From assembly GCF_030580955.1 (NCBI RefSeq), contig NZ_JAUQON010000002.1, forward strand, positions 372,001 through 436,000: a stretch of 64,000 nucleotides of DNA. Reading direction: 5' to 3'. This stretch comes from Hymenobacter convexus. Its GTDB lineage: Bacteria; Bacteroidota; Bacteroidia; Cytophagales; Hymenobacteraceae. Of this stretch, positions 1 through 64,000 are shown piece by piece. Numbering within the stretch: position 1 is the stretch's first letter; every line of letters starts with the position of its first letter. The translations under genes and the position numbers were made by a program. Under the pieces are notes generated by a model. The model was not told the DNA's origin. It saw only the letters and a program-made list of their open reading frames with translations, and made no database searches.

Positions 1-246
1 CCCGCCGATGGCTGGCCCCGACACCGTGAATTTGACCTCCATCGTCTTTGCCAGGCTTTCTACCTCGCGTTTGTCGAGGCCTTTGCGCATGCGGGTGCCG
101 CCGCCGGCGGCGCCTCCGCGCAAGGAATTGATGACGACCCAGCCCTCGGCTTCGGTTTCGGAATCCTGCCACTCGAAGACAATTTCGGGGCGTTTGTTTT
201 CAAATTTGGTAAGTAGGTCAAGCATCGACTGAAGACGAAAAGACAT
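1..246 (-). CDS. Glu/Leu/Phe/Val dehydrogenase, N-terminal part (runs off the window)
   Basis: Only the first 82 codons are in the window; the gene continues past base 1. The translation starts MSFRLQSMLDLLTKFENK and has the motif GGAAGGGTRMRKGLDKREVE, which matches the glycine-rich dimerisation/substrate-binding segment of amino-acid dehydrogenases (the second dehydrogenase at 6063-7154 has GPALGGTRMW at the same place). The ATG at 246 was chosen because the reading stays open to the edge. A TACCTTTA element on the same strand about 20 bases upstream could be its -7 promoter box. The family oxidatively deaminates an amino acid with NAD(P); the substrate cannot be told from this piece. Confidence 0.75.
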   Translation of the reverse strand, partial: MSFRLQSMLDLLTKFENKRPEIVFEWQDSETEAEGWVVINSLRGGAAGGGTRMRKGLDKREVESLAKTMEVKFTVSGPAIGG

Positions 247-334
247 CACTAAAAACACAACCGTAAAGGTACGGGCCAGCTTTCACCCCAGCCGAGGGTT
301 CGAATTGTATTTCGAATAGAAATAAAATCTGCAA

Positions 335-346
335 ATACTTAAGTAT
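335..346. promoter_or_regulatory. Perfect 12-bp palindrome ahead of the ArsR-type gene
   Basis: The sequence ATACTTAAGTAT is its own reverse complement. It lies about 120 bases before the regulator at 469 and about 90 bases before the dehydrogenase start at 246, in an AT-rich divergent intergenic stretch. Two TTCGAAT direct repeats (299-305 and 311-317) lie just beside it. ArsR-type regulators bind short AT-rich palindromes and often control their own gene, so it is a candidate operator; that role is inference. Confidence 0.35.
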
Positions 347-468
347 AGTAGAGGAAAATAAATCGATTTTCCCCTATTTTGCAGAGTCATGCAGGAACTA
401 CCTAACTAACACGGCTGTATTGCACTTATTCCACTCTTCCATTTTCCCTTTCACTTTTTATTGATTTC

Positions 469-789
469 ATGAAACCATTGCATTCGCGTGTTGAAGCGCA
501 ACAGTTGGACCGTGCCGCGGCTATGCTCAAGGTTCTCTCGCACCCCAAACGATTGGCTATAGTTGACCTGTTGGGTAAGACCAAAGGCAAAGACAGCCAG
601 ATGTCCGTTACTGATATATACCAGGCGCTCGACCTGCCGCAGGCAATTGCCTCGCAGCACCTCATCACCCTCAAAGACCGGGGCGTACTGAAGTCAAGCA
701 AGGTGGGCACCAAGATTTATTATTCCCTGGCAGTGCCGCAGTTGCTGAAAGTAATCGACACTTTGGAGGACTACTCGGGCCGGTTGTAA
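469..789 (+). CDS. ArsR/SmtB-family winged-helix transcriptional regulator
   Basis: A 106-residue protein of the usual size for single-domain ArsR regulators. Residues 15-35 (AAMLKVLSHPKRLAIVDLL) are the classic ArsR opening helix pair, residues 46-75 carry the recognition helices (DIYQALDLPQAIASQHLITL) and residues 76-92 form the beta wing (GVLKSSKVGTKIYYSL). No metal-binding CxC motif is seen in the recognition helix, so it is probably not a classic arsenic or cadmium sensor; the inducer is unknown. It stands alone, divergent from the dehydrogenase at 1-246 and convergent with coaE. The start was chosen at the ATG that gives the complete first helix. Confidence 0.85.
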   Translation: MKPLHSRVEAQQLDRAAAMLKVLSHPKRLAIVDLLGKTKGKDSQMSVTDIYQALDLPQAIASQHLITLKDRGVLKSSKVGTKIYYSLAVPQLLKVIDTLEDYSGRL

Positions 790-812
790 CCTTAGCAAGC
801 TAATTGATTAGG

Positions 813-842
813 AGGCTGTTTCGAAGGGGACAGCCTTTTTTA
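813..842 (+). terminator. Intrinsic terminator after the ArsR-type gene
   Basis: The hairpin GGCTGT/ACAGCC is followed by a run of six T. It sits 24 bases after the regulator stop codon and overlaps the last codon of the convergent coaE gene. Confidence 0.7.
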
Positions 843-1445
843 TGCTCCGGCCGATTGGCTAAACGTCGCGTGCAGGGCCAGCACCTGGGGCAACAATGGC
901 TGCACATCGTCATTGGTCAGCACGTAATCGGCGCGTTGCATCTTTTCTTCCTCGCTCAGCTGCTTTGCCATGATGGCCTTCACGTCGGCCGTGGAACGGT
1001 GCGGGTCGCGCCGCAGCACGCGGGCCTCACGCACGGCCAGCGGCGCAAATACCGTGATGATGCGGTCGAGCTGCTTGTAAGAGCCCGCCTCAAAAAGTAG
1101 TGCAGCCTCCTTGAGCACGTAGGGGTGGCCGGCAGCGGCGTGGGTAGCCGCCCAGCTTTCAAAATCGGTGCCCACGTGCGGGTGCACCAAGCCGTTGAGT
1201 TGGGCTAGCAGGGTGGAGTTGTTGAACACGGTGCCGGCTAGTACCGGGCGGTTGAGCCTACCCGAAGCGTCGTAAGTATCTGGCCCGAAGGCGGCGCTTA
1301 GTTGCTGCCGCAATTCCACGCCGTTTTCCATCAGCCAGCGGGCGCGGGAGTCGGCGTCGTAGATGGGCACGCCCAGGGCGTGAAACAAGCGGCTGGCAAT
1401 GCTTTTGCCTGAGCCGATTCCGCCGGTGATGCCAATGCGTAGCAT
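840..1445 (-). CDS. coaE: Dephospho-CoA kinase
   Basis: CoaE phosphorylates the 3'-hydroxyl of dephospho-CoA with ATP, the last step of coenzyme A synthesis. The 201-residue product has the expected length. The P-loop GGIGSGKS is at residues 8-15, followed by the family segment VPIYDADSRARWLM (about 26-39) and the lid-region stretch REARVLRRDPHR (about 138-149). It is the last gene of a leftward run in which yajC, the ybbR-like gene and coaE lie only 1-2 bases apart, so it is almost certainly co-transcribed with them. Its stop codon lies inside the T-run of the convergent regulator's terminator. Confidence 0.95.
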   Translation of the reverse strand: MLRIGITGGIGSGKSIASRLFHALGVPIYDADSRARWLMENGVELRQQLSAAFGPDTYDASGRLNRPVLAGTVFNNSTLLAQLNGLVHPHVGTDFESWAATHAAAGHPYVLKEAALLFEAGSYKQLDRIITVFAPLAVREARVLRRDPHRSTADVKAIMAKQLSEEEKMQRADYVLTNDDVQPLLPQVLALHATFSQSAGA

Positions 1446-1446
1446 A

Positions 1447-2178
1447 TCAGTTTTTGGAAGTTTTGGAAGCCCGGCGCCGGCCCCGTGCCGGTTCGGCGGT
1501 GGGTGCCAGCTTGGTAATGCGGACGGTGGACGCCGACGGCCGCACCCGCGCGGGCGCCACCAAATCTACTTCGGTGCCATTGGTGTCGGCCGTGCCGGGG
1601 GGCAAAGACACTGGGTAGGGGCTGGGCAAAGCGTTGACCAGCGTAGCGGGCCCCCGAAAAGCCACCACGGCCGGCGTCAGGCGCACCGAGTGCTCCCGGG
1701 CCGAATCGGATACCAGCACCAAGGGCAGCCGCCGCGTGGCGTAGCGGTCGAAGGTGAGGCGGAGGGTATCGCCGGCCCATTCGTTCACCTGCACGCCTTC
1801 CAGCGCGGTTTGCAGGCCGCGGCGCCAGGCCTCGGGCGGCAGGTAGCGGGTGCCGGGCAGGGGCACGGGGCGCAGGTCGGCCGGGTGCGTGCCCCAGCCC
1901 ATGTTGGCCCGCAGCAGGCGCCAGCCCTGGCCCGTGACGGTGACCGGCAGCGCCGCCGGCAGCGGCCGCAAGGGCACGTAGCGGGCCGAGTCGTAGTGCC
2001 AGGCCAGCGGGCAGCTCACGCGGGTGGTGTAGGTTTTGTTCAGGGCGTTCATTTGCCAGAACAGCCCGGCGGCCAGCAAGCACGCCGTCACGGCGCGGTA
2101 GAAGCTGGGCTCCTGGCCCGCGAAAGGCCGCACAAACCAGCGCACGAGCCGGCCGGCCCGGGTGAGCGGCCCGGCCAT
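1447..2178 (-). CDS. YbbR-like (CdaR-like) domain membrane protein
   Basis: A 243-residue protein with one N-terminal membrane segment (about 27-46, YRAVTACLLAAGLFWQMNAL) and an extracytoplasmic part with beta-rich YbbR-type repeats, for example LPLVLVSDSAREHSVRLTPA and VAFRGPATLVNALPSPYPVS. In Bacillota the YbbR protein regulates the diadenylate cyclase CdaA; in Bacteroidota the gene commonly lies between yajC and coaE, as here, and its role is less clear. Spacing of 1 base to coaE and 2 bases to yajC shows one operon. The C-terminal tail is Arg/Lys-rich (RGRRRASKTSKN). Identification rests on this order and on overall layout rather than on a catalytic motif. Confidence 0.75.
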   Translation of the reverse strand: MAGPLTRAGRLVRWFVRPFAGQEPSFYRAVTACLLAAGLFWQMNALNKTYTTRVSCPLAWHYDSARYVPLRPLPAALPVTVTGQGWRLLRANMGWGTHPADLRPVPLPGTRYLPPEAWRRGLQTALEGVQVNEWAGDTLRLTFDRYATRRLPLVLVSDSAREHSVRLTPAVVAFRGPATLVNALPSPYPVSLPPGTADTNGTEVDLVAPARVRPSASTVRITKLAPTAEPARGRRRASKTSKN

Positions 2179-2180
2179 AA

Positions 2181-2510
2181 TTAGCTGGCGGCGGGCACTT
2201 CCGCAGCGGCCGTAGTTTTGCTGCCTACTTCGCGGGCAATGGCCGAGCGGTCGAAGCGCAGCTTTACGCCGCGGTCGACTTCCACTACCACGGTGTCCTC
2301 GGTGAGGTCAACCACCAGGCCGTGCAGGCCGCCGATGGTGACAATGCGCGAACCCTTGGCCAGCGACTGGCGGAAGGCTTTCGCGTCGGCCGTACGCTTT
2401 TGCTGGGGCCGCACCATAAAGAAATAAAACACCAGGCCAATGGCGATGGGGATGATGAGCTGGGTCACATCCAGTCCTCCGGCAGCCTGCAAAAGCAAAG
2501 TCAACAACAT
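2181..2510 (-). CDS. yajC: Preprotein translocase accessory subunit YajC
   Basis: A 109-residue single-span membrane protein. The membrane segment (about 15-33, LIIPIAIGLVFYFFMVRPQ) runs directly into the signature PQQKR, followed by the YajC domain with IVTIGGLHGLVVDLTEDTVVV. YajC joins SecDF in the holo-translocon and helps protein export through SecYEG. It is the first of three tightly packed genes with ybbR-like and coaE, and lies 23 bases after the DUF1573 lipoprotein gene. Confidence 0.95.
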   Translation of the reverse strand: MLLTLLLQAAGGLDVTQLIIPIAIGLVFYFFMVRPQQKRTADAKAFRQSLAKGSRIVTIGGLHGLVVDLTEDTVVVEVDRGVKLRFDRSAIAREVGSKTTAAAEVPAAS

Positions 2511-2533
2511 GGCGTTACGATTAAAAGGATGAA

Positions 2534-3040
2534 TTAGAGGGGCTTCTTGTCGCCGGCTGTCAGTACATTGCCTTTGATGAGGATGGTGGTGATGTTGGGC
2601 TGGGTGTTGGCCCGCACGGCCACCTGCTTGCTGATGATGCCCTGCTTGCCGTGGCTATCGAACTGCACTTCCATCTTACCCTCGGCGCCGGGCGCGATGG
2701 GCTCTTTGGTCCAGCTGGGGGTGGTGCAGCCGCAGGAAGCTACGGCGTCCTCAATCAGCAGCGGCGACTTGCCGGTATTGGTGAAAGTGAAGGTGTGGCG
2801 GACTTTGCTATCGGGCTGAATATCACCAAAATCAAATTCAGACTCGGTAAATTTCATCACCGGAGCATTCGGGTTTGCGGCCTCGTTTTCGCTCACCACG
2901 TTGGGATTGTCTACGGTGGGGTTAGCGGCGTCGGAAGCTTCGGTAGCGGCGGCGTTCATGCCTTCAGTACCCACTTCGTTTTTGTCGCGGTTGCAGGCTG
3001 CCAGCAGGAGCGTGGCGGCCAGGAGAATCTGGTATTTCAT
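2534..3040 (-). CDS. DUF1573 lipoprotein
   Basis: A 168-residue exported protein. The leader ends in the lipobox LLAAC, so Cys16 is probably lipidated. A Glu/Asn/Ala-rich linker follows (about 18-60), then a DUF1573 domain with the hallmarks FDFGDIQPDSKVRHTFTFTN and SCGCTTPSWTKEPIAPGAEG (about 70-125). The domain is an Ig/ASH-like beta sandwich common in Bacteroidota; its exact role is unknown. DUF1573 next to yajC and nusB is a familiar order in this phylum. Confidence 0.9.
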   Translation of the reverse strand: MKYQILLAATLLLAACNRDKNEVGTEGMNAAATEASDAANPTVDNPNVVSENEAANPNAPVMKFTESEFDFGDIQPDSKVRHTFTFTNTGKSPLLIEDAVASCGCTTPSWTKEPIAPGAEGKMEVQFDSHGKQGIISKQVAVRANTQPNITTILIKGNVLTAGDKKPL

Positions 3041-3052
3041 AAGGGTATAGGT

Positions 3053-3132
3053 GTTTATCTGCTATCCTGAGCGCAGCGCATGACCTCATCAGGCAATAAG
3101 GTCCTGCGCTACGCTCAGGATGGCAGATAAAC
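3053..3132. repeat. Intergenic inverted repeat, TCCTGAGCGCAGCG type
   Basis: The arms GTTTATCTGC-ATCCTGAGCG and CGCTCAGGAT-GCAGATAAAC pair with few mismatches around a loop of about 40 bases. The core TCCTGAGCGCAGCG also begins the repeats at 36259-36362 and 50805-50899. It fills most of the gap between the DUF1573 and dehydrogenase genes. Confidence 0.75.
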
Positions 3133-3142
3133 GCTAAGCAAA

Positions 3143-4141
3143 TTACAATTTGTCGATGATGTGCTGGGCAAACTCGCTGGTGCTCGCCCGGCCGCCGAGG
3201 TCGCCGGTGCACTCTTCCTGACGCAGGAGGGTAGCTTCCAGGGCTTTGTCGATTTGGTCGGCCTTAGCGTGCTCGCCCAGGTGGTGTAGCATCATCAGGG
3301 CCGAGCGGAGCAGGGCGGTGGGGTTGGCTTTGCCCTGGCCGGCAATGTCGGGGGCGGAGCCGTGCACGGCTTCGAAAATGGCCATGTTGTCGCCGATATT
3401 AGCGCCGGCCACCACGCCCAGGCCGCCCACAAGGCCGGCGCAGAGGTCGGAGAGCAAATCGCCGAACAGGTTGGTGGTCACAATCACGTCGAACTGCTCG
3501 GGCTTGCCCACGAGTTGCATGCACATGTTGTCGATGATTTTATCTTCGAACACAATGCCGGGGAACTCCAGGCTGGCTTCTTTGCAGGCGTTGAGCATCA
3601 GCGTGCCGGCCATTTTGATGATGTTGGCTTTGTGGGCCAGCGTCACCTTTTTGCGGCCGTGCTTGGCGGCGTAGGCGAAGGCGGCGCGGCAGATTTTGCG
3701 CGAGCCCTCCACCGTGACGCGGGCAATGGCATCGGCAATGCCGAGGCGCTCGTCCCACAGCTCCAGGCCCGAGTACAAGCCTTCCGTGTTTTCGCGGAAC
3801 AGCACTAGGTCGATGCCCTCGTAACGGGTGTGAATGCCCGGCGTGGTCTTGCTGGGGCGCACGTTCTGGTAGAGGTCGTACTTCTGGCGCAGCGTCACGT
3901 TGATGCTGCGGAAGCCCTTGCCCACCGGCGTGGTAATTGGGCCTTTGAGGGCCACCTTATTCTTCTCCAGTGACTTGAGCAAGGCGTTCGGAATCAGCTC
4001 GCCCGACTGGTCGAACGTGGTCTGGCCGGCGTTCTGCTCTTCCCACTGCACGGGCACCTGCGCCGCGGCAAAAATATCGGTTACGGCTTTCGTGATTTCG
4101 GGGCCTATGCCGTCGCCGGGGATAAGGGTTACTACGTGCAT
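3143..4141 (-). CDS. Isocitrate/isopropylmalate dehydrogenase family (probable NAD-isocitrate dehydrogenase)
   Basis: A 332-residue beta-decarboxylating dehydrogenase, the length of short NAD-dependent isocitrate dehydrogenases. Visible family motifs are [14 protein letters not shown] at the N terminus, the substrate Arg/Ser segment [31 protein letters not shown], the catalytic Lys region [10 protein letters not shown], the metal-binding stretch [13 protein letters not shown] and the nucleotide segment [18 protein letters not shown]. It would convert isocitrate to 2-oxoglutarate; isopropylmalate or homoisocitrate cannot be excluded, but no leucine-synthesis genes are nearby. It sits between ytxH-like and DUF1573 genes on the same strand, flanked on both sides by inverted repeats, so it may have its own transcript. 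Confidence 0.88.
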
Positions 4142-4174
4142 CTTCTTGGTATTATATGAAAGTGCAAAAGTGCG

Positions 4175-4247
4175 AATGAGTGAATGAATAAAGGGTGATT
4201 GGGGAAAATTGCCTTTGCCCCGTCAGCCCTTTATTCATTCACTCATT
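4175..4247. repeat. 21-bp perfect inverted repeat between dehydrogenase and ytxH-like genes
   Basis: Positions 4175-4195 and 4227-4247 are exact reverse complements of 21 bases, separated by 31 bases. The arms are made of ATTCATTC/ACTCATT-like heptads, and further copies of the CTCATT/CTCGTTCG words follow at 4242-4262. It could act as a terminator-like hairpin between the upstream ytxH-like gene and the dehydrogenase gene. Confidence 0.7.
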
Positions 4248-4268
4248 GCTCGTTCGCTCATTCCGGAT

Positions 4269-4580
4269 TTAAGCGCCCTTGCGGGAATTGATTTGATTGA
4301 TGAGCTGGTCGACATCGCCGAGCAGCTGTTCGGCTTTGGATTTGGCGTCGGAAATCACGCGCTGGCCTTCGCTTTTGGCCGAGGACTGGCCCAGGCCTTC
4401 GCGGCTGGTCACCAGGCTGTCGGTGAGGTCGGCCAGCACGGAGCGGTATTTCTCCAGCTGGTAGCTGAGCCAGGAGCGGGTTTCGCTGCCGGGTTCGGGG
4501 GCGTAGAGCAAGCCAAGGGCCGCGCCGGTGAGCGCGCCGCCTGCGAAGCACAGGATGCCGGTGGTGGTTTTGCTGGCCAT
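4269..4580 (-). CDS. YtxH-like small membrane protein
   Basis: A 103-residue protein with one N-terminal membrane segment (about 7-25, TGILCFAGGALTGAALGLLY) followed by the YtxH signature APEPGSETR and a long amphipathic, coiled-coil-prone region to the end. YtxH proteins are small stress-associated membrane proteins of unknown mechanism. It lies 139 bases downstream of nusB on the same strand, an order often seen in Bacteroidota. Confidence 0.85.
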   Translation of the reverse strand: MASKTTTGILCFAGGALTGAALGLLYAPEPGSETRSWLSYQLEKYRSVLADLTDSLVTSREGLGQSSAKSEGQRVISDAKSKAEQLLGDVDQLINQINSRKGA

Positions 4581-4719
4581 GGTCGTCGAGGTTGGGGAAG
4601 AAAGGTGAGAATGTTTTCAGGGCTGCGTACGCAGAAACGCAACTGTAGATGCAAAAGTGGCTATATCGGCCCAATGTTCAGCCGCAAGCCATAAAGTTGC
4701 TGCTTCAGCGCGCCTCAGC

Positions 4720-5916
4720 TTACTGGTTGTCCAGCAGGCCACGGCCCGATTTGCGAATGTCGCCGCTGGCGGCCAAATCCGTCGCCAGCTTATCCAGAAT
4801 GCCGTTCACAAACTGCTTACTCTTGGGCGTACTGTAGAGCTTGCTGATTTCAATGTACTCGTTGATAGTCACTTTCACCGGAATGCCGCGGAAGAGTTGC
4901 ATTTCGGTGAGGGCCATTTTCAGGATGATTTTGTCGAGCAGGGCCACGCGCTCCACGTCCCAGTTCTGCACCGAGCCGGCGATGAGCTTCTCCATCTTGT
5001 CGTCTTCGATGAGCGTCTGCTTGTAGAGCGTTTCGGCAAACTCGCGGTCGTCCTGCCAGTTGGCCGAGAGGTTCATCAGCTCCTGCTTTTCATCGGCGCC
5101 GAAGGGCAGCATCTTGAGCGTCTTGAGTACCAGGTTGCGCACGATGGGCCGGTTTTCCTCCCAATTCAGGTCGTCGGCTTCAAGCTGACGCGGCAGCGCG
5201 TCGCCTTTGAAAACGAAGTCCTTATAAATGTGCCGCAGGATTTCGAGGTCGGTGTCGTAGTCCATTTCGGGCTGGGCGATGTCCTTGCCAGCCAGATAGG
5301 TTTGCACGGTTTCGTCGGCCTTCATCTCGTTCCAGGCGGCGCGCAGGGCTTCCACCTCCTCCGTGCCTTCCCAGGCCAGCTTACGCCGGATGGTGGTGCC
5401 CTGCAACTGCTCATTAGCCATCAGCTTGGCAATGGCCTTGTTCTGGTGCAGGCGGGTGGCGTCGATGGCGTTTTCGCTGGGGCCCAGGCGGCGGCGCTCC
5501 TCGCGGCTCTGCTCCTCCTCAATCACACCGAGCAAGGCAGCGGGCAGGTTGAGCAGGTGCAGGTACTGGTCGTGAATGCTTTCGGCGCCCACCAGCAGTT
5601 GGCCGGCGTAGAAATCGGCGTCCTTCTTCACCTGGTTCTGGAAGGAGTTGATGGCGTCGGTCACGGCCTTGTCCACGGCTTTGTCGTCCGTTTTCTCGGG
5701 CATGGTGCCGGTGCGGTACCACTCGCGCAACTGGGCTTCGCCCATCTTGCGCTGGCCTTCCAGCATGCGGCGGTCGGGGGCCTCTTTGGCCGTCAGGTCG
5801 GGCTCGAAAGCAGCCGCGATGCGGTCCTGCGCCAGCATTAAATCGGCTCCCACCGCCTGGTGGTAGGAGTAGAGCGACTGCATGACTTTGATACGGAGGA
5901 GGCGGCGGTTGAGCAT
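4720..5916 (-). CDS. nusB: Transcription antitermination protein NusB (long Bacteroidota form)
   Basis: A 398-residue protein; the C-terminal third (about 258-385) is the NusB RNA-binding fold with WDVERVALLDKIILKMALTE, the helix FRGIPVKVTINEYIEISKLY and SKQFVNGILDKL. NusB binds boxA RNA with NusE (S10) to support rRNA transcription. The first 250 residues are a charged helical extension that typical 140-residue NusB proteins lack but that is normal in Bacteroidota; the opening MLNRRLLRIKVMQSLYSYHQ looks like a duplicate of the first NusB helix. It heads the leftward housekeeping run. Confidence 0.93.
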   Translation of the reverse strand: MLNRRLLRIKVMQSLYSYHQAVGADLMLAQDRIAAAFEPDLTAKEAPDRRMLEGQRKMGEAQLREWYRTGTMPEKTDDKAVDKAVTDAINSFQNQVKKDADFYAGQLLVGAESIHDQYLHLLNLPAALLGVIEEEQSREERRRLGPSENAIDATRLHQNKAIAKLMANEQLQGTTIRRKLAWEGTEEVEALRAAWNEMKADETVQTYLAGKDIAQPEMDYDTDLEILRHIYKDFVFKGDALPRQLEADDLNWEENRPIVRNLVLKTLKMLPFGADEKQELMNLSANWQDDREFAETLYKQTLIEDDKMEKLIAGSVQNWDVERVALLDKIILKMALTEMQLFRGIPVKVTINEYIEISKLYSTPKSKQFVNGILDKLATDLAASGDIRKSGRGLLDNQ

Positions 5917-5953
5917 ATTGGTCTGGTAATCAGTATTGGTTTCAGTAGTCGAA

Positions 5954-6064
5954 AAAAGAACGTCATGCTGAGCACAGTCGAAGCATCTCTACTGCGCAAG
6001 TAATCAATGCTTTTGCAACGAAGCGGTAGAGATGCTTCGGCTCCGCTCAGCATGACGTTCTTTT
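5954..6064. repeat. Long inverted repeat, GTCATGCTGAGC type
   Basis: The left arm AAAAGAACGTCATGCTGAGC continues into AGTCGAAGCATCTCTAC and is mirrored by GTAGAGATGCTTCGG...GCTCAGCATGACGTTCTTTT. The right end overlaps the stop codon of the dehydrogenase at 6063 by two bases. The same element occurs at 7251-7344 and, more divergent, at 32471-32576. With A and T runs at its two ends it could also end transcription in either direction. Confidence 0.85.
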
Positions 6065-7154
6065 AATACGTCGACTTCACCCGGCCCACGCTGGCGATAC
6101 GCTCCTTGGCCTGCTTGATGGCGGCGGCCTGCGGGTGCGTGTGCTCCTCTTCGGCTTTCGCCAAAACCTGGAGGGTGAAATCGTAAATTTTTTCGGTTTG
6201 GGTGAGGGCGCCCTGGCGGCTGGCGCCGGTCACCTCAGAATACACGTTGATGAGGCCGCCGGCGTTGATAAGGAAGTCGGGGGCGTACACGATGCCGCGG
6301 CGCACGAGCTCGGGGCCATGCTGGTTTTCCACCTTCAGCTGGTTGTTGGCGCAGCCAGCCACTACCTGGCACTTCAGGCGCGAGATGGTGTCGTCGTTCA
6401 GCGTGGCGCCCAGCGCGCAGGGAGAGTAAATGTCCACGTCTTGGTCGTAGATGTCTTCCAGGCCCACGGCTTTGGCGCCGAAGCGGTTAGCGGCGTCCAA
6501 GGCGCGGTCTTCGTAGTAATCGGTCACGATGAGCTTGGCGCCTTCTTTCTGGAGGTGCTCCAGCAGGTAGGTGCCTACGTGGCCCACGCCCTGCACGGCA
6601 ATGCGCTTGCCAGTGAGGCTTTCCGAGCCGAATGCTTTTTTGGCGGCGGCTTTCATGCCCATGTACACGCCGTAGGCCGTCACCGGCGAGGGGTCGCCGG
6701 AGCCGCCCATGCTTTCGGGCAGGCCGGCCACGTGGGTGGTTTCCATGCGGATGTACTCCATGTCCTTGGTGGTCATGTTCACATCTTCGGCCGTGATGTA
6801 CTTGCCGTTCAGGTTCTTCACGAAGCGGCCGAACTTGCGCAGCAGGGCTTCGGTCTTCAGCGTTTTGGCGTCGCCGATGATGACGGCCTTGCCGCCGCCC
6901 AAGTTCAGGCCCGAGATGGCGGCCTTGTAGGTCATGCCGCGCGAGAGGCGGAGCACGTCGTTCAGCGCTTCCATGTCGGAAGCGTAGTGCCACATGCGGG
7001 TGCCGCCGAGCGCGGGCCCGAGCACGGTGTTGTGGATGCCGATAATGGCCTTGAGGCCCGTCTCGTGGTCGTTGCAAAACACGACTTGCTCGTGCTGGTG
7101 CTCGGCAATCTGACCGAAAATGGATTCAGGCGCCAGAATTTGGGTTTCAATCAT
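6063..7154 (-). CDS. Leu/Phe/Val-type amino-acid dehydrogenase
   Basis: A 363-residue NAD-dependent dehydrogenase close in length to leucine dehydrogenases. The two family lysines are visible twelve residues apart, Lys77 (GMTYKAAISG) and Lys89 (NLGGGKAVIIGD), the same spacing as in Bacillus leucine dehydrogenase. The C-terminal half is a Rossmann fold with VQGVGHVGTYL. It would reversibly deaminate branched-chain amino acids to 2-oxo acids and ammonia. It is separated from its neighbours by two copies of the same inverted repeat, so it is probably transcribed alone. A second member of the superfamily is cut by the left edge of the window. Confidence 0.92.
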   Translation of the reverse strand: MIETQILAPESIFGQIAEHQHEQVVFCNDHETGLKAIIGIHNTVLGPALGGTRMWHYASDMEALNDVLRLSRGMTYKAAISGLNLGGGKAVIIGDAKTLKTEALLRKFGRFVKNLNGKYITAEDVNMTTKDMEYIRMETTHVAGLPESMGGSGDPSPVTAYGVYMGMKAAAKKAFGSESLTGKRIAVQGVGHVGTYLLEHLQKEGAKLIVTDYYEDRALDAANRFGAKAVGLEDIYDQDVDIYSPCALGATLNDDTISRLKCQVVAGCANNQLKVENQHGPELVRRGIVYAPDFLINAGGLINVYSEVTGASRQGALTQTEKIYDFTLQVLAKAEEEHTHPQAAAIKQAKERIASVGRVKSTY

Positions 7155-7250
7155 GGGAGTGAATTGAAGGTTGGTGGGAATTGTGGGAATGGATGGTTGG
7201 GAACTGTGCGGCGTAACTTTGTTGGGTCTTATACCTATACGGAAAAACAG

Positions 7251-7344
7251 AACGTCATGCTGAGCGGAGTCGAAGCATCTCTACCGCAGTACTAAAATCA
7301 TCTAGTTGTGCAGTAGGGATGCTTCGACTCCGTTCAGCATGACG
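7251..7344. repeat. Long inverted repeat, GTCATGCTGAGC type (second copy)
   Basis: The left arm AACGTCATGCTGAGCGGAGT and the rest GAAGCATCTCTACCGC are mirrored by GTAGGGATGCTTCGACTCCG...CAGCATGAC. It lies between the divergent dehydrogenase and ABC exporter genes, and creates a spurious in-frame extension ahead of the exporter. Confidence 0.85.
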
Positions 7345-7425
7345 GGCTTTCTGAATGGGTACTTGGCCTTTCAAGCCGCAAAAGTACCGCTATTTTCCCG
7401 AACCGGCCCCTTTCCCACCCTGCCC

Positions 7426-9210
7426 GTGCGCGCTCTCTCCGCTGTTAACCCCTTCATCTTCCGCTACAAGTGGCATTTCCTCGCCGGGGTGCTGTTTGTG
7501 GCGCTAAGCACCTTGCTGGCCATTTTCCCGGCCCAGCTGGTGCGCTACGCCTTCGATTTGGTGAACGAGGGCATCGACCTCTACCACCTCTACGCCGGCA
7601 CCGAGGCGCAGAAAGGTGTGTACCAATTGTTTGGGCGCAACGTGCTGTTCTACGGCATGCTCATCATCGGGCTGGCCTTGCTGCGTGGCATCTTCCTGTT
7701 CTTCATGCGGCAAACGCTCATCGTGATGTCGCGCCACATCGAAAACGACCAGAAGAACCAGATTTACCAACACTACCAGTCGTTGCCGCTCAGCTTCTAC
7801 CGCCGCCACAGCACCGGCGATTTGATGTCGCGCATTTCGGAGGACGTGAGCCGGGTGCGGATGTACCTCGGGCCGGCCATCATGTACTTCCTGCAGCTGG
7901 TGCTGCTGTTCCTGCTCATCGTGCCGCTGATGCTCATGGTGAACGTGAAGCTGACGCTCTACACGCTGCTGCCGCTGCCGGTTTTGTCGGTCAGCATTTT
8001 CTACGTCAACAACTTAATTGAGCGGAAGTCTGACGAAATCCAGCGGGCCCTGTCGGGCATGACCACCTTTGTGCAGGAGGCTTTCTCCGGCATTCGGGTG
8101 CTGAAATCCTTTGTGCGCGAGGCGGATTCGCACGAGCAGTTCGCCAAAGCCAGCAACGACTACAAGGAGAAGTCGCTGAGTTTGAACTTCGTGAACTCGC
8201 TGTTCTTCCCGCTCATTCTGTTCCTCATCGGCCTGAGCACGCTCATTACGGTGTGGGTTGGGGGCCAAGAGGTTATCCGCGGCACTATCACCACGGGCAC
8301 CATTGCCGAGTTCCTGATTTACGTGAACCTGCTGACGTGGCCCGTCACGGCGCTAGGCTGGACGTCCTCGCTGGTGCAGCGCGCTGAGGCCTCGCAGGCC
8401 CGAATCAACGAATTCCTGGACCAGAAAACCGACATCATTTCGCGCCAGAATGTGGAACGTGAGCTGGCCGGCGATATCGTGTTCGAGAACGTGTCGTTCA
8501 CTTACCCCGACACCGGAATTCAGGCCCTGAAAGACGTGAGTTTCCGCGTGCGGCCGGGCCAGACGCTGGCCGTCATCGGCAACACGGGCTCGGGCAAAAG
8601 CACGGTGGCCGCGCTGCTCTGCCGCCTCTACGACGTGACGGCCGGCGGCATCAAAATCGACGGCACCGACGTGCGCGACTACTCCCTGCGGGCGCTGCGG
8701 GGCCAGATTGGCTACGTGCCGCAGGACGTTTTCCTGTTCTCCGACACCATCCGCAACAACATCAACTTCGGCCTTGACCAGCCCGACGAAACCCGGATGC
8801 TGCAAGCCGCTAAAGACGCCGACGTGTACGAAAACATCTTGGCCTTCCCCGAAGGCTTCGACACAAAAGTGGGCGAGCGGGGCATCACCCTGTCCGGCGG
8901 ACAGAAGCAGCGCGTGAGCATGGCCCGGGCGCTGGTAAAGGAGCCCAAAATTTTGATTCTGGACGACTCACTTTCCGCTGTCGATACCAAGACGGAGAAT
9001 GCCATTCTGGGTTCGTTGCAGCGCATTATGGCTGCGCGCACCAGCCTCATCATCTCGCACCGCGTGAGCTCGGTGAAGCTGGCCGACGAAATTCTGGTGC
9101 TCGATGACGGCGTGATTGTGCAGCACGGCACCCACGATGCGCTGATGGCGGAAACGGACGGCCTGTATCGGGCGCTGTATGAGCGGCAGCTGCAAACGGA
9201 GGAAGCTTAA
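7426..9210 (+). CDS. ABC exporter, fused permease and ATPase (MsbA-like)
   Basis: A homodimer-forming exporter half of about 594 residues. The N-terminal part has six membrane segments (first at about 12-35); the ATPase has Walker A GNTGSGKST (about 385-393), signature LSGGQKQR (about 488), Walker B ILILDDSLSAVD and switch SHRVS. The frame stays open back to 7306, but that part lies in the intergenic inverted repeat and encodes an unlikely leader, so I chose the GTG at 7426, which gives MRALSAVNPFIFRYKW, the usual N terminus of this group in Bacteroidota. Substrate unknown; lipid or drug export is typical of the family. Confidence 0.9.
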   Translation: MRALSAVNPFIFRYKWHFLAGVLFVALSTLLAIFPAQLVRYAFDLVNEGIDLYHLYAGTEAQKGVYQLFGRNVLFYGMLIIGLALLRGIFLFFMRQTLIVMSRHIENDQKNQIYQHYQSLPLSFYRRHSTGDLMSRISEDVSRVRMYLGPAIMYFLQLVLLFLLIVPLMLMVNVKLTLYTLLPLPVLSVSIFYVNNLIERKSDEIQRALSGMTTFVQEAFSGIRVLKSFVREADSHEQFAKASNDYKEKSLSLNFVNSLFFPLILFLIGLSTLITVWVGGQEVIRGTITTGTIAEFLIYVNLLTWPVTALGWTSSLVQRAEASQARINEFLDQKTDIISRQNVERELAGDIVFENVSFTYPDTGIQALKDVSFRVRPGQTLAVIGNTGSGKSTVAALLCRLYDVTAGGIKIDGTDVRDYSLRALRGQIGYVPQDVFLFSDTIRNNINFGLDQPDETRMLQAAKDADVYENILAFPEGFDTKVGERGITLSGGQKQRVSMARALVKEPKILILDDSLSAVDTKTENAILGSLQRIMAARTSLIISHRVSSVKLADEILVLDDGVIVQHGTHDALMAETDGLYRALYERQLQTEEA

Positions 9211-9213
9211 CCC

Positions 9214-9278
9214 GTAGCGTGGACTTTTAGTCTGCGACCCAAATTTCAACTCACTCGCGGACTAAAAGTCCGCGCTAC
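9214..9278. repeat. Inverted repeat with hairpin-forming arms, GTAGCG-GGACTTTTAGTC type
   Basis: The arms GTAGCGTGGACTTTTAGTCTGCG and CGCGGACTAAAAGTCCGCGCTAC pair with each other, and each arm also folds on itself (GGACT/AGTCC). It starts 3 bases after the exporter stop and ends 7 bases before the VOC start, so it forms nearly the whole spacer. A relative is at 31260-31336. Confidence 0.8.
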
Positions 9279-9285
9279 TACTCAC

Positions 9286-9678
9286 ATGTCCCAACGTCTC
9301 GCCCTTGTTACCCTGATTGTCCGCAATTACGACGAAGCCATTGCCTTTTATACTCAAGTGCTGGGCTTCAACCTTGAATCCAATCTGGATATGGGCGATG
9401 GCAAGCGCTGGGTAGTGGTGGCGCCACCCGGTCCGGCCGGGGGGAGCGGCCTGTTGCTGGCCGAGGCCAAAACCGAAGCGGAAAAAGCCGCTGTGGGCCA
9501 CCAGGGTGCCGGTCGCGTCTGGCTATTCCTGCACACCGATGACTTCTGGCGCGATTACCCGGTGCTGCAGGGCCGAGGCCTGAAGTTTCTGGAGACGCCG
9601 CGTAGCGAAGTGTATGGGCACGTAGCAGTATTCGAAGACCTGTACGGCAACAAGTGGGACTTGCTGGAGCCCCGATAG
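9286..9678 (+). CDS. VOC-superfamily (glyoxalase/bleomycin-resistance-like) protein
   Basis: A 130-residue single-module pair of beta-alpha-beta-beta-beta units: LALVTLIVRNYDEAIAFYTQ opens the first and GRVWLFLHTDDFWRDYPVLQ the second, ending with the typical VFEDLYGNKWDLLEP. Family members are glyoxalases, extradiol dioxygenases, or resistance proteins that use a metal site; the usual N-terminal metal His is replaced here (position 8 is Val), so a substrate-binding or epimerase-type role is as likely as catalysis. It may be read through from the exporter gene. Confidence 0.85.
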   Translation: MSQRLALVTLIVRNYDEAIAFYTQVLGFNLESNLDMGDGKRWVVVAPPGPAGGSGLLLAEAKTEAEKAAVGHQGAGRVWLFLHTDDFWRDYPVLQGRGLKFLETPRSEVYGHVAVFEDLYGNKWDLLEPR

Positions 9679-9707
9679 GTGCAGGCTTGCCCCGTCTGTT
9701 GTTAAAC

Positions 9708-9744
9708 GAAAAAGGCCGTTCTGCTCAGCAGAACGGCCTTTTAA
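9708..9744. terminator. Bidirectional terminator between convergent genes
   Basis: The stem AAGGCCGTTCTGC/GCAGAACGGCCTT has A-rich and T-rich flanks, 30 bases after the VOC stop and 17 bases beyond the stop of the convergent gene at 9761. Confidence 0.8.
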
Positions 9745-9760
9745 ATTGCCATAATCAGTT

Positions 9761-10228
9761 TTACTGCCCGATGATGACGCGGCGCATGCCCGTCTTCTCA
9801 TAAGCCGTGCAGTGCACGATGTAGGAGCCGGCCGGCAGCTGGCTCACGTTGAGCACGGCGGCAATCTGGCCGTTCATCATGGTGTGCGTGATGACGGGGC
9901 GGCCGCCCGCGTCGGTCACCTCCACGCGGGTGGGGCCGGGGTTGTCGGTTTTCACGGTGAGTTTGCCCGCCGTCGCCTCGGCTTTCACCTTGATGGCGTT
10001 GGGGTTGGCGGCCGGCGTTTCGGGCGCGGGGGCAATGAGGGCGGTGCCGGCCGGTGTGGTGGTGGGAGCTGCTGCCGGGGCCGGCGCGGCCACTGCGCCG
10101 TTGGGCAAAATGGCTTCTTCTTTGGCTGGTGCGGCGGTTGCGGCAGTGCTGGCCGCGGCGGAGGTTTGAGCCTGGGCAGCCACCGATGCCAGGGTGCAGG
10201 CCAGTACGAATAGTAATAACTTTTTCAT
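9761..10228 (-). CDS. Secreted Ala/Pro-rich protein with a sorting-tail-like C terminus
   Basis: A 155-residue protein. The ATG at 10228 gives a clean signal peptide (MKKLLLFVLACTLASVAAQAQ); the longer frame adds an unlikely leader. Residues 22-85 are low-complexity Ala/Pro/Thr. The last 75 residues resemble the beta-strand pattern of T9SS type A tails (TRVEVTDAGGRPVITHTMMN, then LPAGSYIVHCTAYEKTGMRR) but lack the usual YPNP opening motif. Function unknown. It may be a small exported protein whose tail has lost, or never had, the sorting motif. Confidence 0.7.
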   Translation of the reverse strand: MKKLLLFVLACTLASVAAQAQTSAAASTAATAAPAKEEAILPNGAVAAPAPAAAPTTTPAGTALIAPAPETPAANPNAIKVKAEATAGKLTVKTDNPGPTRVEVTDAGGRPVITHTMMNGQIAAVLNVSQLPAGSYIVHCTAYEKTGMRRVIIGQ

Positions 10229-10369
10229 AAGTAGGATATGAGCGGGATGGAGTAAAATGGCTACTGTAAAGCTAAGCAATTATGAGGCCTGTTGGTCCGG
10301 GCAGGTGCCTGATGCAAAGTCAGAACGCCTTTTTAATGGTCTTATTGCAAAACTTTATTTGGCCCTGGC

Positions 10370-10401
10370 TTGCATTAGAATCAAATAAAACCTTACCTTT
10401 G
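10370..10401 (+). promoter_or_regulatory. Bacteroidota-type promoter of the first tRNA-Pro
   Basis: A TTG at 10370-10372 and the -7 box TACCTTTG at 10394-10401 are 21 bases apart, fitting the phylum's TTG/TAnnTTTG promoter pattern. The tRNA begins 17 bases after the box. Confidence 0.7.
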
Positions 10402-10417
10402 TCGCTCCAATACCAAT

Positions 10418-10491
10418 CGGGGTGTAGCGTAGCCTGGTATCGCGCCAGCATGGGGTGCTGGAGGTCGTAGGTTCGAATCCTGCCACTCCGA
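10418..10491 (+). tRNA. tRNA-Pro (anticodon GGG)
   Basis: A 74-base cloverleaf. The acceptor stem CGGGGTG pairs with CACTCCG, the anticodon stem CCAGC/GCTGG encloses the loop ATGGGGT with anticodon GGG, and the T arm contains GGTTCGAATCC. The 3' CCA is not encoded. Confidence 0.95.
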
Positions 10492-10512
10492 CTGAAAGAG
10501 CAGCCGCTCTCC

Positions 10513-10549
10513 AAAAGCCTCCGAACTTCCGGGTTCGGGGGCTTTTTTC
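10513..10549 (+). terminator. Terminator after the first tRNA-Pro
   Basis: The hairpin AAGCCTCCGAAC/GTTCGGGGGCTT is followed by TTTTTT, 21 bases after the tRNA. It separates this tRNA from the next tRNA-Pro. Confidence 0.8.
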
Positions 10550-10596
10550 GGCCACTCATTGGAACTAGAAAACAGGTCGCCCCATCGGCCTGATTT

Positions 10597-10670
10597 CGGG
10601 GTGTAGCGCAGCCCGGTAGCGCGCGTCGTTCGGGACGACGAGGCCGTAGGTTCGAATCCTGCCACCCCGA
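10597..10670 (+). tRNA. tRNA-Pro (anticodon CGG)
   Basis: A 74-base cloverleaf. The acceptor stem CGGGGTG pairs with CACCCCG, the anticodon stem CGTCG/CGACG encloses TTCGGGA with anticodon CGG, and the T arm is GGTTCGAATCC. The acceptor and T arms are nearly the same as in the tRNA at 10418, suggesting local duplication. CCA is not encoded. Confidence 0.95.
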
Positions 10671-10682
10671 CCCGAAAACAAA

Positions 10683-10725
10683 CTAAAAAGGCCCGCTGAA
10701 CGAGAGTTCAGCGGGCCTTTTTAGT
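10683..10725 (+). terminator. Terminator after the second tRNA-Pro
   Basis: A 15-base stem AAAAAGGCCCGCTGAAC/GTTCAGCGGGCCTTTTT begins 13 bases after the tRNA. Confidence 0.85.
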
Positions 10726-10752
10726 TTAACGTCCGCGGGTGCGGTTTCAGCG

Positions 10753-10779
10753 TTGGGCGAAGCAACCGAATTACCTTTG
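10753..10779 (+). promoter_or_regulatory. Promoter of the outer-membrane protein gene at 10811
   Basis: TTG at 10753-10755 and TACCTTTG at 10772-10779 match the TTG/TAnnTTTG pattern, though the 16-base spacer is short. The start codon follows 31 bases after the box. Confidence 0.5.
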
Positions 10780-10810
10780 CGCCTTCACCAATTTTCTGCC
10801 TTTTATAAAA

Positions 10811-11497
10811 ATGAAAAAGACCTTATTATTCGCCCTGCTGGCAGCCAGCACGCAACTCGGCCACGCCCAAAGCATTGCGGCGGGCACCGTTTCGCTGGGC
10901 GGCAGCGTGGGCTACAATCGCAGCACCAATAAAACCAGCTCCAACCAAGGCTCCACCACCTACACGCAGGAAACGACTACCAGCCAGTTCAGCTTCACGC
11001 CCTCGGTGGGCTATTTCGTGAAGGACAACCTGGCCATTGGCATCAACGCTGGCTACTCGGCCTACCGGAAGCCGTACACGAGCTACACGCCGGCGCCGGC
11101 CGTGGTGCGGGCCGAACTCGACCCCACCACCACGTTGCGCCTGGGTGCCTACGTGCAATACTACAAGATGTTGACCGAGCAATTTGGCGTTCTGGGGACG
11201 TTGAGCGGGGGCTACCAAAGCTCGCGCGATTCGCAGTACAACGGCAGCGCCATTCAGGAGTTCAAGGGCTCGGGCTACTATGCGGAACTCACGCCGGGCA
11301 TCATTTTCTTCCCCATTCCGAAGCTGGGCATCAGTGCCTCCATCGGCTCGCTGGCTTACAACCGGATGAGCTACGACTACCCCACTTCGCCCAACAACCC
11401 GGCCCCGGCGGGGTACGAGAACACCAGCAGCACCTTTGGGGCCCGCTTCGGCCTCGACCAGCTCCAGTTTGGCGGCACATACTACTTCGGCCGCTAA
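10811..11497 (+). CDS. Outer-membrane beta-barrel protein
   Basis: A 228-residue protein. The ATG at 10811 gives a signal peptide (MKKTLLFALLAASTQLGHAQ). The mature part alternates hydrophobic and polar residues in strands ending in aromatic residues, such as VSLGGSVGYNRSTNK, FSFTPSVGYFVKDNLAIGI and LRLGAYVQYYKMLTEQFG, and closes with a strand ending in a C-terminal aromatic (QFGGTYYFGR). This is the layout of small OmpW/OmpX-like barrels common in Bacteroidota. No specific ligand can be named. It is transcribed alone, between a promoter at 10753-10779 and a terminator at 11515. Confidence 0.85.
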   Translation: MKKTLLFALLAASTQLGHAQSIAAGTVSLGGSVGYNRSTNKTSSNQGSTTYTQETTTSQFSFTPSVGYFVKDNLAIGINAGYSAYRKPYTSYTPAPAVVRAELDPTTTLRLGAYVQYYKMLTEQFGVLGTLSGGYQSSRDSQYNGSAIQEFKGSGYYAELTPGIIFFPIPKLGISASIGSLAYNRMSYDYPTSPNNPAPAGYENTSSTFGARFGLDQLQFGGTYYFGR

Positions 11498-11514
11498 GTA
11501 AATTTCGCCGCAGC

Positions 11515-11551
11515 AAAAAGCCTTTAGCCCACCGGCTAAAGGCTTTTTGCA
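11515..11551 (+). terminator. Terminator after the barrel-protein gene
   Basis: The stem AAAAAGCCTTTAGCC/GGCTAAAGGCTTTTT lies 18 bases after the stop codon at 11497. Confidence 0.85.
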
Positions 11552-11640
11552 TTTTGGGCAGGAAGAGGTGGATGCCTGACCTTCATGTGATTATCATCGG
11601 TGCCAACGTATTTTCAGGGAGTCAATAACCATTCACTGCC

Positions 11641-12363
11641 ATGAAACAACCCGTTACGCTGCTGGCCCTGCTGGGGGCCGTCTGGGGCGGAAGCCCTACC
11701 CGCGCGCTGGCCCAATGCCACTTTGCTTACGTGCCCGTGTACGCGCACCACACCTGCCACTGCTGCCACGATTCCTGCGCGGTGGAAAAGCCGTTTGTGC
11801 CCGCGCGCTGGGGCGGCTACCTCGGCGCGCTGGGTATGGTGGACCAGCGGCGCACGCCCTACGCTGGCGTGGACGCGGCCGGTTACTACTGGCTGCGGCC
11901 GCGCTGGGCCACCGGCCTGCGCGGCAACCTCACCGGCAAAATGCCCGTGGGCGCGGCCCCCGAAACCTACGCCGGCGCGCAGCAGCCTCTCGTCGACCAA
12001 TACGCCATTACCTGGACCAACAACCTGCTAATACTTGACCAGTCCCGCTGGCGCGTGATGGCCGTGGCCGGGGCCGGCGTGGGCGGCGTGCGCCTCTACG
12101 ACAAAGCCGTGCAGGTGGCTACCAAAGGCAACTGTGGCTGTGGCACCACGGCCAAGGAGGTGGCTGGGGCCGCCGCGCCGGTGACGGAAGTGGGCCTGGC
12201 CGCGCTCTACAAGCTAAAGCGCGCCGAAGGGCCCTGGCTGACGCTGCGCGGCGAATACCGGCAGTGGAACGGCTCGGCGCCGTTTGGGCTGCCGCAGCAG
12301 TTTTCGAGCTATGTGCTGAGCGTGGGCATCAGCCTGCCCGATGCGCCGCCGAAGGGCCGGTGA
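11641..12363 (+). CDS. Exported protein with a Cys/His-rich N terminus, probable small barrel
   Basis: A 240-residue protein. The leader MKQPVTLLALLGAVWGGSPTR...ALAQ is a signal peptide. The mature N terminus is packed with potential metal or disulfide ligands: Cys and His alternate between residues 26 and 48 (CHFAY...HHTCHCCHDSC), and a second cluster NCGCG is at about residue 162-166. The rest alternates like an outer-membrane barrel (WGGYLGALGMVDQRR, YYWLRPRWATGLRGNLTGK, YVLSVGISL). I do not recognise the family. Metal binding by the Cys/His cluster is inference from composition only. Confidence 0.7.
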   Translation: MKQPVTLLALLGAVWGGSPTRALAQCHFAYVPVYAHHTCHCCHDSCAVEKPFVPARWGGYLGALGMVDQRRTPYAGVDAAGYYWLRPRWATGLRGNLTGKMPVGAAPETYAGAQQPLVDQYAITWTNNLLILDQSRWRVMAVAGAGVGGVRLYDKAVQVATKGNCGCGTTAKEVAGAAAPVTEVGLAALYKLKRAEGPWLTLRGEYRQWNGSAPFGLPQQFSSYVLSVGISLPDAPPKGR

Positions 12364-12389
12364 GGAGGGTTGGGTGAGAGGGAATAATA

Positions 12390-12430
12390 AGAACGTCGTG
12401 TCGAGCGCAGCCGAGACATGACGTTCTTTT
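12390..12430. repeat. Short hairpin related to the GTCATG inverted repeats
   Basis: AAGAACGTCGTGTCGAGC pairs with the mirrored GCCGAGACATGACGTTCTT. It keeps the AAGAACGTC ends of the longer repeats but has almost no loop. It lies between convergent genes and can act as a terminator in both directions. Confidence 0.65.
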
Positions 12431-12447
12431 ACTTAATGCCCCATTGA

Positions 12448-12966
12448 CTACTTCACCCCAATCCACACCTCCGAAGCGTCATTCGCGCCAAAGCGCTCGA
12501 GGTAGAAGTTGCCGCGCTGGGTGAGCTTCTGGGTTTTGATGGCTTCGAGGGCGGCGGGGTAGAGTTTGTTGGGCGCCAGCAGGTAGCTCACACCCGCGAG
12601 GCGGGCGGCCACCACGCGTTGCCCGGGGGGCACGAGGCGGTAGCGGAAGCTGGCCGGCAGGCGCTGCGTGGTGTCGGCCAGGGCCAGGCCGATGAAGGCT
12701 TGGATGGTGTCGTGGGCCGTTTCGGGGTCGTTGAGGTAGAGGTTGGCGAGGTCGCCGCCGAGGCGGGCCTGGGCGTCTTTGGCTTGGCGGAACAGCTGGC
12801 CGAAGGCATCGCCGGTGACTTTGCCGTGGTAGGGCTGCCCGGCCAGGTAGAGCGGCGCGGCGGTGGTTTCAAGCGCTACTTGGGGACTGCGGTTGCCGCC
12901 GAGGTAAACGTAGACGCCCGCGGCGAGGACCGTGAGCAGGATGATGGCGAGGAAGAGGTAACGCAC
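12448..12966 (-). CDS. Single-span membrane-anchored protein of unknown function
   Basis: With the GTG start at 12966 the protein has 172 residues and begins with a membrane segment (MRYLFLAIILLTVLAAGVYVYL) after which the chain is probably extracytoplasmic. A longer frame to an ATG at 13056 adds 30 residues, but that ATG overlaps the start codon of the divergent gene at 13055, so the shorter form is preferred. The body has a helical part (FRQAKDAQARLGGDLANLYL, about 60-80) and ends LERFGANDASEVWIGVK. No recognised domain. It shares its upstream region with the exported protein at 13055. Confidence 0.65.
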   Translation of the reverse strand: MRYLFLAIILLTVLAAGVYVYLGGNRSPQVALETTAAPLYLAGQPYHGKVTGDAFGQLFRQAKDAQARLGGDLANLYLNDPETAHDTIQAFIGLALADTTQRLPASFRYRLVPPGQRVVAARLAGVSYLLAPNKLYPAALEAIKTQKLTQRGNFYLERFGANDASEVWIGVK

Positions 12967-13054
12967 AGTGTAAGAGAATGGTCTATATTGCAGGGAGGTA
13001 GGACGGCCACGCCGGCCCGCTAATTTGTCCAGCCACAAACTTACTCGCGCGCCC

Positions 13055-13765
13055 ATGAAGCTCTACCTTATACTCTTGGTGGCCTTGCTGGCGGGTGGCA
13101 GGCCAGCGGCCGCACAAGCGCCGGCCGCTCCCGCCGAATGGACGCCGCGCCGGTGGACGGTGGGCGTCCAAGCCGCCTTCTACCCGCGCATTGCCTACGA
13201 GCCCGCCACCGATGGGAGCGGCGCAGTTTTCGTGCGGCCTTGGCCGTTGATGCCCACCATTGCCTACCGGATAAAGCAGAAGACCAGCCTGGAACTGGGG
13301 CTGTTGCTGCGAACGATGCCGCAGCGCACCAGCACCTTCAGCGATGGCTATGGCACCAGCGTCACGCAGGCTAACGCCACCTCCTGGGCGGTGCCCATCA
13401 TCACGCGGGCGCACTTACTGCTGCCTAATCCGGGACGCTGGCAGGCCGATTTTGAAATTGGCTTTATGCCCCTGTCAGCTTCTTACCGCGAAGAACAATT
13501 TTATACCAATGCCCAGACGGGCCAGCAATCAAAGTCCGGAGAGGTTAGCTACTCCTACAACGACTTCCTGTTCGTGGGCGGGGTGGGCGGCGCCTATGTC
13601 CTCACGCCCAACCTGCGGCTCACGGCCGATGCGCGGGTGACGTATTCGGTGCTGCTGGCCGTGGTCGGGGTAGCGCTTTCGAAATATGGCATTCAGAACA
13701 GCATCTCGGCCTTTGCCCCGGCCCTGAGCGGAGGCATGAGCTACCAGTTTGGGAAGACGCTCTAA
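13055..13765 (+). CDS. Probable outer-membrane beta-barrel protein
   Basis: A 236-residue protein beginning with a signal peptide (MKLYLILLVALLAGGRPAAAQ). Strand-like stretches dominate: RWTVGVQAAFYPRIAYEP, IAYRIKQKTSLELGLLLRT, ADFEIGFMPLSASYREEQF, LTADARVTYSVLLAVVG, and a final SGGMSYQFGKTL. This pattern suits a small barrel of about 8-10 strands. No ligand or family name can be given. It converges on the ABC exporter gene with only 9 bases between stop codons. Confidence 0.7.
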   Translation: MKLYLILLVALLAGGRPAAAQAPAAPAEWTPRRWTVGVQAAFYPRIAYEPATDGSGAVFVRPWPLMPTIAYRIKQKTSLELGLLLRTMPQRTSTFSDGYGTSVTQANATSWAVPIITRAHLLLPNPGRWQADFEIGFMPLSASYREEQFYTNAQTGQQSKSGEVSYSYNDFLFVGGVGGAYVLTPNLRLTADARVTYSVLLAVVGVALSKYGIQNSISAFAPALSGGMSYQFGKTL

Positions 13766-13774
13766 GCCAACCGG

Positions 13775-15565
13775 CTATTTTCCGTCTGGCGAAGTGTCCG
13801 CCACCACGTACTGCATGCGGTAGAGCTGGGCGTAGTAGCCGCCTTCGATGCGCAGCAGTTCCTCGTGGGTGCCGGTTTCCTTGATTTCGCCTTTGTCGAG
13901 GACGATGATTTTATCAGCTTTCTGGATGGTGCTCAGGCGGTGGGCGATGACGAGCGAGGTGCGGCCCTGCATCAGCTTCTCGATGGCGGACTGAATAAGC
14001 TCCTCAGTTTCGGAATCGACGGACGAGGTGGCTTCATCGAGCACGATGACGCGGGGCTGGTACACCATGGCCCGCACGAAGCTGATGAGCTGGCGTTGGC
14101 CCACCGAGAGGGTGGCGCCGCGCTCCATCACGGGGTAGCCGAGGCCATCAGGCAGGCGCTCGATGAAGCGGCGGGCGCCCACAAGGTCGGCTGCTTCCCA
14201 GATTTGCGCATCGGTGATGGTTTTGTTGCCCAGCGTGATGTTGTCGCGGATGCTGCCGGCGAAGAGGAAAACGTCCTGCAACACCACGCCGATTTGGCGG
14301 CGCAGCAGACTGAGGTCGTACTCGCGCAGGTCGCGGCCGTCGATGCAGATGCTGCCTTCCTGAATGTCGTAGAAGCGGCTCAGCAGGTTGATGATGCTGG
14401 TTTTGCCGGCGCCGGTGGCGCCCACGAAGGCGATGGTCTGGCCGGGCTTCACGTGGAAGCTGATGTCTTTGAGCACCCAATCGGGCTCGTTGTAGGCGAA
14501 GCGCACGTGCTTGAACTCCACATCGCCCTGGATTTCTGCCGGGGCGAAGGTGCCGGTGGTGGCAATCAAATCCTGGTTATCCAGCAGCTTGAGCAGGCGC
14601 TCGGTGCTCACCAGGCCCAGCTGCAGGGTGTTGAACCGGTCGGCAATCTGGCGGATGGGGCGGAAAAAGAGGGCGTTGTACATGATGAAGGCGATGAGCG
14701 CGCCCTTCGAGATGGTGCCCTCAATTTGGCCTTGGGCGGCGTACCACACCAGCAGGCCCACGCCGATGGCACCCAGTACCTCGGCCACCGGGAAATAGAT
14801 GCTGTAGTAGAGCACCGAGCGGATGTTGGCGTCGGTGTGCTCCTGGTTGATGGCCTTGAACTTGCGGTATTCGCGCTCCTCGTTGTTGAAAATCTGGACT
14901 ACGTTCATGCCAGTGAGGTGCTCCTGCACGAAGCTGTTGAGCTTGGCCACGGCCGTGCGCACGTCCTGAAACGAGCCCTTGATTTTCTCCTTGAACACGT
15001 AGGTGCTGAAGAGCAGCGGCGGAATGACGGACAGGCTGATGAGCGTCAGGCGCCAGTCAATCCAGAACATGAAGGCCATGATGAAAAGCAGCTGCAGAAT
15101 GTCGCCCACCATGGCCGCCAGGCCCTCGCTGAACACATCGGACAGGGTTTCAACGTCCGAGATGTTGCGCGTCACGAGCACGCCGATGGGCGTCTGGTCG
15201 AAAAACTTGAGCTTGAGGCTGAGCAGGTGGCGGTAGAGGTCGGTGCGGATGTCGCGCACGATGTACTGGCCCAGCCAGCCGCCGTAGTACGTCTGCAAGT
15301 AGCTCACGCCGGCGTGGGCCACCAGCAGCACCAGCAGCAGCAGAAACATGGTATTTAGGCCGCGCATATCGCCCTGCTCGATGCTCACATCGACCATGCG
15401 CTGGATGAGGAAGGGGCGCAGCGTGCCCAGGGCGGCCGTGGCAATGGTGAGGAAAACCAGGCCGATGAACACGCGCCGGTAGGGGCGCACGTAGCTGAGC
15501 AGGCGGCGCAGCACGGCCCAGTCGAATACCTGACCGGTTTTGGTGGCGGAAGTGGTGGGGTTCAT
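13775..15565 (-). CDS. ABC exporter, fused permease and ATPase (second MsbA-like protein)
   Basis: A 596-residue half-transporter with a six-span N-terminal domain and an ATPase. Walker A is GATGAGKTS (about 381-389), Walker B is VIVLDEATSSVD, the switch is AHRLS. The signature motif reads LSVGQRQL instead of the usual LSGGQ, so the second glycine is replaced by valine; this variant is known in some MsbA/multidrug-like exporters. Substrate unknown, probably a lipid or drug. It is not next to the first exporter (7426), and there is no evidence that the two form a heterodimer. Confidence 0.92.
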   Translation of the reverse strand: MNPTTSATKTGQVFDWAVLRRLLSYVRPYRRVFIGLVFLTIATAALGTLRPFLIQRMVDVSIEQGDMRGLNTMFLLLLVLLVAHAGVSYLQTYYGGWLGQYIVRDIRTDLYRHLLSLKLKFFDQTPIGVLVTRNISDVETLSDVFSEGLAAMVGDILQLLFIMAFMFWIDWRLTLISLSVIPPLLFSTYVFKEKIKGSFQDVRTAVAKLNSFVQEHLTGMNVVQIFNNEEREYRKFKAINQEHTDANIRSVLYYSIYFPVAEVLGAIGVGLLVWYAAQGQIEGTISKGALIAFIMYNALFFRPIRQIADRFNTLQLGLVSTERLLKLLDNQDLIATTGTFAPAEIQGDVEFKHVRFAYNEPDWVLKDISFHVKPGQTIAFVGATGAGKTSIINLLSRFYDIQEGSICIDGRDLREYDLSLLRRQIGVVLQDVFLFAGSIRDNITLGNKTITDAQIWEAADLVGARRFIERLPDGLGYPVMERGATLSVGQRQLISFVRAMVYQPRVIVLDEATSSVDSETEELIQSAIEKLMQGRTSLVIAHRLSTIQKADKIIVLDKGEIKETGTHEELLRIEGGYYAQLYRMQYVVADTSPDGK

Positions 15566-15639
15566 AAGTGGGGCAAAGGTCGGAAGGAAACCGCGGGCGG
15601 GGGCAAGTGGTTGGCCCGGCCCGGCTTACTTCCGCGGTT

Positions 15640-18600
15640 TTACCGCACAATCTCCACCCAGCCTTTCACCCGCTCGCCGCCATCAGCCCGGCTGAAAAGG
15701 TAGTAGTAGAGCCCGGCGGGCAGGCCCGCGCCGCCCCAGTCGTTGTGGTACTCGGGCACGTCGAACACCCGCTGGCCCCAGCGCGAAAACACCTGCAGCC
15801 GGCCCGGGCAGCCGCCCAGCCGCGGGGCGAAGAAGTCGTTCTGGCCGTCGTTGTTCGGGGTGATGATGTTGGGCAGAATGGCGGCCTGCACCTCCACCGG
15901 CGCCAGCGTCACCTGGTGCTGGCAGGGGCCGGGCGGGCCGCTGCCAGTGGGTAGCACGGCCCGGGGCGCGAAGCGGCCATCTGCCGCGTAGGTGTGCTCC
16001 ACGGTGGCGCCGGTGGCGGCGGGGCTGCCGTCGCCAAAGTCCCATTGCACCTGGCTGGCCGTGGGGCCGGCGGCGGTAAAGCGCAGGCGCAGCGGTGCCA
16101 CTAAATTGTCGGCGCAGTCCAGCGCCGCCCAGGTGGCCGTGAAACCCGGCGCGGCCGGAATGGTGATGCGGTAGGGTGCCGTGGTGCAGCCGCCGGGCAG
16201 CTCGTAGTACAGCTCCACGGTGCCTGCCGTGGTGGGCGGGGTGAAGAAGCCGCCGGCCGTCACGCCCGGGCCGCGCCAGGTGCCGCCCGCCGGCGAAGCG
16301 CGCAGCTGAAACGGCGCCTGGCTGTTGCACAGCGTGGTATCGGCTGGCACGCGTACGTTGGGCACCACGCTCACCACCACGGTTTGCGACACCACGATGG
16401 GGCAGCGCACTTCGGGAAAATCCCAGGTGTAGGTGAGGGTGTAGCGCCCGGGACCCACGTCGCCGGGGTTGAAGCGGTTGCCCACCACGCCCGGCCCGCC
16501 AAACGTGCCGCCCGCCGGCGAAGCCGAGAGCACCACCCCGTGCGGCGGTGCTGCCAGGCAGATGCTGACCGCCCCCACGGGCGCAAACAACACCAGCGGC
16601 AGGGCCAGCACCCGCACCCGCAGCTGTCCGGCGTAGGCGCAGCTGGTATCAGCCGGTGTGGGGCCGGTGTAGGCCAGCGTTTGCACCCCCGCCAGCGCTG
16701 CCGAAGGCGTGAACACAAAGCCCGAACTGACCGAGCCCGACACGCCCGGGCCCGTCCAGCGGCCACCGGCGGGGGTAGCGTTCAGGGCCTGGGGGCCGGC
16801 GATGGCGCATACCACGCTATCAGGCACGCTCAGGGTGGCCTGGCCGGCGGTGCGCACATTCACCACCCGGCGGGCGCGGCCGGGGCAAAGCGGCGTGTTG
16901 CCGGGTGGTCCGGTGTAGAGCAGGGACTGCGGCCCCGTCAGTAGGGGCGTCGGCGTGAAAGTGAAGCCCGTGGCCAGCGAGCCCGTCACGCCCGGCCCGC
17001 TCCATTCGCCGCCCGCCGGGGTGCCGCCCCGCAGCCGCATGGCGCCCGCTGAAAGGCAAAACGACGTATCGCGCGGCACCCGGGCCGTGGCCCCGATGGG
17101 CAGCACGACGACGCGCATGGTATCGGTGGCTGGGGAGCAGTCGAGGTCGCCCTGCAGAGAATATACCAGCAGGTGGGGCCCGCCAATCAGGGCTACGCTG
17201 GGCGTGAATACAAAGTGGTCGATAGAGCCCGACACGCCCGGCCCCGTCCAGATGCCGCCGGGCGGGCTGCTGATGAGTTGAATGGCAGGGTCGTTGGCGC
17301 ACACCGTGCGGGGCAGGCTGGGCGTGATGCGGGGCACGGTTTTCACCACCATCACCAATGAAGCCGTGACGGGGCAGCGCCCGCCCGCCACCTCATACAG
17401 CAGGCTGTGGTTGCCCCGCCCGGCCAGCATGGGGTCGAAAAGCGAAGTGCCCGGCACCACGCCCCGCCCGCTAAACACGCCCCCGGCCGGCGTGCCCGTG
17501 AGCTGCACCGGCGCCAGCGTGACGCCCGGCAGCAGGCAAAATACCTGGCGCGGCGCCGTAAGAGTGGCCGTAGCCTGGGGCAGCACCGTAATGCGCCGGG
17601 TGCTGGTGCCGGTGCAGCCGTTCACGGCCGCCGGGCTGGTGTAGGTGAGCACCTGCTGCCCCACCAGCGCCGCCGAAGGTGTGAAGAAAAAGCCATTGGC
17701 CAGCGTGCCCGATACGCCCGGCCCCGTCCAGGTGCCGCCCTCCGGCGAGCCGCTCAGCGGCACGGCATTGCCTCGCGCGCACACCGACAGCGTATCGGTG
17801 CCGGCCGGCGAGGTATTGGCCTGAAACGCAAACTTGAAAGCCGCATTGTTGCAATGCGGCGAGCCATTGGTGCTGGTGTAGGTGCCCGCGCCGGGCGGCA
17901 CTGGAATGCCCGTGCCGCCGCTTTGGTCGCAGGCGCACACGGCCTGGTAGAGCACGTTCTGGTTGTCGAAGCGCGACATGCCGCCGTCCACGTGGTCATC
18001 GGCGGTGGTGCCGAAGAAGGTGGCGTAGTCCAGCACCCGCGCGCCGTCGGAGAGCTGCATCAGGTAGAAGTCCACGCCGTCGGTGGCGCGCTGCAGGGCG
18101 TCGGGGGTGGTGGGCAAGCCGGTGGTGCTGCCGTTGTTGGGGTCGAGGCCGCCGCCCCAGCCAGCCAGGGCCATGCGCCCGTAGCAGTCCACGCCAAAGG
18201 CAGTGGGCGAAATGTCGGTAGTAGCGCGCCCGCTGCCAAACACCGTGGCGAAGCCCGCCGTGCGCAGATTGGGCTGCAGCTGCTGAATGAACTGCTGCCC
18301 GTGCGTCACGTGGTAGCGGGTGGTGTCCGCGCCCGGCCAGCTGGGCCCCAGCGTCTGGCCTAGCACGTACACCCGCCCGCCCGGCCCCGAGCGCACGAAA
18401 AATGCCTGGTCGTAGCCGCTCGTGCCTAGGTAAGTGGCTTGCGTGAGGGCACCCGCACTGGTAATACGCGCCACGAAGCCGTCCACGTTGCCGCCTAGGG
18501 CCGCCTGGTAGCCGTTGGCCGCCCCGCTCAGGGCCGCGCTGGTGGTGCCGCCGGCCACCAGCAGGTCGCCGCCCACGTCTTCGCGCTGCAAGGAGTACGC

Positions 18601-20091
18601 GGCATCGGCGCCAGCGCCGCCCACCAGCGTGGTCCAGCGCACCCGGTTCAGGCTGGAATCGAGGCTGGTGACGAGGCCATCGGAGCTGCCGCCGCGGTAG
18701 GCGCCGGCCGCCAGGCCGGGAAAATCAGCCGAGCCCGTCACGCTGGCCACGTACACGTTGCCCTGCGGGTCGAGAGCGAGGTCACCGCGAAAAGCGTCGC
18801 CGTAGTTGTGGCGCAGGCGGGGCGCGGCGGCGGCCGGGTCGAGCAGGCCGTCGGTGCCGGTGCCGCCCAGGTAGGTGCTGGCCCGCAGGCCGCCCCCGCT
18901 GGCGCTCAGCCGCGTCAGCACCAAATCAGACCCGCCGGTGAGCACAAAAGGCGAATTCAGCCCAAACGGCGCTACCGCCGGCCCGCCCCGCAGACTGTGG
19001 TTCAGGGCCGTGGTCGAGGTGGGATAGTCGGTGGAGGACGTGGTGCCTAGCAGCAGCAGTTCGTTACGCGCATTCACCAGCAGGCTGTGCGGAAACTCCA
19101 GGTTGTTGCCGCCCAGGTAGGTCGCCCAGGCCCGCGCCGTCGTTCCCGTAGCGCTGGCATTAAACTTCATAATGGCAATGTCGATGTTCCCGCTAAAAGT
19201 CGTCAGGTAAGCCCCCGAGGTGGTGGGGTATCCGGGCTCAAACACCACCCCGGCCGTGTAGAGGTTACCCCGCGCATCGTGCGTGGCCGCGAAGCCCCAG
19301 TTCTCCACCGCCGAGCCGGTATAAGAAGCAAACTGCACCGCTGGGTCGATGACGAGCGGGCGCTGCCGGTCGTAGGCGCCCAGGCGGAAGCTCACCGCCG
19401 TGCCCTGCAGCTCGAAGGCGCAGGCCACGGGCTGGGGCTGGCCGGTGGCGGGGTCGGTTTGCCAGGCACGGGGCGCCAGCTCCGTCAGCAGGCCAGCCGT
19501 GGTGCGCACTTCCAGGCGGCCGGTGGCGGGGTCGAGGCGCAGGGCATCGGCGCCGCGGTAGGTCCAGCGGGCCTGGGCGGGGTCGGCGCCGGGCGCCAGC
19601 AGCAGGTCGTATTCAAACTGCTGCGCGGTATTTTCCTTGAGCACCATGTCAATGCCGGGCCAGAGCTGGCGGTAGCGTAAGCCGTGCCAGGCGCGCACAT
19701 CATGCGCCCAGTGGCGGGCGTCGGCACCGCGCAGGTAGTGGCGCTGGCCGGGCGCGGCGGTTTCAGCAGCGGCTTCCAGCGTGGCTGTGGGAGAAGGGGC
19801 AATGAACTCCACGCGCAGGCCGTGGGCTTTGATTTGGCCGCCGGGCAGTCTGGCCGACTGGCTTTCTGCCTGCGGCCCGTGGCCCGGCAGGCCGGTGGTG
19901 AGGGCGTAGGTCAGCCCAGTGGCCTCCACAAACAGTCGCGCGCCGGGTGCTACCTGGGCGGCATAGCGCGCCCGGGCGTCCCATTGTCCCCGGTTTTCAA
20001 TAAACTCCAACGTGGGCCGGGCCTGCTGCCCGCGCACGGGCAAAGACAACAGCGCACCCCACAAAATGAGCAAGGTAAAAAGTAGACGCAT
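15640..20091 (-). CDS. Giant secreted protein with seven GPGV repeats, PKD domain and T9SS type B tail
   Basis: A 1483-residue protein with a signal peptide (MRLLFTLLILWGALLSLPVRGQ). It has an N-terminal DUF7948-like domain (LEFIENRGQWDARARYAAQV), then a propeller-like region with SBBP-type segments (ATYLGGTGTDG, TTLVGGAGADAAYSLQ; about 230-750). Seven units of about 80 residues follow, each with a Cys, the core PAGGxWxGPGVxG and a strand ending in LxYT. A PKD fold (QVQWDFGDGSPAATG) precedes the C-terminal gliding-motility-associated tail (NIITPNNDGQNDFF ... VFSRWGQRVFD ... WVEIVR). It should be exported by the type IX system and anchored on the surface; adhesion or gliding is inference. Confidence 0.9.
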   Translation of the reverse strand: MRLLFTLLILWGALLSLPVRGQQARPTLEFIENRGQWDARARYAAQVAPGARLFVEATGLTYALTTGLPGHGPQAESQSARLPGGQIKAHGLRVEFIAPSPTATLEAAAETAAPGQRHYLRGADARHWAHDVRAWHGLRYRQLWPGIDMVLKENTAQQFEYDLLLAPGADPAQARWTYRGADALRLDPATGRLEVRTTAGLLTELAPRAWQTDPATGQPQPVACAFELQGTAVSFRLGAYDRQRPLVIDPAVQFASYTGSAVENWGFAATHDARGNLYTAGVVFEPGYPTTSGAYLTTFSGNIDIAIMKFNASATGTTARAWATYLGGNNLEFPHSLLVNARNELLLLGTTSSTDYPTSTTALNHSLRGGPAVAPFGLNSPFVLTGGSDLVLTRLSASGGGLRASTYLGGTGTDGLLDPAAAAPRLRHNYGDAFRGDLALDPQGNVYVASVTGSADFPGLAAGAYRGGSSDGLVTSLDSSLNRVRWTTLVGGAGADAAYSLQREDVGGDLLVAGGTTSAALSGAANGYQAALGGNVDGFVARITSAGALTQATYLGTSGYDQAFFVRSGPGGRVYVLGQTLGPSWPGADTTRYHVTHGQQFIQQLQPNLRTAGFATVFGSGRATTDISPTAFGVDCYGRMALAGWGGGLDPNNGSTTGLPTTPDALQRATDGVDFYLMQLSDGARVLDYATFFGTTADDHVDGGMSRFDNQNVLYQAVCACDQSGGTGIPVPPGAGTYTSTNGSPHCNNAAFKFAFQANTSPAGTDTLSVCARGNAVPLSGSPEGGTWTGPGVSGTLANGFFFTPSAALVGQQVLTYTSPAAVNGCTGTSTRRITVLPQATATLTAPRQVFCLLPGVTLAPVQLTGTPAGGVFSGRGVVPGTSLFDPMLAGRGNHSLLYEVAGGRCPVTASLVMVVKTVPRITPSLPRTVCANDPAIQLISSPPGGIWTGPGVSGSIDHFVFTPSVALIGGPHLLVYSLQGDLDCSPATDTMRVVVLPIGATARVPRDTSFCLSAGAMRLRGGTPAGGEWSGPGVTGSLATGFTFTPTPLLTGPQSLLYTGPPGNTPLCPGRARRVVNVRTAGQATLSVPDSVVCAIAGPQALNATPAGGRWTGPGVSGSVSSGFVFTPSAALAGVQTLAYTGPTPADTSCAYAGQLRVRVLALPLVLFAPVGAVSICLAAPPHGVVLSASPAGGTFGGPGVVGNRFNPGDVGPGRYTLTYTWDFPEVRCPIVVSQTVVVSVVPNVRVPADTTLCNSQAPFQLRASPAGGTWRGPGVTAGGFFTPPTTAGTVELYYELPGGCTTAPYRITIPAAPGFTATWAALDCADNLVAPLRLRFTAAGPTASQVQWDFGDGSPAATGATVEHTYAADGRFAPRAVLPTGSGPPGPCQHQVTLAPVEVQAAILPNIITPNNDGQNDFFAPRLGGCPGRLQVFSRWGQRVFDVPEYHNDWGGAGLPAGLYYYLFSRADGGERVKGWVEIVR

Positions 20092-20238
20092 AAGCAATTC
20101 GGTGGAAGAAGGATAGCAGTAAAGCTAGACTGCAGCGCACAAAAACCATGCGCTGTTTCCGCTTTTCTTCTCCTTTATTTCCAGCGGCTTGCCACGGAGC
20201 GGTTTGATAACTCCGAACCCCAGCGCTGCGATGCCCGC

Positions 20239-20997
20239 CTATTCCGGCTCGGGCACCATGCCGTCCTCGTATTCCACCCGGCTCAGGAACAGGCCTCGGG
20301 CCGGGGCCGCGTTGCCGGCATCCACCCGCTTCTGGGCCCACAGCAGTGCCTGGAACTGGCGCGGCGTGAGCTTGCCGCGGCCCACATCAAGCAGCGTGCC
20401 CACCACCAGCCGCACCATGCCCCGCACAAAGCGGTTGGCCCGGATGTGGAACCGCCAGCCGCCCGGCGCGGGGTGCCAGCCGGCGGCCGTGCAGTAGCAC
20501 ACGTAGTGGTTTTCGCCGCCTTTTACTTTCGAAAACGTGGTGAAGTCGAACTGGCCCACCAGGTAGCCGGCGGCCTCGTTCATGGCCGCCACGTCGAGCG
20601 GCCGGTCCACGTACAGGGCGTGGTCGCGGCGGAAGGGGTCGGGCTGCGTCACCACGAAGTACTCGTAGTTGCGCTCCTCGGCCGAGAAACGGGCGTGGGC
20701 CTCGTCGGGCACGGGGTGCAGGCGCAGGGCGGCAATGTCGGGCGGCAGGGCGCGGCGCAGGCGGTAGAGCAGCTGGTCGAGCGAAAGCGTAGCGGGCAGC
20801 TCGGCATCGAAATGGGCCACCTGGTGGCTGGCGTGCACGCCGCTGTCGGTGCGGCCGCTGCCCAGGCAGTAGGTGGGGTGGCGCAGCACCTGGCTCAGGC
20901 AGCGGTCGAGCTCGGCCTGCACGGTGGGCATGCCCGGCTGAATCTGCCAGCCGCAGTAAGAAGTGCCGTCGTAGGCGAGGTGCAGGAAGTAGCGCAT
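20239..20997 (-). CDS. truA: tRNA pseudouridine(38-40) synthase
   Basis: A 252-residue enzyme that makes pseudouridine at positions 38-40 of tRNA anticodon arms. The catalytic aspartate is Asp51 in SGRTDSGVHASHQVAHFD. Other family motifs are LAYDGTSYCGWQIQP at the N terminus, EERNYEYFV and FIHIRANRFVRGMVRL-like sequence (FHIRANRFVRGMVRLVVGTL) near the C terminus. The ATG at 20997 was chosen; an earlier TTG in frame is less likely. It stands between two large secreted-protein genes without apparent functional link. Bases 20092-20238 upstream of the previous gene hold nothing recognisable. Confidence 0.95.
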   Translation of the reverse strand: MRYFLHLAYDGTSYCGWQIQPGMPTVQAELDRCLSQVLRHPTYCLGSGRTDSGVHASHQVAHFDAELPATLSLDQLLYRLRRALPPDIAALRLHPVPDEAHARFSAEERNYEYFVVTQPDPFRRDHALYVDRPLDVAAMNEAAGYLVGQFDFTTFSKVKGGENHYVCYCTAAGWHPAPGGWRFHIRANRFVRGMVRLVVGTLLDVGRGKLTPRQFQALLWAQKRVDAGNAAPARGLFLSRVEYEDGMVPEPE

Positions 20998-21040
20998 GAA
21001 ACGCAAAAGTACGGCCGGGACTAGCCAGTCGAACCAGCAC

Positions 21041-21076
21041 TAAAAAGCCCCCGCCGCCATTCAGGCAACGGGGGCT
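21041..21076 (-). terminator. Terminator after the LamG/Gly-rich secreted-protein gene
   Basis: Read leftwards, the stem AGCCCCCG/CGGGGGCT with a loop of about 16 bases is followed by TTTTTAG, 37 bases after the stop codon. Confidence 0.7.
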
Positions 21077-21112
21077 ACTCAGAGCCGGGTGCGGGCCGGC
21101 CAGCAGTTCGTT

Positions 21113-23659
21113 CTACTCCACCACCAGGCGCAGGGCCGGGGCAGTGCCGGCGCGCACCAAGTAGAGGCCGGCCGGTTGGCTGGCTGGCAGCGTGAGCGGG
21201 GCCATGCCCGCAGCATCAGTAATAGCGGTGAGCACGAGGCGGCCCAGGGCGTCGTACACCCGCACCGGGGTACTGGCTGCGGCCCCGCTGAGCGTGGTGG
21301 TGCGGGCGGCCGGGTTGGGGTACAGGGCCAGGCGGCCGCCACCTACGGCTACCGGACGCACCGGCGAGTAAGCGGCCGTGCCGTCGGTATCGACTTGGCG
21401 CAGGCGGTAGTACACGAGCGGGGCGGCGTAGCGGGTCAGGTCCGCGTCGCCAAACGTATAGGCGTGGGCCTGGGTGCTGCTGCCGGCCCCGGCCACCGTG
21501 CCCACGCGGGCAAAGGCGCGGCCGTCGGCACTGGCTTCTACCTCGAAGCGGGCGTTATTCAGCTCGGTGGCGGTGTGCCAGCGCAGCAGCGCGCCGGTGC
21601 CGGCGGCTTCGGCTGTGAAGGCCACCAGTTGCACGGGCAGCGGGGCCCCCACCGTGAACGTGGGCCCCTGGTAGGTGCTGAGCGTGGCCGAGGCGAGGCT
21701 CACCGGGCCGGTGGTGGTGCCGGTGGGCACGGTCACGGTGGTCGACAGGTCGTTGGTGGGGGTAGCGAAGGGGGCCACAGCCGTGCCGTTGAAGGCAAAG
21801 CTGGTCGCGTCGAGAAGGTTGGTGCCCGTGACGGTAACGGTGGCTCCCGGCTGGGCGCGGGCCGGCGAAATAGCCGTGATGGTGGGGAAGCTGCGCACGT
21901 AGTTGCTGGCCGTGCCGGTGAGGGCAAAGTTCGTGAGCGTGGCCGTGTTACCGTTGCTGCTCTGGTCGGTGAGGCCCGCCGCGCCCGCGTTGGCGCCGCC
22001 GGCCGTGCCCTGGTTGAAGGAGTAGTAGGCCAGCAGGCTGGCGGGCACGGCCGAAGTGGTGCTGTACATATCGGCCTGTATCTGCGCCCGGGTAAGGGCG
22101 GCGCTGTAGAGGCGCACCTCGTCGAAGCGGCCCGTGAAGAAGCGCTCGGGGGTGCCGTTGTTCAGCCAGGCCCCCAGGCTGACGGGCTGAGCGGCCACCG
22201 GCACCGCCGTGATAAAGTTGCTGCTCGACCGGACTGCCCCGTTGACGTAGATGATGGCCGACTTGGTGCTGGCCGAGTACACCACCGCCACGTGCGCCCA
22301 CTGCCCGATGGGCAGCGCCGACGTTAGCGGTAGCCCGTTGGAGTTGCCGCTCACGGTAAATTCCAGGCGGTTGTTTTGGTCGAACTGCAGGTACAGGGCC
22401 CCAGGGATGGCGTTGTCGCTCATCAGCAGGCTGGTGCGGCTGCCCGAGAGGGCCGCCTGGTTCACCCAGGCTTCGAGCGTAAACTCGCTGGTGGCGGGCA
22501 GGCCGGGGGTGTGCACGTAGTCGTTGGTGCCATCGAAGGACAGCGCGTTGTTGGTGGCCGTGCCCACCGTAAAGTACAGCCCGTTGCTGGTGCCGCTGGG
22601 CGTGCTCACGGTCACGTTGCCGCTGGTGGCCCCCGCGGGCACGGTGGCCGTGATGCTGGTGCTGCTGGCCACGGCAAAGGTGGTAGCGGCCGTGCCATTA
22701 AACCGCACCCCCGTCACCCCCGCCAGGCCAAAGCCCGTGAGCGTGACGGGGGTGCCCACCGGCCCAAAGGTGGGACTGAGGCGGGTGAGGGCCGCCACCG
22801 TGATGGTGAGCGTGCCGGGGCCGGCTGTAGCGGCCACGCCGTAGGCGGGGTTGCTGCCCGCCATCGCCCACGACGAGCCGCCTCCGCCGCCTGCGTAGTC
22901 GCTGTAGGTGGTGTTGCTGTAGCTGCTGCTGCCGCCGCCTCCATAGTAGCCGCCGCCCCCGCCGCCGCCAGAATAACCACCGACGTTGTTGCCGCCGGCA
23001 CCCCCGGTGCCGGCGCTGCCCGAATAAGCCCCGTTGGTACCGGCCCCCACTGCCGCCTGCGTAGCCCCCCGGCCGGGGCTGCCGCCGCCAGAATCACTGG
23101 CCCCATCGTTGCCGTTGGGTGTCCCGCCGTTGCCGCCGTTGGCGAGGCCGAAGGAACTGCCGCCGCCGCCGCCGGCCACCAGCAGCGCGTTGCGGCTGGC
23201 CAGGTAGTCGCCGGTGCTGGCACCGGTGCGCCGCAGGTCGGTGGCCCCGCCGCCGCCGCCGCCGCCGCCGTTGCTGCCACTACCGTCGTCGGTGCCGATG
23301 CCGCCGCCGTTGAAGCCGCCTGCGAACACGGTGCTGCCATTGGCATCGTTGGTGGTGCCCTGGCCGCCCACCCGCACCGTGAGCACCTCACCAGGCGTGA
23401 CGGCCACGGTGGCCTGCACCCGCCCCCCGTAAGAGTAGCTGGAGATGCTGGCGTCATAAAATAGCCCGCCGCTTGCCCCCGTGGCCACCACCCGCAGGCT
23501 GGTGACGCCGGCCGGCACGGTGTAGGTTTGAAGGCCGCCGGTGTAGCTGAAGGTGGTGGTTTGGGCCTGGGCCGCGCCGGCCGGGGCCAGTACCGCCAGC
23601 ACCGCCAGGGGGGCAATGGCCCGTCGCAGGCGGGGCAAAGAATAATAGAAGAACGTCAT
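21113..23659 (-). CDS. Secreted protein: Gly-rich region, IPT/TIG, LamG and T9SS type A tail
   Basis: A 848-residue protein with a signal peptide ending AGAAQAQ (about 33). Residues 40-290 contain a glycine-rich region with long GGGGGG runs (NGGGGGGGGATDLRRTG). Then come an IPT/TIG fold (LSPTFGPVGTPVTLTGFGLAGV, about 293-370), a LamG/concanavalin-like domain (LSFDGTNDYVHTPGLP ... FTLEAWVNQAAL ... GRFDEVRLYSAALTRAQI, about 370-570), a second IPT fold (ITAISPARAQPGATVTVTGTN) and a type A sorting tail (LALYPNPAARTTTLSG ... GLYLVRAG). It should be exported by the type IX system. LamG domains often bind carbohydrate; the ligand here is unknown. A striking palindrome lies 79 bases upstream of the start. 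Confidence 0.9.
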   Translation of the reverse strand: MTFFYYSLPRLRRAIAPLAVLAVLAPAGAAQAQTTTFSYTGGLQTYTVPAGVTSLRVVATGASGGLFYDASISSYSYGGRVQATVAVTPGEVLTVRVGGQGTTNDANGSTVFAGGFNGGGIGTDDGSGSNGGGGGGGGATDLRRTGASTGDYLASRNALLVAGGGGGSSFGLANGGNGGTPNGNDGASDSGGGSPGRGATQAAVGAGTNGAYSGSAGTGGAGGNNVGGYSGGGGGGGYYGGGGSSSYSNTTYSDYAGGGGGSSWAMAGSNPAYGVAATAGPGTLTITVAALTRLSPTFGPVGTPVTLTGFGLAGVTGVRFNGTAATTFAVASSTSITATVPAGATSGNVTVSTPSGTSNGLYFTVGTATNNALSFDGTNDYVHTPGLPATSEFTLEAWVNQAALSGSRTSLLMSDNAIPGALYLQFDQNNRLEFTVSGNSNGLPLTSALPIGQWAHVAVVYSASTKSAIIYVNGAVRSSSNFITAVPVAAQPVSLGAWLNNGTPERFFTGRFDEVRLYSAALTRAQIQADMYSTTSAVPASLLAYYSFNQGTAGGANAGAAGLTDQSSNGNTATLTNFALTGTASNYVRSFPTITAISPARAQPGATVTVTGTNLLDATSFAFNGTAVAPFATPTNDLSTTVTVPTGTTTGPVSLASATLSTYQGPTFTVGAPLPVQLVAFTAEAAGTGALLRWHTATELNNARFEVEASADGRAFARVGTVAGAGSSTQAHAYTFGDADLTRYAAPLVYYRLRQVDTDGTAAYSPVRPVAVGGGRLALYPNPAARTTTLSGAAASTPVRVYDALGRLVLTAITDAAGMAPLTLPASQPAGLYLVRAGTAPALRLVVE

Positions 23660-23737
23660 GAATAAAACAGGAAAAAATATAGGACTGCCGCACCCGTGCG
23701 CGTCCCTGCAAAGGACGGAGCCAGTACAAGGCGGCGG

Positions 23738-23757
23738 TATGACATGAACATGTCATA
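23738..23757. promoter_or_regulatory. Operator-like palindrome TATGACATG-aa-CATGTCATA
   Basis: Nine-base arms are exact reverse complements around a 2-base centre, 79 bases upstream of the secreted-protein start at 23659. The half-site TATGACATG recurs at 27590-27598, 77 bases ahead of another T9SS gene, and a related TGACA-N6-TGTTA site lies ahead of the one starting at 63882. It looks like the site of a dimeric regulator; which one is unknown. Confidence 0.5.
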
Positions 23758-23811
23758 TTTCGGCCCGCCGGCCCCTTCTTTTCCGGTGCTGTCCCGGGCC
23801 CTTCTGGCCGC

Positions 23812-23850
23812 AAAAAGCCCCCGCTGCCACGGGGGCAACGGGGGCTTCTG
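23812..23850 (-). terminator. Terminator after the PID-CTERM-like gene
   Basis: Read leftwards, GAAGCCCCCGTTGCC/GGCAGCGGGGGCTTTTTG forms a strong hairpin with a T-run, about 20 bases after the stop codon at 23869. Confidence 0.75.
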
Positions 23851-23868
23851 AGCCGATGCGAAGAGCCG

Positions 23869-24075
23869 CTAGCGGGCCAACCGGCGGCGTTGGCGGAGCT
23901 TTTTCAGGCCCAGGGCCACGCCGGAGGCGAGCAGTAGGGAGGCCCCGCCGTCGAGGGGCACGTCGGTGGTAGCGGCGGGCGTGCCGGGGGCCGGGCCACC
24001 GGTGCTGGGCCCCTGGGCCAGGGCCAGGGAGGAAGCCGCCGCGGTGAGGGCGGCGGCGAGAAACAGAGCTTTCAT
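23869..24075 (-). CDS. Small protein with PID-CTERM-like sorting signal
   Basis: A 68-residue protein: signal peptide (MKALFLAAALTAAASSLALAQ), a short Pro/Gly/Thr linker (22-38), then the motif VPLDGG (39-44), a hydrophobic stretch (ASLLLASGVALGL) and a basic tail (KKLRQRRRLAR). This tripartite end matches the PID-CTERM pattern of Bacteroidota (VPIDGG, hydrophobic helix, Lys/Arg-rich end), with Leu in place of Ile. Such tails are thought to be handled by sortase- or exosortase-like enzymes; none is in this window. The mature part is almost nothing, so the function is unknown. Its terminator lies just downstream and the next gene, also on this strand, is a T9SS cargo. Confidence 0.75.
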   Translation of the reverse strand: MKALFLAAALTAAASSLALAQGPSTGGPAPGTPAATTDVPLDGGASLLLASGVALGLKKLRQRRRLAR

Positions 24076-24091
24076 GGAGTGAAGGGAATAA

Positions 24092-24128
24092 GGGCGGGGC
24101 CGGCGCCTAGGAGCCGCCGGCCCCGCCG
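24092..24128 (-). terminator. Strong GC hairpin after the FG-GAP secreted-protein gene
   Basis: GCGGGGCCGGCGGC/GCGCCGGCCCCGCC pair nearly perfectly within the 66-base gap between two genes on the minus strand. There is no T-run, so its role as a terminator is likely but not certain. Confidence 0.55.
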
Positions 24129-24141
24129 TTGAAAAGAAGAT

Positions 24142-27100
24142 TTATTGCAGCACGACGCGCTTGGCCAGCACGACGGCACCCACGCGCAGGCGCAGGGTGT
24201 ACACGCCGACGGCCAGGCCTTGGGTCTCAAAGCCCAGGCGGGCGCCGGTGGCCGTGGCGGTGGCCGACTGCTGGCGCACCACCTGGCCCAGGGCGTTGAG
24301 CAAGGTGCCCTGCACCTGCGCGGCGCCAGCCACGGCGGGCACGAGCACGCTGAACTGGCCGTGGGCCGGATTGGGGTACACTGTCACCTCCGCCGCTGTG
24401 AGGGCGGTGGCCGTGGCCAGGGCCGCGCGGGCGGCGAAGTGCAAGGTGAAGCGGCCCGTGAGCAGCGCCTGGGCCTGAGCCGTCGTCACCGCGAACGAGT
24501 AGCCGGGCTGGGTGCGCAGGTTCACGGTCTGGCCGGTGGCGGCGTCGGTGAGCAGGGCGTCGAGGCCGGCGGGCAGGTTGTCGAGGGCGGCGGCAATGAG
24601 GGTGTAGGTGCCGGCGGCGGGCACGCCCACGTTCAGCGGCAGCGCGGTGGCGGCGGTGAAGGCCGGGCGGCCATCAATCGAGAGGGCCTCGCCGCTGGTG
24701 GCGGAGCTGCTCAGGTTCAGGCCGGTGGTGTTGGGCAGCTTCATGGCGTCGTACTGGGTATCGAAGGCCGGGGTGGCGCCGGCTTCGGCGTAGGCATACA
24801 GCGCATCGGCCGCGCCCGTGGCGCCGCGCAGCTCCAGCTGCACCAGCGGCCGGGGGTCGGTGGTGGTGCGCTGGAAGGCGGTGGCGTTGGGTGCGGTCAG
24901 GCGCTGGCTGTTGCGAAAGGTGAGCGTGCCGCTGGTCTGGCCGGCGCTCACGCGCACGAAGAAGCCCTGGCCCACGGGCAGCACGGAGTTGCCGCCGATG
25001 CCGTTGACGTAGCTGCGGTACTGGCCCGCGTACTGGGCCGTGCTGCTGTACACGTAGATGGCGCCGTCGAGGCCCGCCCGGTCGGCGGGAGCCACCAGCG
25101 AGTAGTCGAGCGGGGCCGGGTAGGGGTTGCCCAGCAGTTGCCAGCCGGCGTCGGCGTTGCCGGCCAGGCGGCTCAGGGTCTGGGCGACGGGCCCGTTGGT
25201 GAGCGTGCCGCTGAAGTCCACGAGCTGGGTGCCGGCGATGTTCACGGTGTAGCCTTGGCCGGGCACCAGCGGGTCGGCGGTGGTGCTGGGCGAGAAGAAG
25301 CCCCGGTCGAAAGCGGAGGAGCTGTTGGCCAGCGTCACGCGGCTCTGGTCGTAGCCGTACACGGTGGGGAAGGGCACCGTGGTGTTGGGCGTGGCCGAGG
25401 TGTTATAAGCGGGGTTCACCACGGGCGAGAAACCGGCCGTGGTCAGGTCGGCCACGGTAGCGTTGGCTACCGGCGAACTGTAGTGGCGGTAGCCGGGGCC
25501 GGGGTTCAGGCTCGGGTCGATGTAGCGCTGCACGGTGGCCGTGCCCTGCACCACGCCGCTGCTGCTGTTCACCACCAGGGCCGTGCCGGCGGCGCTGGAG
25601 GCCAGCGTGAGGGCATTGCCGCCCAGCACCAGATTGCCGGTGCCGCCCACGCCCAGGGCCACCGTAATGGTTACCGGGGCCGTCAGGCTCACGTTGCCGC
25701 TGGTGTTGATGGCCAGGTTGGCCACGGCACTCGGCAGGCTGCTGCCGGTGGCCGCCGCGGCGCCGGTGTAGCCGTAGCTGGCCAGCGAGGAATAGGAGCG
25801 GGTGCCCGTCACCTGCACCGCGCCGGTGCCGGTGGTGTTGCTGATGCCCGCCGCGTTGCAGATGCCCAGAATGCTGCCCGCCCCGAGCGAGAAGCTGCCC
25901 GCGCCACTGATAATGGCGCAGCCGTCGCTGAGGCCGCCGCCGGGCTGCACCGCGAAGAAGGCATTCACGCTCACGTTGCCGGCCAGCACGGCGTTGCCGC
26001 TGCCCGTGATGGTGATGGAATTGTAGATACCGGCCGGAATCACCGTCGGGCTCAGCTGCGTGCCGGTGCTCACCATCAGGTCAGGGTAAGTCACGGTGAA
26101 GGCCAGCCCGTTGCTGGTGCCGCTGGGGGTGGTCACGGTCACCGGGCCGGAGGTGGCGCCGGTGGGCACGGTGGCCGTCACGGTGGTCGCGTTCACCACG
26201 GCGAAGGTGGTGGCGGCCGTGCCGTTGAAGCGCACGCCCGTGGCCCCCGTCAGGCCGGTGCCGGTGAGGGTGATGCTGGTGCCCACCGCGCCGCTCGTGG
26301 GGTTGAGGCTGGTGAGGGTGAGGGCGGCGGCCGCCGTGGTGTTCAGCAACACGCTGGCATCGTTGGAGCTGTTGTTCACCGTCACAATGTCCAGCCGCCC
26401 GTCGTTGTTCACGTCGCCCAAAGCCCCGCCAATGGGGGTGTTGACGGCTCCGGCCGAGTAGTTGGTGATGGCGCCAAAGCTGCCGTTGCCCTGCCCCAAC
26501 AATACCCCCGCCGACCCCGCGGCCAGCACGGTCACAATGTCCAGCTGGCTGTCGCCGTTCACATCGCCGAGCACGGCTGCGGTCGGCATGCTGTTCGTAC
26601 CCGTCGAATAAGTGCCGGCCAGGGCCAATCCCCCACCGGCCTGCCCCAGCAATACGCCCACCGTATTCAGGGTTTCATGGTCGACCAACACATCGAGGCG
26701 GCCGTCGCCGTTCACGTCGCCCAGGGCCACCGTAGTAGGGCGGCTGAGGCCGTCCGAATAGCTGGCCACGGCCCCGAACCCCCCGCCGGCCTGGCCCAGC
26801 AGCACCCCCACCGTGCCTGGCAGGCTATTGCCGGTCACAATGTCGAGGCGGCCGTCGCCGTTCACGTCGCCCAGGGCCACGCCCACGGGCTGGCTGCCCA
26901 CCCCCGTGGAGTAAGTAGTCACGGCCGCGAAGCCGCCGCCGCCCAGCCCCAGCAGCACCCCCACGGAAGCCGTGAGGTTGTTGGCCACCACAATGTCGAG
27001 GCGGCCGTCGCCGTTCACGTCACCCAGCGCCACATAGGCGGGGGCGCTGTTGGGGCTGCTGCTGGTGCCGGTGGCGTACGTGACCACGGGGCTGAGGCCC

Positions 27101-27513
27101 CCGGTGCCGTTGCCCACGAATACGCCCACCGAATTGCTGCCGTTGTTGGACGTCACCACGTCCGGGTTTCCGTCGCCGTTCACGTCGCCCACGGCCACGG
27201 CCACCGGCCGGCTATTGGTGCCAATGGAATAGGCAACGGCGGCCCCGAACCCCCCGCCGGCCTGGCCTAGCAGTATCCCGGCGGTTTCGGGTCCCTGGTT
27301 GACGGTCACGAGGTCGAGGCGGCCGTCATTGTTCAGGTCGCCCAGGGCCACGTTGTAGGGGAGGCTGGCCGTGCCGGTCGAGTAGGTGGCCGCCGGGGCA
27401 AAGGTGGCGGCCGTCTGGGCGTGGGCGGCGCTGCTCATCGCCAGTAGCCCGAGCAGGGCCAAGGGATGTGGCAGGCACGTAAGCAGGCCCTTAGTAGAGA
27501 AAGAATGCGTCAT
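24142..27513 (-). CDS. Secreted FG-GAP/VCBS propeller protein with IPT domain and T9SS type A tail
   Basis: A 1123-residue protein. I chose the ATG at 27513 because it gives a signal peptide (LLTCLPHPLALLGLLAMSSAAHAQ); the longer open frame has no such start. Residues 35-400 hold seven FG-GAP repeats with calcium-type loops such as LGDVNGDGRLDIVTGN, enough for one seven-bladed propeller. An IPT/TIG fold follows (LTSLNPTSGAVGTSITLTGT), then a beta-helix-like stretch, a large beta-rich part (about 620-1020), and a type A tail (VTVYPNPAHGQFSV ... GVYTLRLRVGAVVLAKRVVL). The IPT segment is close in sequence to that in the protein at 21113, pointing to domain shuffling between neighbours. Surface or secreted role; binding partner unknown. 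Confidence 0.88.
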   Translation of the reverse strand: MTHSFSTKGLLTCLPHPLALLGLLAMSSAAHAQTAATFAPAATYSTGTASLPYNVALGDLNNDGRLDLVTVNQGPETAGILLGQAGGGFGAAVAYSIGTNSRPVAVAVGDVNGDGNPDVVTSNNGSNSVGVFVGNGTGGLSPVVTYATGTSSSPNSAPAYVALGDVNGDGRLDIVVANNLTASVGVLLGLGGGGFAAVTTYSTGVGSQPVGVALGDVNGDGRLDIVTGNSLPGTVGVLLGQAGGGFGAVASYSDGLSRPTTVALGDVNGDGRLDVLVDHETLNTVGVLLGQAGGGLALAGTYSTGTNSMPTAAVLGDVNGDSQLDIVTVLAAGSAGVLLGQGNGSFGAITNYSAGAVNTPIGGALGDVNNDGRLDIVTVNNSSNDASVLLNTTAAAALTLTSLNPTSGAVGTSITLTGTGLTGATGVRFNGTAATTFAVVNATTVTATVPTGATSGPVTVTTPSGTSNGLAFTVTYPDLMVSTGTQLSPTVIPAGIYNSITITGSGNAVLAGNVSVNAFFAVQPGGGLSDGCAIISGAGSFSLGAGSILGICNAAGISNTTGTGAVQVTGTRSYSSLASYGYTGAAAATGSSLPSAVANLAINTSGNVSLTAPVTITVALGVGGTGNLVLGGNALTLASSAAGTALVVNSSSGVVQGTATVQRYIDPSLNPGPGYRHYSSPVANATVADLTTAGFSPVVNPAYNTSATPNTTVPFPTVYGYDQSRVTLANSSSAFDRGFFSPSTTADPLVPGQGYTVNIAGTQLVDFSGTLTNGPVAQTLSRLAGNADAGWQLLGNPYPAPLDYSLVAPADRAGLDGAIYVYSSTAQYAGQYRSYVNGIGGNSVLPVGQGFFVRVSAGQTSGTLTFRNSQRLTAPNATAFQRTTTDPRPLVQLELRGATGAADALYAYAEAGATPAFDTQYDAMKLPNTTGLNLSSSATSGEALSIDGRPAFTAATALPLNVGVPAAGTYTLIAAALDNLPAGLDALLTDAATGQTVNLRTQPGYSFAVTTAQAQALLTGRFTLHFAARAALATATALTAAEVTVYPNPAHGQFSVLVPAVAGAAQVQGTLLNALGQVVRQQSATATATGARLGFETQGLAVGVYTLRLRVGAVVLAKRVVLQ

Positions 27514-27890
27514 GCGGGATAAAAAGAAGGTAGATAAATCAATGTCGCGCACCCGCGCGGCCCGGTAAAGTTCCGGTACCAACTCCGCATATGACATGAC
27601 GTAACCATGTTTATTTTCTATAGCCTCGGGCACTGCTGAGTCTGAAGCGTCGGGCTCTGGAGTCGGTGAGGACGGGCACGTTTCATTGCCGAGCCGGCCC
27701 CTAACGGTACCGACCAGCTTCACCACCGCGCCGCCGCCTACTTCCGCGTGGGCCTACTGCAAGCCCCGCCCCGGCCAAGTCCACGGACAAGACCCCCGCC
27801 TAGCCGCCCGGTGCCGCCTCACGTGCAAGCAAAAGCCCCTGCCGAACGTCCGGCAGGGGCTTTTTGCGGCACTCAGGCGGCGGGCCGGGG
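27514..27890. other. 377-base intergenic region between two FG-GAP protein genes
   Basis: It holds the half-site TATGACATG (27590-27598, followed by a partial mirror CATGT at 27606-27610), which probably belongs to the control region of the gene starting at 27513, and the terminator of the upstream gene at 27831-27866. The middle (27620-27830) shows no gene with support. Confidence 0.6.
27831..27866 (-). terminator. Terminator after the smaller FG-GAP protein gene
   Basis: AAAAGCCCCTGCCG/CGGCAGGGGCTTTTT forms a symmetrical stem with T/A runs, 24 bases after the stop codon at 27891. Confidence 0.85.
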
Positions 27891-29306
27891 CTACTGCACC
27901 GCCACCCGCCGGGTGACGATGGCCGCCCCTGTGCCCAGCCGCAGGGTGTAGATGCCCGGCGCCAGCCCGCCCGTCTCCACCACGAAGCTGGGGCCGGCCC
28001 CGGCTGGGCGGCGCACCACCTGGCCCAGCGCATTCACCAGTTCGGCCTGTGTGGCAGTAGTGCCGGCCGGCAGCGTCACCGCGAAGGCGTCGTGGGCGGG
28101 GTTGGGGGCGAGGGCGACGTCGGGCGCGGCCGTGGGCCGGGCGGCCAGCGGGGTATAGGTGCCGGTGTTGAGGAGGACGGTGACATTGGTGTCGTCGTGA
28201 TTGGCCGTGATGATGTCGGGGCGTCCGTCACCGTTCACGTCGACCACTGCCAAGCCATCGGGACCCGCGCCGGCAAAATAATCGGTATGAAAGCCGAAGT
28301 ACCCAGCGCCCACGCCCAGCAGCACGGAAACGTTGCCTGAAAAGGAATTCGTGGTAATGACGTCGGGGAAGCCATCGCCGTTAACATCCTTCACGGCTAT
28401 TCCTTTCGGAAAGTTACCCACAGGGAAGGTCGTTGGTTGGCTGAAGCCTCCACCGATGATGCCCAGCAACACAGAGACATTGTTGGCCAAACTATTGGCC
28501 GTTAAAATATCAAGCAAGCCATTGCGGTCAACATCGGCCAGTACCAGACTACTGGGGGCAGCCCCTCCTGATTGGTAATCCGTTTTGGCCGCAAACCCGC
28601 CATTGGGCAAGCTCAGCAGCACCGAAGCCTTATACCCCCCGGTGGGAGGCAAGTTATAATTGGATGTGACGATGTCGGGGCGGCCATCCCCGTTGACATC
28701 GCCCAACGCCAAGCCGTTGGGGCCCGCCCCGGTGAGGTAATCCGTCTTCGCACCAAAACCGCCGTTAGCTTGGCCGAGCAGGACCGAAGTTGAGCTGGCG
28801 CTACCATTGGCGGTCACGATGTCGAGGTGGCCATCCCCGTTGGTGTCGCCCAGCGCTACGCACACGGGGCCCGCACCAGTAGTGTAATCGGTTTTGAGGC
28901 CAAATCGGCCATTGTTTAGGTTGAGCAGCACAGATACCACATTAGCCAAGGCGTCCGTCGTGACAATGTCGGGGCGGCCATCCCCATTGACATCGCCCAG
29001 GGCAATGCCTCTGGGGCCTGTTGCCGTTGGGTAATCGGTTTTGGGGCCGAAGCCTCCGCTGGGCTGGCCCAGCAAAACCGAAACCGAGTTTGAATTATAG
29101 TTGGCCGTGGCAACGTCCTGCCGCCCATCGCCATTCACATCACCCGCCGCTATACCGTAGGGGCCCGTGCCGACGGAGTAGAAAGCGGAAAATGCGAAGC
29201 TCTGCCCCCACGCCGCCGGCCCGGCCGCGCCCAGCGCCAGCAGCAACGCCCCGCGCCGGGCGTAGCCAATGAAACGATTTGTGGTAGAAGTAGAAAGGTG
29301 TTTCAT
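27891..29306 (-). CDS. Secreted FG-GAP/VCBS propeller protein with T9SS type A tail
   Basis: A 471-residue protein. The ATG at 29306 gives MKHLSTSTTNRFIGYARRGA followed by a hydrophobic stretch ending AAWGQ, a signal peptide. Seven FG-GAP repeats fill residues 37-390, each with a DVNGDGxxDIxTxN loop (one is degenerate: ADVDRNGLLDILTAN). The type A tail follows at once (VALAPNPAHDAFAVTLP ... GIYTLRLGTGAAIVTRRVAV). It is a stripped-down version of its downstream neighbour at 24142: same propeller and tail, without the IPT and long beta region. The repeat count suggests a complete seven-bladed propeller. Role outside the cell unknown. Confidence 0.9.
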   Translation of the reverse strand: MKHLSTSTTNRFIGYARRGALLLALGAAGPAAWGQSFAFSAFYSVGTGPYGIAAGDVNGDGRQDVATANYNSNSVSVLLGQPSGGFGPKTDYPTATGPRGIALGDVNGDGRPDIVTTDALANVVSVLLNLNNGRFGLKTDYTTGAGPVCVALGDTNGDGHLDIVTANGSASSTSVLLGQANGGFGAKTDYLTGAGPNGLALGDVNGDGRPDIVTSNYNLPPTGGYKASVLLSLPNGGFAAKTDYQSGGAAPSSLVLADVDRNGLLDILTANSLANNVSVLLGIIGGGFSQPTTFPVGNFPKGIAVKDVNGDGFPDVITTNSFSGNVSVLLGVGAGYFGFHTDYFAGAGPDGLAVVDVNGDGRPDIITANHDDTNVTVLLNTGTYTPLAARPTAAPDVALAPNPAHDAFAVTLPAGTTATQAELVNALGQVVRRPAGAGPSFVVETGGLAPGIYTLRLGTGAAIVTRRVAVQ

Positions 29307-29365
29307 GCGTGGAAGTGAAAAGGGTTTGGTTAAGTAGCGAAAGATACGCAGACGCATTAACGGCA

Positions 29366-29408
29366 GAAGCCGGTCCCGCTAAGCAGCACGCTTAACGGGA
29401 CCGGCTTC
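29366..29408 (-). terminator. Hairpin after the thiolase gene
   Basis: GAAGCCGGTCCCG and CGGGACCGGCTTC pair perfectly, with further pairing CTTAA/TTAGC-like inside. It begins 24 bases after the thiolase stop; there is no clear T-run on the minus strand. Confidence 0.6.
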
Positions 29409-29431
29409 CACTCTTTTGCTATTCTCCTAAG

Positions 29432-30637
29432 CTACAGCTTCTCGTAAATCACGGCCGCGCCCTGGCCCACGCCCACGCACATCACGGCCAGGCCGTAGCG
29501 CATGCCTTCGCCGCGGCGGTGCATCTCGTGCAGCAGCGTGGCCGTGATGCGCGCGCCCGAGCTGCCCAGCGGGTGGCCCATGGCAATGCTGCCACCGTTC
29601 ACGTTCACCTTGGCCATATCCAAGCCCAGCTCGCGCACGCAGGCAATGCTCTGGGCGGCGAAGGCTTCGTTGAGCTCAATCAAATCGATGTCGGCCAGCG
29701 TGAGGCCGGCGCGCTCCAGCACCTTGCGGGTGGCCGGAATGGGCCCCAGGCCCATCACCGACGGGTCGACGCCCGCTACGGCCGAGGCCACCACCCGCGC
29801 CATGGGCTTCAGGTTGTAGCGTTTCAGGGCTTCCTCGCTCACCACCAGCACGGCGGCGGCGCCGTCGTTGATGCCGGCCGAGTTGCCGGCCGTCACCGTC
29901 CCGCCCTCGGGCTGGAAGGCGGGCTTGAGCGTGGCCAGCTTCTCCATGGAAGAAAAGCGCGGCTGCTCGTCGGTATCAAACAAGGCCGTGTCGCCCTTGG
30001 GCTGCGGAATGAACACCGGCACAATTTCCTTTCGGAAACGGCCTTTCTCCAGCGCCCGGGCATATTTGCGCTGGCTTTCGAAAGCAAAGGCGTCCTGCTC
30101 CTCGCGGGTGATGCCGTACTGCTGGGCCACGTTTTCGGCCGTCTGGCCCATGGCGAAGGGGTAGTGCAACTTGCTCAGCTTGGGGTTCACGAAGCGCCAG
30201 CCCAGCGTGGTGTCATGGGCCGTGAGCTCGCGCCCGAAGGCCGATTCCGACTTGGCCATCACGAAAGGCGCGCGGGTCATGCTCTCGGCGCCGCCGGCCA
30301 GGTACACGTCGCCCTCGCCGCACTTGATGGCGCGGGCGGCGTCCATGATGCTCTGCAAGCCCGAAGCGCAGAGGCGGTTCACGGTGTTGCCGGGCACCGT
30401 GATGGGCAGGCCGGCCAGCAGCGCGGCCATGCGGGCCACGTTGCGGTTGTCTTCGCCGGCTTGGTTGGCGGCGCCAATGATAACGTCCTCGACGGCACTT
30501 TTATCAACGGATGGGTTGCGGCGCATCAATTCACGCAGAACGTGGGCGGCCAAATCATCGGGGCGGACGCTGCTCAGAGCGCCGGCAAATTTTCCAATCG
30601 GGGTACGCACCGCGTCCACGATATAAGCATTCGGCAT
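29432..30637 (-). CDS. Acetyl-CoA acyltransferase (thiolase), PcaF/PaaJ-like
   Basis: A 401-residue thiolase. The nucleophile is Cys90 in [10 protein letters not shown]; the catalytic His lies in [11 protein letters not shown] and the second Cys in CVGVGQG near the C terminus. The opening [25 protein letters not shown] and the stretches [19 protein letters not shown] and GWRFVNP match 3-oxoadipyl-CoA thiolases (PcaF/PaaJ) better than simple acetoacetyl-CoA thiolases. It would cleave a 3-oxoacyl-CoA with CoA. No other phenylacetate or beta-ketoadipate genes are in the window, so the exact substrate stays open. The ATG at 30637 was preferred to an in-frame start 12 bases earlier. It is divergent from the DUF4293 gene. 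Confidence 0.92.
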
Positions 30638-30674
30638 TACAGGTAACAATAGCGGCGCAAGCGCCGGATGGGAC

Positions 30675-30682
30675 TAAATTTG
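30675..30682 (+). promoter_or_regulatory. TAnnTTTG -7 box ahead of the DUF4293 gene
   Basis: TAAATTTG matches the -7 consensus and lies 44 bases before the start codon at 30727. No convincing TTG box is seen upstream. Confidence 0.45.
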
Positions 30683-30726
30683 CGGCCCCGGCACTCGCCC
30701 GGGCCTCGTTCTTTATTACAACAAAG

Positions 30727-31200
30727 ATGATACAAAGAATTCAAAGCGTGTTTTTACTGTTGCTGGCGCTGGCCATGCTGAGCGTGTTGGCCCTGCCGCT
30801 GTGGCACAAAATCGACGGCCTTACCCACCAGGAACTGACCCTGACGGCCTTCGGCTACGACACCCAGGGCTGGCAATTGCCGGCCCCCGCCGGCCCCGTG
30901 TGGCTCATCGGCGCGCTAGCCGCCGCCTCGGCGGCCGTGGCCGCGTTCGAGATTTTCCAGTTCAAAAACCGCGCCCGCCAGCTAATGTTGGGCGCCCTCA
31001 ACCTGCTGCTCATCGTGGCCACGCTGGGCGCCATGTTCTACTTTTCCAGCAAAGGCGAGCAACTGCTCAACATCAAGCTCGAAGGCCAGTACCTGCCCGG
31101 CTTCTACCTGCCCACACTGGCCCTGCTGCTCAACCTGCTGGCCAACCGCTTCATCCGCCGCGACGAGCAACTCGTGCGCAGCATGGACCGCCTGCGGTAA
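30727..31200 (+). CDS. DUF4293 four-span membrane protein
   Basis: A 157-residue inner-membrane protein. The ATG at 30727 gives the typical DUF4293 opening MIQRIQSVFLLLLALAML; the frame is open further upstream but only as the antisense of the thiolase gene. Four membrane segments are visible (about 7-25, 56-76, 84-102 and 120-140), with RQLMLGALNLLLIVATLGAMF in the third and YLPTLALLLNLLANRFIRRDE in the fourth. The family is restricted to Bacteroidota and has no known function; it is often found near rho. It is followed by a terminator. Confidence 0.9.
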   Translation: MIQRIQSVFLLLLALAMLSVLALPLWHKIDGLTHQELTLTAFGYDTQGWQLPAPAGPVWLIGALAAASAAVAAFEIFQFKNRARQLMLGALNLLLIVATLGAMFYFSSKGEQLLNIKLEGQYLPGFYLPTLALLLNLLANRFIRRDEQLVRSMDRLR

Positions 31201-31218
31201 TCGCCCGGTTTTTGACAA

Positions 31219-31256
31219 CAAAAAAGGCCGCTGTGATATTCACAGTGGCCTTTTTG
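31219..31256 (+). terminator. Terminator after the DUF4293 gene
   Basis: AAAAAGGCCGCTGTGA/TTCACAGTGGCCTTTTT forms a strong stem with a T-run, about 20 bases after the stop. Confidence 0.85.
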
Positions 31257-31259
31257 CTT

Positions 31260-31336
31260 GTAGCGCGAACTTTGTAGTTCGCGTGCTCCGCGCCAGTAGC
31301 ATCGTTCAGGTACGCGAACTACAAAGTTCGCGCTAC
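31260..31336. repeat. Inverted repeat with hairpin-forming arms, GTAGCGCGAACTT type
   Basis: The arms GTAGCGCGAACTTTGTAGTTCGCG (31260-31283) and the exact mirror at 31313-31336 are 24 bases each. Each arm is itself a small hairpin (CGCGAACT/AGTTCGCG). The element ends 2 bases before the stop codon of the DUF4476 gene. It belongs with the one at 9214-9278. Confidence 0.85.
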
Positions 31337-31338
31337 GG

Positions 31339-32382
31339 CTAGCGCTGCTCGCCTTCGCGCACGGCTTGCTCCACCGCTTGCGCTCCGGCTTCGGTTTCGA
31401 AGGCGTCGTACACGCGGTCGAAATTCTCAGGGTCGCTCACGTGCGAATAGGCAAATTTGGCGAGGTCAATCCGGCAGGCTTCCGAGCTGAGGCTGCGCAA
31501 CAGGCGGTTCAGGTCATCGGCCCGCAGGGCGCGCTGGTTCAGGCCGTCCTTAGCCGCATTCATTTTGCTCACTTCCGTGATGCGCTGCTGCATGGTCTGA
31601 ACCAGCGCATTCATATCGGCCGGGGCTAGGGCGCGGTAGCTGCTGGTGGCCGTGCCGGGGTAGCCGCCACCGTTGTTGTTTGGCTGGTTGCCGTAGCCGC
31701 CGTAGCCACCATTATTCGGGTTATTGCCGTAGCCTCCGTTGCCGGGGCTGCTGGGTTGGTTGCCATAGCCACCGCCGGCCGGGCCGTTGGGATTGTTGCC
31801 GTAGCCGCCATTGCCACTGCCATAGGGTGCGTTACCGTTGGGGGCGTTGTAGCCACCATTCGGGTTGGTATTGGGGTAGTTGTTACTCGGGTAGCTGCCG
31901 TTGGGGCTGCTGGGGTAAGCCGGGCCAGGGGCCGCGTTGCCATAGCCGTTCTGGCCATAAGGCTGTGGGCTGTTATACGTTCCGCCGTAGCTGGGGCCAT
32001 ATCCATTGCTGTAGCCACCCCGGGCCGGGCCATACAAGGCCACCGCGCCCACCTGCTGCAAGCCCAGCGGCCGGCCGGGCCGCGCAATCAGCACATACGA
32101 CGTTTCGAGGCCCGGCTGCAGAAACAGCTGGCTCCGAAACCGAACCACCCGGCCGTAGCCGGCGGGCACCGTGAAATCGGCCCAGTGCTGGCCGGGCATC
32201 AGCTGGTCGACGTGCACCTGCCGGGCGCCGCCGCGCGTCACCAGCCGGCCGTCGAGCACGAGGTCGAACGGTACGCCCCGCTCCGAAACAAAGTTCACAT
32301 TAGCCGCTGGCGGCGGATAAGCCAGGGCAGGAGCCACCGCCGAAAACAAGCTGGCAATGGCGAAGAGTAGGGCCTTTTTCAT
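31339..32382 (-). CDS. DUF4476 protein with Asn/Gly/Tyr/Pro-rich middle
   Basis: A 347-residue exported protein with a signal peptide (MKKALLFAIASLFSAVAPALA). Residues 25-125 form a beta-rich domain with VNFVSERGVPFDLVLDGRLV and a nearby PAGYGRVVRFRS. Residues 120-245 are low-complexity, built on NGYGN, NPNGG and GGYGNNPN units. The C-terminal 100 residues are a DUF4476 domain (NRLLRSLSSEACRIDLAKFA ... NFDRVYDAFETE). The family is found mostly in Bacteroidota and some deltaproteobacteria; its function is unknown. The Gly/Asn/Tyr-rich part resembles flexible or self-associating segments. Confidence 0.88.
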   Translation of the reverse strand: MKKALLFAIASLFSAVAPALAYPPPAANVNFVSERGVPFDLVLDGRLVTRGGARQVHVDQLMPGQHWADFTVPAGYGRVVRFRSQLFLQPGLETSYVLIARPGRPLGLQQVGAVALYGPARGGYSNGYGPSYGGTYNSPQPYGQNGYGNAAPGPAYPSSPNGSYPSNNYPNTNPNGGYNAPNGNAPYGSGNGGYGNNPNGPAGGGYGNQPSSPGNGGYGNNPNNGGYGGYGNQPNNNGGGYPGTATSSYRALAPADMNALVQTMQQRITEVSKMNAAKDGLNQRALRADDLNRLLRSLSSEACRIDLAKFAYSHVSDPENFDRVYDAFETEAGAQAVEQAVREGEQR

Positions 32383-32470
32383 GGCGTTTGCAGAAAAGAG
32401 TCCGCCGTAAACTCGGCGGTTATCTTCTCATTTTCAAAAGGCATGCCACGAATTAGCAGTAGAAATAAAG

Positions 32471-32576
32471 CACGTCATGCTGAACGCAGTCGAAGTATCT
32501 CTACTGCTATAGTAATCCTTTCGGTTGGGATTAGTTGCGCGGTAGAGATGCTTCGACTACGCCCAGCATGACGTGT
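32471..32576. repeat. Long inverted repeat, GTCATGCTGA type (third copy)
   Basis: CACGTCATGCTGAACGCAGTCGAAGTATCTCTACTGC is mirrored by GCGGTAGAGATGCTTCGACT...CAGCATGACGTG. It lies between the DUF4476 and PorE-like genes and has diverged from the copies at 5954 and 7251 in its loop. Confidence 0.8.
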
Positions 32577-32607
32577 TTTTTGCTTACCCGTCCATCTACA
32601 ACCACCC

Positions 32608-32650
32608 AAAAAAGAAGCCCCCGCAACCAAGGCTGCGGGGGCTTCTCAGG
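32608..32650 (-). terminator. Terminator after the PorE-like gene
   Basis: Read leftwards, GAAGCCCCCGCAGCC/GGTTGCGGGGGCTTC is followed by TTTTTT, about 19 bases after the stop codon. Confidence 0.85.
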
Positions 32651-32668
32651 CAAAGCGTAACGCTCAGG

Positions 32669-34594
32669 TTACTTCGCTATTCGTGTCACCTTGAACTCGG
32701 TACGACGGTTGCGCTGGTACTCGGCTTCGGTTTTGGCATTCGGCACTACCGGGCGGGTTTCGCCGTAGCCTTTGGCTGTGATGCGGCTCTTGGCGATGCC
32801 TTTGCTCACGATGTAGGCCACGGCGGCTTCAGCACGCTGCTGCGAGAGCTTCATGTTGTAAGCGTCCTTGCCGCGCGAGTCGGTGTGCGAGCTCAGCTCG
32901 ATGCTGATTTTGGGGTTGTCCACCAGCGTCTGCACCAGCGTGTCGAGGCGAATGGCCGCATCCGGACGGATGTTGTACTTGTTGTAATCGTAGAAAATGT
33001 CCTTAACCTCGATGGCTTTGGCCAGAATGATTTTGTTCAGCGTCAGGGTCACCGGCAACTGAATGTCGTTCGTCAGGTTGGGCAGGGCATCTTGGCTGGG
33101 TTTGCGGCCCACGGTGCTCAGCGTAGTGCGGGCAGTGAAGTCACCGGCACGCTCGGCGCGGAGGTTGTAGTTGCTCACCGAGTCCAGCTTCAGGCTGAAT
33201 TTACCCGAGGCGTCGCTGGTCACCGTCTGGGGCTGGCCGTTGGGGCCGGTGATGGTCACGGTAGCGCCGGCTACGGGCAGGGTGGTGTTGGCTTTGTCGT
33301 CGCGCTCCAGCACGGTACCGTCGGCATAGAAGGTTACCAGCTTCAGCGGCTTCTTCTTGAACATGTACTCGTCGTCGGAGCCTTTGCCACCGGCACGGTT
33401 CGAGCTGAACAGGCCCGTGTTATCGGCCATCGGCACGGGCGCGAAGTCGTCGCTCACGCTGTTCACGTCAGCACCTAGGTTCACGGCCTGGCCGCCTTTC
33501 ACCATGAACAAGTCGAGCTTGCCCAGGCCGGGGCGTCCGTCCGAAGCGAAGTACAGCGTGCCGTCGGGGGCCACGCCGGGGAAGTTCTCGTTGCCGGCGG
33601 TGTTGATGCTTTCGCCAAGGTTTTCAGCCGGCGAGAAGCGGCCGTTCGGGCCGAGGGTGGCTTTGTAAAGGTCGTTGCCGCCCTGGCCGCCTTTGCGGCT
33701 CGAAGCGAAGTACAGCGTGGTGCCATCCGGCGCGAAGGCGGGCGAGAAGTCGTCGGCCGTGCGGTCGTTGATGTTGGCGAGCACGGGCTCGCTCCACACG
33801 CCGCCTTTGTTGTACGAAATCCACAAGTCGACGCTCAGGTAGCCTTTTTTGCTGCCGTCGTTCGAGCGCGCGAACACCATCGTTTTGCCGTCGGGGGTGT
33901 AGGTGGCGCTGGCTTCGTGCTTATTTTCGGAGTTGAAGGGGCCTTCGAGCTTGCGCACGGCGCCGCCGGTCATCGCGGCCGCGTTGTCAAACTTGATGGC
34001 GTAGAGGTCGTTGAAATTCTCGCCGTTGCCGAGGTACTTCTTGCCCTCACGGTTCGAGGTGAACACAAAGTCGGAACCGGCGCCGGCCATCATCGTGCCG
34101 CCAAAGTCGGAACCCGCCGAGTTCAGCGCGTCCACCGGCATCACGTCGTATTTGTTTTTCATGCCGGCCACTGCTTTGCTGGCGGCGGCATTTTTGCTTT
34201 CCGCCTCGGCGCGGGCAGCCAGGGTGCGGTTCCCCCCGCTGCTGGCGTAGGTGCTGAACTGGGCGGCGGCCTCATCGTATTTGCCGTTGGCCTTCAGGGC
34301 TTCGGCGTAGCGGAAGCCGGCGTCGGCGTTTTTCACCCCGCCATCCAGCGCCGCTTTGTAGAACGGCTCGGCCAGCTCCACGCGGTTCGAGAGGCGGTAA
34401 GCCTCCCCAATGCGGAAGTTGTTGATGGCCGCGTTTTTGCCCTTGGCCACATCGGCCTGGTAGAGCGGAATGGCCGTTTCGTACTGGCCCCGGGCAAACT
34501 GCTTGTCGGCCTTGCTCATCGCGCCGCTGCTGGCACAACTGTTCAGCATAGCTGTTGAACCAGCCGCAGCGCAGATTAATAATAGTTTCCTCAT
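32669..34594 (-). CDS. OmpA-family lipoprotein with TPR and beta-propeller, PorE-like
   Basis: A 641-residue protein. The ATG at 34594 gives a lipoprotein leader with Cys20 (TAMLNSC). Domains in order: TPR-like helices (about 28-135, KQFARGQYETAIPLYQADVA), a PD40-type propeller (about 150-415, repeats such as FAPDGTTLYFASSRKGGQGG and VAPDGTLYFASDGRPGLG), a carboxypeptidase-regulatory/CNA-like fold (about 430-530, VTITGPNGQPQTVTSDASGK) and an OmpA C-terminal domain (about 540-641, ELSSHTDSRG ... NRRTEFKVTRI). This order is that of PorE, the peptidoglycan-linked component of the type IX secretion system; paralogues with other roles exist, so the assignment is likely but not certain. Confidence 0.88.
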   Translation of the reverse strand: MRKLLLICAAAGSTAMLNSCASSGAMSKADKQFARGQYETAIPLYQADVAKGKNAAINNFRIGEAYRLSNRVELAEPFYKAALDGGVKNADAGFRYAEALKANGKYDEAAAQFSTYASSGGNRTLAARAEAESKNAAASKAVAGMKNKYDVMPVDALNSAGSDFGGTMMAGAGSDFVFTSNREGKKYLGNGENFNDLYAIKFDNAAAMTGGAVRKLEGPFNSENKHEASATYTPDGKTMVFARSNDGSKKGYLSVDLWISYNKGGVWSEPVLANINDRTADDFSPAFAPDGTTLYFASSRKGGQGGNDLYKATLGPNGRFSPAENLGESINTAGNENFPGVAPDGTLYFASDGRPGLGKLDLFMVKGGQAVNLGADVNSVSDDFAPVPMADNTGLFSSNRAGGKGSDDEYMFKKKPLKLVTFYADGTVLERDDKANTTLPVAGATVTITGPNGQPQTVTSDASGKFSLKLDSVSNYNLRAERAGDFTARTTLSTVGRKPSQDALPNLTNDIQLPVTLTLNKIILAKAIEVKDIFYDYNKYNIRPDAAIRLDTLVQTLVDNPKISIELSSHTDSRGKDAYNMKLSQQRAEAAVAYIVSKGIAKSRITAKGYGETRPVVPNAKTEAEYQRNRRTEFKVTRIAK

Positions 34595-34718
34595 AGGTGG
34601 TGTGGTGGAGGGGTGGTGAGGGAGAAGGAGCCGGAAAATATTCCCGACTAGGCATTTTTGGGTTAGCAATAATACTACGTTTAGGTAGGATTCACGCAAG
34701 CGCCCCATTTTTTTCTTC

Positions 34719-35204
34719 CTAGTTAAAGTACCGAGCCAGCCAGGTTTGGACCGCCGGGCGAGGCCAGTGGGCGTCCAGTTCGCCCTTGGTAGCCATGGTG
34801 TTATCGAAATAAAACGTGTCGGGGCCAATGGTGCCAGCGGCCACGGCAGCCTTTATCTCATTGTGTTTCAAGAGGTGCACCTCGCCATCGTGGAGAAAGG
34901 CCAGCTGCGACTTATCGAGCAGCGCCACCCCAAACCGCTGCTCCAGCTGCGCCACGAAGCGCACCGACGCATCGATGGAGCAGCCGCTGGCGCCGGCTAC
35001 GCCTTCGTCGAGCCCAATCACCAAAAATTGCTGGTGCAGTACTTCGGCCGAGGCTAAGAGGCTGCGGCCGTGGCTGGTCCATTCTTCGGAGAAACGCGCC
35101 AGTTCAGGCAACGCCGCCACTACCTCCGGCCCGGTGAGCGGGCGGGTAGCCTGGTATATCCATACCCGCGCCGTGGGCGGGAGCTGGTCAAACGCTACGT
35201 ACAT
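34719..35204 (-). CDS. Conserved Bacteroidota protein of unknown function
   Basis: A 161-residue soluble-looking protein without signal peptide or membrane segments. The start at 35204 gives MYVAFDQLPPTARVWIYQATRPLT, a typical opening of a conserved Bacteroidota family that is sometimes mislabelled ABC transporter ATPase although no Walker motifs are present here. Other notable stretches are SLLASAEVLHQQFLVIGLDE and DTFYFDNTMATKGELDAHWPRP. A perfect TACCTTTG box lies 48-55 bases upstream. The next gene upstream, coding for an Fe-S protein, is on the same strand 135 bases away. Confidence 0.75.
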   Translation of the reverse strand: MYVAFDQLPPTARVWIYQATRPLTGPEVVAALPELARFSEEWTSHGRSLLASAEVLHQQFLVIGLDEGVAGASGCSIDASVRFVAQLEQRFGVALLDKSQLAFLHDGEVHLLKHNEIKAAVAAGTIGPDTFYFDNTMATKGELDAHWPRPAVQTWLARYFN

Positions 35205-35251
35205 ATAGTCAGCAGAACAGGCCGGGCGGCTACGTGGCCGCCCGGCGTGCT

Positions 35252-35259
35252 CAAAGGTA
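35252..35259 (-). promoter_or_regulatory. TAnnTTTG -7 box ahead of the 161-residue protein gene
   Basis: On the minus strand the sequence reads TACCTTTG, the consensus -7 box, leaving a leader of about 40 bases before the ATG at 35204. A TTG at 35273-35275 is only 13 bases away, shorter than usual. Confidence 0.55.
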
Positions 35260-35339
35260 TTAGGTAAACGGACAAGCAGAACCTTCCAGTGTTCTAAAGG
35301 CTGCTTCACCCGTTGCTAACGCTGCCTGCTGAGAAAAAA

Positions 35340-36236
35340 TCAGGCGTTGATGCCCTCGGCCGAAGCCACCAACTCGGCTAGGTCGAACACCTGCACGTTG
35401 GCTTCCTGCTCCTTGTTTTTCACACCGTCGCTCATCATGGTCATGCAGAAGGGGCAGCCTACGGCGATAATGCTGCCCTGCAAGTCGTGCGTGCCGGGCG
35501 CGGCGGTTTCGGTTTCCACGCCGCCGAGGTTGGCCAGCGCGTCGGCTTTGCCGCTGAGGGTGGCCAGGGCTTCCTCGGTGCGCTCGATGTTGATGTCCTT
35601 CTTGCCGGGTTCGGGCTCTTTCCACATCTGGGCGCCGCCCGCGCCGCAGCACAGGCCGTTGGCGCGGCTACGCTTCATCTCCACCAGGTCGGCGTCGAGG
35701 GCGGCCAGCACCTCGCGCGGGGCCTCGTAGATGTTGTTGGCACGGCCCAGGTAGCAGCTGTCGTGGAAGGTGATGCGGCGGCCCTTGAAACTTTCGCCGC
35801 CCGTTACGCCCACCTTGCCCTCGTTGATGAGCTGCTGCAGGTAGGTACTGTGGTGAATGACTTCGTAGTCACCGCCCAGCGCCGGGTATTCGTTTTTGAT
35901 GGTATTGAAGCAGTGGGGGCAGGCCGTCACGATTTTCTTGATGCCGTAGCCATTCAGCGTCGTGATGTTCTGCATGGCCTGCATCTGAAACAGGAATTCG
36001 TTGCCGGCGCGTTTGGCGGGGTCGCCGGTGCAGCTTTCTTCCAGGCCCAGCACGGCGTATTTGGTGCCCACGTGGTCGAGGATGCGCACGAAGGCGCGGG
36101 TCACGCGCTTGTACCGGTCATCGAAGGCGCCGGCGCAGCCCACCCAGAACAGGATTTCGGGCGACTCGTTGCGGGCCGCCAAATCGGCCATAACGGGAAC
36201 GGTAATTTGCTTTTTAGCGGGAGCTTCGGGATTCAT
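35340..36236 (-). CDS. (Fe-S)-binding protein with two CCG domains (HdrB/GlpC-like)
   Basis: A 298-residue cysteine-rich protein with two CCG modules of the heterodisulfide-reductase subunit B type: FWVGCAGAFDDRYKRV with CPHCFNTIKN, and HDSCYLGRANN with LCCGAGGAQMW, then GCPFCMTMM. These cysteine sets bind an unusual 4Fe-4S cluster. The start at 36236 avoids an upstream extension that is only the intergenic repeat. The next gene upstream encodes a membrane 4Fe-4S protein, so the two probably form a membrane-bound oxidoreductase that passes electrons to or from the quinone pool; the donor is unknown. Both are regularly neighbours in Bacteroidota. Confidence 0.88.
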   Translation of the reverse strand: MNPEAPAKKQITVPVMADLAARNESPEILFWVGCAGAFDDRYKRVTRAFVRILDHVGTKYAVLGLEESCTGDPAKRAGNEFLFQMQAMQNITTLNGYGIKKIVTACPHCFNTIKNEYPALGGDYEVIHHSTYLQQLINEGKVGVTGGESFKGRRITFHDSCYLGRANNIYEAPREVLAALDADLVEMKRSRANGLCCGAGGAQMWKEPEPGKKDINIERTEEALATLSGKADALANLGGVETETAAPGTHDLQGSIIAVGCPFCMTMMSDGVKNKEQEANVQVFDLAELVASAEGINA

Positions 36237-36258
36237 ATAAGAATGGAACGACACGGTT

Positions 36259-36362
36259 GTCATCCTGAGCGCAGCGAAGGACCTTATCACGTCCGTGCTG
36301 CAATTGATTTACTAATTCAGACGAAAGCAGCGGTGATAAGATGCTTCCTTCGTCAGCATGAC
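36259..36362. repeat. Inverted repeat, GTCATCCTGAGCGCAGCGAAGGACCTT type
   Basis: The left arm continues to CTTATCAC and is mirrored by GTGATAAG...CTTCCTTCG...CAGCATGAC with several mismatches. It occupies most of the 135-base gap between two Fe-S protein genes, ending 9 bases before the stop at 36372. Confidence 0.8.
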
Positions 36363-36371
36363 AGGCGATTC

Positions 36372-37775
36372 TTAAGTCACTGCCACCTTAGCTGGCTTCT
36401 CCGCCGCAAACAAGTCATCGGCCCAGTTGAAACGGTCCGACGGCGAGAAGGCCCACGGCGCGCCGTTGTTCTCAATGTTGGAGAACATTACGTTCAACGA
36501 GTTGGGCGCGGCCGACTCTTCCAGCACCAAGAAGCGGCGCATCTCGATGATGCTTTCCAGCGGGTTGATGTTCACGGGGCAGCTTTCGACGCAGGCGTTG
36601 CAGGTGGTGCAGGCCCAGAGTTCCTCGGGCGTCACTTTGCCGCGCAGCAGTGTAGCGTTGGCCAGGTCAGTGGTGGGCTCGTGCTTGGCTTCTTCACCGT
36701 ACACGTTGGGGCGGAAAATGAGGGGCGAGTTGTACTTCTCCTCCATCCGGTCGCGCGTGTCCATGATGATTTTGCGCGGCGAAAGAAGCTTGCCCGTCAG
36801 GTTGGCGGGGCACACCGAGGTGCAGCGGCCGCACTCGGTGCAGGAGTAGGCGTTCAGCAGGTTGGTCCAGGGCAGGTCGTCCACGTCCTTGGCGCCGAAG
36901 GGCGTGGGGGCCAGGGCCGAGCCGTCGGGCGCGGTAGGAGCGGGCGGCACCACGAAGCTGGGGTCCATCATGGCCTTCACCTCGTTGGTGATGCTTTCCA
37001 CATTCGAAAACTGGCCCTGCGGCACCAGGCGCGAGTACCACACGTTCGGGAACGCCATAATGATGTGGAAATGCTTGGAGCTGGGCAGGTAGTTGAGGAA
37101 CAGCAGGATGCCGGTGATGTGAATCCACCAGCCCAGGCGCTCCAGCACGTGCAGCGTGCCTTCGCTGCTGGGCAGCAGGCCCACCAGCAGGTCGCTCACG
37201 GGGAAGGTGCCGGGCAGGTCCTCGCCACGCATCTGGTGCAGCTTCAAATCGGCCGTGTTCATGAAGAACAAAGCCAGCATCAGCGCCACTTCGATGTAGA
37301 GGATGATGTTGGCGTCGAGCTTGGGCCACATGCGCAGTTCGGGGCCGGTGAAGCGCTTGAGCGGCGGGTTGCTGTTGCGGCGCCACCAGAAGGCGGCCAC
37401 GGCCACAATCACCAGCGCAGCCAGGATTTCGTTGGTCGCCATTAGCACATCGTACACCGGTCCGAGGAACTTGAGGGCGCGGTGGAAGCCAAAAATGTTG
37501 CCAAACAAGCCGTCAATGACGATTTCAATGACCTCGATGTTGATGACCAGAAAGCCCACGTACACCACCAAGTGCAGCAGGGCGGGCGTCATCCGCTTGA
37601 ACATTTTCTGCTGCCCGAAGGCCACCAGCAGGGTTTTGCGAAACCGTTCGGCGGAGTGGCCGCTCATGTCACGGTCGCGCCCGACGAGGATGTTGGCACG
37701 GATTTTTCGGACCTGCCACGCGAACAAGCCGAATGCCGCCACCAAGAGCAGCAGGAAGAGGATAGATTGCAACAT
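36372..37775 (-). CDS. Membrane 4Fe-4S dicluster oxidoreductase subunit
   Basis: A 467-residue protein with an N-terminal membrane domain of about five spans (first at 4-22, LQSILFLLLLVAAFGLFAW; others near 70-90, 105-150 and 165-240) and a C-terminal ferredoxin-like domain. Two four-cysteine motifs are clear: SCTECGRCTSVCPANLTGK and ACTTCNACVESCPVNINP. The ATG at 37775 was chosen because it gives a normal membrane N terminus. The layout recalls HdrD/DsrK-like or nitrate-reductase-gamma-like fusions that pass electrons between quinones and a CCG-domain partner, here the gene at 35340. A TACCTTTA box only 6 bases ahead of the ATG would imply a very short leader, so the promoter is uncertain. 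Confidence 0.88.
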   Translation of the reverse strand: MLQSILFLLLLVAAFGLFAWQVRKIRANILVGRDRDMSGHSAERFRKTLLVAFGQQKMFKRMTPALLHLVVYVGFLVINIEVIEIVIDGLFGNIFGFHRALKFLGPVYDVLMATNEILAALVIVAVAAFWWRRNSNPPLKRFTGPELRMWPKLDANIILYIEVALMLALFFMNTADLKLHQMRGEDLPGTFPVSDLLVGLLPSSEGTLHVLERLGWWIHITGILLFLNYLPSSKHFHIIMAFPNVWYSRLVPQGQFSNVESITNEVKAMMDPSFVVPPAPTAPDGSALAPTPFGAKDVDDLPWTNLLNAYSCTECGRCTSVCPANLTGKLLSPRKIIMDTRDRMEEKYNSPLIFRPNVYGEEAKHEPTTDLANATLLRGKVTPEELWACTTCNACVESCPVNINPLESIIEMRRFLVLEESAAPNSLNVMFSNIENNGAPWAFSPSDRFNWADDLFAAEKPAKVAVT

Positions 37776-37878
37776 GCGGTAAAGGTAAGGCGGGAACGTT
37801 TGGGGACGCAAGATACTCGGCATGCCGAGTGATTTTTAGAAAAAGACGCAGCATCCCACACTTTTTTTACTCGGTTTC

Positions 37879-37908
37879 TTGCGTCATTGTTTTGGATTCG
37901 TACCTTTG
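37879..37908 (+). promoter_or_regulatory. Bacteroidota-type promoter of tRNA-Phe
   Basis: TTG at 37879-37881 and TACCTTTG at 37901-37908 are 19 bases apart, an ideal arrangement. The tRNA starts 39 bases after the box, leaving a short 5' leader. Confidence 0.75.
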
Positions 37909-37946
37909 CGGTCCCCTAAGCAACCTAAAAGGCGCCCCGGGGAAAC

Positions 37947-38019
<73 letters not shown>

Positions 38020-38023
38020 CTGG

Positions 38024-38058
38024 AAAGCCCGCTCCTGATTCAGGAGCGGGCTTTTTTG
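38024..38058 (+). terminator. Terminator after tRNA-Phe
   Basis: AAGCCCGCTCCTGA/TCAGGAGCGGGCTT followed by TTTT lies 4 bases after the tRNA. Confidence 0.88.
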
Positions 38059-38078
38059 CTTTTAGCGTGTCTTTGAAT

Positions 38079-40523
38079 CTAAAACTCCACAATAAACCCC
38101 ACGGTGGGCACCACCAGCGCGTCGCTGTCGGGCAGGAGGATGGGCACAGCGTTGCTGCCGTCGGGGCGCAGGGGCTGGCCGTCGGTGGTGGTGTAAGCGG
38201 AGTTGTCGGGCAGGCGCTCGAAGGTGTAGGTGGGGACTGAGACGGGCTTGGCCAGCAGGGCGTTCTGCACGTCGATGTAGAAATCGAAGCTCAGGCGGCG
38301 CAGGCTGATTTTCTTGTCGAGGCGCAGGTCGAGCTGCTGGAAGGAGCTGAGGCGCCGGGTGTTTAGCTGGCTATAGTCGAGGATGCCCTGGCCCACGGCC
38401 TGGTAGCTGGCGCGGCTGGCAGCCGCATCGTAGGGCGTGTAGGGGGCGCCGCCGCCCACGCGGAATTTGGCGCCCAACTCCCAGCCGCGGCCCAGCTTGT
38501 AGCCCAGCAGCGCCGAGCCCAGGAAGCGCGTGTCCCAGGCCGTGGGGCGGTACACGCCATCGGCCCCGTTGAACTCGGAGCGAAAAGCCGTGAGCGAGAC
38601 AATGGCGAAAAGCTTGCCGCTGAGCTTCTGTTGAAAGAAAGCTTCGGCCCCGTAGGCGCGGCCCTGGCCGGTGCTTGTCACGGCCTCGTTGCCGATGGCG
38701 TTGAAGTCGCCGCCCAGGTTGGCCAGGCTGATGCCGTCGCGCACGCTCACGGGGTAGTAGGCGTACTTTTTATAGAAGCCTTCCAGCGTGAGGCGGGTGG
38801 CGGCGCCGGGCAGCCACTCCAGCCCCGCCACCGCGTGGTCGGAGCGGATGTAGCGGCTGCTTTCGTTCAGGAGCCGGCCGCTGGCGTCGCGGTAGCCCAG
38901 AATGGTGCTGGGCGGAATCTTGTAGTAGCGGCCGAGGCTGGCATTCAGATTCAGCGTGGGCAGCAGAGCGTAGCTCAGCGACACGCGCGGCGACAGGGTG
39001 CGGTCGAGCCGGTAGCCGGCTAGCAGGGCGCTGGTACCATCGGCCCGCAGGCCGGCCGACACGGTGAGGCGGCTGTCGGCGCCGTAGGTGCGGGTGGCTT
39101 GGGCGAAGAGGCCGTAGCGCACGAAGTCGAGGTCGGTGACGAAGTTGACCGTCACGGCCGGGCTCACGAGGGTGCCACTGCCGTCGCGCACTTCGGCCCT
39201 GATGCGGTTGCGCAGGTTGTTGTCGTAATGCACCAGCTGGCCCACCACGCCGTAGCTGTACTGCCAGCGGCCCACGCGCTTGTTCACATCAGCGCGCAAC
39301 TTGTTCTCGGTTTCGTGGCTGCGGGCGAAGAGCTTGCGGTAGGCCTCCTGGCCCGCGTAGCCGTACTGAAACTGGTCGGCGGCGGCGTATTGCTGAGTGC
39401 GGCTCAGGGCCAGGTTCAGGTAGCCATTGGCCACCAAATGGCGCAGATTCAGACCCACCGTGTAGTTCCACTGGTTGATGGTGGGGTTGTTGCGCAAAAT
39501 GAATTCCTTGCTCGGCGAGCTGTTCTTGGGCGGCACAATCTCGAAGTGGTCGATGGCGCCCAGTCCCAGCGTGGTGAGCGTGGTTTTGGGCGAAATCTTC
39601 GTGGTCGTTTTGAATTGAAAGTCGTAGAAGTCGGGCCGGATGGGCAGGTCAATCAGCTTGAAAAGCAACTGCAAATACGAGCGCCGGGCCGAGGCCAGAA
39701 ACGTGGTGTTCTTCGTGAGGGGCCCTTCCAGCGTGGCCGCCACTTCGGTGCCCGAGGTGCGTAGGTTGCCCTGCACCCGCTCGGCGTTGCCGTCGCGCTG
39801 CCGGAACTGCAGCACCGCGCTCAGCGCGTTATCATACCGCGCCTGGAAGGCCGACGAGCTCAACGTCACGTCCTCGATAAAGCTGACGTTCAGGATACCC
39901 GCCGGGCCGCCCGCGCTGCCCTGGGTTGGGAAGTGGTTAATAACGGGCACCTCAATTCCATCGAGGTAATACACGTTTTCGTTCGGCGCGCCGCCTCGGA
40001 TGATGATATCGTTGCGAAAGCCGGCCGTGCCGCCCGAGCCGCCGCCGCCCACGCCGGGCAGGCTTTGCACCACCCTGGAAATGTCGAAGTTGCCGCCCGG
40101 GTTGCTCTTGATTTCTTCGGTGGTGAGGCGCTGCACGCTCAGGGGCGTTTCGGCCGTGGCCACGCGAATGGCGCGGTTGGCCGTCACGGTCACTTCGCCC
40201 AGCGCCTGCGGGCTTTTGTTGATTTCGAGGTTGAGGGTGTTCACATTGCCGCTGCTCACGGCCACGTCGGCGCGCAGCAAGGCGTCGTAGCCCACGAAAC
40301 TGGCGCGCAGGTTGTAGGCCCCGGCCGGCACGCCGGTGAGGCGGTAGCGCCCCTCCGCATCGGTGGCCGTGCCGAAGGTGGTGCCTTCCAGCGTGATGCT
40401 CACGCCGGGCAGGGCCTCTTGGGTGGCGCGGTCGCGCACGGTGCCGGCGAGGGTGCCGGGGTTTTGAGCGCGGCTGATGAAGGAAAGCAGCAGGAAGAAA
40501 AGCAGGAAGGTAGTGATGCGCAT
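38079..40523 (-). CDS. TonB-dependent outer-membrane receptor
   Basis: A 814-residue receptor with a signal peptide (MRITTFLLFFLLLSFISRAQ). Residues 24-105 form the carboxypeptidase-regulatory/CNA-like fold common in Bacteroidota (GTLAGTVRDRATQEALPGVS, TDAEGRYRLTGVPAG). The plug (about 115-235) has VVQSLPGVGGGG, DIIIRGGAPNENVYYLDGIE and GILNVSFIEDV. The barrel runs to a final aromatic residue (VVPTVGFIVEF). It takes up a ligand across the outer membrane with TonB/ExbBD energy. There is no SusD partner next to it, so the substrate is not obviously a glycan; iron chelates, vitamins or peptides are possible. It stands alone between tRNA-Phe and the stress-protein cluster. Confidence 0.93.
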   Translation of the reverse strand: MRITTFLLFFLLLSFISRAQNPGTLAGTVRDRATQEALPGVSITLEGTTFGTATDAEGRYRLTGVPAGAYNLRASFVGYDALLRADVAVSSGNVNTLNLEINKSPQALGEVTVTANRAIRVATAETPLSVQRLTTEEIKSNPGGNFDISRVVQSLPGVGGGGSGGTAGFRNDIIIRGGAPNENVYYLDGIEVPVINHFPTQGSAGGPAGILNVSFIEDVTLSSSAFQARYDNALSAVLQFRQRDGNAERVQGNLRTSGTEVAATLEGPLTKNTTFLASARRSYLQLLFKLIDLPIRPDFYDFQFKTTTKISPKTTLTTLGLGAIDHFEIVPPKNSSPSKEFILRNNPTINQWNYTVGLNLRHLVANGYLNLALSRTQQYAAADQFQYGYAGQEAYRKLFARSHETENKLRADVNKRVGRWQYSYGVVGQLVHYDNNLRNRIRAEVRDGSGTLVSPAVTVNFVTDLDFVRYGLFAQATRTYGADSRLTVSAGLRADGTSALLAGYRLDRTLSPRVSLSYALLPTLNLNASLGRYYKIPPSTILGYRDASGRLLNESSRYIRSDHAVAGLEWLPGAATRLTLEGFYKKYAYYPVSVRDGISLANLGGDFNAIGNEAVTSTGQGRAYGAEAFFQQKLSGKLFAIVSLTAFRSEFNGADGVYRPTAWDTRFLGSALLGYKLGRGWELGAKFRVGGGAPYTPYDAAASRASYQAVGQGILDYSQLNTRRLSSFQQLDLRLDKKISLRRLSFDFYIDVQNALLAKPVSVPTYTFERLPDNSAYTTTDGQPLRPDGSNAVPILLPDSDALVVPTVGFIVEF

Positions 40524-40561
40524 GCAACACCAAGAATCGGAAAAGGAAAATGTTTGCCGAT

Positions 40562-40599
40562 GAAAGCTCGAGAAAGGCCATCGCCCTTTTCGAGCTTTC
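40562..40599 (-). terminator. Hairpin after the first universal stress protein gene
   Basis: GAAAGCTCGAAAAGGGC and its near mirror GCCTTTCTCGAGCTTTC pair on the minus strand, 46 bases after the stop codon at 40646. No T-run follows, so it may be a processing or roadblock structure instead. Confidence 0.5.
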
Positions 40600-40645
40600 C
40601 CAGGTTCATTCCTGCTGACGCAAGCGGCTGTTTCTGGGCCTGTTG

Positions 40646-41467
40646 CTACTGCGCCGGCAACACCAGCACCGGTAGCAGGCTTTGCCGCATCACTTCGGCC
40701 GTGACGCTGTGGTGGAACAGGCTGCCCATGACGCAGCGCTGCCGGGCCACCACCACCACCAGGTCGAAGTCGGCCGGTTGGGCCGCTTCCAGCATGCCGG
40801 TGGCCGCGTGGGAACTCACAACCGTGTGCGACGCCACAGCGGGCAGGCCCGAGAACAAGCCGGTGCGCGTCACCGAATTCATCACCAGCGGCGCCAGCTC
40901 GTCGGGGCCCGTGTCGGGGATGACGTGGAACATCGTGACGGTAGCATCCAGGGCTTCGAACAGGGCGTGCGTGGGCCCGGCGTTGTCGCTCAGCGCGAAG
41001 GGGCAGCCGTCCACGGCCAGCAGCACGCGCTTGGGCGGCGCGGTGCTGGTCACGCCGTGGGGCACCACCAGCAGGGGGCAGGGCACCTTGGCGCGCAGCA
41101 GGTCGAGCAAAGTGGTTTGCACCAGCTCGTCGGGCGTGTCGGCGTAGTCGGGGCGGCCCAGCACCACCAGCAGCGGATGGTGGCGGCTCACGGCATCGGC
41201 CACGGCGTCGGCCACACGGCCGTGGCCGATTTCGGCCACCACGGGCACGGCAACCTGGCTGGCTACGCTGCTGAGGGCCGCGTCCACGGCTCCGGGGGAG
41301 AGGTTGGAGAAACCGGTGCTGAGCAATTCGGGGTCGGGCTGGGAATCAGGGTGCACGTGCAGGAGCACCAGACGCGCCTGGAGGGCGCCGGCCAGGTTGG
41401 TGGCGTAGTCCAGGGCCTTGTTGGCGGCCTGGAAAAAGTCGGTAAGGATGAGCACTGAGGCGTCCAT
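40646..41467 (-). CDS. Two-domain universal stress protein (USP)
   Basis: A 273-residue protein with two UspA folds. The first opens ASVLILTDFFQAANKALDYA and LVLLHVHPD and closes VVLGRPDYADTPDELV...CPLLVVP, keeping only part of the G-2x-G-9x-G(S/T) nucleotide loop. The second closes with ARQRCVMGSLFHHSVTAEVM ... LLPVLVLP, where the usual glycines are replaced by a LFHxSVTA stretch shared with three paralogues nearby. USPs bind ATP or AMP and act in stress survival; with these altered loops nucleotide binding is uncertain. It is the first of four in this region and is divergent from the gene at 41855. Confidence 0.88.
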   Translation of the reverse strand: MDASVLILTDFFQAANKALDYATNLAGALQARLVLLHVHPDSQPDPELLSTGFSNLSPGAVDAALSSVASQVAVPVVAEIGHGRVADAVADAVSRHHPLLVVLGRPDYADTPDELVQTTLLDLLRAKVPCPLLVVPHGVTSTAPPKRVLLAVDGCPFALSDNAGPTHALFEALDATVTMFHVIPDTGPDELAPLVMNSVTRTGLFSGLPAVASHTVVSSHAATGMLEAAQPADFDLVVVVARQRCVMGSLFHHSVTAEVMRQSLLPVLVLPAQ

Positions 41468-41854
41468 GAATGAGTTGGAAGCAGATGGTGCTTCCTGTTT
41501 AAAGGTCTGATAATCCGACGGCCAGCGCCCTGCGCAAGATTAGGGCGGCGCCTGATTTTGCTCATGTTTTGCGGCCGCAGTTTGCTGGGAAATTGCGGCA
41601 TTATCAGCGCAGGGGGCCATGCAGGTTTTGGCTGCCTGAAAGCTGGTCCGTGCTAAAAACCGTCAGGACATGAAGCCAACTGTTTTTCTGGGGTGGCTGG
41701 TGGGCGGCGGGCACCGGACGGCGGGCCAGCAGCCGCCCACTGCCGTTGTCCCGCAGGCCGTAGCGCCGTCGCCCGGCAAGATGTGGCGGCCTGCGCCAGC
41801 ACGGCCATTCGCTGAGCTTGCCTCATTGCCATAAATCCACTCCATCCTTGTGCC
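41468..41854. other. 387-base divergent intergenic region
   Basis: This is the shared upstream region of the stress protein at 40646 and the gene at 41855. Open frames exist but they lack any codon or domain support. No clear TAnnTTTG box was found; AT content is not raised. Confidence 0.5.
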
Positions 41855-42688
41855 ATGAATGCGAAGCAATCCATTCTGTGGGGTTCGGCGGCGCTGGCGG
41901 CGGGCGCGGCGGGCGCGATGCTGCTGGGCCGGGCGGCCAGCGCCCGCCGCCTGCACGACGACGTGGCCCGGCTCTTTGCCGATGCGGCCGACCCTTCGCG
42001 CCACATCTACCGCGAGGCGCAGCTGGTGGGCCTGCCCGCGCCGGTGAAGCGTTACTTCCGCCACGTACTGCCCGACGGCCGGCCCTACCTGCGGGGCCTG
42101 CGCCTGCGCCACGACGGCCAGTTCAAACCCAACCTGAAGAAGGAGTGGGTGCGCATAACCGGCGAGGAATACATGACGGCCTGCCCGCCGGGCTTCATCT
42201 GGCAGGGCACAACCAGCCAGTTCACGGCGCGCGACGCCTACGAGGACGGCCACGGCCGCCTGGCGGTGCACCTGCTGGGCCTGGTGCCCGTGCTGCACGG
42301 CGAGGGCCCCACCTACGACGATGGCGAACTGCTGCGCTGGCTGACCGAAACCGTGCTGATGCCCACCGCCCTGCTGCCCAGCGACGAGCTGTGCTGGATT
42401 GACCTCGACGACGAGTCGGCGCGGCTGCTGTTCCGTCATCGTGGCCGGTCGGTGGCGTGCATCGTGCGCTTCAATGCCGCGAACGAAATCGAAGAATGCG
42501 AAGCCCTGCGCCACCAGGGCGAAGCTGGTCTGCAGACCTGGGTGGGCCGCTTTCTGCACTACCGCGCCTGGCACGGCGTGCGCGCCCCCAGCGTGCTGGA
42601 AGCCAGCTGGGTGATAGACGGCCACCGCCAGCCCTACGCCCAATTCGCCGTGAGAGAACTGGAATACGACCAATTGAAGGCGTTTTAA
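41855..42688 (+). CDS. Conserved protein, DUF6920/DUF6544-like
   Basis: A 277-residue protein with an N-terminal hydrophobic segment (about 6-25, SILWGSAALAAGAAGAMLLG) that may be a membrane anchor. The body has LVGLPAPVKRYFRHVLPDG and RGLRLRHDGQFKPN, then ITGEEYMTACPPGFIWQGTT, and a beta-rich C-terminal half ending SWVIDGHRQPYAQFAVRELE. This resembles the DUF6920 (formerly DUF6544) family, whose members carry the opening LPxPVxRYFxxVLPxG; function unknown. It sits among the universal stress protein genes but is not closely spaced with them. Family naming is from memory of the motif and should be treated as probable. Confidence 0.75.
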   Translation: MNAKQSILWGSAALAAGAAGAMLLGRAASARRLHDDVARLFADAADPSRHIYREAQLVGLPAPVKRYFRHVLPDGRPYLRGLRLRHDGQFKPNLKKEWVRITGEEYMTACPPGFIWQGTTSQFTARDAYEDGHGRLAVHLLGLVPVLHGEGPTYDDGELLRWLTETVLMPTALLPSDELCWIDLDDESARLLFRHRGRSVACIVRFNAANEIEECEALRHQGEAGLQTWVGRFLHYRAWHGVRAPSVLEASWVIDGHRQPYAQFAVRELEYDQLKAF

Positions 42689-43073
42689 ACCGCTGATAGC
42701 AGTTGAATAAGCAAATCTGAAAAGAGCCCAGATTTAACCCTGAGCGACGCAGGGGGCAGCCTGGCCCCTGCGTCGCTCAGAAACCGCGTTGCTACAGCGG
42801 CTTTCGAGTCTCCGCGTCTGCGCCCCGGCATGATGAAAATCAGCCGACTGGCTAATTTGTGTCAGGGTTTTGGGATGGAGAAATGACGAATTTTGGAAAG
42901 TTCACAGGCGAGTTCCGGGCGCCGGCCCGCTGCCGGCCCCGGCCCGTGACAGGTGAACCCAGACGCGACCAATCCGCTGCGCCGGCCCTGAGCGCGGCGC
43001 TTATCCGGCATGGAAGTGGGCGGCCTGACACTGCCCATTTCCTCCGCGCCTTCACCTTATGCTGCTGCTAGCC
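42689..43073. other. 385-base intergenic region with a strong hairpin
   Basis: The hairpin CTGAGCGACGCAGGGG/CCCCTGCGTCGCTCAG at 42740-42780 is probably the terminator of the gene at 41855 although no T-run follows. The rest (42790-43070) is the upstream region of the next stress-protein gene; CTAATTTG at 42852-42859 weakly resembles a -7 box. Confidence 0.55.
42740..42780 (+). terminator. Perfect 16-bp stem hairpin after the DUF6920-like gene
   Basis: The arms are exact reverse complements with a 9-base loop, about 50 bases after the stop codon. It is strong but lacks the T-run of a standard terminator. Confidence 0.55.
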
Positions 43074-43934
43074 ATGAGTCCCTGCATCGTTGTCCTCACC
43101 GATTTTTCGCTGGCAGCGGAGCGGGCCCGGGCCTACGCCGCCGTGCTGGCGGGGCCGCTCAAGGCCGCCCTGCACCTCGTACACGTGTACATCCCGGCCC
43201 CCATCACCACCGAATACGGCATTGTGCTGCCCGTGATGGACCCGCAGTACGCGCCCGAGACCCTGCGCAGCCTCAAGCAGATAGCCGATGCCCTGCCCGT
43301 GCCCGCCACGGCCGAAGTGCTGGAAGCCGACTGGCCCGGCGCCATCGGCGAAGCGCTGGAGAAATACCATCCGCTGCTGGTCGTGGCCGGCTTCACCGAC
43401 GAAGAGGACTGGTTCAGCGAGTGGTTTGGCAACCGGGCCCGGCCGCTGGCTGCCCAAACCGGCTACCCGCTGCTGCTCGTGCCCGAGCACCTGCCCGATG
43501 CCGCCCTGTACCTGCCCCAGCGCCTGGTGCTGGCCATCGAAGACCGGCCCTTCCGGCTGGAGCCGCCGGCCCGGGCAGTGGCCGCTCTGCTCAATGCGCT
43601 GGCGGTTGAGATTGTGGCCGTCACGGTGCTGCCCGCCGCGGAAAGCACCGGCGGCTGGGACGGCCTGCGCGCCGCCCAGCAAAGCGGCCTGGCCGCCTGC
43701 ATGCCCCAGTGCGGCCTGCACAAAGTGCAGAGCGAGCTGCCGGCCTCCGGCGTGCTCGAAGCCGTGGGCGACCTGCACGCCGACGTGGTGGCGCTGCTCG
43801 ACCAGGGCCACGGCTGGGCGCACAAGCTCTTCCGCGGCAGCGTCATCGACTATGTGCTGCGGCACACGCGGGTGCCCGTACTGCTGCTGGCGGCCCAGCT
43901 GCCGGCGCCCGTACCCGAGTTGCTGCCGCATTAA
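43074..43934 (+). CDS. Two-domain universal stress protein
   Basis: A 286-residue tandem UspA protein. The first domain opens PCIVVLTDFSLAAERARAYA and ends VVAGFTDEEDWFSEWFGNRA ... YPLLLVP; the second ends LLDQGHGWAHKLFRGSVIDY ... VPVLLLAA. Neither has a complete G-2x-G-9x-G(S/T) loop. An ATG 15 bases earlier (43059) is possible; I chose 43074 because the domain starts there. The next gene, another USP on the same strand, begins 46 bases downstream, so they are probably co-transcribed and may act together. Confidence 0.88.
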   Translation: MSPCIVVLTDFSLAAERARAYAAVLAGPLKAALHLVHVYIPAPITTEYGIVLPVMDPQYAPETLRSLKQIADALPVPATAEVLEADWPGAIGEALEKYHPLLVVAGFTDEEDWFSEWFGNRARPLAAQTGYPLLLVPEHLPDAALYLPQRLVLAIEDRPFRLEPPARAVAALLNALAVEIVAVTVLPAAESTGGWDGLRAAQQSGLAACMPQCGLHKVQSELPASGVLEAVGDLHADVVALLDQGHGWAHKLFRGSVIDYVLRHTRVPVLLLAAQLPAPVPELLPH

Positions 43935-43980
43935 TGCTTTCGCCTTTAGTCGTTTATGTAATCTATAATAGAATTGCGCT

Positions 43981-44871
43981 ATGTGCCTTACCGTCATTGT
44001 TATTTCCGGATTTTACGAGCCGGCGCGGCATGCCATTCGCTACGCCGACACGCTGGCCCAGGCCGTGCATGGCAATCTGGTGCTGCTGCACGTCAACCGG
44101 GCTTCGCTCATCGACCCCTACGAGCTGGTGGGGGCAGTGGGGGAGAAGTACCACCAGCAGGAGCTGCAGGGCCAGGCCGACACGGCCGCCGCCCTGCGCC
44201 AGCTGGCCCAGCGCCTGCACGTGCCCACCACCGTCGAAATGGCCACCGACCTGCTGCCCGACATGGCTCGTGAGCTGTCGGCACGCTACCACCCGGCCCT
44301 GTTCGTGCTGGGCCAGCCCGACGAAGACCACCCCGATTTCGCCGGCACGGCGGCCATGTGCGCCGAGCTGCTGCGTGCCGGCCAGCTGCCCATTCTGGCC
44401 GTACCCACCACTGCGCCCACCGAGCATCCGCCGCGCCGCTTCCTGATTGCCGCCGACCGCGAGCCCTTCGCCCTGAGCGCGGCCAGCCAGGCCCTACGCC
44501 CCATGCTGGCTCTGCTGGGCACCGAGTTTGTGGTGGCCCACGTTTCGGCCGGGGGCGACGACGACGATAGCTGCGCCGAAGCCCTGCGGGCGGTGCGCAA
44601 CAGCCGCCTGGTCGAGTTCAGCAACCCCGAGCTGCAGGGCTACGTCGACAGCGACTACGCCCAGGGCCTGCTCACGGCCATCATGGAAGCCCCGGCCGAC
44701 GTGGCGGTGGTGCTGGCCCGCGAGCGCAGCTTCATGGGCGAGCTGTTTCATCGCAGCGTGACGGCGCGGCTGCTGGGGCGCTGCCCCGTGCCGGTGCTGG
44801 TGCTGCCCACGGCCTCCGAAGGGCCCCGCCCTACGCTGGTTGAGCAGGCGGTCGCCACGGCCATCGCCTGA
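43981..44871 (+). CDS. Two-domain universal stress protein
   Basis: A 296-residue tandem UspA protein. The first domain starts MCLTVIVISGFYEPARHAIR and ends LFVLGQPDEDHPDFAGTAAM ... LPILAVP; the second starts RFLIAADREPFALSAASQAL and ends VVLARERSFMGELFHRSVTA ... VPVLVLP. The last motif is the same LFHRSVTA type as in the protein at 45340. It probably forms an operon with the USP gene at 43074 and is followed by a strong terminator at 44896. Confidence 0.9.
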   Translation: MCLTVIVISGFYEPARHAIRYADTLAQAVHGNLVLLHVNRASLIDPYELVGAVGEKYHQQELQGQADTAAALRQLAQRLHVPTTVEMATDLLPDMARELSARYHPALFVLGQPDEDHPDFAGTAAMCAELLRAGQLPILAVPTTAPTEHPPRRFLIAADREPFALSAASQALRPMLALLGTEFVVAHVSAGGDDDDSCAEALRAVRNSRLVEFSNPELQGYVDSDYAQGLLTAIMEAPADVAVVLARERSFMGELFHRSVTARLLGRCPVPVLVLPTASEGPRPTLVEQAVATAIA

Positions 44872-44895
44872 GTTATTGGTTTTGCTGCATCCGCC

Positions 44896-44932
44896 AGAGA
44901 AAGGGCCCCGAATACCGGGGCCCTTTCTCTTT
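44896..44932. terminator. Terminator after the USP pair
   Basis: AGAGAAAGGGCCCCG/CGGGGCCCTTTCTCT forms a 15-base stem ending in TTT, 24 bases after the stop at 44871. It can also serve the convergent gene at 44981. Confidence 0.85.
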
Positions 44933-44980
44933 GGGCTTGGAAATAAAGTGGTTTGAGCGGCGTGGGAGCGGGGCCTGCTC

Positions 44981-45259
44981 CTACAAGCCAGTCTGCTCGT
45001 TTTTCAGGTCGAAGACGTCGCCACCGGCGTAGCGCGAGTCTTCCTCGGCGTAGGCGGCGCGCAGCTCGGCCTCGGTGCCGCCGGCTTCGATGCGGGCGGC
45101 GGCTTCTGCGTGGGCAGGGTCGGGTGCGGCAGCGGGCACATCGGGCGTAGCGGCCGTCGTGCCGAAGGTGCCGAAGTGCGGAGTGCCGATGTGTGGTTTA
45201 GTAGCCGGCTCGCGTGTTGAAGTAGGACGGCTGGCCACGGATTTGGGGCTGTTTTTCAT
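44981..45259 (-). CDS. Small hydrophilic protein of unknown function
   Basis: A 92-residue protein; the ATG at 45259 was preferred to an in-frame start 33 bases earlier that adds an odd hydrophobic leader. It has no signal peptide or membrane segment. The first half is Pro/Thr/Ser-rich (VASRPTSTREPATKPHIGTP), the second half acidic and Ala-rich (AEAAARIEAGGTEAELRAAY, then EEDSRYAGGDVFDLKNEQTG), probably a helix after a disordered tail. No family is recognised. It lies inside the stress-protein block, which is the only hint of a role. Confidence 0.6.
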   Translation of the reverse strand: MKNSPKSVASRPTSTREPATKPHIGTPHFGTFGTTAATPDVPAAAPDPAHAEAAARIEAGGTEAELRAAYAEEDSRYAGGDVFDLKNEQTGL

Positions 45260-45339
45260 GGTTGAATACGAAAGGAGAAGGTGGATAGTCATGCGATAAA
45301 AAGCTAAGTGAGCAGTGCCGCCAGTGCCACAAGTGGGGC

Positions 45340-46194
45340 CTAATGCGAGTCTTCGGTGGGGAGCAGCAGTACCGGCATCTGGCAGTGGCGCAGCACCTTG
45401 GCCGTCACGCTGCGGTGAAATAGCTGCTTCAGGAAGCTGCGCGGGCGGGCCATGAGTACCACCAGGTCGGCGTAGGTGTCTTCGCAGGCCCGCAGAATAC
45501 CGGCGGAGGCCGAGTTATGGGCCACCTGGTAGAGCTGCAGCGGCGCGCTTTCGGGCAGCAGCATGCTGGCCCGCATCTCGGCCAGCACCAGCTTGCCGGC
45601 AAACTCCGGCACCTCGTCGTCCTCCACCGCGTGCGTCACGATGTAGGTGCTGGGGCTGGCCGAGAGCAGGGGCGCCAGGTGCCGCGTGGCGGCGTTGGGC
45701 ATGAAAGCGTCGCCATCCAAGGCGAATAACAGGCGCCGGGGCACGCCGGGCGCCGGTGCGGCTTCGGGCACCAGCAGCAGGGGCAGGTGCGTGGTGCGGA
45801 GCACCGGCAGCGCCCGGTTGTGCAGCAGGTGGTCGAGCAGGTCGTGGTCGGGGCTCAGGCCCATCACCAGCAGCAGCGGCTGGTGCTGGCGCACGGCGGC
45901 GGCCAGGGCATCGCACACGGGGCCGGGGGCTTCTTCCAGGTCGGCCGGAACGGGTAGCCGCCGGGTGAGCGCCAGCAGGTCTGCCAGCCGCTCGGGGCGT
46001 TCGTGGGTGGCCAGCTGCGCCTCGGCACTGGCCAGCTCGGGGGCCAGCAGCACCGGCACCAGGTCCAGCGAAGGCAGGTTGAGCAGCACCAGGCGGGCGT
46101 GGAGGGGGGCGCCCAGCTCGGCTGCGTAGCGGGCGGCCCGCTCGGCCGCGGCCGATGAGTTGACGAGTACCAGAATGCAAGGTGCCATTGCCAT
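45340..46194 (-). CDS. Two-domain universal stress protein
   Basis: A 284-residue tandem UspA protein opening PCILVLVNSSAAAERAARYA. The first domain ends LLVMGLSPDHDLLDHLLHNRA ... LPLLLVP; the second starts RLLFALDGDAFMPNAATRHL and ends VVLMARPRSFLKQLFHRSVT ... MPVLLLP. The nucleotide loop is altered in the same way as in the USP at 43981. An ATG two codons later (46188) would serve equally. It lies on the minus strand downstream of the antiporter gene, 239 bases from its stop, in an AT-rich spacer (46322-46380) that probably holds its promoter. Confidence 0.88.
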   Translation of the reverse strand: MAMAPCILVLVNSSAAAERAARYAAELGAPLHARLVLLNLPSLDLVPVLLAPELASAEAQLATHERPERLADLLALTRRLPVPADLEEAPGPVCDALAAAVRQHQPLLLVMGLSPDHDLLDHLLHNRALPVLRTTHLPLLLVPEAAPAPGVPRRLLFALDGDAFMPNAATRHLAPLLSASPSTYIVTHAVEDDEVPEFAGKLVLAEMRASMLLPESAPLQLYQVAHNSASAGILRACEDTYADLVVLMARPRSFLKQLFHRSVTAKVLRHCQMPVLLLPTEDSH

Positions 46195-46433
46195 GAGGAG
46201 AAAATCGGCGATAAAAGAAAAGGCCCGGCCACCCTCCGGTGCGCATCAAAAGGTTGCTCGGGGCCGGATGAATCCGGCGTGCCGCCGGCGCACGGTTGCG
46301 CCGCTTGAGCAGGTGAAGTTCAGTTTATTTATGTGTTAAAATACTGAATACAATCATCTTAGCGCCTGATTATAATCATGGCTGCCCAGGGAAAAGCGTG
46401 GCCAGTTTGCCCGGGCCGCCAAGCGCCGCGCCA

Positions 46434-48452
46434 TCAGGCGGCCACGGCGTGCAGCTCCTGTTCCAGCGCGGCCACTTTCGCGGGCTTGCCGAACACGTAG
46501 AGCGTGTCGTGCTGCTCGATGACGGTGGCCGTGGTCAGCGGTTCGAGCATGGTGCCGTTGCGCCGAATGGCCAGCAGGCAGAGGTCGAATCGCTCGCGCA
46601 CGGCCCGCTCCGACAGCGTTTCGCCATCGAAGCAGTACTGCGGGTCGGTGTCCACTTCCACGGAAGCCAGCTCGGCGCCCGCCAGGCACGCGTGAATGCT
46701 CGACCAGGCCGCCTTGTTCATGGAGTGGGGCCGCAGCATGGCGTGGCTGCCGTGGCGCAGCTCGGTGATGAGCTTCTCGATGTCGGGCAGCGGCACCACG
46801 AAGCGGGTGAGCACGTGGGCCAGCATTTCGAGCGACGTTTCCTGCTCCTGGGCAATGACTTCGGTGGCGCCCACGTGGTAGAGGTTTTTGCGCTCGTACA
46901 CATACAGGCTGCGCACCAGAATGCAGCCCGTGGCATTGATGCGCCGGATGGTGGCCACGGCCCGCACGGTGGCCGCCGGGTCCGAGATGGCGATGACCAC
47001 CACCCGCGCCCGCGCCACGCCTAGGTGCTCCAGCACGTGCTCGTGCGTCACGTCGCCGTACACAATGTGCTCGCCGCGCTTCAAGCCCCGGTGCACCTTA
47101 TCGGCGTCGGCTTCGAGGATGACATAAGTGAGATTGGCAAATTTGGCGGCCCGCACCAGGTTGCGGCCGTTCAGCCCGTAGCCCACTATCACGAGGTGGT
47201 CGCTAAGTTGGGTTGCGGGCGCGGGCAGGGCCGGCACAATGGGGGCGGGGCTGCGGTGCAGGTGGCGCTCGTAGCGCAGCGGCCACGACAGGCGCATCAC
47301 CCAGTCCACCAGCGGCCGGGCGCCGGCCATCACGCCGGGCGTGCAGCACATGGTGAGCACCGAAATGGCCAGAAAAACCTGATAGCTGTCCGGCGTAATC
47401 AGCCCGGCCTGCAGGCCCGCCCGCGAGAGCACAAACGAGAACTCGCCCACCTGCGCCAGGGCCAGGCCCGTGAGCAGCACCTCGCCCACGGGCGCGCGCA
47501 GGTTCACGGTGGCCATGGGCGTGAGCAGCATTTTCAGCAATATGACGCCCGTGGTGAGCAGCACAATGGCCACGGGCCGGTCGAGCAGCACGTGCACATC
47601 GAAGAGCATGCCGATGGACACGAAAAAGAAGCTGGCAAAAATCTCGCGGAAGGGCAGCACGTTGCTCACCGCCTCGTAGCTGTATTCCGACTCGGAAATG
47701 ATGAGGCCGGCCAGAAAAGCCCCCAGCGCCATCGAGAGGCCCGCTTCATCCGTCAGCCAGCCCACGCCCAGGCAGGTGCCGATGATGGTGAGCAAAAACA
47801 GCTCGCGGCTGCGCGTGCGGGCCACGGCCAGCAGCAGGCGCGGCATCAGGTAGCGCCCGCCCAGCACCACAGCGGCCAGCACGGCCATTATTTTCACCAG
47901 CATCAGGCCCAGCGCCAGCCAGGGGCTGCCGGTCGTCTGCCCACTGAGCAGCGGAATGAGCAGCATCATGGGCACCACCACCAAGTCCTGAAACAGCAGG
48001 ATGGCCAGCACGATTTGGCCGTGCATCGAATCCACTTCCATGCGCTCCTGCATGAGCTTGAGCACAATGGCCGTGCTGCTGAGCGACAGCAAAAAGCCCC
48101 AAAACACCGCCGTGCCCACCGAGCTGCCCGCCGCCAAGCTCAGCACCGCCACCACCGCCACCGTGAGGCCCACCTGCAGCGTGCCGCCCACAAACACCGC
48201 CCGCTTGATGCGCGCCAAACCCTGCACCGAAAATTCCAGCCCGATGGTGAACATGAGCAGCGCCACGCCCAGCTCCGCCACCTGGTCTACCTGGTGCGGG
48301 CCGTTCACGAGGCCCAGCGCGTAGGGCCCCGCCAGCATGCCCGTCACCAAGTACCCGATGATGGCCGGCAGCTTGATGCGGTTGAACAGCAGGATGACGC
48401 CCACCGACAGCAGCAGGATAATCAACAAGTCGTGCAGCAAAGGATTATTCAT
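46434..48452 (-). CDS. CPA2-family cation:proton antiporter with TrkA domains (Kef/YbaL-like)
   Basis: A 672-residue protein. Residues 1-400 form about 12-13 membrane segments with typical CPA2 stretches: IIGYLVTGMLAGPYALGLV, GVALLMFTIGLEFS, LLSLSSTAIVLKLMQ and LGAFLAGLIISESEY. A TrkA-N (RCK) domain follows at about 415-540 with the nucleotide-binding VIVGYGLNGRNLVRAAKF and ILEADADK. A TrkA-C domain lies at about 590-665 (SVEVDTDPQYCFDGETLSER). It should exchange K+ or Na+ for H+ under control of NAD(H) or another nucleotide. It is surrounded by universal stress protein genes, suggesting a shared role in pH or redox stress. Confidence 0.93.
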   Translation of the reverse strand: MNNPLLHDLLIILLLSVGVILLFNRIKLPAIIGYLVTGMLAGPYALGLVNGPHQVDQVAELGVALLMFTIGLEFSVQGLARIKRAVFVGGTLQVGLTVAVVAVLSLAAGSSVGTAVFWGFLLSLSSTAIVLKLMQERMEVDSMHGQIVLAILLFQDLVVVPMMLLIPLLSGQTTGSPWLALGLMLVKIMAVLAAVVLGGRYLMPRLLLAVARTRSRELFLLTIIGTCLGVGWLTDEAGLSMALGAFLAGLIISESEYSYEAVSNVLPFREIFASFFFVSIGMLFDVHVLLDRPVAIVLLTTGVILLKMLLTPMATVNLRAPVGEVLLTGLALAQVGEFSFVLSRAGLQAGLITPDSYQVFLAISVLTMCCTPGVMAGARPLVDWVMRLSWPLRYERHLHRSPAPIVPALPAPATQLSDHLVIVGYGLNGRNLVRAAKFANLTYVILEADADKVHRGLKRGEHIVYGDVTHEHVLEHLGVARARVVVIAISDPAATVRAVATIRRINATGCILVRSLYVYERKNLYHVGATEVIAQEQETSLEMLAHVLTRFVVPLPDIEKLITELRHGSHAMLRPHSMNKAAWSSIHACLAGAELASVEVDTDPQYCFDGETLSERAVRERFDLCLLAIRRNGTMLEPLTTATVIEQHDTLYVFGKPAKVAALEQELHAVAA

Positions 48453-48511
48453 GGCTCCCAGCGTGGGTAAGACGCGCTAACGCTAACTATGGTGAGGCAG
48501 CCGGGGCTGCC

Positions 48512-48805
48512 TCAGGCTAAAAACCGTTTCTTTCGCTTCGCCCGATGCACGTGAGGCGCGGCCAGCGGTTGGTGAAAGGAATTGCCAAGGCTGGCCACCA
48601 GGTACCGGGCCACCTTGCGGGCGGCCTTGCGGTGGTGCGCCAGCGTGTGCTTGTCCAGCAGCCGGGCCAGCCGCCGATTAAGCTTGTGGACGGTCTGCGT
48701 GAGGGGCTTCCGGAGCTGCTGGGCGTACTTGTGGCGCAGCTCGCTCAGGTTGGCCGCAATGTCTTCGGCCAGGTGAAATTGCAGTGGGGGGACGGCCGTT
48801 TTCAT
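48512..48805 (-). CDS. Small basic protein of unknown function
   Basis: A 97-residue protein, using the ATG at 48805; an earlier in-frame start would add a 17-residue leader. It is rich in Lys, Arg and His, with two helix-forming stretches (FHLAEDIAANLSELRHKYAQ and KLNRRLARLLDKHTLAHHRK) and a strongly basic end (HVHRAKRKKRFLA). There is no signal peptide or membrane segment. It may bind nucleic acid or another acidic partner, but that is composition-based inference. It lies 59 bases ahead of the antiporter gene on the same strand, so the two may be co-transcribed. Confidence 0.6.
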   Translation of the reverse strand: MKTAVPPLQFHLAEDIAANLSELRHKYAQQLRKPLTQTVHKLNRRLARLLDKHTLAHHRKAARKVARYLVASLGNSFHQPLAAPHVHRAKRKKRFLA

Positions 48806-48948
48806 GGCGCTGGGGCGATGGATGTGGTGCAACCGGGATGGTGCAAAAGTTATCAATTAAAATTATAGTAAAATTAATATATTATGTATGATAATAATCA
48901 GCTGCCTCCCTGATATCAATCTGCCCAAAGCGGGAACTTAGGCCTCTC

Positions 48949-49000
48949 AAAAAAATGGCCGCTCCGCCCTGGCTGGCCAGCTGGTTTGGGCGAAGCGGTG
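48949..49000 (-). terminator. Terminator after the DUF5602-like lipoprotein gene
   Basis: Read leftwards, CCGCTTCGCCC pairs with GGGCGGAGCGG (one mismatch; loop of about 18 bases) and is followed by CCATTTTTTT. It starts 28 bases after the stop codon. Confidence 0.75.
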
Positions 49001-49027
49001 CAATTTAGTTTATTTTCAGCGACATAC

Positions 49028-49846
49028 TTATTGGGCCGCGCGGTACTGCAGGCCGTCGAGCGAAATTTTGTATTGTTGGGGCGAAGCGCTGTAGCTGATG
49101 GTGTAGCTGGCGGGGTAGTAGCCGGCCTGCTCCACTGCCGCAGCCGGCCGGATGGGCGTCGTTTCGGTGAGCCGGGCGCTGAGGTAATCGCGCGTAAACA
49201 TGGTTTCCAGGAAGGCGACGTGGCCGTTGTAGGTCCCGTAAATAAAGGTTTTGGTGAAGGTGGCGCCGTGTAGTTCCGGCGAGAGCACATCCAGCCAGTG
49301 GGCGCCCATGTTGGGTACCAGCCCGGGCCCTTGCACGTAGAAAGGCGGGATGTACTGGGCCGCCGGCGCCACATCGAAGGCGGGAGGTGCCAAGAACGGA
49401 ATGGCGGCTTGGTACGCCTCGCTTATCATATAGAAGTGCATGTCGAAGTGCGGCAGCATGTAGAAGGCGGGCTCGTGGCCGTCCGGGTTCCAGCCCAGCT
49501 CAATGTGGTCGAAGGGCGGCACGGCCACCTGGTGCGGCAGCTGCAACACGTAATCAATCGACGTGGGGCCCGCGTTCAGCATCGCGCCGGCCGAAACTTC
49601 TACTCCGATGGCCGTGGGGACTCCGGCAGCGTTCACGGTTTCCCAGGCCCGCGCCACGCCCTGCCCCACGGGCACGGCCGGCCCATAAAACGTTTTAGTT
49701 TGGTCAGCTTTTGCATCGGCCGTTGCGGCGGTGGGGGCCGCGGGCGCTACGGCTTCCTGCTTCGAGCAGGCCGGTGCCAGCAACGTGAGGCCCGCCAGCA
49801 GCACAGGCCGGGCAAGCAAGGCAACAAAGGAATTCAGCTTTTTCAT
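49028..49846 (-). CDS. DUF5602-like (TTHB210-like) lipoprotein
   Basis: A 272-residue exported protein with a lipobox near residue 27 (LLAPACSKQ) and an Ala/Pro/Thr-rich linker to about residue 50. The core has FYGPAVPVGQGVARAWETVN, then VSAGAMLNAGPTSIDYVLQLP and a His-rich segment (PPFDHIELGWNPDGHEP ... MLPHFDMHFYMIS) and, later, PNMGAHWLDVLSPELHG and FIYGTYNGHVAFLETMFTRD. This matches the DUF5602/TTHB210-like family as I remember it. The conserved His/Glu/Asp residues suggest a metal site; no activity is established. It stands alone. Confidence 0.75.
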   Translation of the reverse strand: MKKLNSFVALLARPVLLAGLTLLAPACSKQEAVAPAAPTAATADAKADQTKTFYGPAVPVGQGVARAWETVNAAGVPTAIGVEVSAGAMLNAGPTSIDYVLQLPHQVAVPPFDHIELGWNPDGHEPAFYMLPHFDMHFYMISEAYQAAIPFLAPPAFDVAPAAQYIPPFYVQGPGLVPNMGAHWLDVLSPELHGATFTKTFIYGTYNGHVAFLETMFTRDYLSARLTETTPIRPAAAVEQAGYYPASYTISYSASPQQYKISLDGLQYRAAQ

Positions 49847-50163
49847 AGGGATAAGGTGGTTGGTGAAAAGTGACGGATTGCCGAGCCCAATGCCTGCTGG
49901 CCGCTACCCGGGCTGGCCGTCAGGGCACGCACGCCGAAAGCAGTAAAGTGCTTGACAGATAATAAATATATAAAATATTTAATTAATAATAAAGTAAGAA
50001 TCGTGGATTTGCTCAGAACCAGAAAATTGGCGGGGCTAGCCCCGCCAACCGGCGGGGCAGGCAGCGAGCCTTCTCAAAATATTTACAGTCGAGGCAATCC
50101 GGTAGCGCGGGCAGTGGCGTAGGTGAGGCATCTTTCACAACATTCAGTCATTTTACTATACCG
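49847..50163. other. 317-base divergent intergenic region with an AT-rich core
   Basis: The stretch 49958-50000 is almost pure A and T (TAATAAATATATAAAATATT), far from the base composition around it, and is followed by the palindromic GC-rich GGCGGGGCTAGCCCCGCC (50031-50048) and a third copy CGGCGGGGC. It is the upstream region of both the lipoprotein at 49028 and the fasciclin gene at 50164. No gene is visible. Confidence 0.6.
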
Positions 50164-50727
50164 ATGAAAAAGACGCTTTTTTCGCTCGCCCTCGTTGCCC
50201 TCTTCAGCGCTGCCAACCTCACCACGGTTTCGGCCCAGAAAGTGAAAACCGTGATGGTGGGCGGCGCCCCCATGTACCCCACGAAAAACATCGTGGAAAA
50301 CGCCGTTAACTCGAAAGACCACACCACGCTGGTAGCCGCCGTGAAAGCCGCCGGCCTGGTGGAAACCCTAAGCAGCGCCGGTCCCTTCACCGTGTTCGCC
50401 CCCACCAACGAAGCCTTCAACAAGCTGCCCGCCGGCACCGTTGAAACCCTGGTGAAGCCCGAGAACAAAGCTACCCTCACCAAAATCCTGACCTACCACG
50501 TGGTGGCCGGCCGCATGACCGCCGCCGACCTCATGAAAGCCATCAAAGCCGGCGGCGGCAAAGCCACCCTCAAAACCGTGCAAGGCGGTACCCTGACCGC
50601 CATGATGAAAGGCAAAGGCATTGAGCTGAAAGACGAAAAAGGCGGCATGTCGATGGTAACCATCGCCGACGTCATGCAGAGCAACGGCGTGATTCACGTG
50701 GTGAACACCGTGCTGATGCCCATGTAA
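50164..50727 (+). CDS. Secreted fasciclin (FAS1) domain protein
   Basis: A 187-residue protein with a signal peptide (MKKTLFSLALVALFSAANLT...VSAQ) and one FAS1 domain (about 45-187). The two FAS1 signature segments are present: GPFTVFAPTNEAFNKLP and LTYHVVAGRMTAADLM, with the end NGVIHVVNTVLMPM. FAS1 domains mediate cell adhesion; in bacteria they occur in secreted and surface proteins and many such proteins accumulate under stress. It is a lone gene followed by a terminator. Confidence 0.93.
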   Translation: MKKTLFSLALVALFSAANLTTVSAQKVKTVMVGGAPMYPTKNIVENAVNSKDHTTLVAAVKAAGLVETLSSAGPFTVFAPTNEAFNKLPAGTVETLVKPENKATLTKILTYHVVAGRMTAADLMKAIKAGGGKATLKTVQGGTLTAMMKGKGIELKDEKGGMSMVTIADVMQSNGVIHVVNTVLMPM

Positions 50728-50744
50728 TTTGCCTCTTTTAGGCA

Positions 50745-50783
50745 CAAAAAACGCCGTTGGCCTCGTGCCAGCGGCGTTTTTGC
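50745..50783 (+). terminator. Terminator after the fasciclin gene
   Basis: AAAAAACGCCGTTGGC/GCCAGCGGCGTTTTT forms a stem with a T-run, 17 bases after the stop. Confidence 0.85.
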
Positions 50784-50804
50784 GTTTGGGCTAGTCAATA
50801 CCGT

Positions 50805-50899
50805 CTGTCATCCTGAGCGCAGCGAAGGACCTTGTCACGGCTGCACGGTTGGGAAATATCCAAACGTGATAAGGTCCTTCGCTGCGCTCAGGATGACAG
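50805..50899. repeat. Near-perfect inverted repeat, GTCATCCTGAGCGCAGCGAAGGACCTT type
   Basis: The arms of about 34 bases (CTGTCATCCTGAGCGCAGCG and on to CCTTGTCACG; mirrored by CGTGATAAGGTCCTTCGCTG to GGATGACAG) pair with one mismatch around a loop of about 27 bases. It is the best-preserved copy of this type in the window. It lies between the convergent fasciclin and J-domain genes. Confidence 0.9.
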
Positions 50900-50927
50900 G
50901 CGTGCAAAAAAGACAAGGCACCGTTCA

Positions 50928-52067
50928 TCATTGGCACCCTTCCGCTGCCGGGCGAGCGTATTCGTAGCCTAAGCCCACGGCGCGGCGGTAAAACTCGCAG
51001 GCTGCTGTGGAGTCGCCGGTGCGGGCGGCCAGGCGGCCCAGCAGGAAATGCGTTTGGCCATTCTTCGGATTGGCTTGCAGGGTGTTGAAGTAGTCGGTGC
51101 GGGCCTCGGCGTAGCGGCCCAGGGCCGCGAGGGCCAGGCCGCGCACCTGCACGTAGCGCCAAGGCGTGGGCGCGGCCGCCCGGCGGCATTGGGCCAGCCC
51201 AAGGTTGAGGTCGGCCAGGGCCAGGGCGGGGTTGTTGAGGTCGAGCAGGCGGCCTTTGCCGCGCGCCAGGTAGGCCGCGCTTAGGGTGGTATCCAGCCGC
51301 AGGGCGTGGCTGTAGTCCTGGTCGGCAAGGTCGGGGTGGCCGAGGTCGGTTTCGCAGCGGCCGAGGTGGTAGAGCACATTGGCCGTGACGCGGCGCGGCT
51401 GCGGCTGGCGCAGCGCGGCCCGGAAATCGGCCCGAGCGGCCGGCACATCGTGCTGGAACAGCCGTTCCAGCTCGCCGTGGCGGCGCAGGGCGGGCGCGTA
51501 GGTGGGCCGGAAGTGCAGCGTCTCTTCCAGAAAGGCATAGGCGGCAGGAAAATTGCCGCTGGCGTAGGCGCGCAGGCCGTCATCGTAGTTGCGGTTGGCC
51601 GACACGCGGTCCATGGTCACCTTCACGGCCACCCCGAAGAGCACAATGCCCACGATGAACAGCAGCGTAAGGCCCCAGTCGCGGGCATTGAAGCGGGCGC
51701 GCTGCACCGGGATGCGCTGGTAGTGGCGTTCGCGGCTGCCGGCCGGCGGGCGCGTGCGCAGGGGCGCGGGCGGCGGCATGGGCACGCCGTACACGTGCTG
51801 GGTGGCGGGGCGCTGCTGCTGCTGGCGGCGGGCTTCCTCGGCCCGGCGGGCGGCCTGGGTGAGCTGGAAGTCGTAAGTGGCGCGACGACCGGGGTCGCCG
51901 AGGATGCGGTAGGCTTGGGCCACGGCCTTGAACTGCTCCTCGTAGCGCACATCGCCGCCGTGCTTATCGGGGTGGTAGCGCACCACCAGCCGCCGGTAGG
52001 CGCGCTTGATGTCGGCGGCGGCGGCCGTGGGGGCTACTCCAAGAACTTGATAATGATTCTGACTCAC
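50928..52067 (-). CDS. J-domain protein with a membrane span and TPR repeats
   Basis: A 379-residue protein. The GTG at 52067 gives MSQNHYQVLGVAPTAAAADI, the usual start of a J domain; no ATG is available upstream. The HPD motif is at residues 32-34, the J domain ends by about 70. A Gln/Arg/Pro-rich linker (72-125) leads to one membrane segment (131-150, WGLTLLFIVGIVLFGVAVKV) and then TPR-like helical repeats (about 165-379), with tandem units of YNYDDGLRAYASGNFPAAYAF type. It would recruit Hsp70 (DnaK) to the membrane; the TPR part could choose clients. No dnaK is nearby. Confidence 0.88.
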   Translation of the reverse strand: MSQNHYQVLGVAPTAAAADIKRAYRRLVVRYHPDKHGGDVRYEEQFKAVAQAYRILGDPGRRATYDFQLTQAARRAEEARRQQQQRPATQHVYGVPMPPPAPLRTRPPAGSRERHYQRIPVQRARFNARDWGLTLLFIVGIVLFGVAVKVTMDRVSANRNYDDGLRAYASGNFPAAYAFLEETLHFRPTYAPALRRHGELERLFQHDVPAARADFRAALRQPQPRRVTANVLYHLGRCETDLGHPDLADQDYSHALRLDTTLSAAYLARGKGRLLDLNNPALALADLNLGLAQCRRAAAPTPWRYVQVRGLALAALGRYAEARTDYFNTLQANPKNGQTHFLLGRLAARTGDSTAACEFYRRAVGLGYEYARPAAEGCQ

Positions 52068-52212
52068 GCAAACGACAAACACAAACGACCGCACAAAAGT
52101 CAGCCACGCGCCGAGATTTTCCGTAGAACCGGCGCAGTCAGTTCTCGATTTTGGGGGCTAGGGCTGCGCTTTTTCGCCTTTATTCTTTCTTGCCACTCCT
52201 TTTTCGCGCCGT

Positions 52213-52590
52213 ATGTTCTCCGACGACGACTCCTCCAAAACCCCTCGCAACGATAGCCTGATTGGCAATCTGACCGGCTACCTGGACACCCGCATCGACT
52301 TGGTGCGCCTCGAAATCCAGCAGAAGATTTCCACGGCCCTCGTGGGCACCATTCACGGCGTCACGCTGGCGGTGCTGGGCATGTTCTTTCTCATTTTCCT
52401 GAGCGTATTTGCCGGCCTGGCCCTCAATTCGGCCCTCGACAGCCCGTTCTGGGGCTTCGGCATCGTGGCCGGCTTCTACTTGGTGTTGCTGGTGCTGGTG
52501 CTGGTGGGCGTCGACAAGTCGGCCTTCCAGGGCATCGTCAACAAACTGCTCAAGGACACCATCTACAAATCTGACAAACGCCAAGCCTAA
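52213..52590 (+). CDS. Phage-holin-3_6-like small membrane protein
   Basis: A 125-residue protein with an acidic, disordered N terminus (MFSDDDSSKTPRNDSL), an amphipathic helix (LTGYLDTRIDLVRLEIQQKI) and two membrane segments (about 48-70 and 78-101). This is the layout of the Phage_holin_3_6 family, which is found widely in chromosomes as an ordinary membrane protein and not as a lysis protein. No phage genes are near. It is followed 12 bases later by the gene at 52603 and belongs to an operon with it and the GGGP synthase. Confidence 0.82.
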   Translation: MFSDDDSSKTPRNDSLIGNLTGYLDTRIDLVRLEIQQKISTALVGTIHGVTLAVLGMFFLIFLSVFAGLALNSALDSPFWGFGIVAGFYLVLLVLVLVGVDKSAFQGIVNKLLKDTIYKSDKRQA

Positions 52591-52602
52591 GCCTAGCCTG
52601 CT

Positions 52603-53553
52603 ATGAGTGACCTGCAAAATCCCCTGTTTGACGAAGAAAAAGAATTTCTCGAACGCAAAAAGCTGGAGTACGAGCGCGCTCTGCGCGGCGACGTGGACCA
52701 TATCAAGGACCAGTCGGTGAAGGTGGGCAAAATCGCGGCCGTAAGTGCGGGCCTGGCCGGCGGCATCTGGCTCATCACCAAAGCCTTCAGCGGCGGCAAG
52801 AAGAAGAAAAACAAGCATAACCCCTACGTAGCGCACGACGAGCACGCCGCTGCTGATAACGACGCTTACGGTTTCGGCTACGGCTTCGACCAGGAGGCTT
52901 TCGACCAGCACGGCCCCGTGGCCGACGACGAAGCCAGCGCCGAATACTACACCGCCGGCAACGGCAAGCGCTACAAGAGCAAGATTTACCGCAAGTCGGC
53001 CGCCGATTCGGCCAAGGCCTTTGGCGGCGCGCACGAGGCCAAGCAAGGCCCCGCCAACGACGACTTCGCAACCGCTACATCGCACGCCGAAAACCACGCG
53101 CAGTTGGCGGCCGCGGGCTTCCCCGAAGAGTCGTCGGACTTCGACACCGATGAATTTGAAGACGACCCGTTCCAGGACTTGCCCTACGACGACAGCCGCC
53201 GGCTGCCTTCTTCGCACGCCTTCGAGGAAGAGCACGCCAATGGCCCACAGCCCAGCCGTTTCAGCGGCGGCTCACGTCTGGTAGGGGAGGTGCTGCAGTC
53301 GTTTTTGAAGTCCGATACCGGCAAGGTATTGGTGGGCCAGGTGGCCGCCGTGGCGCTAGCGTTGGTGACAAAAAAGGTGAGCGAGTTCTTCCCAGCCGAG
53401 AAGAAATCGGACGCGACTTCCGAAAATTCGGGCGCTGCTTCCGACCTTGCGACTTCGGCGGGCTACGCGCCCGCCGAAACCGGGTTCGTGCCCGTCGCCT
53501 CGTCTGTCTCCCCTGATTCCCCGGATGCGTCCACTCACTCCCAGTCTTTATGA
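52603..53553 (+). CDS. Acidic, largely disordered protein of unknown function
   Basis: A 316-residue protein that I do not recognise. It opens with a charged helix (LFDEEKEFLERKKLEYERAL), then has a hydrophobic stretch that may enter the membrane (about 44-62, IAAVSAGLAGGIWLITKAF), a KKKKNK block, and a long Asp/Glu/Ala-rich region (about 75-225) typical of disordered chain. A second hydrophobic segment lies at about 240-258 (GKVLVGQVAAVALALVTKKV). It overlaps the GGGP synthase gene by 29 bases in another frame and follows the holin-like gene by 12, so all three are translationally or transcriptionally linked. The N-terminal helix plus glycine-rich span recalls YtxH-like organisation. Confidence 0.7.
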   Translation: MSDLQNPLFDEEKEFLERKKLEYERALRGDVDHIKDQSVKVGKIAAVSAGLAGGIWLITKAFSGGKKKKNKHNPYVAHDEHAAADNDAYGFGYGFDQEAFDQHGPVADDEASAEYYTAGNGKRYKSKIYRKSAADSAKAFGGAHEAKQGPANDDFATATSHAENHAQLAAAGFPEESSDFDTDEFEDDPFQDLPYDDSRRLPSSHAFEEEHANGPQPSRFSGGSRLVGEVLQSFLKSDTGKVLVGQVAAVALALVTKKVSEFFPAEKKSDATSENSGAASDLATSAGYAPAETGFVPVASSVSPDSPDASTHSQSL

Positions 53554-54319
53554 TGCGTTGCGGACCCGTCGGCAGCACGGCCACAAAGCGTTGGCGGTGC
53601 TGCTCGACCCCGATAACCTGGATGAAACCAGCCTGTTGCACCTGCTCCGCCTGAGCGAGGTACATCCGGTCGATTACTTTTTCGTGGGGGGCAGTCTGGT
53701 GCTGAGCGAGCATCAGGCTGCCCTCATTGCGTTGATAAAAGCGCACTCCAACGTGCCCGTGCTGCTCTTCCCCAGCCACAGCATGCACCTCGACGGCCCC
53801 GCCGACGGCGTGCTGCTGCTCTCGCTGATTTCGGGCCGCAACCCCGATTTTCTTATTGGTCAGCACGTAGTGGCTGCGCCGCGCCTGCGGGCCAGCGGCC
53901 TGCAGCTGCTGCCCACCGGCTACATGCTGGTCGATTCGGGCCGCCAAACCACGGCTTCCTACATGAGCGGCACCACGCCGCTGCCGCACAACAAACCCGG
54001 CATTGCAGCCTGCACGGCCATGGCCGGTGAGCAGCTCGGTCTGAAGCTGATGTACCTCGACGGCGGCAGCGGCGCCCAAAACCCCGTGTCGGCCGCCATG
54101 ATTCGGGCCGTGCGCGAGGCCGTGGAAGCCCCCATCATCGTGGGCGGCGGCCTCAATACCGGCGAGAAAGTGTACGCCGCCCTGGCCGCCGGCGCCGACG
54201 TGGTGGTGGTGGGCAACCACATCGAAACACACCCGGAATTTTTGGGCGAAGTGGCCGGCGTAGTGGCTTCCTTCAACGAAGTGGCGCACCCACAGCCGTT
54301 GGGGAAAGTGCTCGAATAG
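53525..54319 (+). CDS. Geranylgeranylglyceryl/heptaprenylglyceryl phosphate synthase (group II)
   Basis: A 264-residue TIM-barrel prenyltransferase. The ATG at 53525 gives MRPLTPSLYDALRTRRQHGH, followed by the barrel motifs AVLLDPDNLDE, FFVGGSLVLSEHQ, VLLFPSHSMHL, LLSLISGRNPDFLIGQHV, LMYLDGGSGAQNPVS, IIVGGGLNTGEKVYAALAAG and DVVVVGNHIE. Enzymes of this family join glycerol-1-phosphate to a prenyl diphosphate, the first step of archaeal-type ether lipids; Bacteroidota carry a group II version whose product is less well known. Its start lies inside the preceding gene. No glycerol-1-phosphate dehydrogenase is in the window. Confidence 0.92.
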   Translation: MRPLTPSLYDALRTRRQHGHKALAVLLDPDNLDETSLLHLLRLSEVHPVDYFFVGGSLVLSEHQAALIALIKAHSNVPVLLFPSHSMHLDGPADGVLLLSLISGRNPDFLIGQHVVAAPRLRASGLQLLPTGYMLVDSGRQTTASYMSGTTPLPHNKPGIAACTAMAGEQLGLKLMYLDGGSGAQNPVSAAMIRAVREAVEAPIIVGGGLNTGEKVYAALAAGADVVVVGNHIETHPEFLGEVAGVVASFNEVAHPQPLGKVLE

Positions 54320-54341
54320 AGATAGAACGGCCAAGCACCCA

Positions 54342-54443
54342 AACGTCATGCAGAGCGCCGCGCAGCATCTCGCGTGTGGTGGCAACTCAATCTTTATTGA
54401 TTAGTGACGGCACGCGAGATGCTGCGCGGCGCTCTGCATGACG
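54342..54443. repeat. Perfect long inverted repeat, GTCATGCAGAGC type
   Basis: The arms AACGTCATGCAGAGCGCCGC continuing to GCAGCATCTCGCGTG (about 36 bases) are mirrored exactly at the right end, with a 30-base loop. It shares the GTCATG ends with the other elements but has a different inner sequence. It lies between the GGGP synthase and desaturase genes on the plus strand and would make a strong hairpin in the transcript. Confidence 0.9.
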
Positions 54444-54473
54444 TTCTTTTTTGAATAGATAATAGCAACGGCT

Positions 54474-55901
54474 ATGTCAGTTGAAACGGCCCAACAGCGC
54501 GATGTTCTGGTTATCGGAGCCGGCATTGGTGGTCTAAGCGCGAGCATCCGGCTGACGCGGTTGGGCTACAAGGTGCAAGTGCTGGAGGCGCGGGCCAGCG
54601 CGGGCGGGTTGGCCTCGGGCGTGGAGGCGGGTGGCTTTGTGCTTGATGCCGGGCCGTATATCATGCTCGACAAGCCGGGGCTGGATTGGGCATTTCAACA
54701 GCTGGGCCTTTCCACGGCTGATTTAGGGCTGACACTCATTGAATCGGTGTACCACGTGCTGCACGAGGACGGCCGCACCACCGCCTTCGACCACAGCCTG
54801 AACACGACGGCGGCCCGCTTCGAGGCCGTTTACGCGGGCAGCGGTGCGCAGTACAAGGCTCTGGTGAAGCACACGTTTGCCATTCACCAAAACCTCAAGC
54901 CGTTCACGTTCAAAACCAGCCCCGGCGTGTGGGACGTGCTGCGCAACGGCGCGCTGCGGCACGTACCGTTCCTGCTCAGCTCGCTCGACAGGGTGCTGAA
55001 GCAGTCGGGCCTGCCGGAACCGGTGCGCAAGGGCATCAGCATCTGGACGCACGTGGCCGGGCAGCCGGTGGCGCAGGCGCCCAGCCCCATGGCCTTCGTG
55101 CCCGGCCTGTTTCACGAAGTGGGCGCCTACTATCCAAAGGGCGGCATGCAAAGTGTGGCCACGCTGCTGGAAAAAGCGGCGCGGGCCGCCGGGGTTGCTA
55201 TTCAATACCATACCAAAGTCGCTCGCATCCGCACGGCGCACGGCCGGGTGACGGGCGTGGAAACCACCACCGGCGAATTTATCCCGGCCGATGCCCTCGT
55301 GTCCAATTCCAACGGCATCGGCACCTACACGGAGCTGCTGGAGAATTTCAAGCCCGCCGAAAAAGCGAAGCTGCGCCGGCTGCCGCTGCAGTCGCCCGGC
55401 GTGTGCGTGTACCTGGCGGTGCAGGGCCGCAACCCGCCGTACTACATCCGTTTCAAGCTCAATGGCACCGGCTGCACGGCCTTCGTACAGCCGGGTCTGC
55501 TGGAACCCGGCCTCGGACAGGACGGCTGGTACCCGGCCCGCCTCATTGCCCCGCTCGACCACGCCACGGCCGCCGCCCTGGGCGAAGCAGGCCAGCACAC
55601 GCTAATGGACCAGTTGCTGGCCGAGCCGTGGTGGCAGGAAAACATCGGTGCCTACCGCGTGCTGCACCGCCGCACCACCTTCGAATGGGGCCGCGAATAC
55701 ACGCTCTACCACGACAGCATGAACCCGGTGATGACGGCCCGTTTTATGCTGAAAGGCCGCATTGCCCACCGCAGCCCGCACGTGCGCGGCCTTTACCTGG
55801 CCGGCAGTTCCACGCATCCGGGCCAGTGGGTGAGCTTCTGCGCCATCTCGGGCGTGCTCGCGGCCGATTGCCTGGCCCAGGACTTCCCCGCCCATGCTTG
55901 A
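54474..55901 (+). CDS. CrtI-like FAD-dependent desaturase/oxidoreductase
   Basis: A 475-residue flavoprotein of the phytoene-desaturase superfamily. The FAD-binding motif is VLVIGAGIGGLSASIRLTRL (about 11-30) with VLEARASAGGLASGV; the C-terminal motif GLYLAGSSTHPGQWVSFCAI (about 442-461) is the classic CrtI-family end. The family desaturates, isomerises or oxidises carotenoids and related polyenes. There is no phytoene synthase here, so the substrate could be another isoprenoid. It overlaps the alpha/beta hydrolase gene by 8 bases, so the two are co-translated. Confidence 0.88.
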   Translation: MSVETAQQRDVLVIGAGIGGLSASIRLTRLGYKVQVLEARASAGGLASGVEAGGFVLDAGPYIMLDKPGLDWAFQQLGLSTADLGLTLIESVYHVLHEDGRTTAFDHSLNTTAARFEAVYAGSGAQYKALVKHTFAIHQNLKPFTFKTSPGVWDVLRNGALRHVPFLLSSLDRVLKQSGLPEPVRKGISIWTHVAGQPVAQAPSPMAFVPGLFHEVGAYYPKGGMQSVATLLEKAARAAGVAIQYHTKVARIRTAHGRVTGVETTTGEFIPADALVSNSNGIGTYTELLENFKPAEKAKLRRLPLQSPGVCVYLAVQGRNPPYYIRFKLNGTGCTAFVQPGLLEPGLGQDGWYPARLIAPLDHATAAALGEAGQHTLMDQLLAEPWWQENIGAYRVLHRRTTFEWGREYTLYHDSMNPVMTARFMLKGRIAHRSPHVRGLYLAGSSTHPGQWVSFCAISGVLAADCLAQDFPAHA

Positions 55902-56772
55902 TACCGCGCTCGAAACCCACCAGCAGCACCCGGTGCGCGTGGCCCGCTTGGGCCAGGGCGAAGCCGTGGTACTGCTGCACGGCTACCCCGAAAACCTGCA
56001 GGTGTTCAGTGCGCTAGCGCCACTGTTGAGTATTAATAAGCAGGTTGTGGCCTTCGATTGGCCCGGCATGGGCTACAGCGAGGCCTGGCCCGGTGGCGCC
56101 ACACCGCTGCTGATGGCGAAGCATTTGCGGCAACTGCTGGACGACTGGCAGATTGAAAAAGCTCACCTCGTGGGCCAGGACATGGGCGGGCAGCCCGCTC
56201 TGGTGTTCGCGGCCGAATACCCCGAGCGGGTGCTCAGCCTGACGGTGATGAACTCGCTGGTGAGCAGCGAAGCCGCTACCTCGTGGGAAATAACGTGGCT
56301 GCGCCGGTTTGGCGTCAACCGCCTGCTGTTGCGGCACTTTCCGCGGCTGATTTTCTGGCGGGCGCTGCACACGTTTCTGCCGCGCACGGCGGCGCTGGCG
56401 CCCACCATTCGCCAGGACTTATGGCGCGCATTCCGCCAAGCCAGCGTGCGCGATTTCATCGTGCGAATGTGCGCCGGCTACGAAGCCCAGCTGCCGCGCC
56501 TGCCCAAGTGGTACCGCCGCGTGCAGTGTCCCACGTTGATTTTGTGGGCCGAGCGCGCCAAACATTTTCCCCTGGCCCACGCCACATATTTGCAGACGCA
56601 GGTTCCGCAGGCCCAGCTGGTGGTGGTGCGCAACGGCACGCATTGGATGGCAGTGGCGCAGCCTGGGGAAGTGGCCGCGCATATTCAGCGCTTCCACCAA
56701 AGCGTCAGTAATTCAGGGCATATACCTGCGAAAACTGCCGTTCCACCAGCCGGGCCGGCGCGGCCCGCATAG
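55894..56772 (+). CDS. Alpha/beta hydrolase with an Asp nucleophile (epoxide hydrolase/dehalogenase-like)
   Basis: A 292-residue protein with the alpha/beta hydrolase core. The oxyanion motif is HGYPE (29-33); the nucleophile elbow is GQDMGG with Asp96 in place of Ser, the mark of epoxide hydrolases and haloalkane/fluoroacetate dehalogenases. The catalytic His lies in NGTHWMAV near residue 249. A cap region (about 130-210) is rich in Arg and Trp. It starts inside the end of the CrtI-like gene (8-base overlap), hinting that it acts on an epoxide or related product of that enzyme; that link is inference. Its last 68 bases overlap the convergent monooxygenase gene. Confidence 0.88.
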   Translation: MLDTALETHQQHPVRVARLGQGEAVVLLHGYPENLQVFSALAPLLSINKQVVAFDWPGMGYSEAWPGGATPLLMAKHLRQLLDDWQIEKAHLVGQDMGGQPALVFAAEYPERVLSLTVMNSLVSSEAATSWEITWLRRFGVNRLLLRHFPRLIFWRALHTFLPRTAALAPTIRQDLWRAFRQASVRDFIVRMCAGYEAQLPRLPKWYRRVQCPTLILWAERAKHFPLAHATYLQTQVPQAQLVVVRNGTHWMAVAQPGEVAAHIQRFHQSVSNSGHIPAKTAVPPAGPARPA

Positions 56773-57844
56773 CGAAGTTGCGCAGCGCTGCCGCCGGGCC
56801 GGTCCAGTAGCCCACGCGGCCCAGCAGGCGCGAGGTGTGCACGATGTGCCGGGCCTTGGGCTGGCGCAGGCGTTGCAGAGCGGCGAAGGCCTGCTCGGGC
56901 GTGGCCTCCTGGTGCAGGCACTGGGCCAGGGCGTAGGCGTCTTCCACCGCCTGGCAGCCGCCTTGGCCCATGTAGGGCGTGGCGGCGTGGGCGGCGTCGC
57001 CAATGAGGCAGACGCGGCCCCGGCTCCACTGCGGAATGGGGTCGAAGTCAGCAATTTCGTTGTGGATGATGCGCGCCTCGTCGGCCGCCGCCAGAATGGC
57101 GGGCACGGGGTAAGCGAAATTTTCAAAAATGGACTGCAGGCCGGCCTTCAGCTCGTGGCGCGAAGCCAGGCGGCCGGATTTCACCACCGCAAACCAATCG
57201 ACTACCCCGTCGGCTACTTCTGAGAAGCCGAAGCGTACGCCCTGCGCCCAGGCCTCGGTGATGGACTGCTTGAAGGCCGGTACCAGCTGCAGCTCGGCCA
57301 TGCCTCGCCATACCTCGTGCCCCGTGCCGGCAAAGCGCACCTCCGAAAACAACTGCCCGCGCACCGGCGAGTGCACCCCGTCGGCCGCTACCACGAAGCT
57401 GGCCTCGATGGTGCTGCCATCGGCGAAGGCGACGGCCACGCCCGCGGGGCTTTCGGTGATGGTGGTGCAGGACTTGGCCAGCAGTACGTTGGCCGGGTCG
57501 ACTTCGGCCAGCAGCAGCGCTTGCAGCCGGGCACGGGTAATGGCCGTGGTGGTGAAGCCGAACTGCTGCCGCACGCGTGCCTGGTTGGTGCGCAGCAGCG
57601 GGCGCATCTGGCCATCCACAATCTGAATGTTGCGCAGCGGCACCCCGGCGGCGTTTATTTTCTCCGCCAGGCCCAGGCGCTGGAATACCTGCATGGCGTT
57701 GGGCGCCATCCAGATGCCGGCGCCGAGGGGCATTATTTGGGGCGCGGCCTCGCATACTCGTACGGCCATGCCGCGCTGCTGCAGGGCCACGGCCGCCGTG
57801 AGCCCGGCAATGCCGCCGCCAATGATGAGCCCGGAAACCTGCAT
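56705..57844 (-). CDS. FAD-dependent monooxygenase (UbiH/salicylate-hydroxylase-like)
   Basis: A 379-residue class A flavin hydroxylase. The dinucleotide-binding motif GGGIAGLTAAVALQQRG is at residues 9-25, the DG motif is VVAADGVHSPVRG (about 157-169) and the GD motif is CLIGDAAHAATPYMGQGGCQ (about 280-299). Such enzymes use NAD(P)H and O2 to hydroxylate or epoxidise aromatic or polyene substrates; zeaxanthin epoxidase and tetracycline-modifying TetX belong to the same family. The start at 57844 was chosen because the FAD fold begins there. It converges on, and overlaps by 68 bases, the alpha/beta hydrolase gene, an arrangement that invites antisense effects. Confidence 0.9.
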   Translation of the reverse strand: MQVSGLIIGGGIAGLTAAVALQQRGMAVRVCEAAPQIMPLGAGIWMAPNAMQVFQRLGLAEKINAAGVPLRNIQIVDGQMRPLLRTNQARVRQQFGFTTTAITRARLQALLLAEVDPANVLLAKSCTTITESPAGVAVAFADGSTIEASFVVAADGVHSPVRGQLFSEVRFAGTGHEVWRGMAELQLVPAFKQSITEAWAQGVRFGFSEVADGVVDWFAVVKSGRLASRHELKAGLQSIFENFAYPVPAILAAADEARIIHNEIADFDPIPQWSRGRVCLIGDAAHAATPYMGQGGCQAVEDAYALAQCLHQEATPEQAFAALQRLRQPKARHIVHTSRLLGRVGYWTGPAAALRNFAMRAAPARLVERQFSQVYALNY

Positions 57845-57895
57845 ACCTGCGAAGGAACAACCCAAAAGCTGCGGCGCAAAAAAACGGGAAGCCGC

Positions 57896-60800
57896 TTAGC
57901 CCAGCGGCAGCTTTACTACCACCGCAAAGCCCGTGGGCTGGGGCTGGTAGCACACGGTGCCGCCCACGGCGCGGGCGCGGGCCTGCATGTTGGCCAGGCC
58001 GTGGCCGCCGGGGCGGGGCTGGCCGTCGTGGCCACGCCCGTCGTCAGTCATGGTCAGTAGCAGGCCCGTCGGGTTGGGGGCCAAGGTCACGATGACGGTG
58101 GTGGCCTGGGCATGCTTCACCACGTTGTGCAGCGCTTCTTTATAGATGAGGTAGAAATTATGCACTACATCAGGGCCCAGCTCGGGGTTGGGCAGGTCGG
58201 GGGATACCTGAAAGCGTACGTTGAGGCCGGCGGGGGGCAGTACCTCCTGGGCGTGGTCGCGCATGCGGGCCAGCAGCTGGCTCAGGCGCAGGTGCTCGGC
58301 GTCGAGGCCCCACACCACGTCGCTCATCTGCTGGGCGGCCTGGCGCGAGGCCGCAGCCAGCGCGTCGAGCCGGGCCACGGTTTGGGCCGGGCTGTGGGGC
58401 GTTTCGCGCAGCAGGCTGCTGTGCATGCTGATTTGGGTGAGCAGATTGCCCACATCGTCGTGCAGGTCGGCAGCAATGCGCTGGCGCAGGGCGTGTTCGG
58501 CCTGCCAGTACCGCTCGCGCTGCCGGCCGCGGCGCTGCTGCCACTGGTACACCCCGCCGGCCGCCAGTGCCACCAGGAGGCCCGTGAGCGTGGCCCACAC
58601 GCCGGGCCGCCGCCACCAGTAGGTACGCGCCCGCACCGGCACGCGCAGCACGTTGCGGGCGGGTGCGCCCAGTTCGGTCTCGCCCCTGATTTCGAGGGTG
58701 TAGTCGCCCGGGTCCAGCCCTTGCAGGCGCAGGCGGTTGCCGGTGCCCAGCTCTTGCCAGGGCGCGGGCCCGCTGCCCAGCAAGCGGTAGGCAAAGCGGC
58801 CCAACTGAGCTCCAATGTCGTCGCTCATACCCAGGGATAAGTCGGCGAAGGCGTCGCCGGGGGCCAGTTCCAGCCCTTGGGGCAGGGCGCCGGCCAGGTA
58901 ATCGGTGCGGATGGTGTCGGGCTGGGCGTGGTGCTGGGTGAGGCTGGTGAGCAGCAGTCGGGGTCGGTACCCAGCCGTGGCCAGGTCCTGGGGCACGAGG
59001 ACGCTCAGCCCGCCCACCCCGCCCACGTACAGGCGCTGCCGCACCGAGTCGTACCAGCCCGATTGGCGGTTTAGCTCGTTGGTGGCCAGGCCTTCGGCAG
59101 TGGTCAGGTCGCTGCGCCGGCCGGTGCGCGGCTCGTAGCGCACCAGGCCGTTGTGGGTGCCCACCCACAGCACCCGGCCCGGCGCGGGGGCCAGCACAAA
59201 GGCCACTGCTTCGCTGGGCAGGCCCTGGCCCAGCGTGAGCTGCCGTTGCACACCCCGCCGGGGGTTCAACAGCAGCAGGCCGGCGTCGAGGGTGCCTACC
59301 CACACGCTGTCGGGGTGGGTGGCCAGCACGCAGCGCATCAAAAGGGTGGGCAAGCGGTAGGGGGCCGGCTCGTCGGGGCCATAGTGGCGCAGGGCGCCGG
59401 TGGTGGGCTGCAGGCAATAGAGCCCGCGGTTGGTGGCCAGCCACAGCTCGCCGCCGGCGCCTTCGCTCATTGATTCTATCTCGCAGCGGTGCAGCGGCCA
59501 GGCCGGGTCACCTTCGTGGTAGCGGCGGCGCGTGCGATGAACCAGGTCGAGCTGAAACAATCCTTCCTGACCGCCCGCCCACAGCTGCCCCGCCCGGGCG
59601 CGCAGCAGGCAGAAAGTGGTTTTGCCTACAAGGTCGGGGTGCGGTCCGGGCCACGTAATTTCCTGAAACTGCTGCCCGGTCAGCAGCACTACGCCGCTAT
59701 TTTCAAGCCCAATCACCAAGCGTGCATCGGGCAGGCGGAGGCTGCAAAACCACACACCCTCGGGCGCCCCGGTCGGCCAGGGGTGCAGGTGCGAGGGCGG
59801 GCCAGAGCCTGTGCCGGCCGCCGTGCCCGGCCAGCGCCGCAGGGAGGCCATTGGGCTGTCGGCCGCCTGCGTAAATGTGCCTGCGTAGGTGCCCACCATC
59901 AGCCGGCCATCGGCTAGCCGGCCGATGGTGCGGGTGCTGAGGTGCTGCCCGCCCACCACCGGCAGCGCCTGAATGGGCGCCTGCCGGGGCCACAGCTTTA
60001 CCACGCCCGGCATGCCCTCGGCAAAGGCCCAGAAGCCCGTCCGGTCGCGGTTGAAGCACAGCCAGCCGTTCCATTCCCAGGCCAGCTTGAGCAGCGTGCG
60101 TTGCAACCGCGGCGGCTGCCGCTGCCGCCGGATGGACAAGGCCAGTAGCTCACCTTGCCCCAGCCAGTACCAGGTGCTATCCAGCTCCAGCACGTCGAGG
60201 TGCGGCACGGCCGCCGAGAAACGGCCGCGCGGCCAGCGGGCCAGCACGCGCGGGCGCTGCCCGGCCCGGTGCTCTACCAGGGCGCTGTCGATGAGGTAGT
60301 AGGGGCCGTGAGGCAGGTGCAGCGGGTGGTCGGCCACCTGCGCCCGGCGCGCGCCGGTTGTCGTCCGCACCCGGTAGCGGTGGCTGCTGCCGGGCAGGGG
60401 CTGCACGCGCCCGTCCGGCAGCAGGCGCCAGTTCTGCTCCGCGCCAAACAGCAGCAGCCCCGCCGAATCGGGCTCGATGGCCAACAACACGCCCTGCTGG
60501 TGCTCCAGCACCAGCTGCGGGAGTTGCCGGGGGTGCCGCAGCGGCAGCCGGTAAAGCTGGTAAGGGTTGACTCCCCGCGCAATCCAGAGCGCACCCCGAT
60601 GGAGCAGCAGTGCACTGCGCCAGGTGCCGCTACGGGGAGGCACGGGCACCTGGCGCAGCTCGCCGGTGGCGGGCACAAAGGCATATAGGCCGTTGTACAT
60701 GCCTATCCACACGGTGCCGGCCGAGTCGGCCACTACCCGGGTGGCCTCGCCGCTCAGGTGAGGGCCCTGCCGGACCAGTTGGTTGAGGGGTATCAGCTGC

Positions 60801-60985
60801 CGGCCGTCGTAGCGAAACATGCCTTGCCGGGCGGCCACCCAGGCAAAGCCTACCGGGTCGCTGCTAATGTCGCGGATGCCCACCGTGCTCAGCGCGCGGT
60901 CGGGCTGCTGCTCCAGTGACTGGGCCCGTGCTGCCGGCCCGGCCAATAGCAGCCAGCAGCCTATCAGCCAGTATAGCGTTTTCAT
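57896..60985 (-). CDS. Two-component sensor kinase with periplasmic propeller (Reg_prop/Y_Y_Y, HisKA_3)
   Basis: A 1029-residue hybrid-style sensor. A signal peptide (MKTLYWLIGCWLLLAGPAARAQ) leads to two-component regulator-propeller repeats (about 30-680, units such as VWIGMYNGLYAF, LWAGGQEGLFQL, VLWVGTHNGLVRYEP). A Y_Y_Y-type domain follows (FAYRLLGSGPAPWQELGT), a membrane segment (about 795-815), a HisKA_3 dimerisation domain with His near 840 (RIAADLHDDVGNLLTQISMH) and an ATPase with the N-box KEALHNVVKHA and TDDGRG. There is no receiver domain, and no response regulator lies beside it, so its partner is elsewhere. The ligand, often a polymer in this architecture, is unknown. Confidence 0.9.
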   Translation of the reverse strand: MKTLYWLIGCWLLLAGPAARAQSLEQQPDRALSTVGIRDISSDPVGFAWVAARQGMFRYDGRQLIPLNQLVRQGPHLSGEATRVVADSAGTVWIGMYNGLYAFVPATGELRQVPVPPRSGTWRSALLLHRGALWIARGVNPYQLYRLPLRHPRQLPQLVLEHQQGVLLAIEPDSAGLLLFGAEQNWRLLPDGRVQPLPGSSHRYRVRTTTGARRAQVADHPLHLPHGPYYLIDSALVEHRAGQRPRVLARWPRGRFSAAVPHLDVLELDSTWYWLGQGELLALSIRRQRQPPRLQRTLLKLAWEWNGWLCFNRDRTGFWAFAEGMPGVVKLWPRQAPIQALPVVGGQHLSTRTIGRLADGRLMVGTYAGTFTQAADSPMASLRRWPGTAAGTGSGPPSHLHPWPTGAPEGVWFCSLRLPDARLVIGLENSGVVLLTGQQFQEITWPGPHPDLVGKTTFCLLRARAGQLWAGGQEGLFQLDLVHRTRRRYHEGDPAWPLHRCEIESMSEGAGGELWLATNRGLYCLQPTTGALRHYGPDEPAPYRLPTLLMRCVLATHPDSVWVGTLDAGLLLLNPRRGVQRQLTLGQGLPSEAVAFVLAPAPGRVLWVGTHNGLVRYEPRTGRRSDLTTAEGLATNELNRQSGWYDSVRQRLYVGGVGGLSVLVPQDLATAGYRPRLLLTSLTQHHAQPDTIRTDYLAGALPQGLELAPGDAFADLSLGMSDDIGAQLGRFAYRLLGSGPAPWQELGTGNRLRLQGLDPGDYTLEIRGETELGAPARNVLRVPVRARTYWWRRPGVWATLTGLLVALAAGGVYQWQQRRGRQRERYWQAEHALRQRIAADLHDDVGNLLTQISMHSSLLRETPHSPAQTVARLDALAAASRQAAQQMSDVVWGLDAEHLRLSQLLARMRDHAQEVLPPAGLNVRFQVSPDLPNPELGPDVVHNFYLIYKEALHNVVKHAQATTVIVTLAPNPTGLLLTMTDDGRGHDGQPRPGGHGLANMQARARAVGGTVCYQPQPTGFAVVVKLPLG

Positions 60986-61425
60986 TTGCTTAAGCACCGC
61001 CCGGCCCGGCCGGCAATTCGACAAAGGGAAAGCGCAAACAGGGTAGCTGTTATTTTCATATTATTAAGAAAAAATTATATGTTATAACGCAACAGTACGA
61101 CAGAAACGCTGGAGATAAAAGTGTTTGGAAACCTTGCGTTTCGTTCAGCCCTGGTCTGCTTCGCGAAACGGTTCGCCTTTCCGAAATACCCAAAAAAGAA
61201 GTACGCAAAGAGAACCGCTATGCCGGGGCAATTCTGCTTATTAGTATTGGTAGTCAATTGGTTGAGTTCCTTGGGCTCGCTAGGGCTTTCGCCGGTACTT
61301 ACCAGGTGCAGATTGCGTCGCATAGCAGTTTGCTTCGTCTCTCATGTGCTGGAGCTACCCATCCGGCATGAAAAAAGGGCTGACCCGTTCAGGTCAGCCC
61401 TTCTTAGCAGCAAGCAGGCAAACAG
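60986..61425. other. 440-base intergenic region, partly AT-rich
   Basis: It is the upstream region of the sensor kinase gene and holds the terminator of the gene ending at 61426 (61371-61403). The stretch 61048-61090 is AT-rich. Overlapping short open frames on both strands exist at 61075-61471, but they show no recognisable domain and I do not call them. Confidence 0.55.
61371..61403 (-). terminator. Terminator after the last T9SS type A protein gene
   Basis: Read leftwards, AAGGGCTGACCTGAACGGGTCAGCCCTTTTTT forms a stem (AGGGCTGACC/GGTCAGCCCT) followed by T, 22 bases after the stop codon. Confidence 0.85.
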
Positions 61426-63882
61426 TTATTCAACGACTACGCGCTTCACCACGCGGGCATCGCCGGTCTGAAGCTGGAGCGCATACACGCCGGCGGCCAG
61501 GCCGCGCACGTCGAACTCAGCCGCTCCGCCGGTAGCCGGCAGGCCCAGCTGCCGGGCGTGCACCACCTGGCCTAGGGCATTGAGCAGCGTGGCTGTAGCG
61601 GCGCCGAGCGGGCCGGCGGGCACCGCTAGGGTGAAAGTGCCGTGGGCCGGGTTGGGCGACAGGCCCAGTGTGGCGGCCAGCGCTTCGTTGCGGGTGCCAG
61701 TCACCACGGCCAGGCGCACGTTATCGATGCCGATGTCGGTCGAGCCCTGGTCGCCGGTTGCCTGGAAGCGGATAACCGTGGTGGGCGAATTGCTGGCCAG
61801 CGTGGCTGAGTAGGTGGCAAAAGTGGCGCTGGTGCCCAGGGTGAGCACCGGGACCGGGCTGAAGGTGGCCCCGCCGTCGGTGCTCACCAGCACGTCCAGC
61901 AGGTCGGTGCCGCTGGGGTTCACGTAGTCGAACGTGAGTTGTTTGGGGCCGGCCGAACTGCTCATGTTCACGTACAGCAAGAGGTTGCCCGTTGTGGACA
62001 GCGGGGCCCCGTAGGTGTGGAAGCGGGCCGAGTGGGCGCCCTGGCTGCTGACCGGGGCGTAAATCCCCATCAGCGGCGTTCCCCAGGAAGCTGCGGTGCC
62101 ATCGTCGTCGCGGCGCCACGACTGGTCACCGGTCGAAGGAGAACTGCGCCAAGAGGCCCCCGGGCGGTCCTGAATGCCGCCGTCGTCCTGCCAGGTGCCT
62201 TCGAAGCCTTCTGCCAGGGGCAGGGAGGCGTAGGCTGCCGGGGCCGGCAGGGTGAGTAAGGTGCCTCGCAGGGGCAGGGACGTTTGGCCAGCGCCACCGC
62301 AAGCATTTCTCAAATCGAAATCGTAAAGCGTGGCGGGGCTCAGGCCGCTCACCGCCAGGGTGCCGGTGGTATCCGTCACCGTCGTGGACGGGCCGCCCCC
62401 GGTTGAGTACGAGAGGACGAGGCCGGTAGCGCCGGCAAGGGTGGCCCTGAATCCGGTCGGGCTGATGTTCGAAAACACCTTGTTGGCATCGGTGGGTGGG
62501 GGGCACAGGGCCGCCGGCACCGTCACGGCTTCCAGCATGTACCGAACCCGAGAGCTCAGGCCGTTGTCAGAAAATAGCGTGGGAGTGGTGGAAGAGCCCG
62601 AGTAAAAAGCGCCCGTGCGGCCCGGCCCGTCGGGCTGGGTGCCCAGCGGATAATACTGGACAACCGGGCCGGTCTGGTACGTCTGAACCAGCCCCACGAA
62701 CACGGCACCTGCCGGGAGCGACACCAGGTGGAGAAGGGGCAGCGACACATAGGAGTTGAGTTCGCCCGCCGTCACCACGTGGTCGGCCGAGCGGGCCAGC
62801 ACGCGGCCCGAAAGGGGCTCCATCACCACGCCGTACACGGTTTTGCCCACAGTGGTTTCGCTTGTGCCGCCGCCGTTCACCAGGTAGGCCCGCACGTGCG
62901 ACACGCTGAGCGGCTCATCGTTGAGAAAGCGGGTGATAAACACATTGTTATGCGGCGCGGTGGAGGTGGGAGGCGCAAAGCCGCGGGAAGATTGTGCCGG
63001 GCCCGCATCGGCATAGGAATACGTGTCGGCGTTCACCACCTGCGTCACGGCCCGGGTGTTGTTGGTGTTGTTGCCGTCGGCCGGAATGCTCACCGTCACG
63101 GTGTTGGTGCCAGCGATGCTGGGCGCAAAGCTCGGGAAGGTCACGGTTGTACTGCTGCCGCCGGCGAGCGCGGCAATGGTTTGGGTAGTGTAGAAGGAAT
63201 TGGCCCCCGTGATGGTAAGGGCAACCGTTACGGGGGCTTGGGTGCTCAGGCCCTGGTTGGTCACCACTGCCCGCACCCAGTGGGGCGCCCCTTGCGGAAT
63301 AGGCAGCTGGGTGAGCGTCTGAACGGCATCCACCGACAGGTCGTTGGTGGGCGAAACCTGGGTGGCGCAAATCGTGAAAGCACCCGCAGTATCCGAAGAG
63401 TCGTAGCCCGACACGCAAACGTAATAATACGTGCTGGGCGTCAGGCGTTCCAGCACCAGCCGCGGCGCCTGGGTATTGTTCGTGGGCCCGGCCGCACAGC
63501 CGATGGCCGTGAATGGGCCGGCCGTGCCGCCCGTGCTGGAGAACACCCGCACCTGGCCCGCTGCGGTGCCCGTCACGGTGATGGCGGCCGCCGTGCTGCC
63601 GGGGCCAATGGAGTCGGTCGTGAACCGGAACCACACGTCTTTGGGGGCGACGGCGACGCCGCAGCCGGGGTTGGTGTAGCCCCACGTGGCGGCGGCCGTA
63701 GCGGTAGCGCCCACGTTGGTGGCGACGGTGGGAGTGCTGGTACTGGTGGCGTTCAGGAACAGGTAAATGGCCCGCGTTGGGTCGTCATTCACCGGAGCCT
63801 GCGCGCCGGCGACGAGTGGCAGCAACAAAACGGCCAACATCAGGCTGGCACGGCTGATTCGGTTTAGTAAAGCAACGCGCAT
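61426..63882 (-). CDS. Large secreted protein with CARDB-like domain and T9SS type A tail
   Basis: A 818-residue protein. The ATG at 63882 gives a signal peptide (MRVALLNRISRASLMLAVLL...AGAQ). Residues 30-170 form a PPC-like beta domain (APKDVWFRFTTDSIGPGSTA, YYYVCVSGYD). Then come a CARDB-like domain (NDLSVDAVQTLTQLP ... APVTVALTITGANS, about 180-290), a long beta-rich part, a fibronectin-type-III-like unit (FDLRNACGGAGQTS) and a MAM/jelly-roll-like domain (about 560-715). The type A tail follows (LGLSPNPAHGTFTLAVP ... GVYALQLQTGDARVVKRVVV). It should be exported by the type IX system. Function unknown; it ends near the window edge but is complete. Confidence 0.88.
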   Translation of the reverse strand: MRVALLNRISRASLMLAVLLLPLVAGAQAPVNDDPTRAIYLFLNATSTSTPTVATNVGATATAAATWGYTNPGCGVAVAPKDVWFRFTTDSIGPGSTAAAITVTGTAAGQVRVFSSTGGTAGPFTAIGCAAGPTNNTQAPRLVLERLTPSTYYYVCVSGYDSSDTAGAFTICATQVSPTNDLSVDAVQTLTQLPIPQGAPHWVRAVVTNQGLSTQAPVTVALTITGANSFYTTQTIAALAGGSSTTVTFPSFAPSIAGTNTVTVSIPADGNNTNNTRAVTQVVNADTYSYADAGPAQSSRGFAPPTSTAPHNNVFITRFLNDEPLSVSHVRAYLVNGGGTSETTVGKTVYGVVMEPLSGRVLARSADHVVTAGELNSYVSLPLLHLVSLPAGAVFVGLVQTYQTGPVVQYYPLGTQPDGPGRTGAFYSGSSTTPTLFSDNGLSSRVRYMLEAVTVPAALCPPPTDANKVFSNISPTGFRATLAGATGLVLSYSTGGGPSTTVTDTTGTLAVSGLSPATLYDFDLRNACGGAGQTSLPLRGTLLTLPAPAAYASLPLAEGFEGTWQDDGGIQDRPGASWRSSPSTGDQSWRRDDDGTAASWGTPLMGIYAPVSSQGAHSARFHTYGAPLSTTGNLLLYVNMSSSAGPKQLTFDYVNPSGTDLLDVLVSTDGGATFSPVPVLTLGTSATFATYSATLASNSPTTVIRFQATGDQGSTDIGIDNVRLAVVTGTRNEALAATLGLSPNPAHGTFTLAVPAGPLGAATATLLNALGQVVHARQLGLPATGGAAEFDVRGLAAGVYALQLQTGDARVVKRVVVE

Positions 63883-63970
63883 AGTACAGTGAATAAAGAG
63901 TGAGAATGTGACGAACGGCGGCTCTTGCCGTCGAACTCCACAAAGCACGCCCCTTCTTCTCTATGGCACA

Positions 63971-63988
63971 ATGACACGAAAGTGTTAT
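63971..63988. promoter_or_regulatory. Operator-like inverted repeat TGACA-N6-TGTTA
   Basis: ATGACAC and GTGTTAT (one mismatch) are mirrored around GAAA, 89 bases upstream of the start at 63882. The spacing of TGACA and TGT(C/T)A by six bases is the same as in the palindrome at 23738-23757, which lies at a similar distance from another T9SS gene. Confidence 0.4.
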
Positions 63989-64000
63989 ACTATCCGAATT

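Follow-up and report, generated by a model that had tools for sequence, protein, structure and literature searches.

CGTC- and TGTC-tagged REP pairs of a Hymenobacter genome as probable REPIN-like elements behind genes

The closest described relatives of the repeats reported here belong to the CGTC superfamily of REPs (Di Nocera et al. 2013, PMC3733652). In the part of that survey drawn on here, CGTC repeats are recorded in five phyla including Bacteroidetes and sorted into four families, and no dedicated transposase is assigned to them. They are described as consisting of an unpaired CGTC (or TGTC/CCTC) tag at one end, a stem of 8-9 bp starting with complementary AT, a loop of 4-5 nt and a short unpaired tail, which in most of them fits CCA. 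The repeats dRS3 of Neisseria as well as RPE-4 and RPE-6 of Rickettsia, which are members of other phyla, are named there as CGTC repeats, and Hymenobacter is not named in this part of the survey. Among the papers listed by word searches of an open-access library, none described CGTC repeats in Hymenobacter.

The DNA analyzed (the window) is a stretch of 64,000 nucleotides (G000:C11:372001-436000) from a 5.98-Mb genome. The top named relatives of its ELFV (Glu/Leu/Phe/Val) dehydrogenase protein belong to Hymenobacter (Bacteroidota, Hymenobacteraceae) and show identities of up to 99%. A preliminary description had listed eight long hairpins in the window. All of them fold, six with energies of -55.8 to -86.7 kcal/mol, the hairpin at 36259 with -35.8 and that at 12390 with -20.2 kcal/mol, and all eight turned out to be head-to-head dimers of tagged hairpins of 27-28 nt, or remnants of such dimers. 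The sequence GTCATNCTGAGC, with at most one mismatch, matched the window 15 times compared to 0.71 expected matches and a maximum of four in 100 shuffles; two of the matches (30772 and 50671) lie inside coding sequence, so that they are not elements, and one more was found at 56232. When the window was searched with profile models built for the two main subtypes, each of the six full elements was recovered with its two halves at or near the coordinates given below, one half of 36259 only weakly. Both models missed 12390 and 54342, which belong to other subtypes. Apart from three tRNAs, Rfam gave no match in the window at the gathering threshold.

Type A dimers with CGTC tags are located at 5954..6064, with the outer arms AAAAGAAC/GTTCTTTT directly after the stop of the ELFV dehydrogenase gene (6063-7154, minus strand), at 7251..7344 in the divergent gap between the ELFV dehydrogenase (-) and an ABC transporter (+), identified by fold and profile, and at 32471..32576 in the co-directional gap 263, where the relatives G098, G077 and G070 lack the element. 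Type B is represented by a near-perfect TGTC dimer at 50805..50899 (fold, profile), which resides in the convergent gap between fasciclin (+) and DnaJ (-), and by a diverged CGTC/TGTC dimer at 3053..3132 (fold, profile), whose units 3064-3092 (+) and 3122-3096 (-) have a DUF1573 gene (2534-3040, -) on one side and, co-directional with it, an Iso_dh gene (3143-4141, -) on the other. The hairpin at 36259..36362, whose neighbours are genes of a Fer4 iron-sulphur protein (36372-37823, -) and of a CCG cysteine-rich-domain protein (35340-36263, -), proved to be a degenerate pair of a type B unit (50.7 bits) and a weak unit (8.2 bits); the relatives G070 and G077 harbor type A dimers in this gap (gap 265). 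A CGTC dimer of the GCA subtype folds at 54342..54443, 22 nt after a PcrB-family gene. The palindrome at 12390..12430 in a convergent gap had been taken for a shorter cousin of the family. It is instead a "solo" of the GTC subtype, a dimer with a deleted centre, since a full dimer exists at the same place in relatives (gap 253, G024), and likewise at another gap of this sort (292). Such solos resemble dimers whose central part was deleted between short direct repeats. The long minus-strand ORFs at 15640-29357 perhaps encode large surface proteins; several of them include repeats roughly 150 nt long (families D1-D3).

Each half unit comprises a GTC tag and a hairpin with the outer stem ATNNN/NNNAT (approximately 5 bp), GA mismatches and a GC-GNN-GC core, i.e., a 2-bp core with a 3-nt loop. 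This pairing is distinct from the pairing between the two halves of a dimer. The core may resemble the very stable GNA mini-hairpins of DNA. The tail is mostly CTC or CTT. The base before GTCAT is mostly C in type A (90 of 110 units) and T in type B (46 of 49), and the stem begins with AT/AT in 28 and with AT/AC in 15 of 45 hand-picked distinct units. In 262 units from seven genomes the triplet after GTCAT was GCT (158), CCT (48), GCA (28), GTC (7), GCC (7) or TGC (2). Hence, the two sub-types noticed at the outset both exist and are the commonest ones, but there are at least six in all. The complement of the triplet was present on the opposite side in 211 of the 261 units with a triplet at this place (GCT 151/158, CCT 46/48, GTC 6/7, GCC 5/7, TGC 2/2, ACT 1/4); for GCA it was found in 0/28, two of the three GCA bases being paired. 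With the 45 hand-picked units in a fixed register, 29 were complemented (shuffles: mean 11.3, maximum 22). Because hand-picking could introduce a bias, the count was repeated on all 91 distinct units, of which 60 had a complemented left triplet (5000 shuffles: mean 29.7, maximum 41). Without GCT units, 25 of 50 were complemented (mean 10.8, maximum 19).

The repeats are abundant. In the whole genome, GTCATNCTGARC gave 439 + 449 = 888 tags, its reversed control 1 + 4, and tags were detected in all 101 Hymenobacter genomes searched, 21-888 in each. A sample of 856 kb (C11:1-456000 and C10:1-400000), searched with the profile models of the two main subtypes, contained 213 units forming 93 head-to-head pairs (65 AA, 26 BB, 2 mixed) of 59-148 bp (median 93), and 27 unpaired matches. 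Among neighbours less than 300 nt apart, tail-to-tail pairs were absent and six pairs lay on the same strand; strict tag pairing gave 65 head-to-head, 0 tail-to-tail and 0 head-to-tail arrangements. Six of the 27 unpaired matches could stem from inverted dimers that lost their central part, as in 12390, and by eye no gene flanked by two single units, as expected of an autonomous partner, was noticed among them. Other inverted-repeat clusters in the C11 and C10 sample are GTAGAGACGCG...CGCGTCTCTAC (5), the CCCCTCTCCCTGAGGAGAGGGG type (6) and GTAGCGCGAACTTTGTAGTTCGCG (3).

The elements had been said to lie always between genes, which holds for 91 of the 93 dimers of the sample according to a home-made gene caller, a simple script that makes all placement counts approximate: 66 dimers are in co-directional, 15 in convergent and 10 in divergent gaps. 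The co-directional dimers follow the upstream stop at a median distance of 21 nt, 60 of 66 within 40 nt, and are crowded at 5-40 nt from the stop codon, as one would expect if they were conserved terminators or 3'-UTR hairpins whose sequence drifts and for which no mobility is required. The ends of type A point in the same direction. They are T-rich, with 5.7 T in sense and 5.3 T in antisense orientation out of 12 (47 co-directional cases; background 2.8), and continue outward mostly as GTTCTTTT (each position in 58-90 of 110 units), a continuation that type B does not have; at least one T-rich side was present in 51 of 65 type A dimers but in only 5 of 26 type B dimers, which speaks against terminators, as does the location of 10 of 91 dimers in divergent gaps. 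In co-directional gaps whose length without the element is 30-100 nt, a separate canonical terminator was rarer if an element was there (1/42) than if it was not (21/103, p=0.0045). The same was seen in convergent gaps, compared with no length matching (3/16 vs 25/43, p=0.009). Either the elements replace terminators or they insert where terminators are missing. In co-directional gaps of 100-300 nt, however, the difference fades (3/13 vs 41/129). Ordinary terminator-like hairpins that are separate from the elements adjoin both the type B element at 50805 (50746..50781) and the type A element at 32471 (32609..32649; GC-rich, minus strand, family D17), the latter hairpin being present also in relatives without the element. 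The hairpin at 32609-32649 is one of three that are GC-rich, terminator-like and 73-100% alike (AAAAAG...CCCCCGC...), the others residing at 21042-21082 and 23812-23852. As far as can be read from the DNA, the elements are not simply terminators, and the ends of type A resemble terminators on either strand.

To compare orthologous gaps, six relatives (G024, G098, G049, G077, G070, G082; mean flank identity 83-90%) were used for C11, and G024 and G077 for a replicate on C10, for which the hypothesis was fixed beforehand. Out of 111 orthologous observations at gaps with an own dimer, eight revealed the same subtype with a similar spacer and look clearly inherited. The same subtype with another spacer was seen in 17, another subtype in 21 (16 of them clear by eye), an unrelated repeat in 31 and none in 32, and two were too short. 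Conversely, 17 observations from 10 gaps show a dimer in the relative where our genome lacks one altogether (9) or has only a remnant, solo or degenerate (8). The missing elements and swapped subtypes in orthologous gaps indicate that the elements move, and thereby bear out the initial reading of them as REP-like, gene-free and mobile, which had called for a search for such empty sites. No target-site duplication, as a MITE of a DDE transposon would leave, was noticed by eye in the orthologous gaps, whose intergenic flanks are too diverged for such a reading. Near-identical copies are also dispersed: the two dimers most alike in the sample (C11:163258 and C11:165226, 99%) are inverted, 2 kb apart and have unrelated flanks. 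The best-matching spacers of different copies showed a median identity of 0.76 compared to 0.58 in shuffled spacers, and therefore whole dimers share ancestry. Dispersed copies and element-free orthologous gaps are not what drifting terminators would produce, and we regard this explanation as very unlikely. In our opinion, the whole is best explained by head-to-head pairs of CGTC/TGTC-tagged REPs constituting REPIN-like, gene-free elements that spread in trans and are tolerated or used behind genes, a reading to which we assign a probability of about 0.8. An enzyme that acts in trans, most likely a RAYT-type HUH transposase, would copy the whole dimer through a hairpin intermediate of single-stranded DNA. 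Copies behind genes would be kept because they are harmless or serve as 3'-end hairpins, and those of type A could terminate in both directions.

The preliminary description had set moving elements against conserved terminators. This alternative is not upheld, as the elements move and yet, compared to other gaps, theirs much more frequently contain a long hairpin in the relatives. In C11, orthologous gaps without a CGTC element contained another repeat (score at least 16) in 19 of 43 cases at own-dimer gaps but in only 14 of 346 at gaps that are repeat-free in our genome (p=3e-12); these rows include two terminator-like hairpins (gaps 263 and 277, G082), and gap 247 of G098 was reassigned to CGTC, the rule for calling a repeat CGTC being broader in the final comparison than in the first C11 pass. 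The C10 replicate gave 12/22 vs 9/129 (p=5e-7). By eye, its 12 cases comprised nine unrelated long repeats, two terminator-like hairpins (gaps 105 and 142, G077) and one CGTC derivative (gap 137, G024), with the control rows left uncleaned, and the repeat labelled CGTC in gap 177 of G024 is a low-complexity hairpin. Taken singly, every gap thus being counted once, G077 (p=2e-6), G024 (1e-5), G098 (1e-4) and G082 (6e-4) were significant, G049 (0.22) and G070 (0.13) were not; the relatives share kinship and are not mutually independent.

A rival explanation is that of neutral mobile elements in permissive gaps, which tolerate any insertion, recurrent hairpins then needing no function. In line with it, the density of elements was lowest in divergent gaps; measured against intergenic length the orientation differed from a chance distribution (p=0.0018), measured against the number of gaps it did not (p=0.24). 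Element-free gaps may lie within operons. On the other hand, the excess of unrelated repeats persisted in each length class. It was carried by co-directional gaps and was also seen in the convergent gaps of C11 (4/10 vs 3/33, p=0.04), though not significantly in those of C10 (1/3 vs 1/15, p=0.31) or in divergent gaps (p=0.14 and 0.18).

The site behind the dehydrogenase gene (6063-7154, -) was studied in 69 loci: that of our own genome, 67 others from Hymenobacter and one from Solirubrum. Of 80 loci collected from other genomes, nine of other genera, the Hymenobacter MAG L264, and L272 and L289 with a wrong stop were left out of this set. A repeat with a score of at least 14 followed the gene in 62 of 69 loci, 0-17 nt from the stop. 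By the same test, repeats were found upstream of the gene in 20 of 69 loci, and none inside the gene or after shuffling. Nine of the sites hold CGTC dimers, and three of the seven scoreless loci contain degenerate dimers by eye; L226, labelled CGTC, is actually not CGTC. Most hairpins at this site are low-complexity palindromes (GAATTATGAGTTATGAATTATGAGTT or GTGATTTAGTGATTTAGTGACTTAGTGAG with inverted copies), whose sequences differ widely between species (L210-L289). In the sample of our own genome most palindromes of this sort occur once, and one cluster has two members. The arm of the hairpin at this site gave 1, 1, 2 and 3 matches in 200 kb in four relatives, so some may be repeated. On the dehydrogenase gene tree the CGTC label changed 11 times compared to 11.2-11.3 times for shuffled labels, and thus there is no sign of CGTC inheritance at this scale. 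A hairpin slot is likely kept behind the dehydrogenase gene. Its occupation in most loci by hairpins of many sequences, close to the stop, is in line with 3'-end hairpins and argues against purely neutral elements. A counter-example is the PcrB-family site (54342), where a score-14 hairpin was present in 10 of 30 loci, some of them plain terminators. The slot is therefore no general rule, and this site, which resembles plain gain and loss, favours neutrality and, with the hairpin missing from 20 loci, also disfavours conserved terminators. All in all, the data hint that some genes keep a 3'-end hairpin whatever its sequence, and a wholly neutral origin of the pattern appears possible to us but is not the reading that we would favour.

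The window had been reported to contain no transposase, and this was extended: none was found among 19 scanned window ORFs adjoining elements, and PF01797 was without a match in the 64 kb. The search for a REP-type transposase, as had been suggested, succeeded in part, since the genome contains two RAYT genes, although neither is flanked by these repeats. Their NF047646 scores are 82 bits (over the cut-off) and 55 bits (under it), and for either gene the alignment includes NHVH, WQ and the Tyr region. The gene of L001 (L001:1346-2122) is surrounded on both sides by GTAGCGCGGACTTTTAGTCCGCG inverted repeats, the largest cluster among the other repeats of the 856-kb sample, and represents an ordinary GTAG-type REPtron. 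L002 (C10:398611-399162), which would be the best candidate for the copying enzyme, is a divergent RAYT that kept NHVH, WQ and the Tyr region and has no flanking repeats; a PDB sequence search with its protein gave no match at E 0.01. Approximately 130 nt upstream of the L002 gene there is a perfect hairpin with a 10-bp stem (L002:2125-2152; GCAGCAGCGCAAAGCGTAGCGCTGCTGC on the strand of the gene). This hairpin is reminiscent of the repeat core and may serve as a binding site.

Of the 32 Y1 loci inspected, 30 being the best PF01797 matches in the genus and two our own, not one was abutted by CGTC units, and a check for the TGC subtype was also negative; most of the 30 belong to types other than L002, the L002-type flanks seen being those of our own genome's gene. 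Two of the 30 have a unit pair within 1.5 kb which does not adjoin the gene. As a test for RAYT, PF01797 was rejected, leaving 28 of 101 genomes unmatched, including G072 (721 tags) and G049 (673). NF047646 matched in all but 11 of the 101 genomes. Because it finds more RAYT genes than PF01797, it cannot be concluded that no Y1 gene is needed.

A counterpart of L002 (at least 50% identity) occurs in 66 of 101 genomes including our own, once per genome and broken in a few. The median tag number was 295 in these 66 genomes and 127 in the 35 without it (p=2.8e-7, AUC 0.81); the L001 type showed no link to the tag number (p=0.33). Genomes with any NF047646 match had a median of 267 tags, those with none 83 (p=1.2e-4). 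In PGLS on the gene tree with 48 genomes, from which the doubtful genome links L254, L232 and L244 were left out, the L002 type was associated with 1.5-fold tag numbers (p=0.0505) and L001 was not (p=0.90). Independent pairs pointed in the same direction (2.8 vs 0.4 of 8) without being significant. Exceptions are G067, which has an L002-type gene and 21 tags, and G057 with no such gene and 437 tags.

A sample of 296 genomes was taken from the phylum. In it, the nine that belong to the same order but lie outside the genus have 1-7 tags, and scattered distant genomes have 253 (G102), 252 (G306), 224 (G105), 135 (G374), 125 (G339), 123 (G176), 118 (G372) and 104 (G211). The tag pattern covers only some subtypes, and therefore repeat-poor genomes may hold others. 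Among genomes hand-picked from this sample, NF047646 matched in 9 of 12 repeat-rich ones (one match being a fragment) and in 12 of 18 repeat-poor ones; the repeat-rich genomes without a match are G102, G105 and G341 (86 tags). Given the weak tree-corrected link and this failure outside the genus, the L002-type RAYT is a plausible candidate for the mobiliser of CGTC repeats and no more than that.

Spread could also be transposase-free, one palindrome passing its sequence to another through ectopic gene conversion or template switching. The repeat-rich genomes lacking a RAYT match would agree with such a process, and so would the finding that the arms within one element are more alike (0.93) than those of different elements (0.84) and that one pair of copies has a common spacer and differing arm cores. 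At the dehydrogenase gene, though, the CGTC dimers start 0 to 17 nt from the stop, varying by species, which is not as expected of conversion in place. We consider this route unlikely.

The main reading can be taken further. Some genes may possess a selected 3'-end hairpin slot whose sequence is exchanged wholesale between species, either from mobile CGTC REP dimers or from low-complexity palindromes made locally, the CGTC repeats being moved in trans by an unlinked RAYT. This combined proposal is put forward tentatively and is rather improbable in all its parts. If unrelated hairpins are interchangeable behind the same genes, mobile repeats may be recruited as ready-made gene ends. The 2013 survey left the mover of the CGTC repeats open, and Hymenobacter, owing to its range of tag numbers and their association with one RAYT type, makes this question testable. 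Two leads are offered: a candidate for the mobiliser, and unrelated hairpins that replace one another behind the same gene.

Compared to the CGTC REPs, as presented in the part of the survey considered (PMC3733652), the Hymenobacter repeats share the CGTC/TGTC tag, a hairpin that starts with AT (complemented by AT in 28 of 45 hand-picked units), the predominance of head-to-head dimers, the rarity of clusters, the location near 3' ends of genes and the lack of a flanking transposase gene. They differ by the tail, mostly CTC/CTT instead of CCA, and by the 2-bp stem and 3-nt loop between GA mismatches. By their fit to a published superfamily the elements are of a kind already known; our account adds a genus from which, in the literature searched, they have not been described. 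The double-foot REPs could stem from inverted dimers without their central part, like 12390; in the section of PMC6006769 concerned they carry GT[AG]G tags (subclass 2.4). With the Pseudomonas REPINs, as far as characterized in the portion of Bertels and Rainey (2011, PMC3116915) used here, our elements have in common the inverted REP doublets with a spacer, the extragenic location, the many copies and a RAYT in the genome. REPINs of Pseudomonas are tagged by GTAG and lie near specific RAYT genes; the elements of our Hymenobacter genome are tagged by CGTC or TGTC, and neither of its RAYT genes is flanked by their units.
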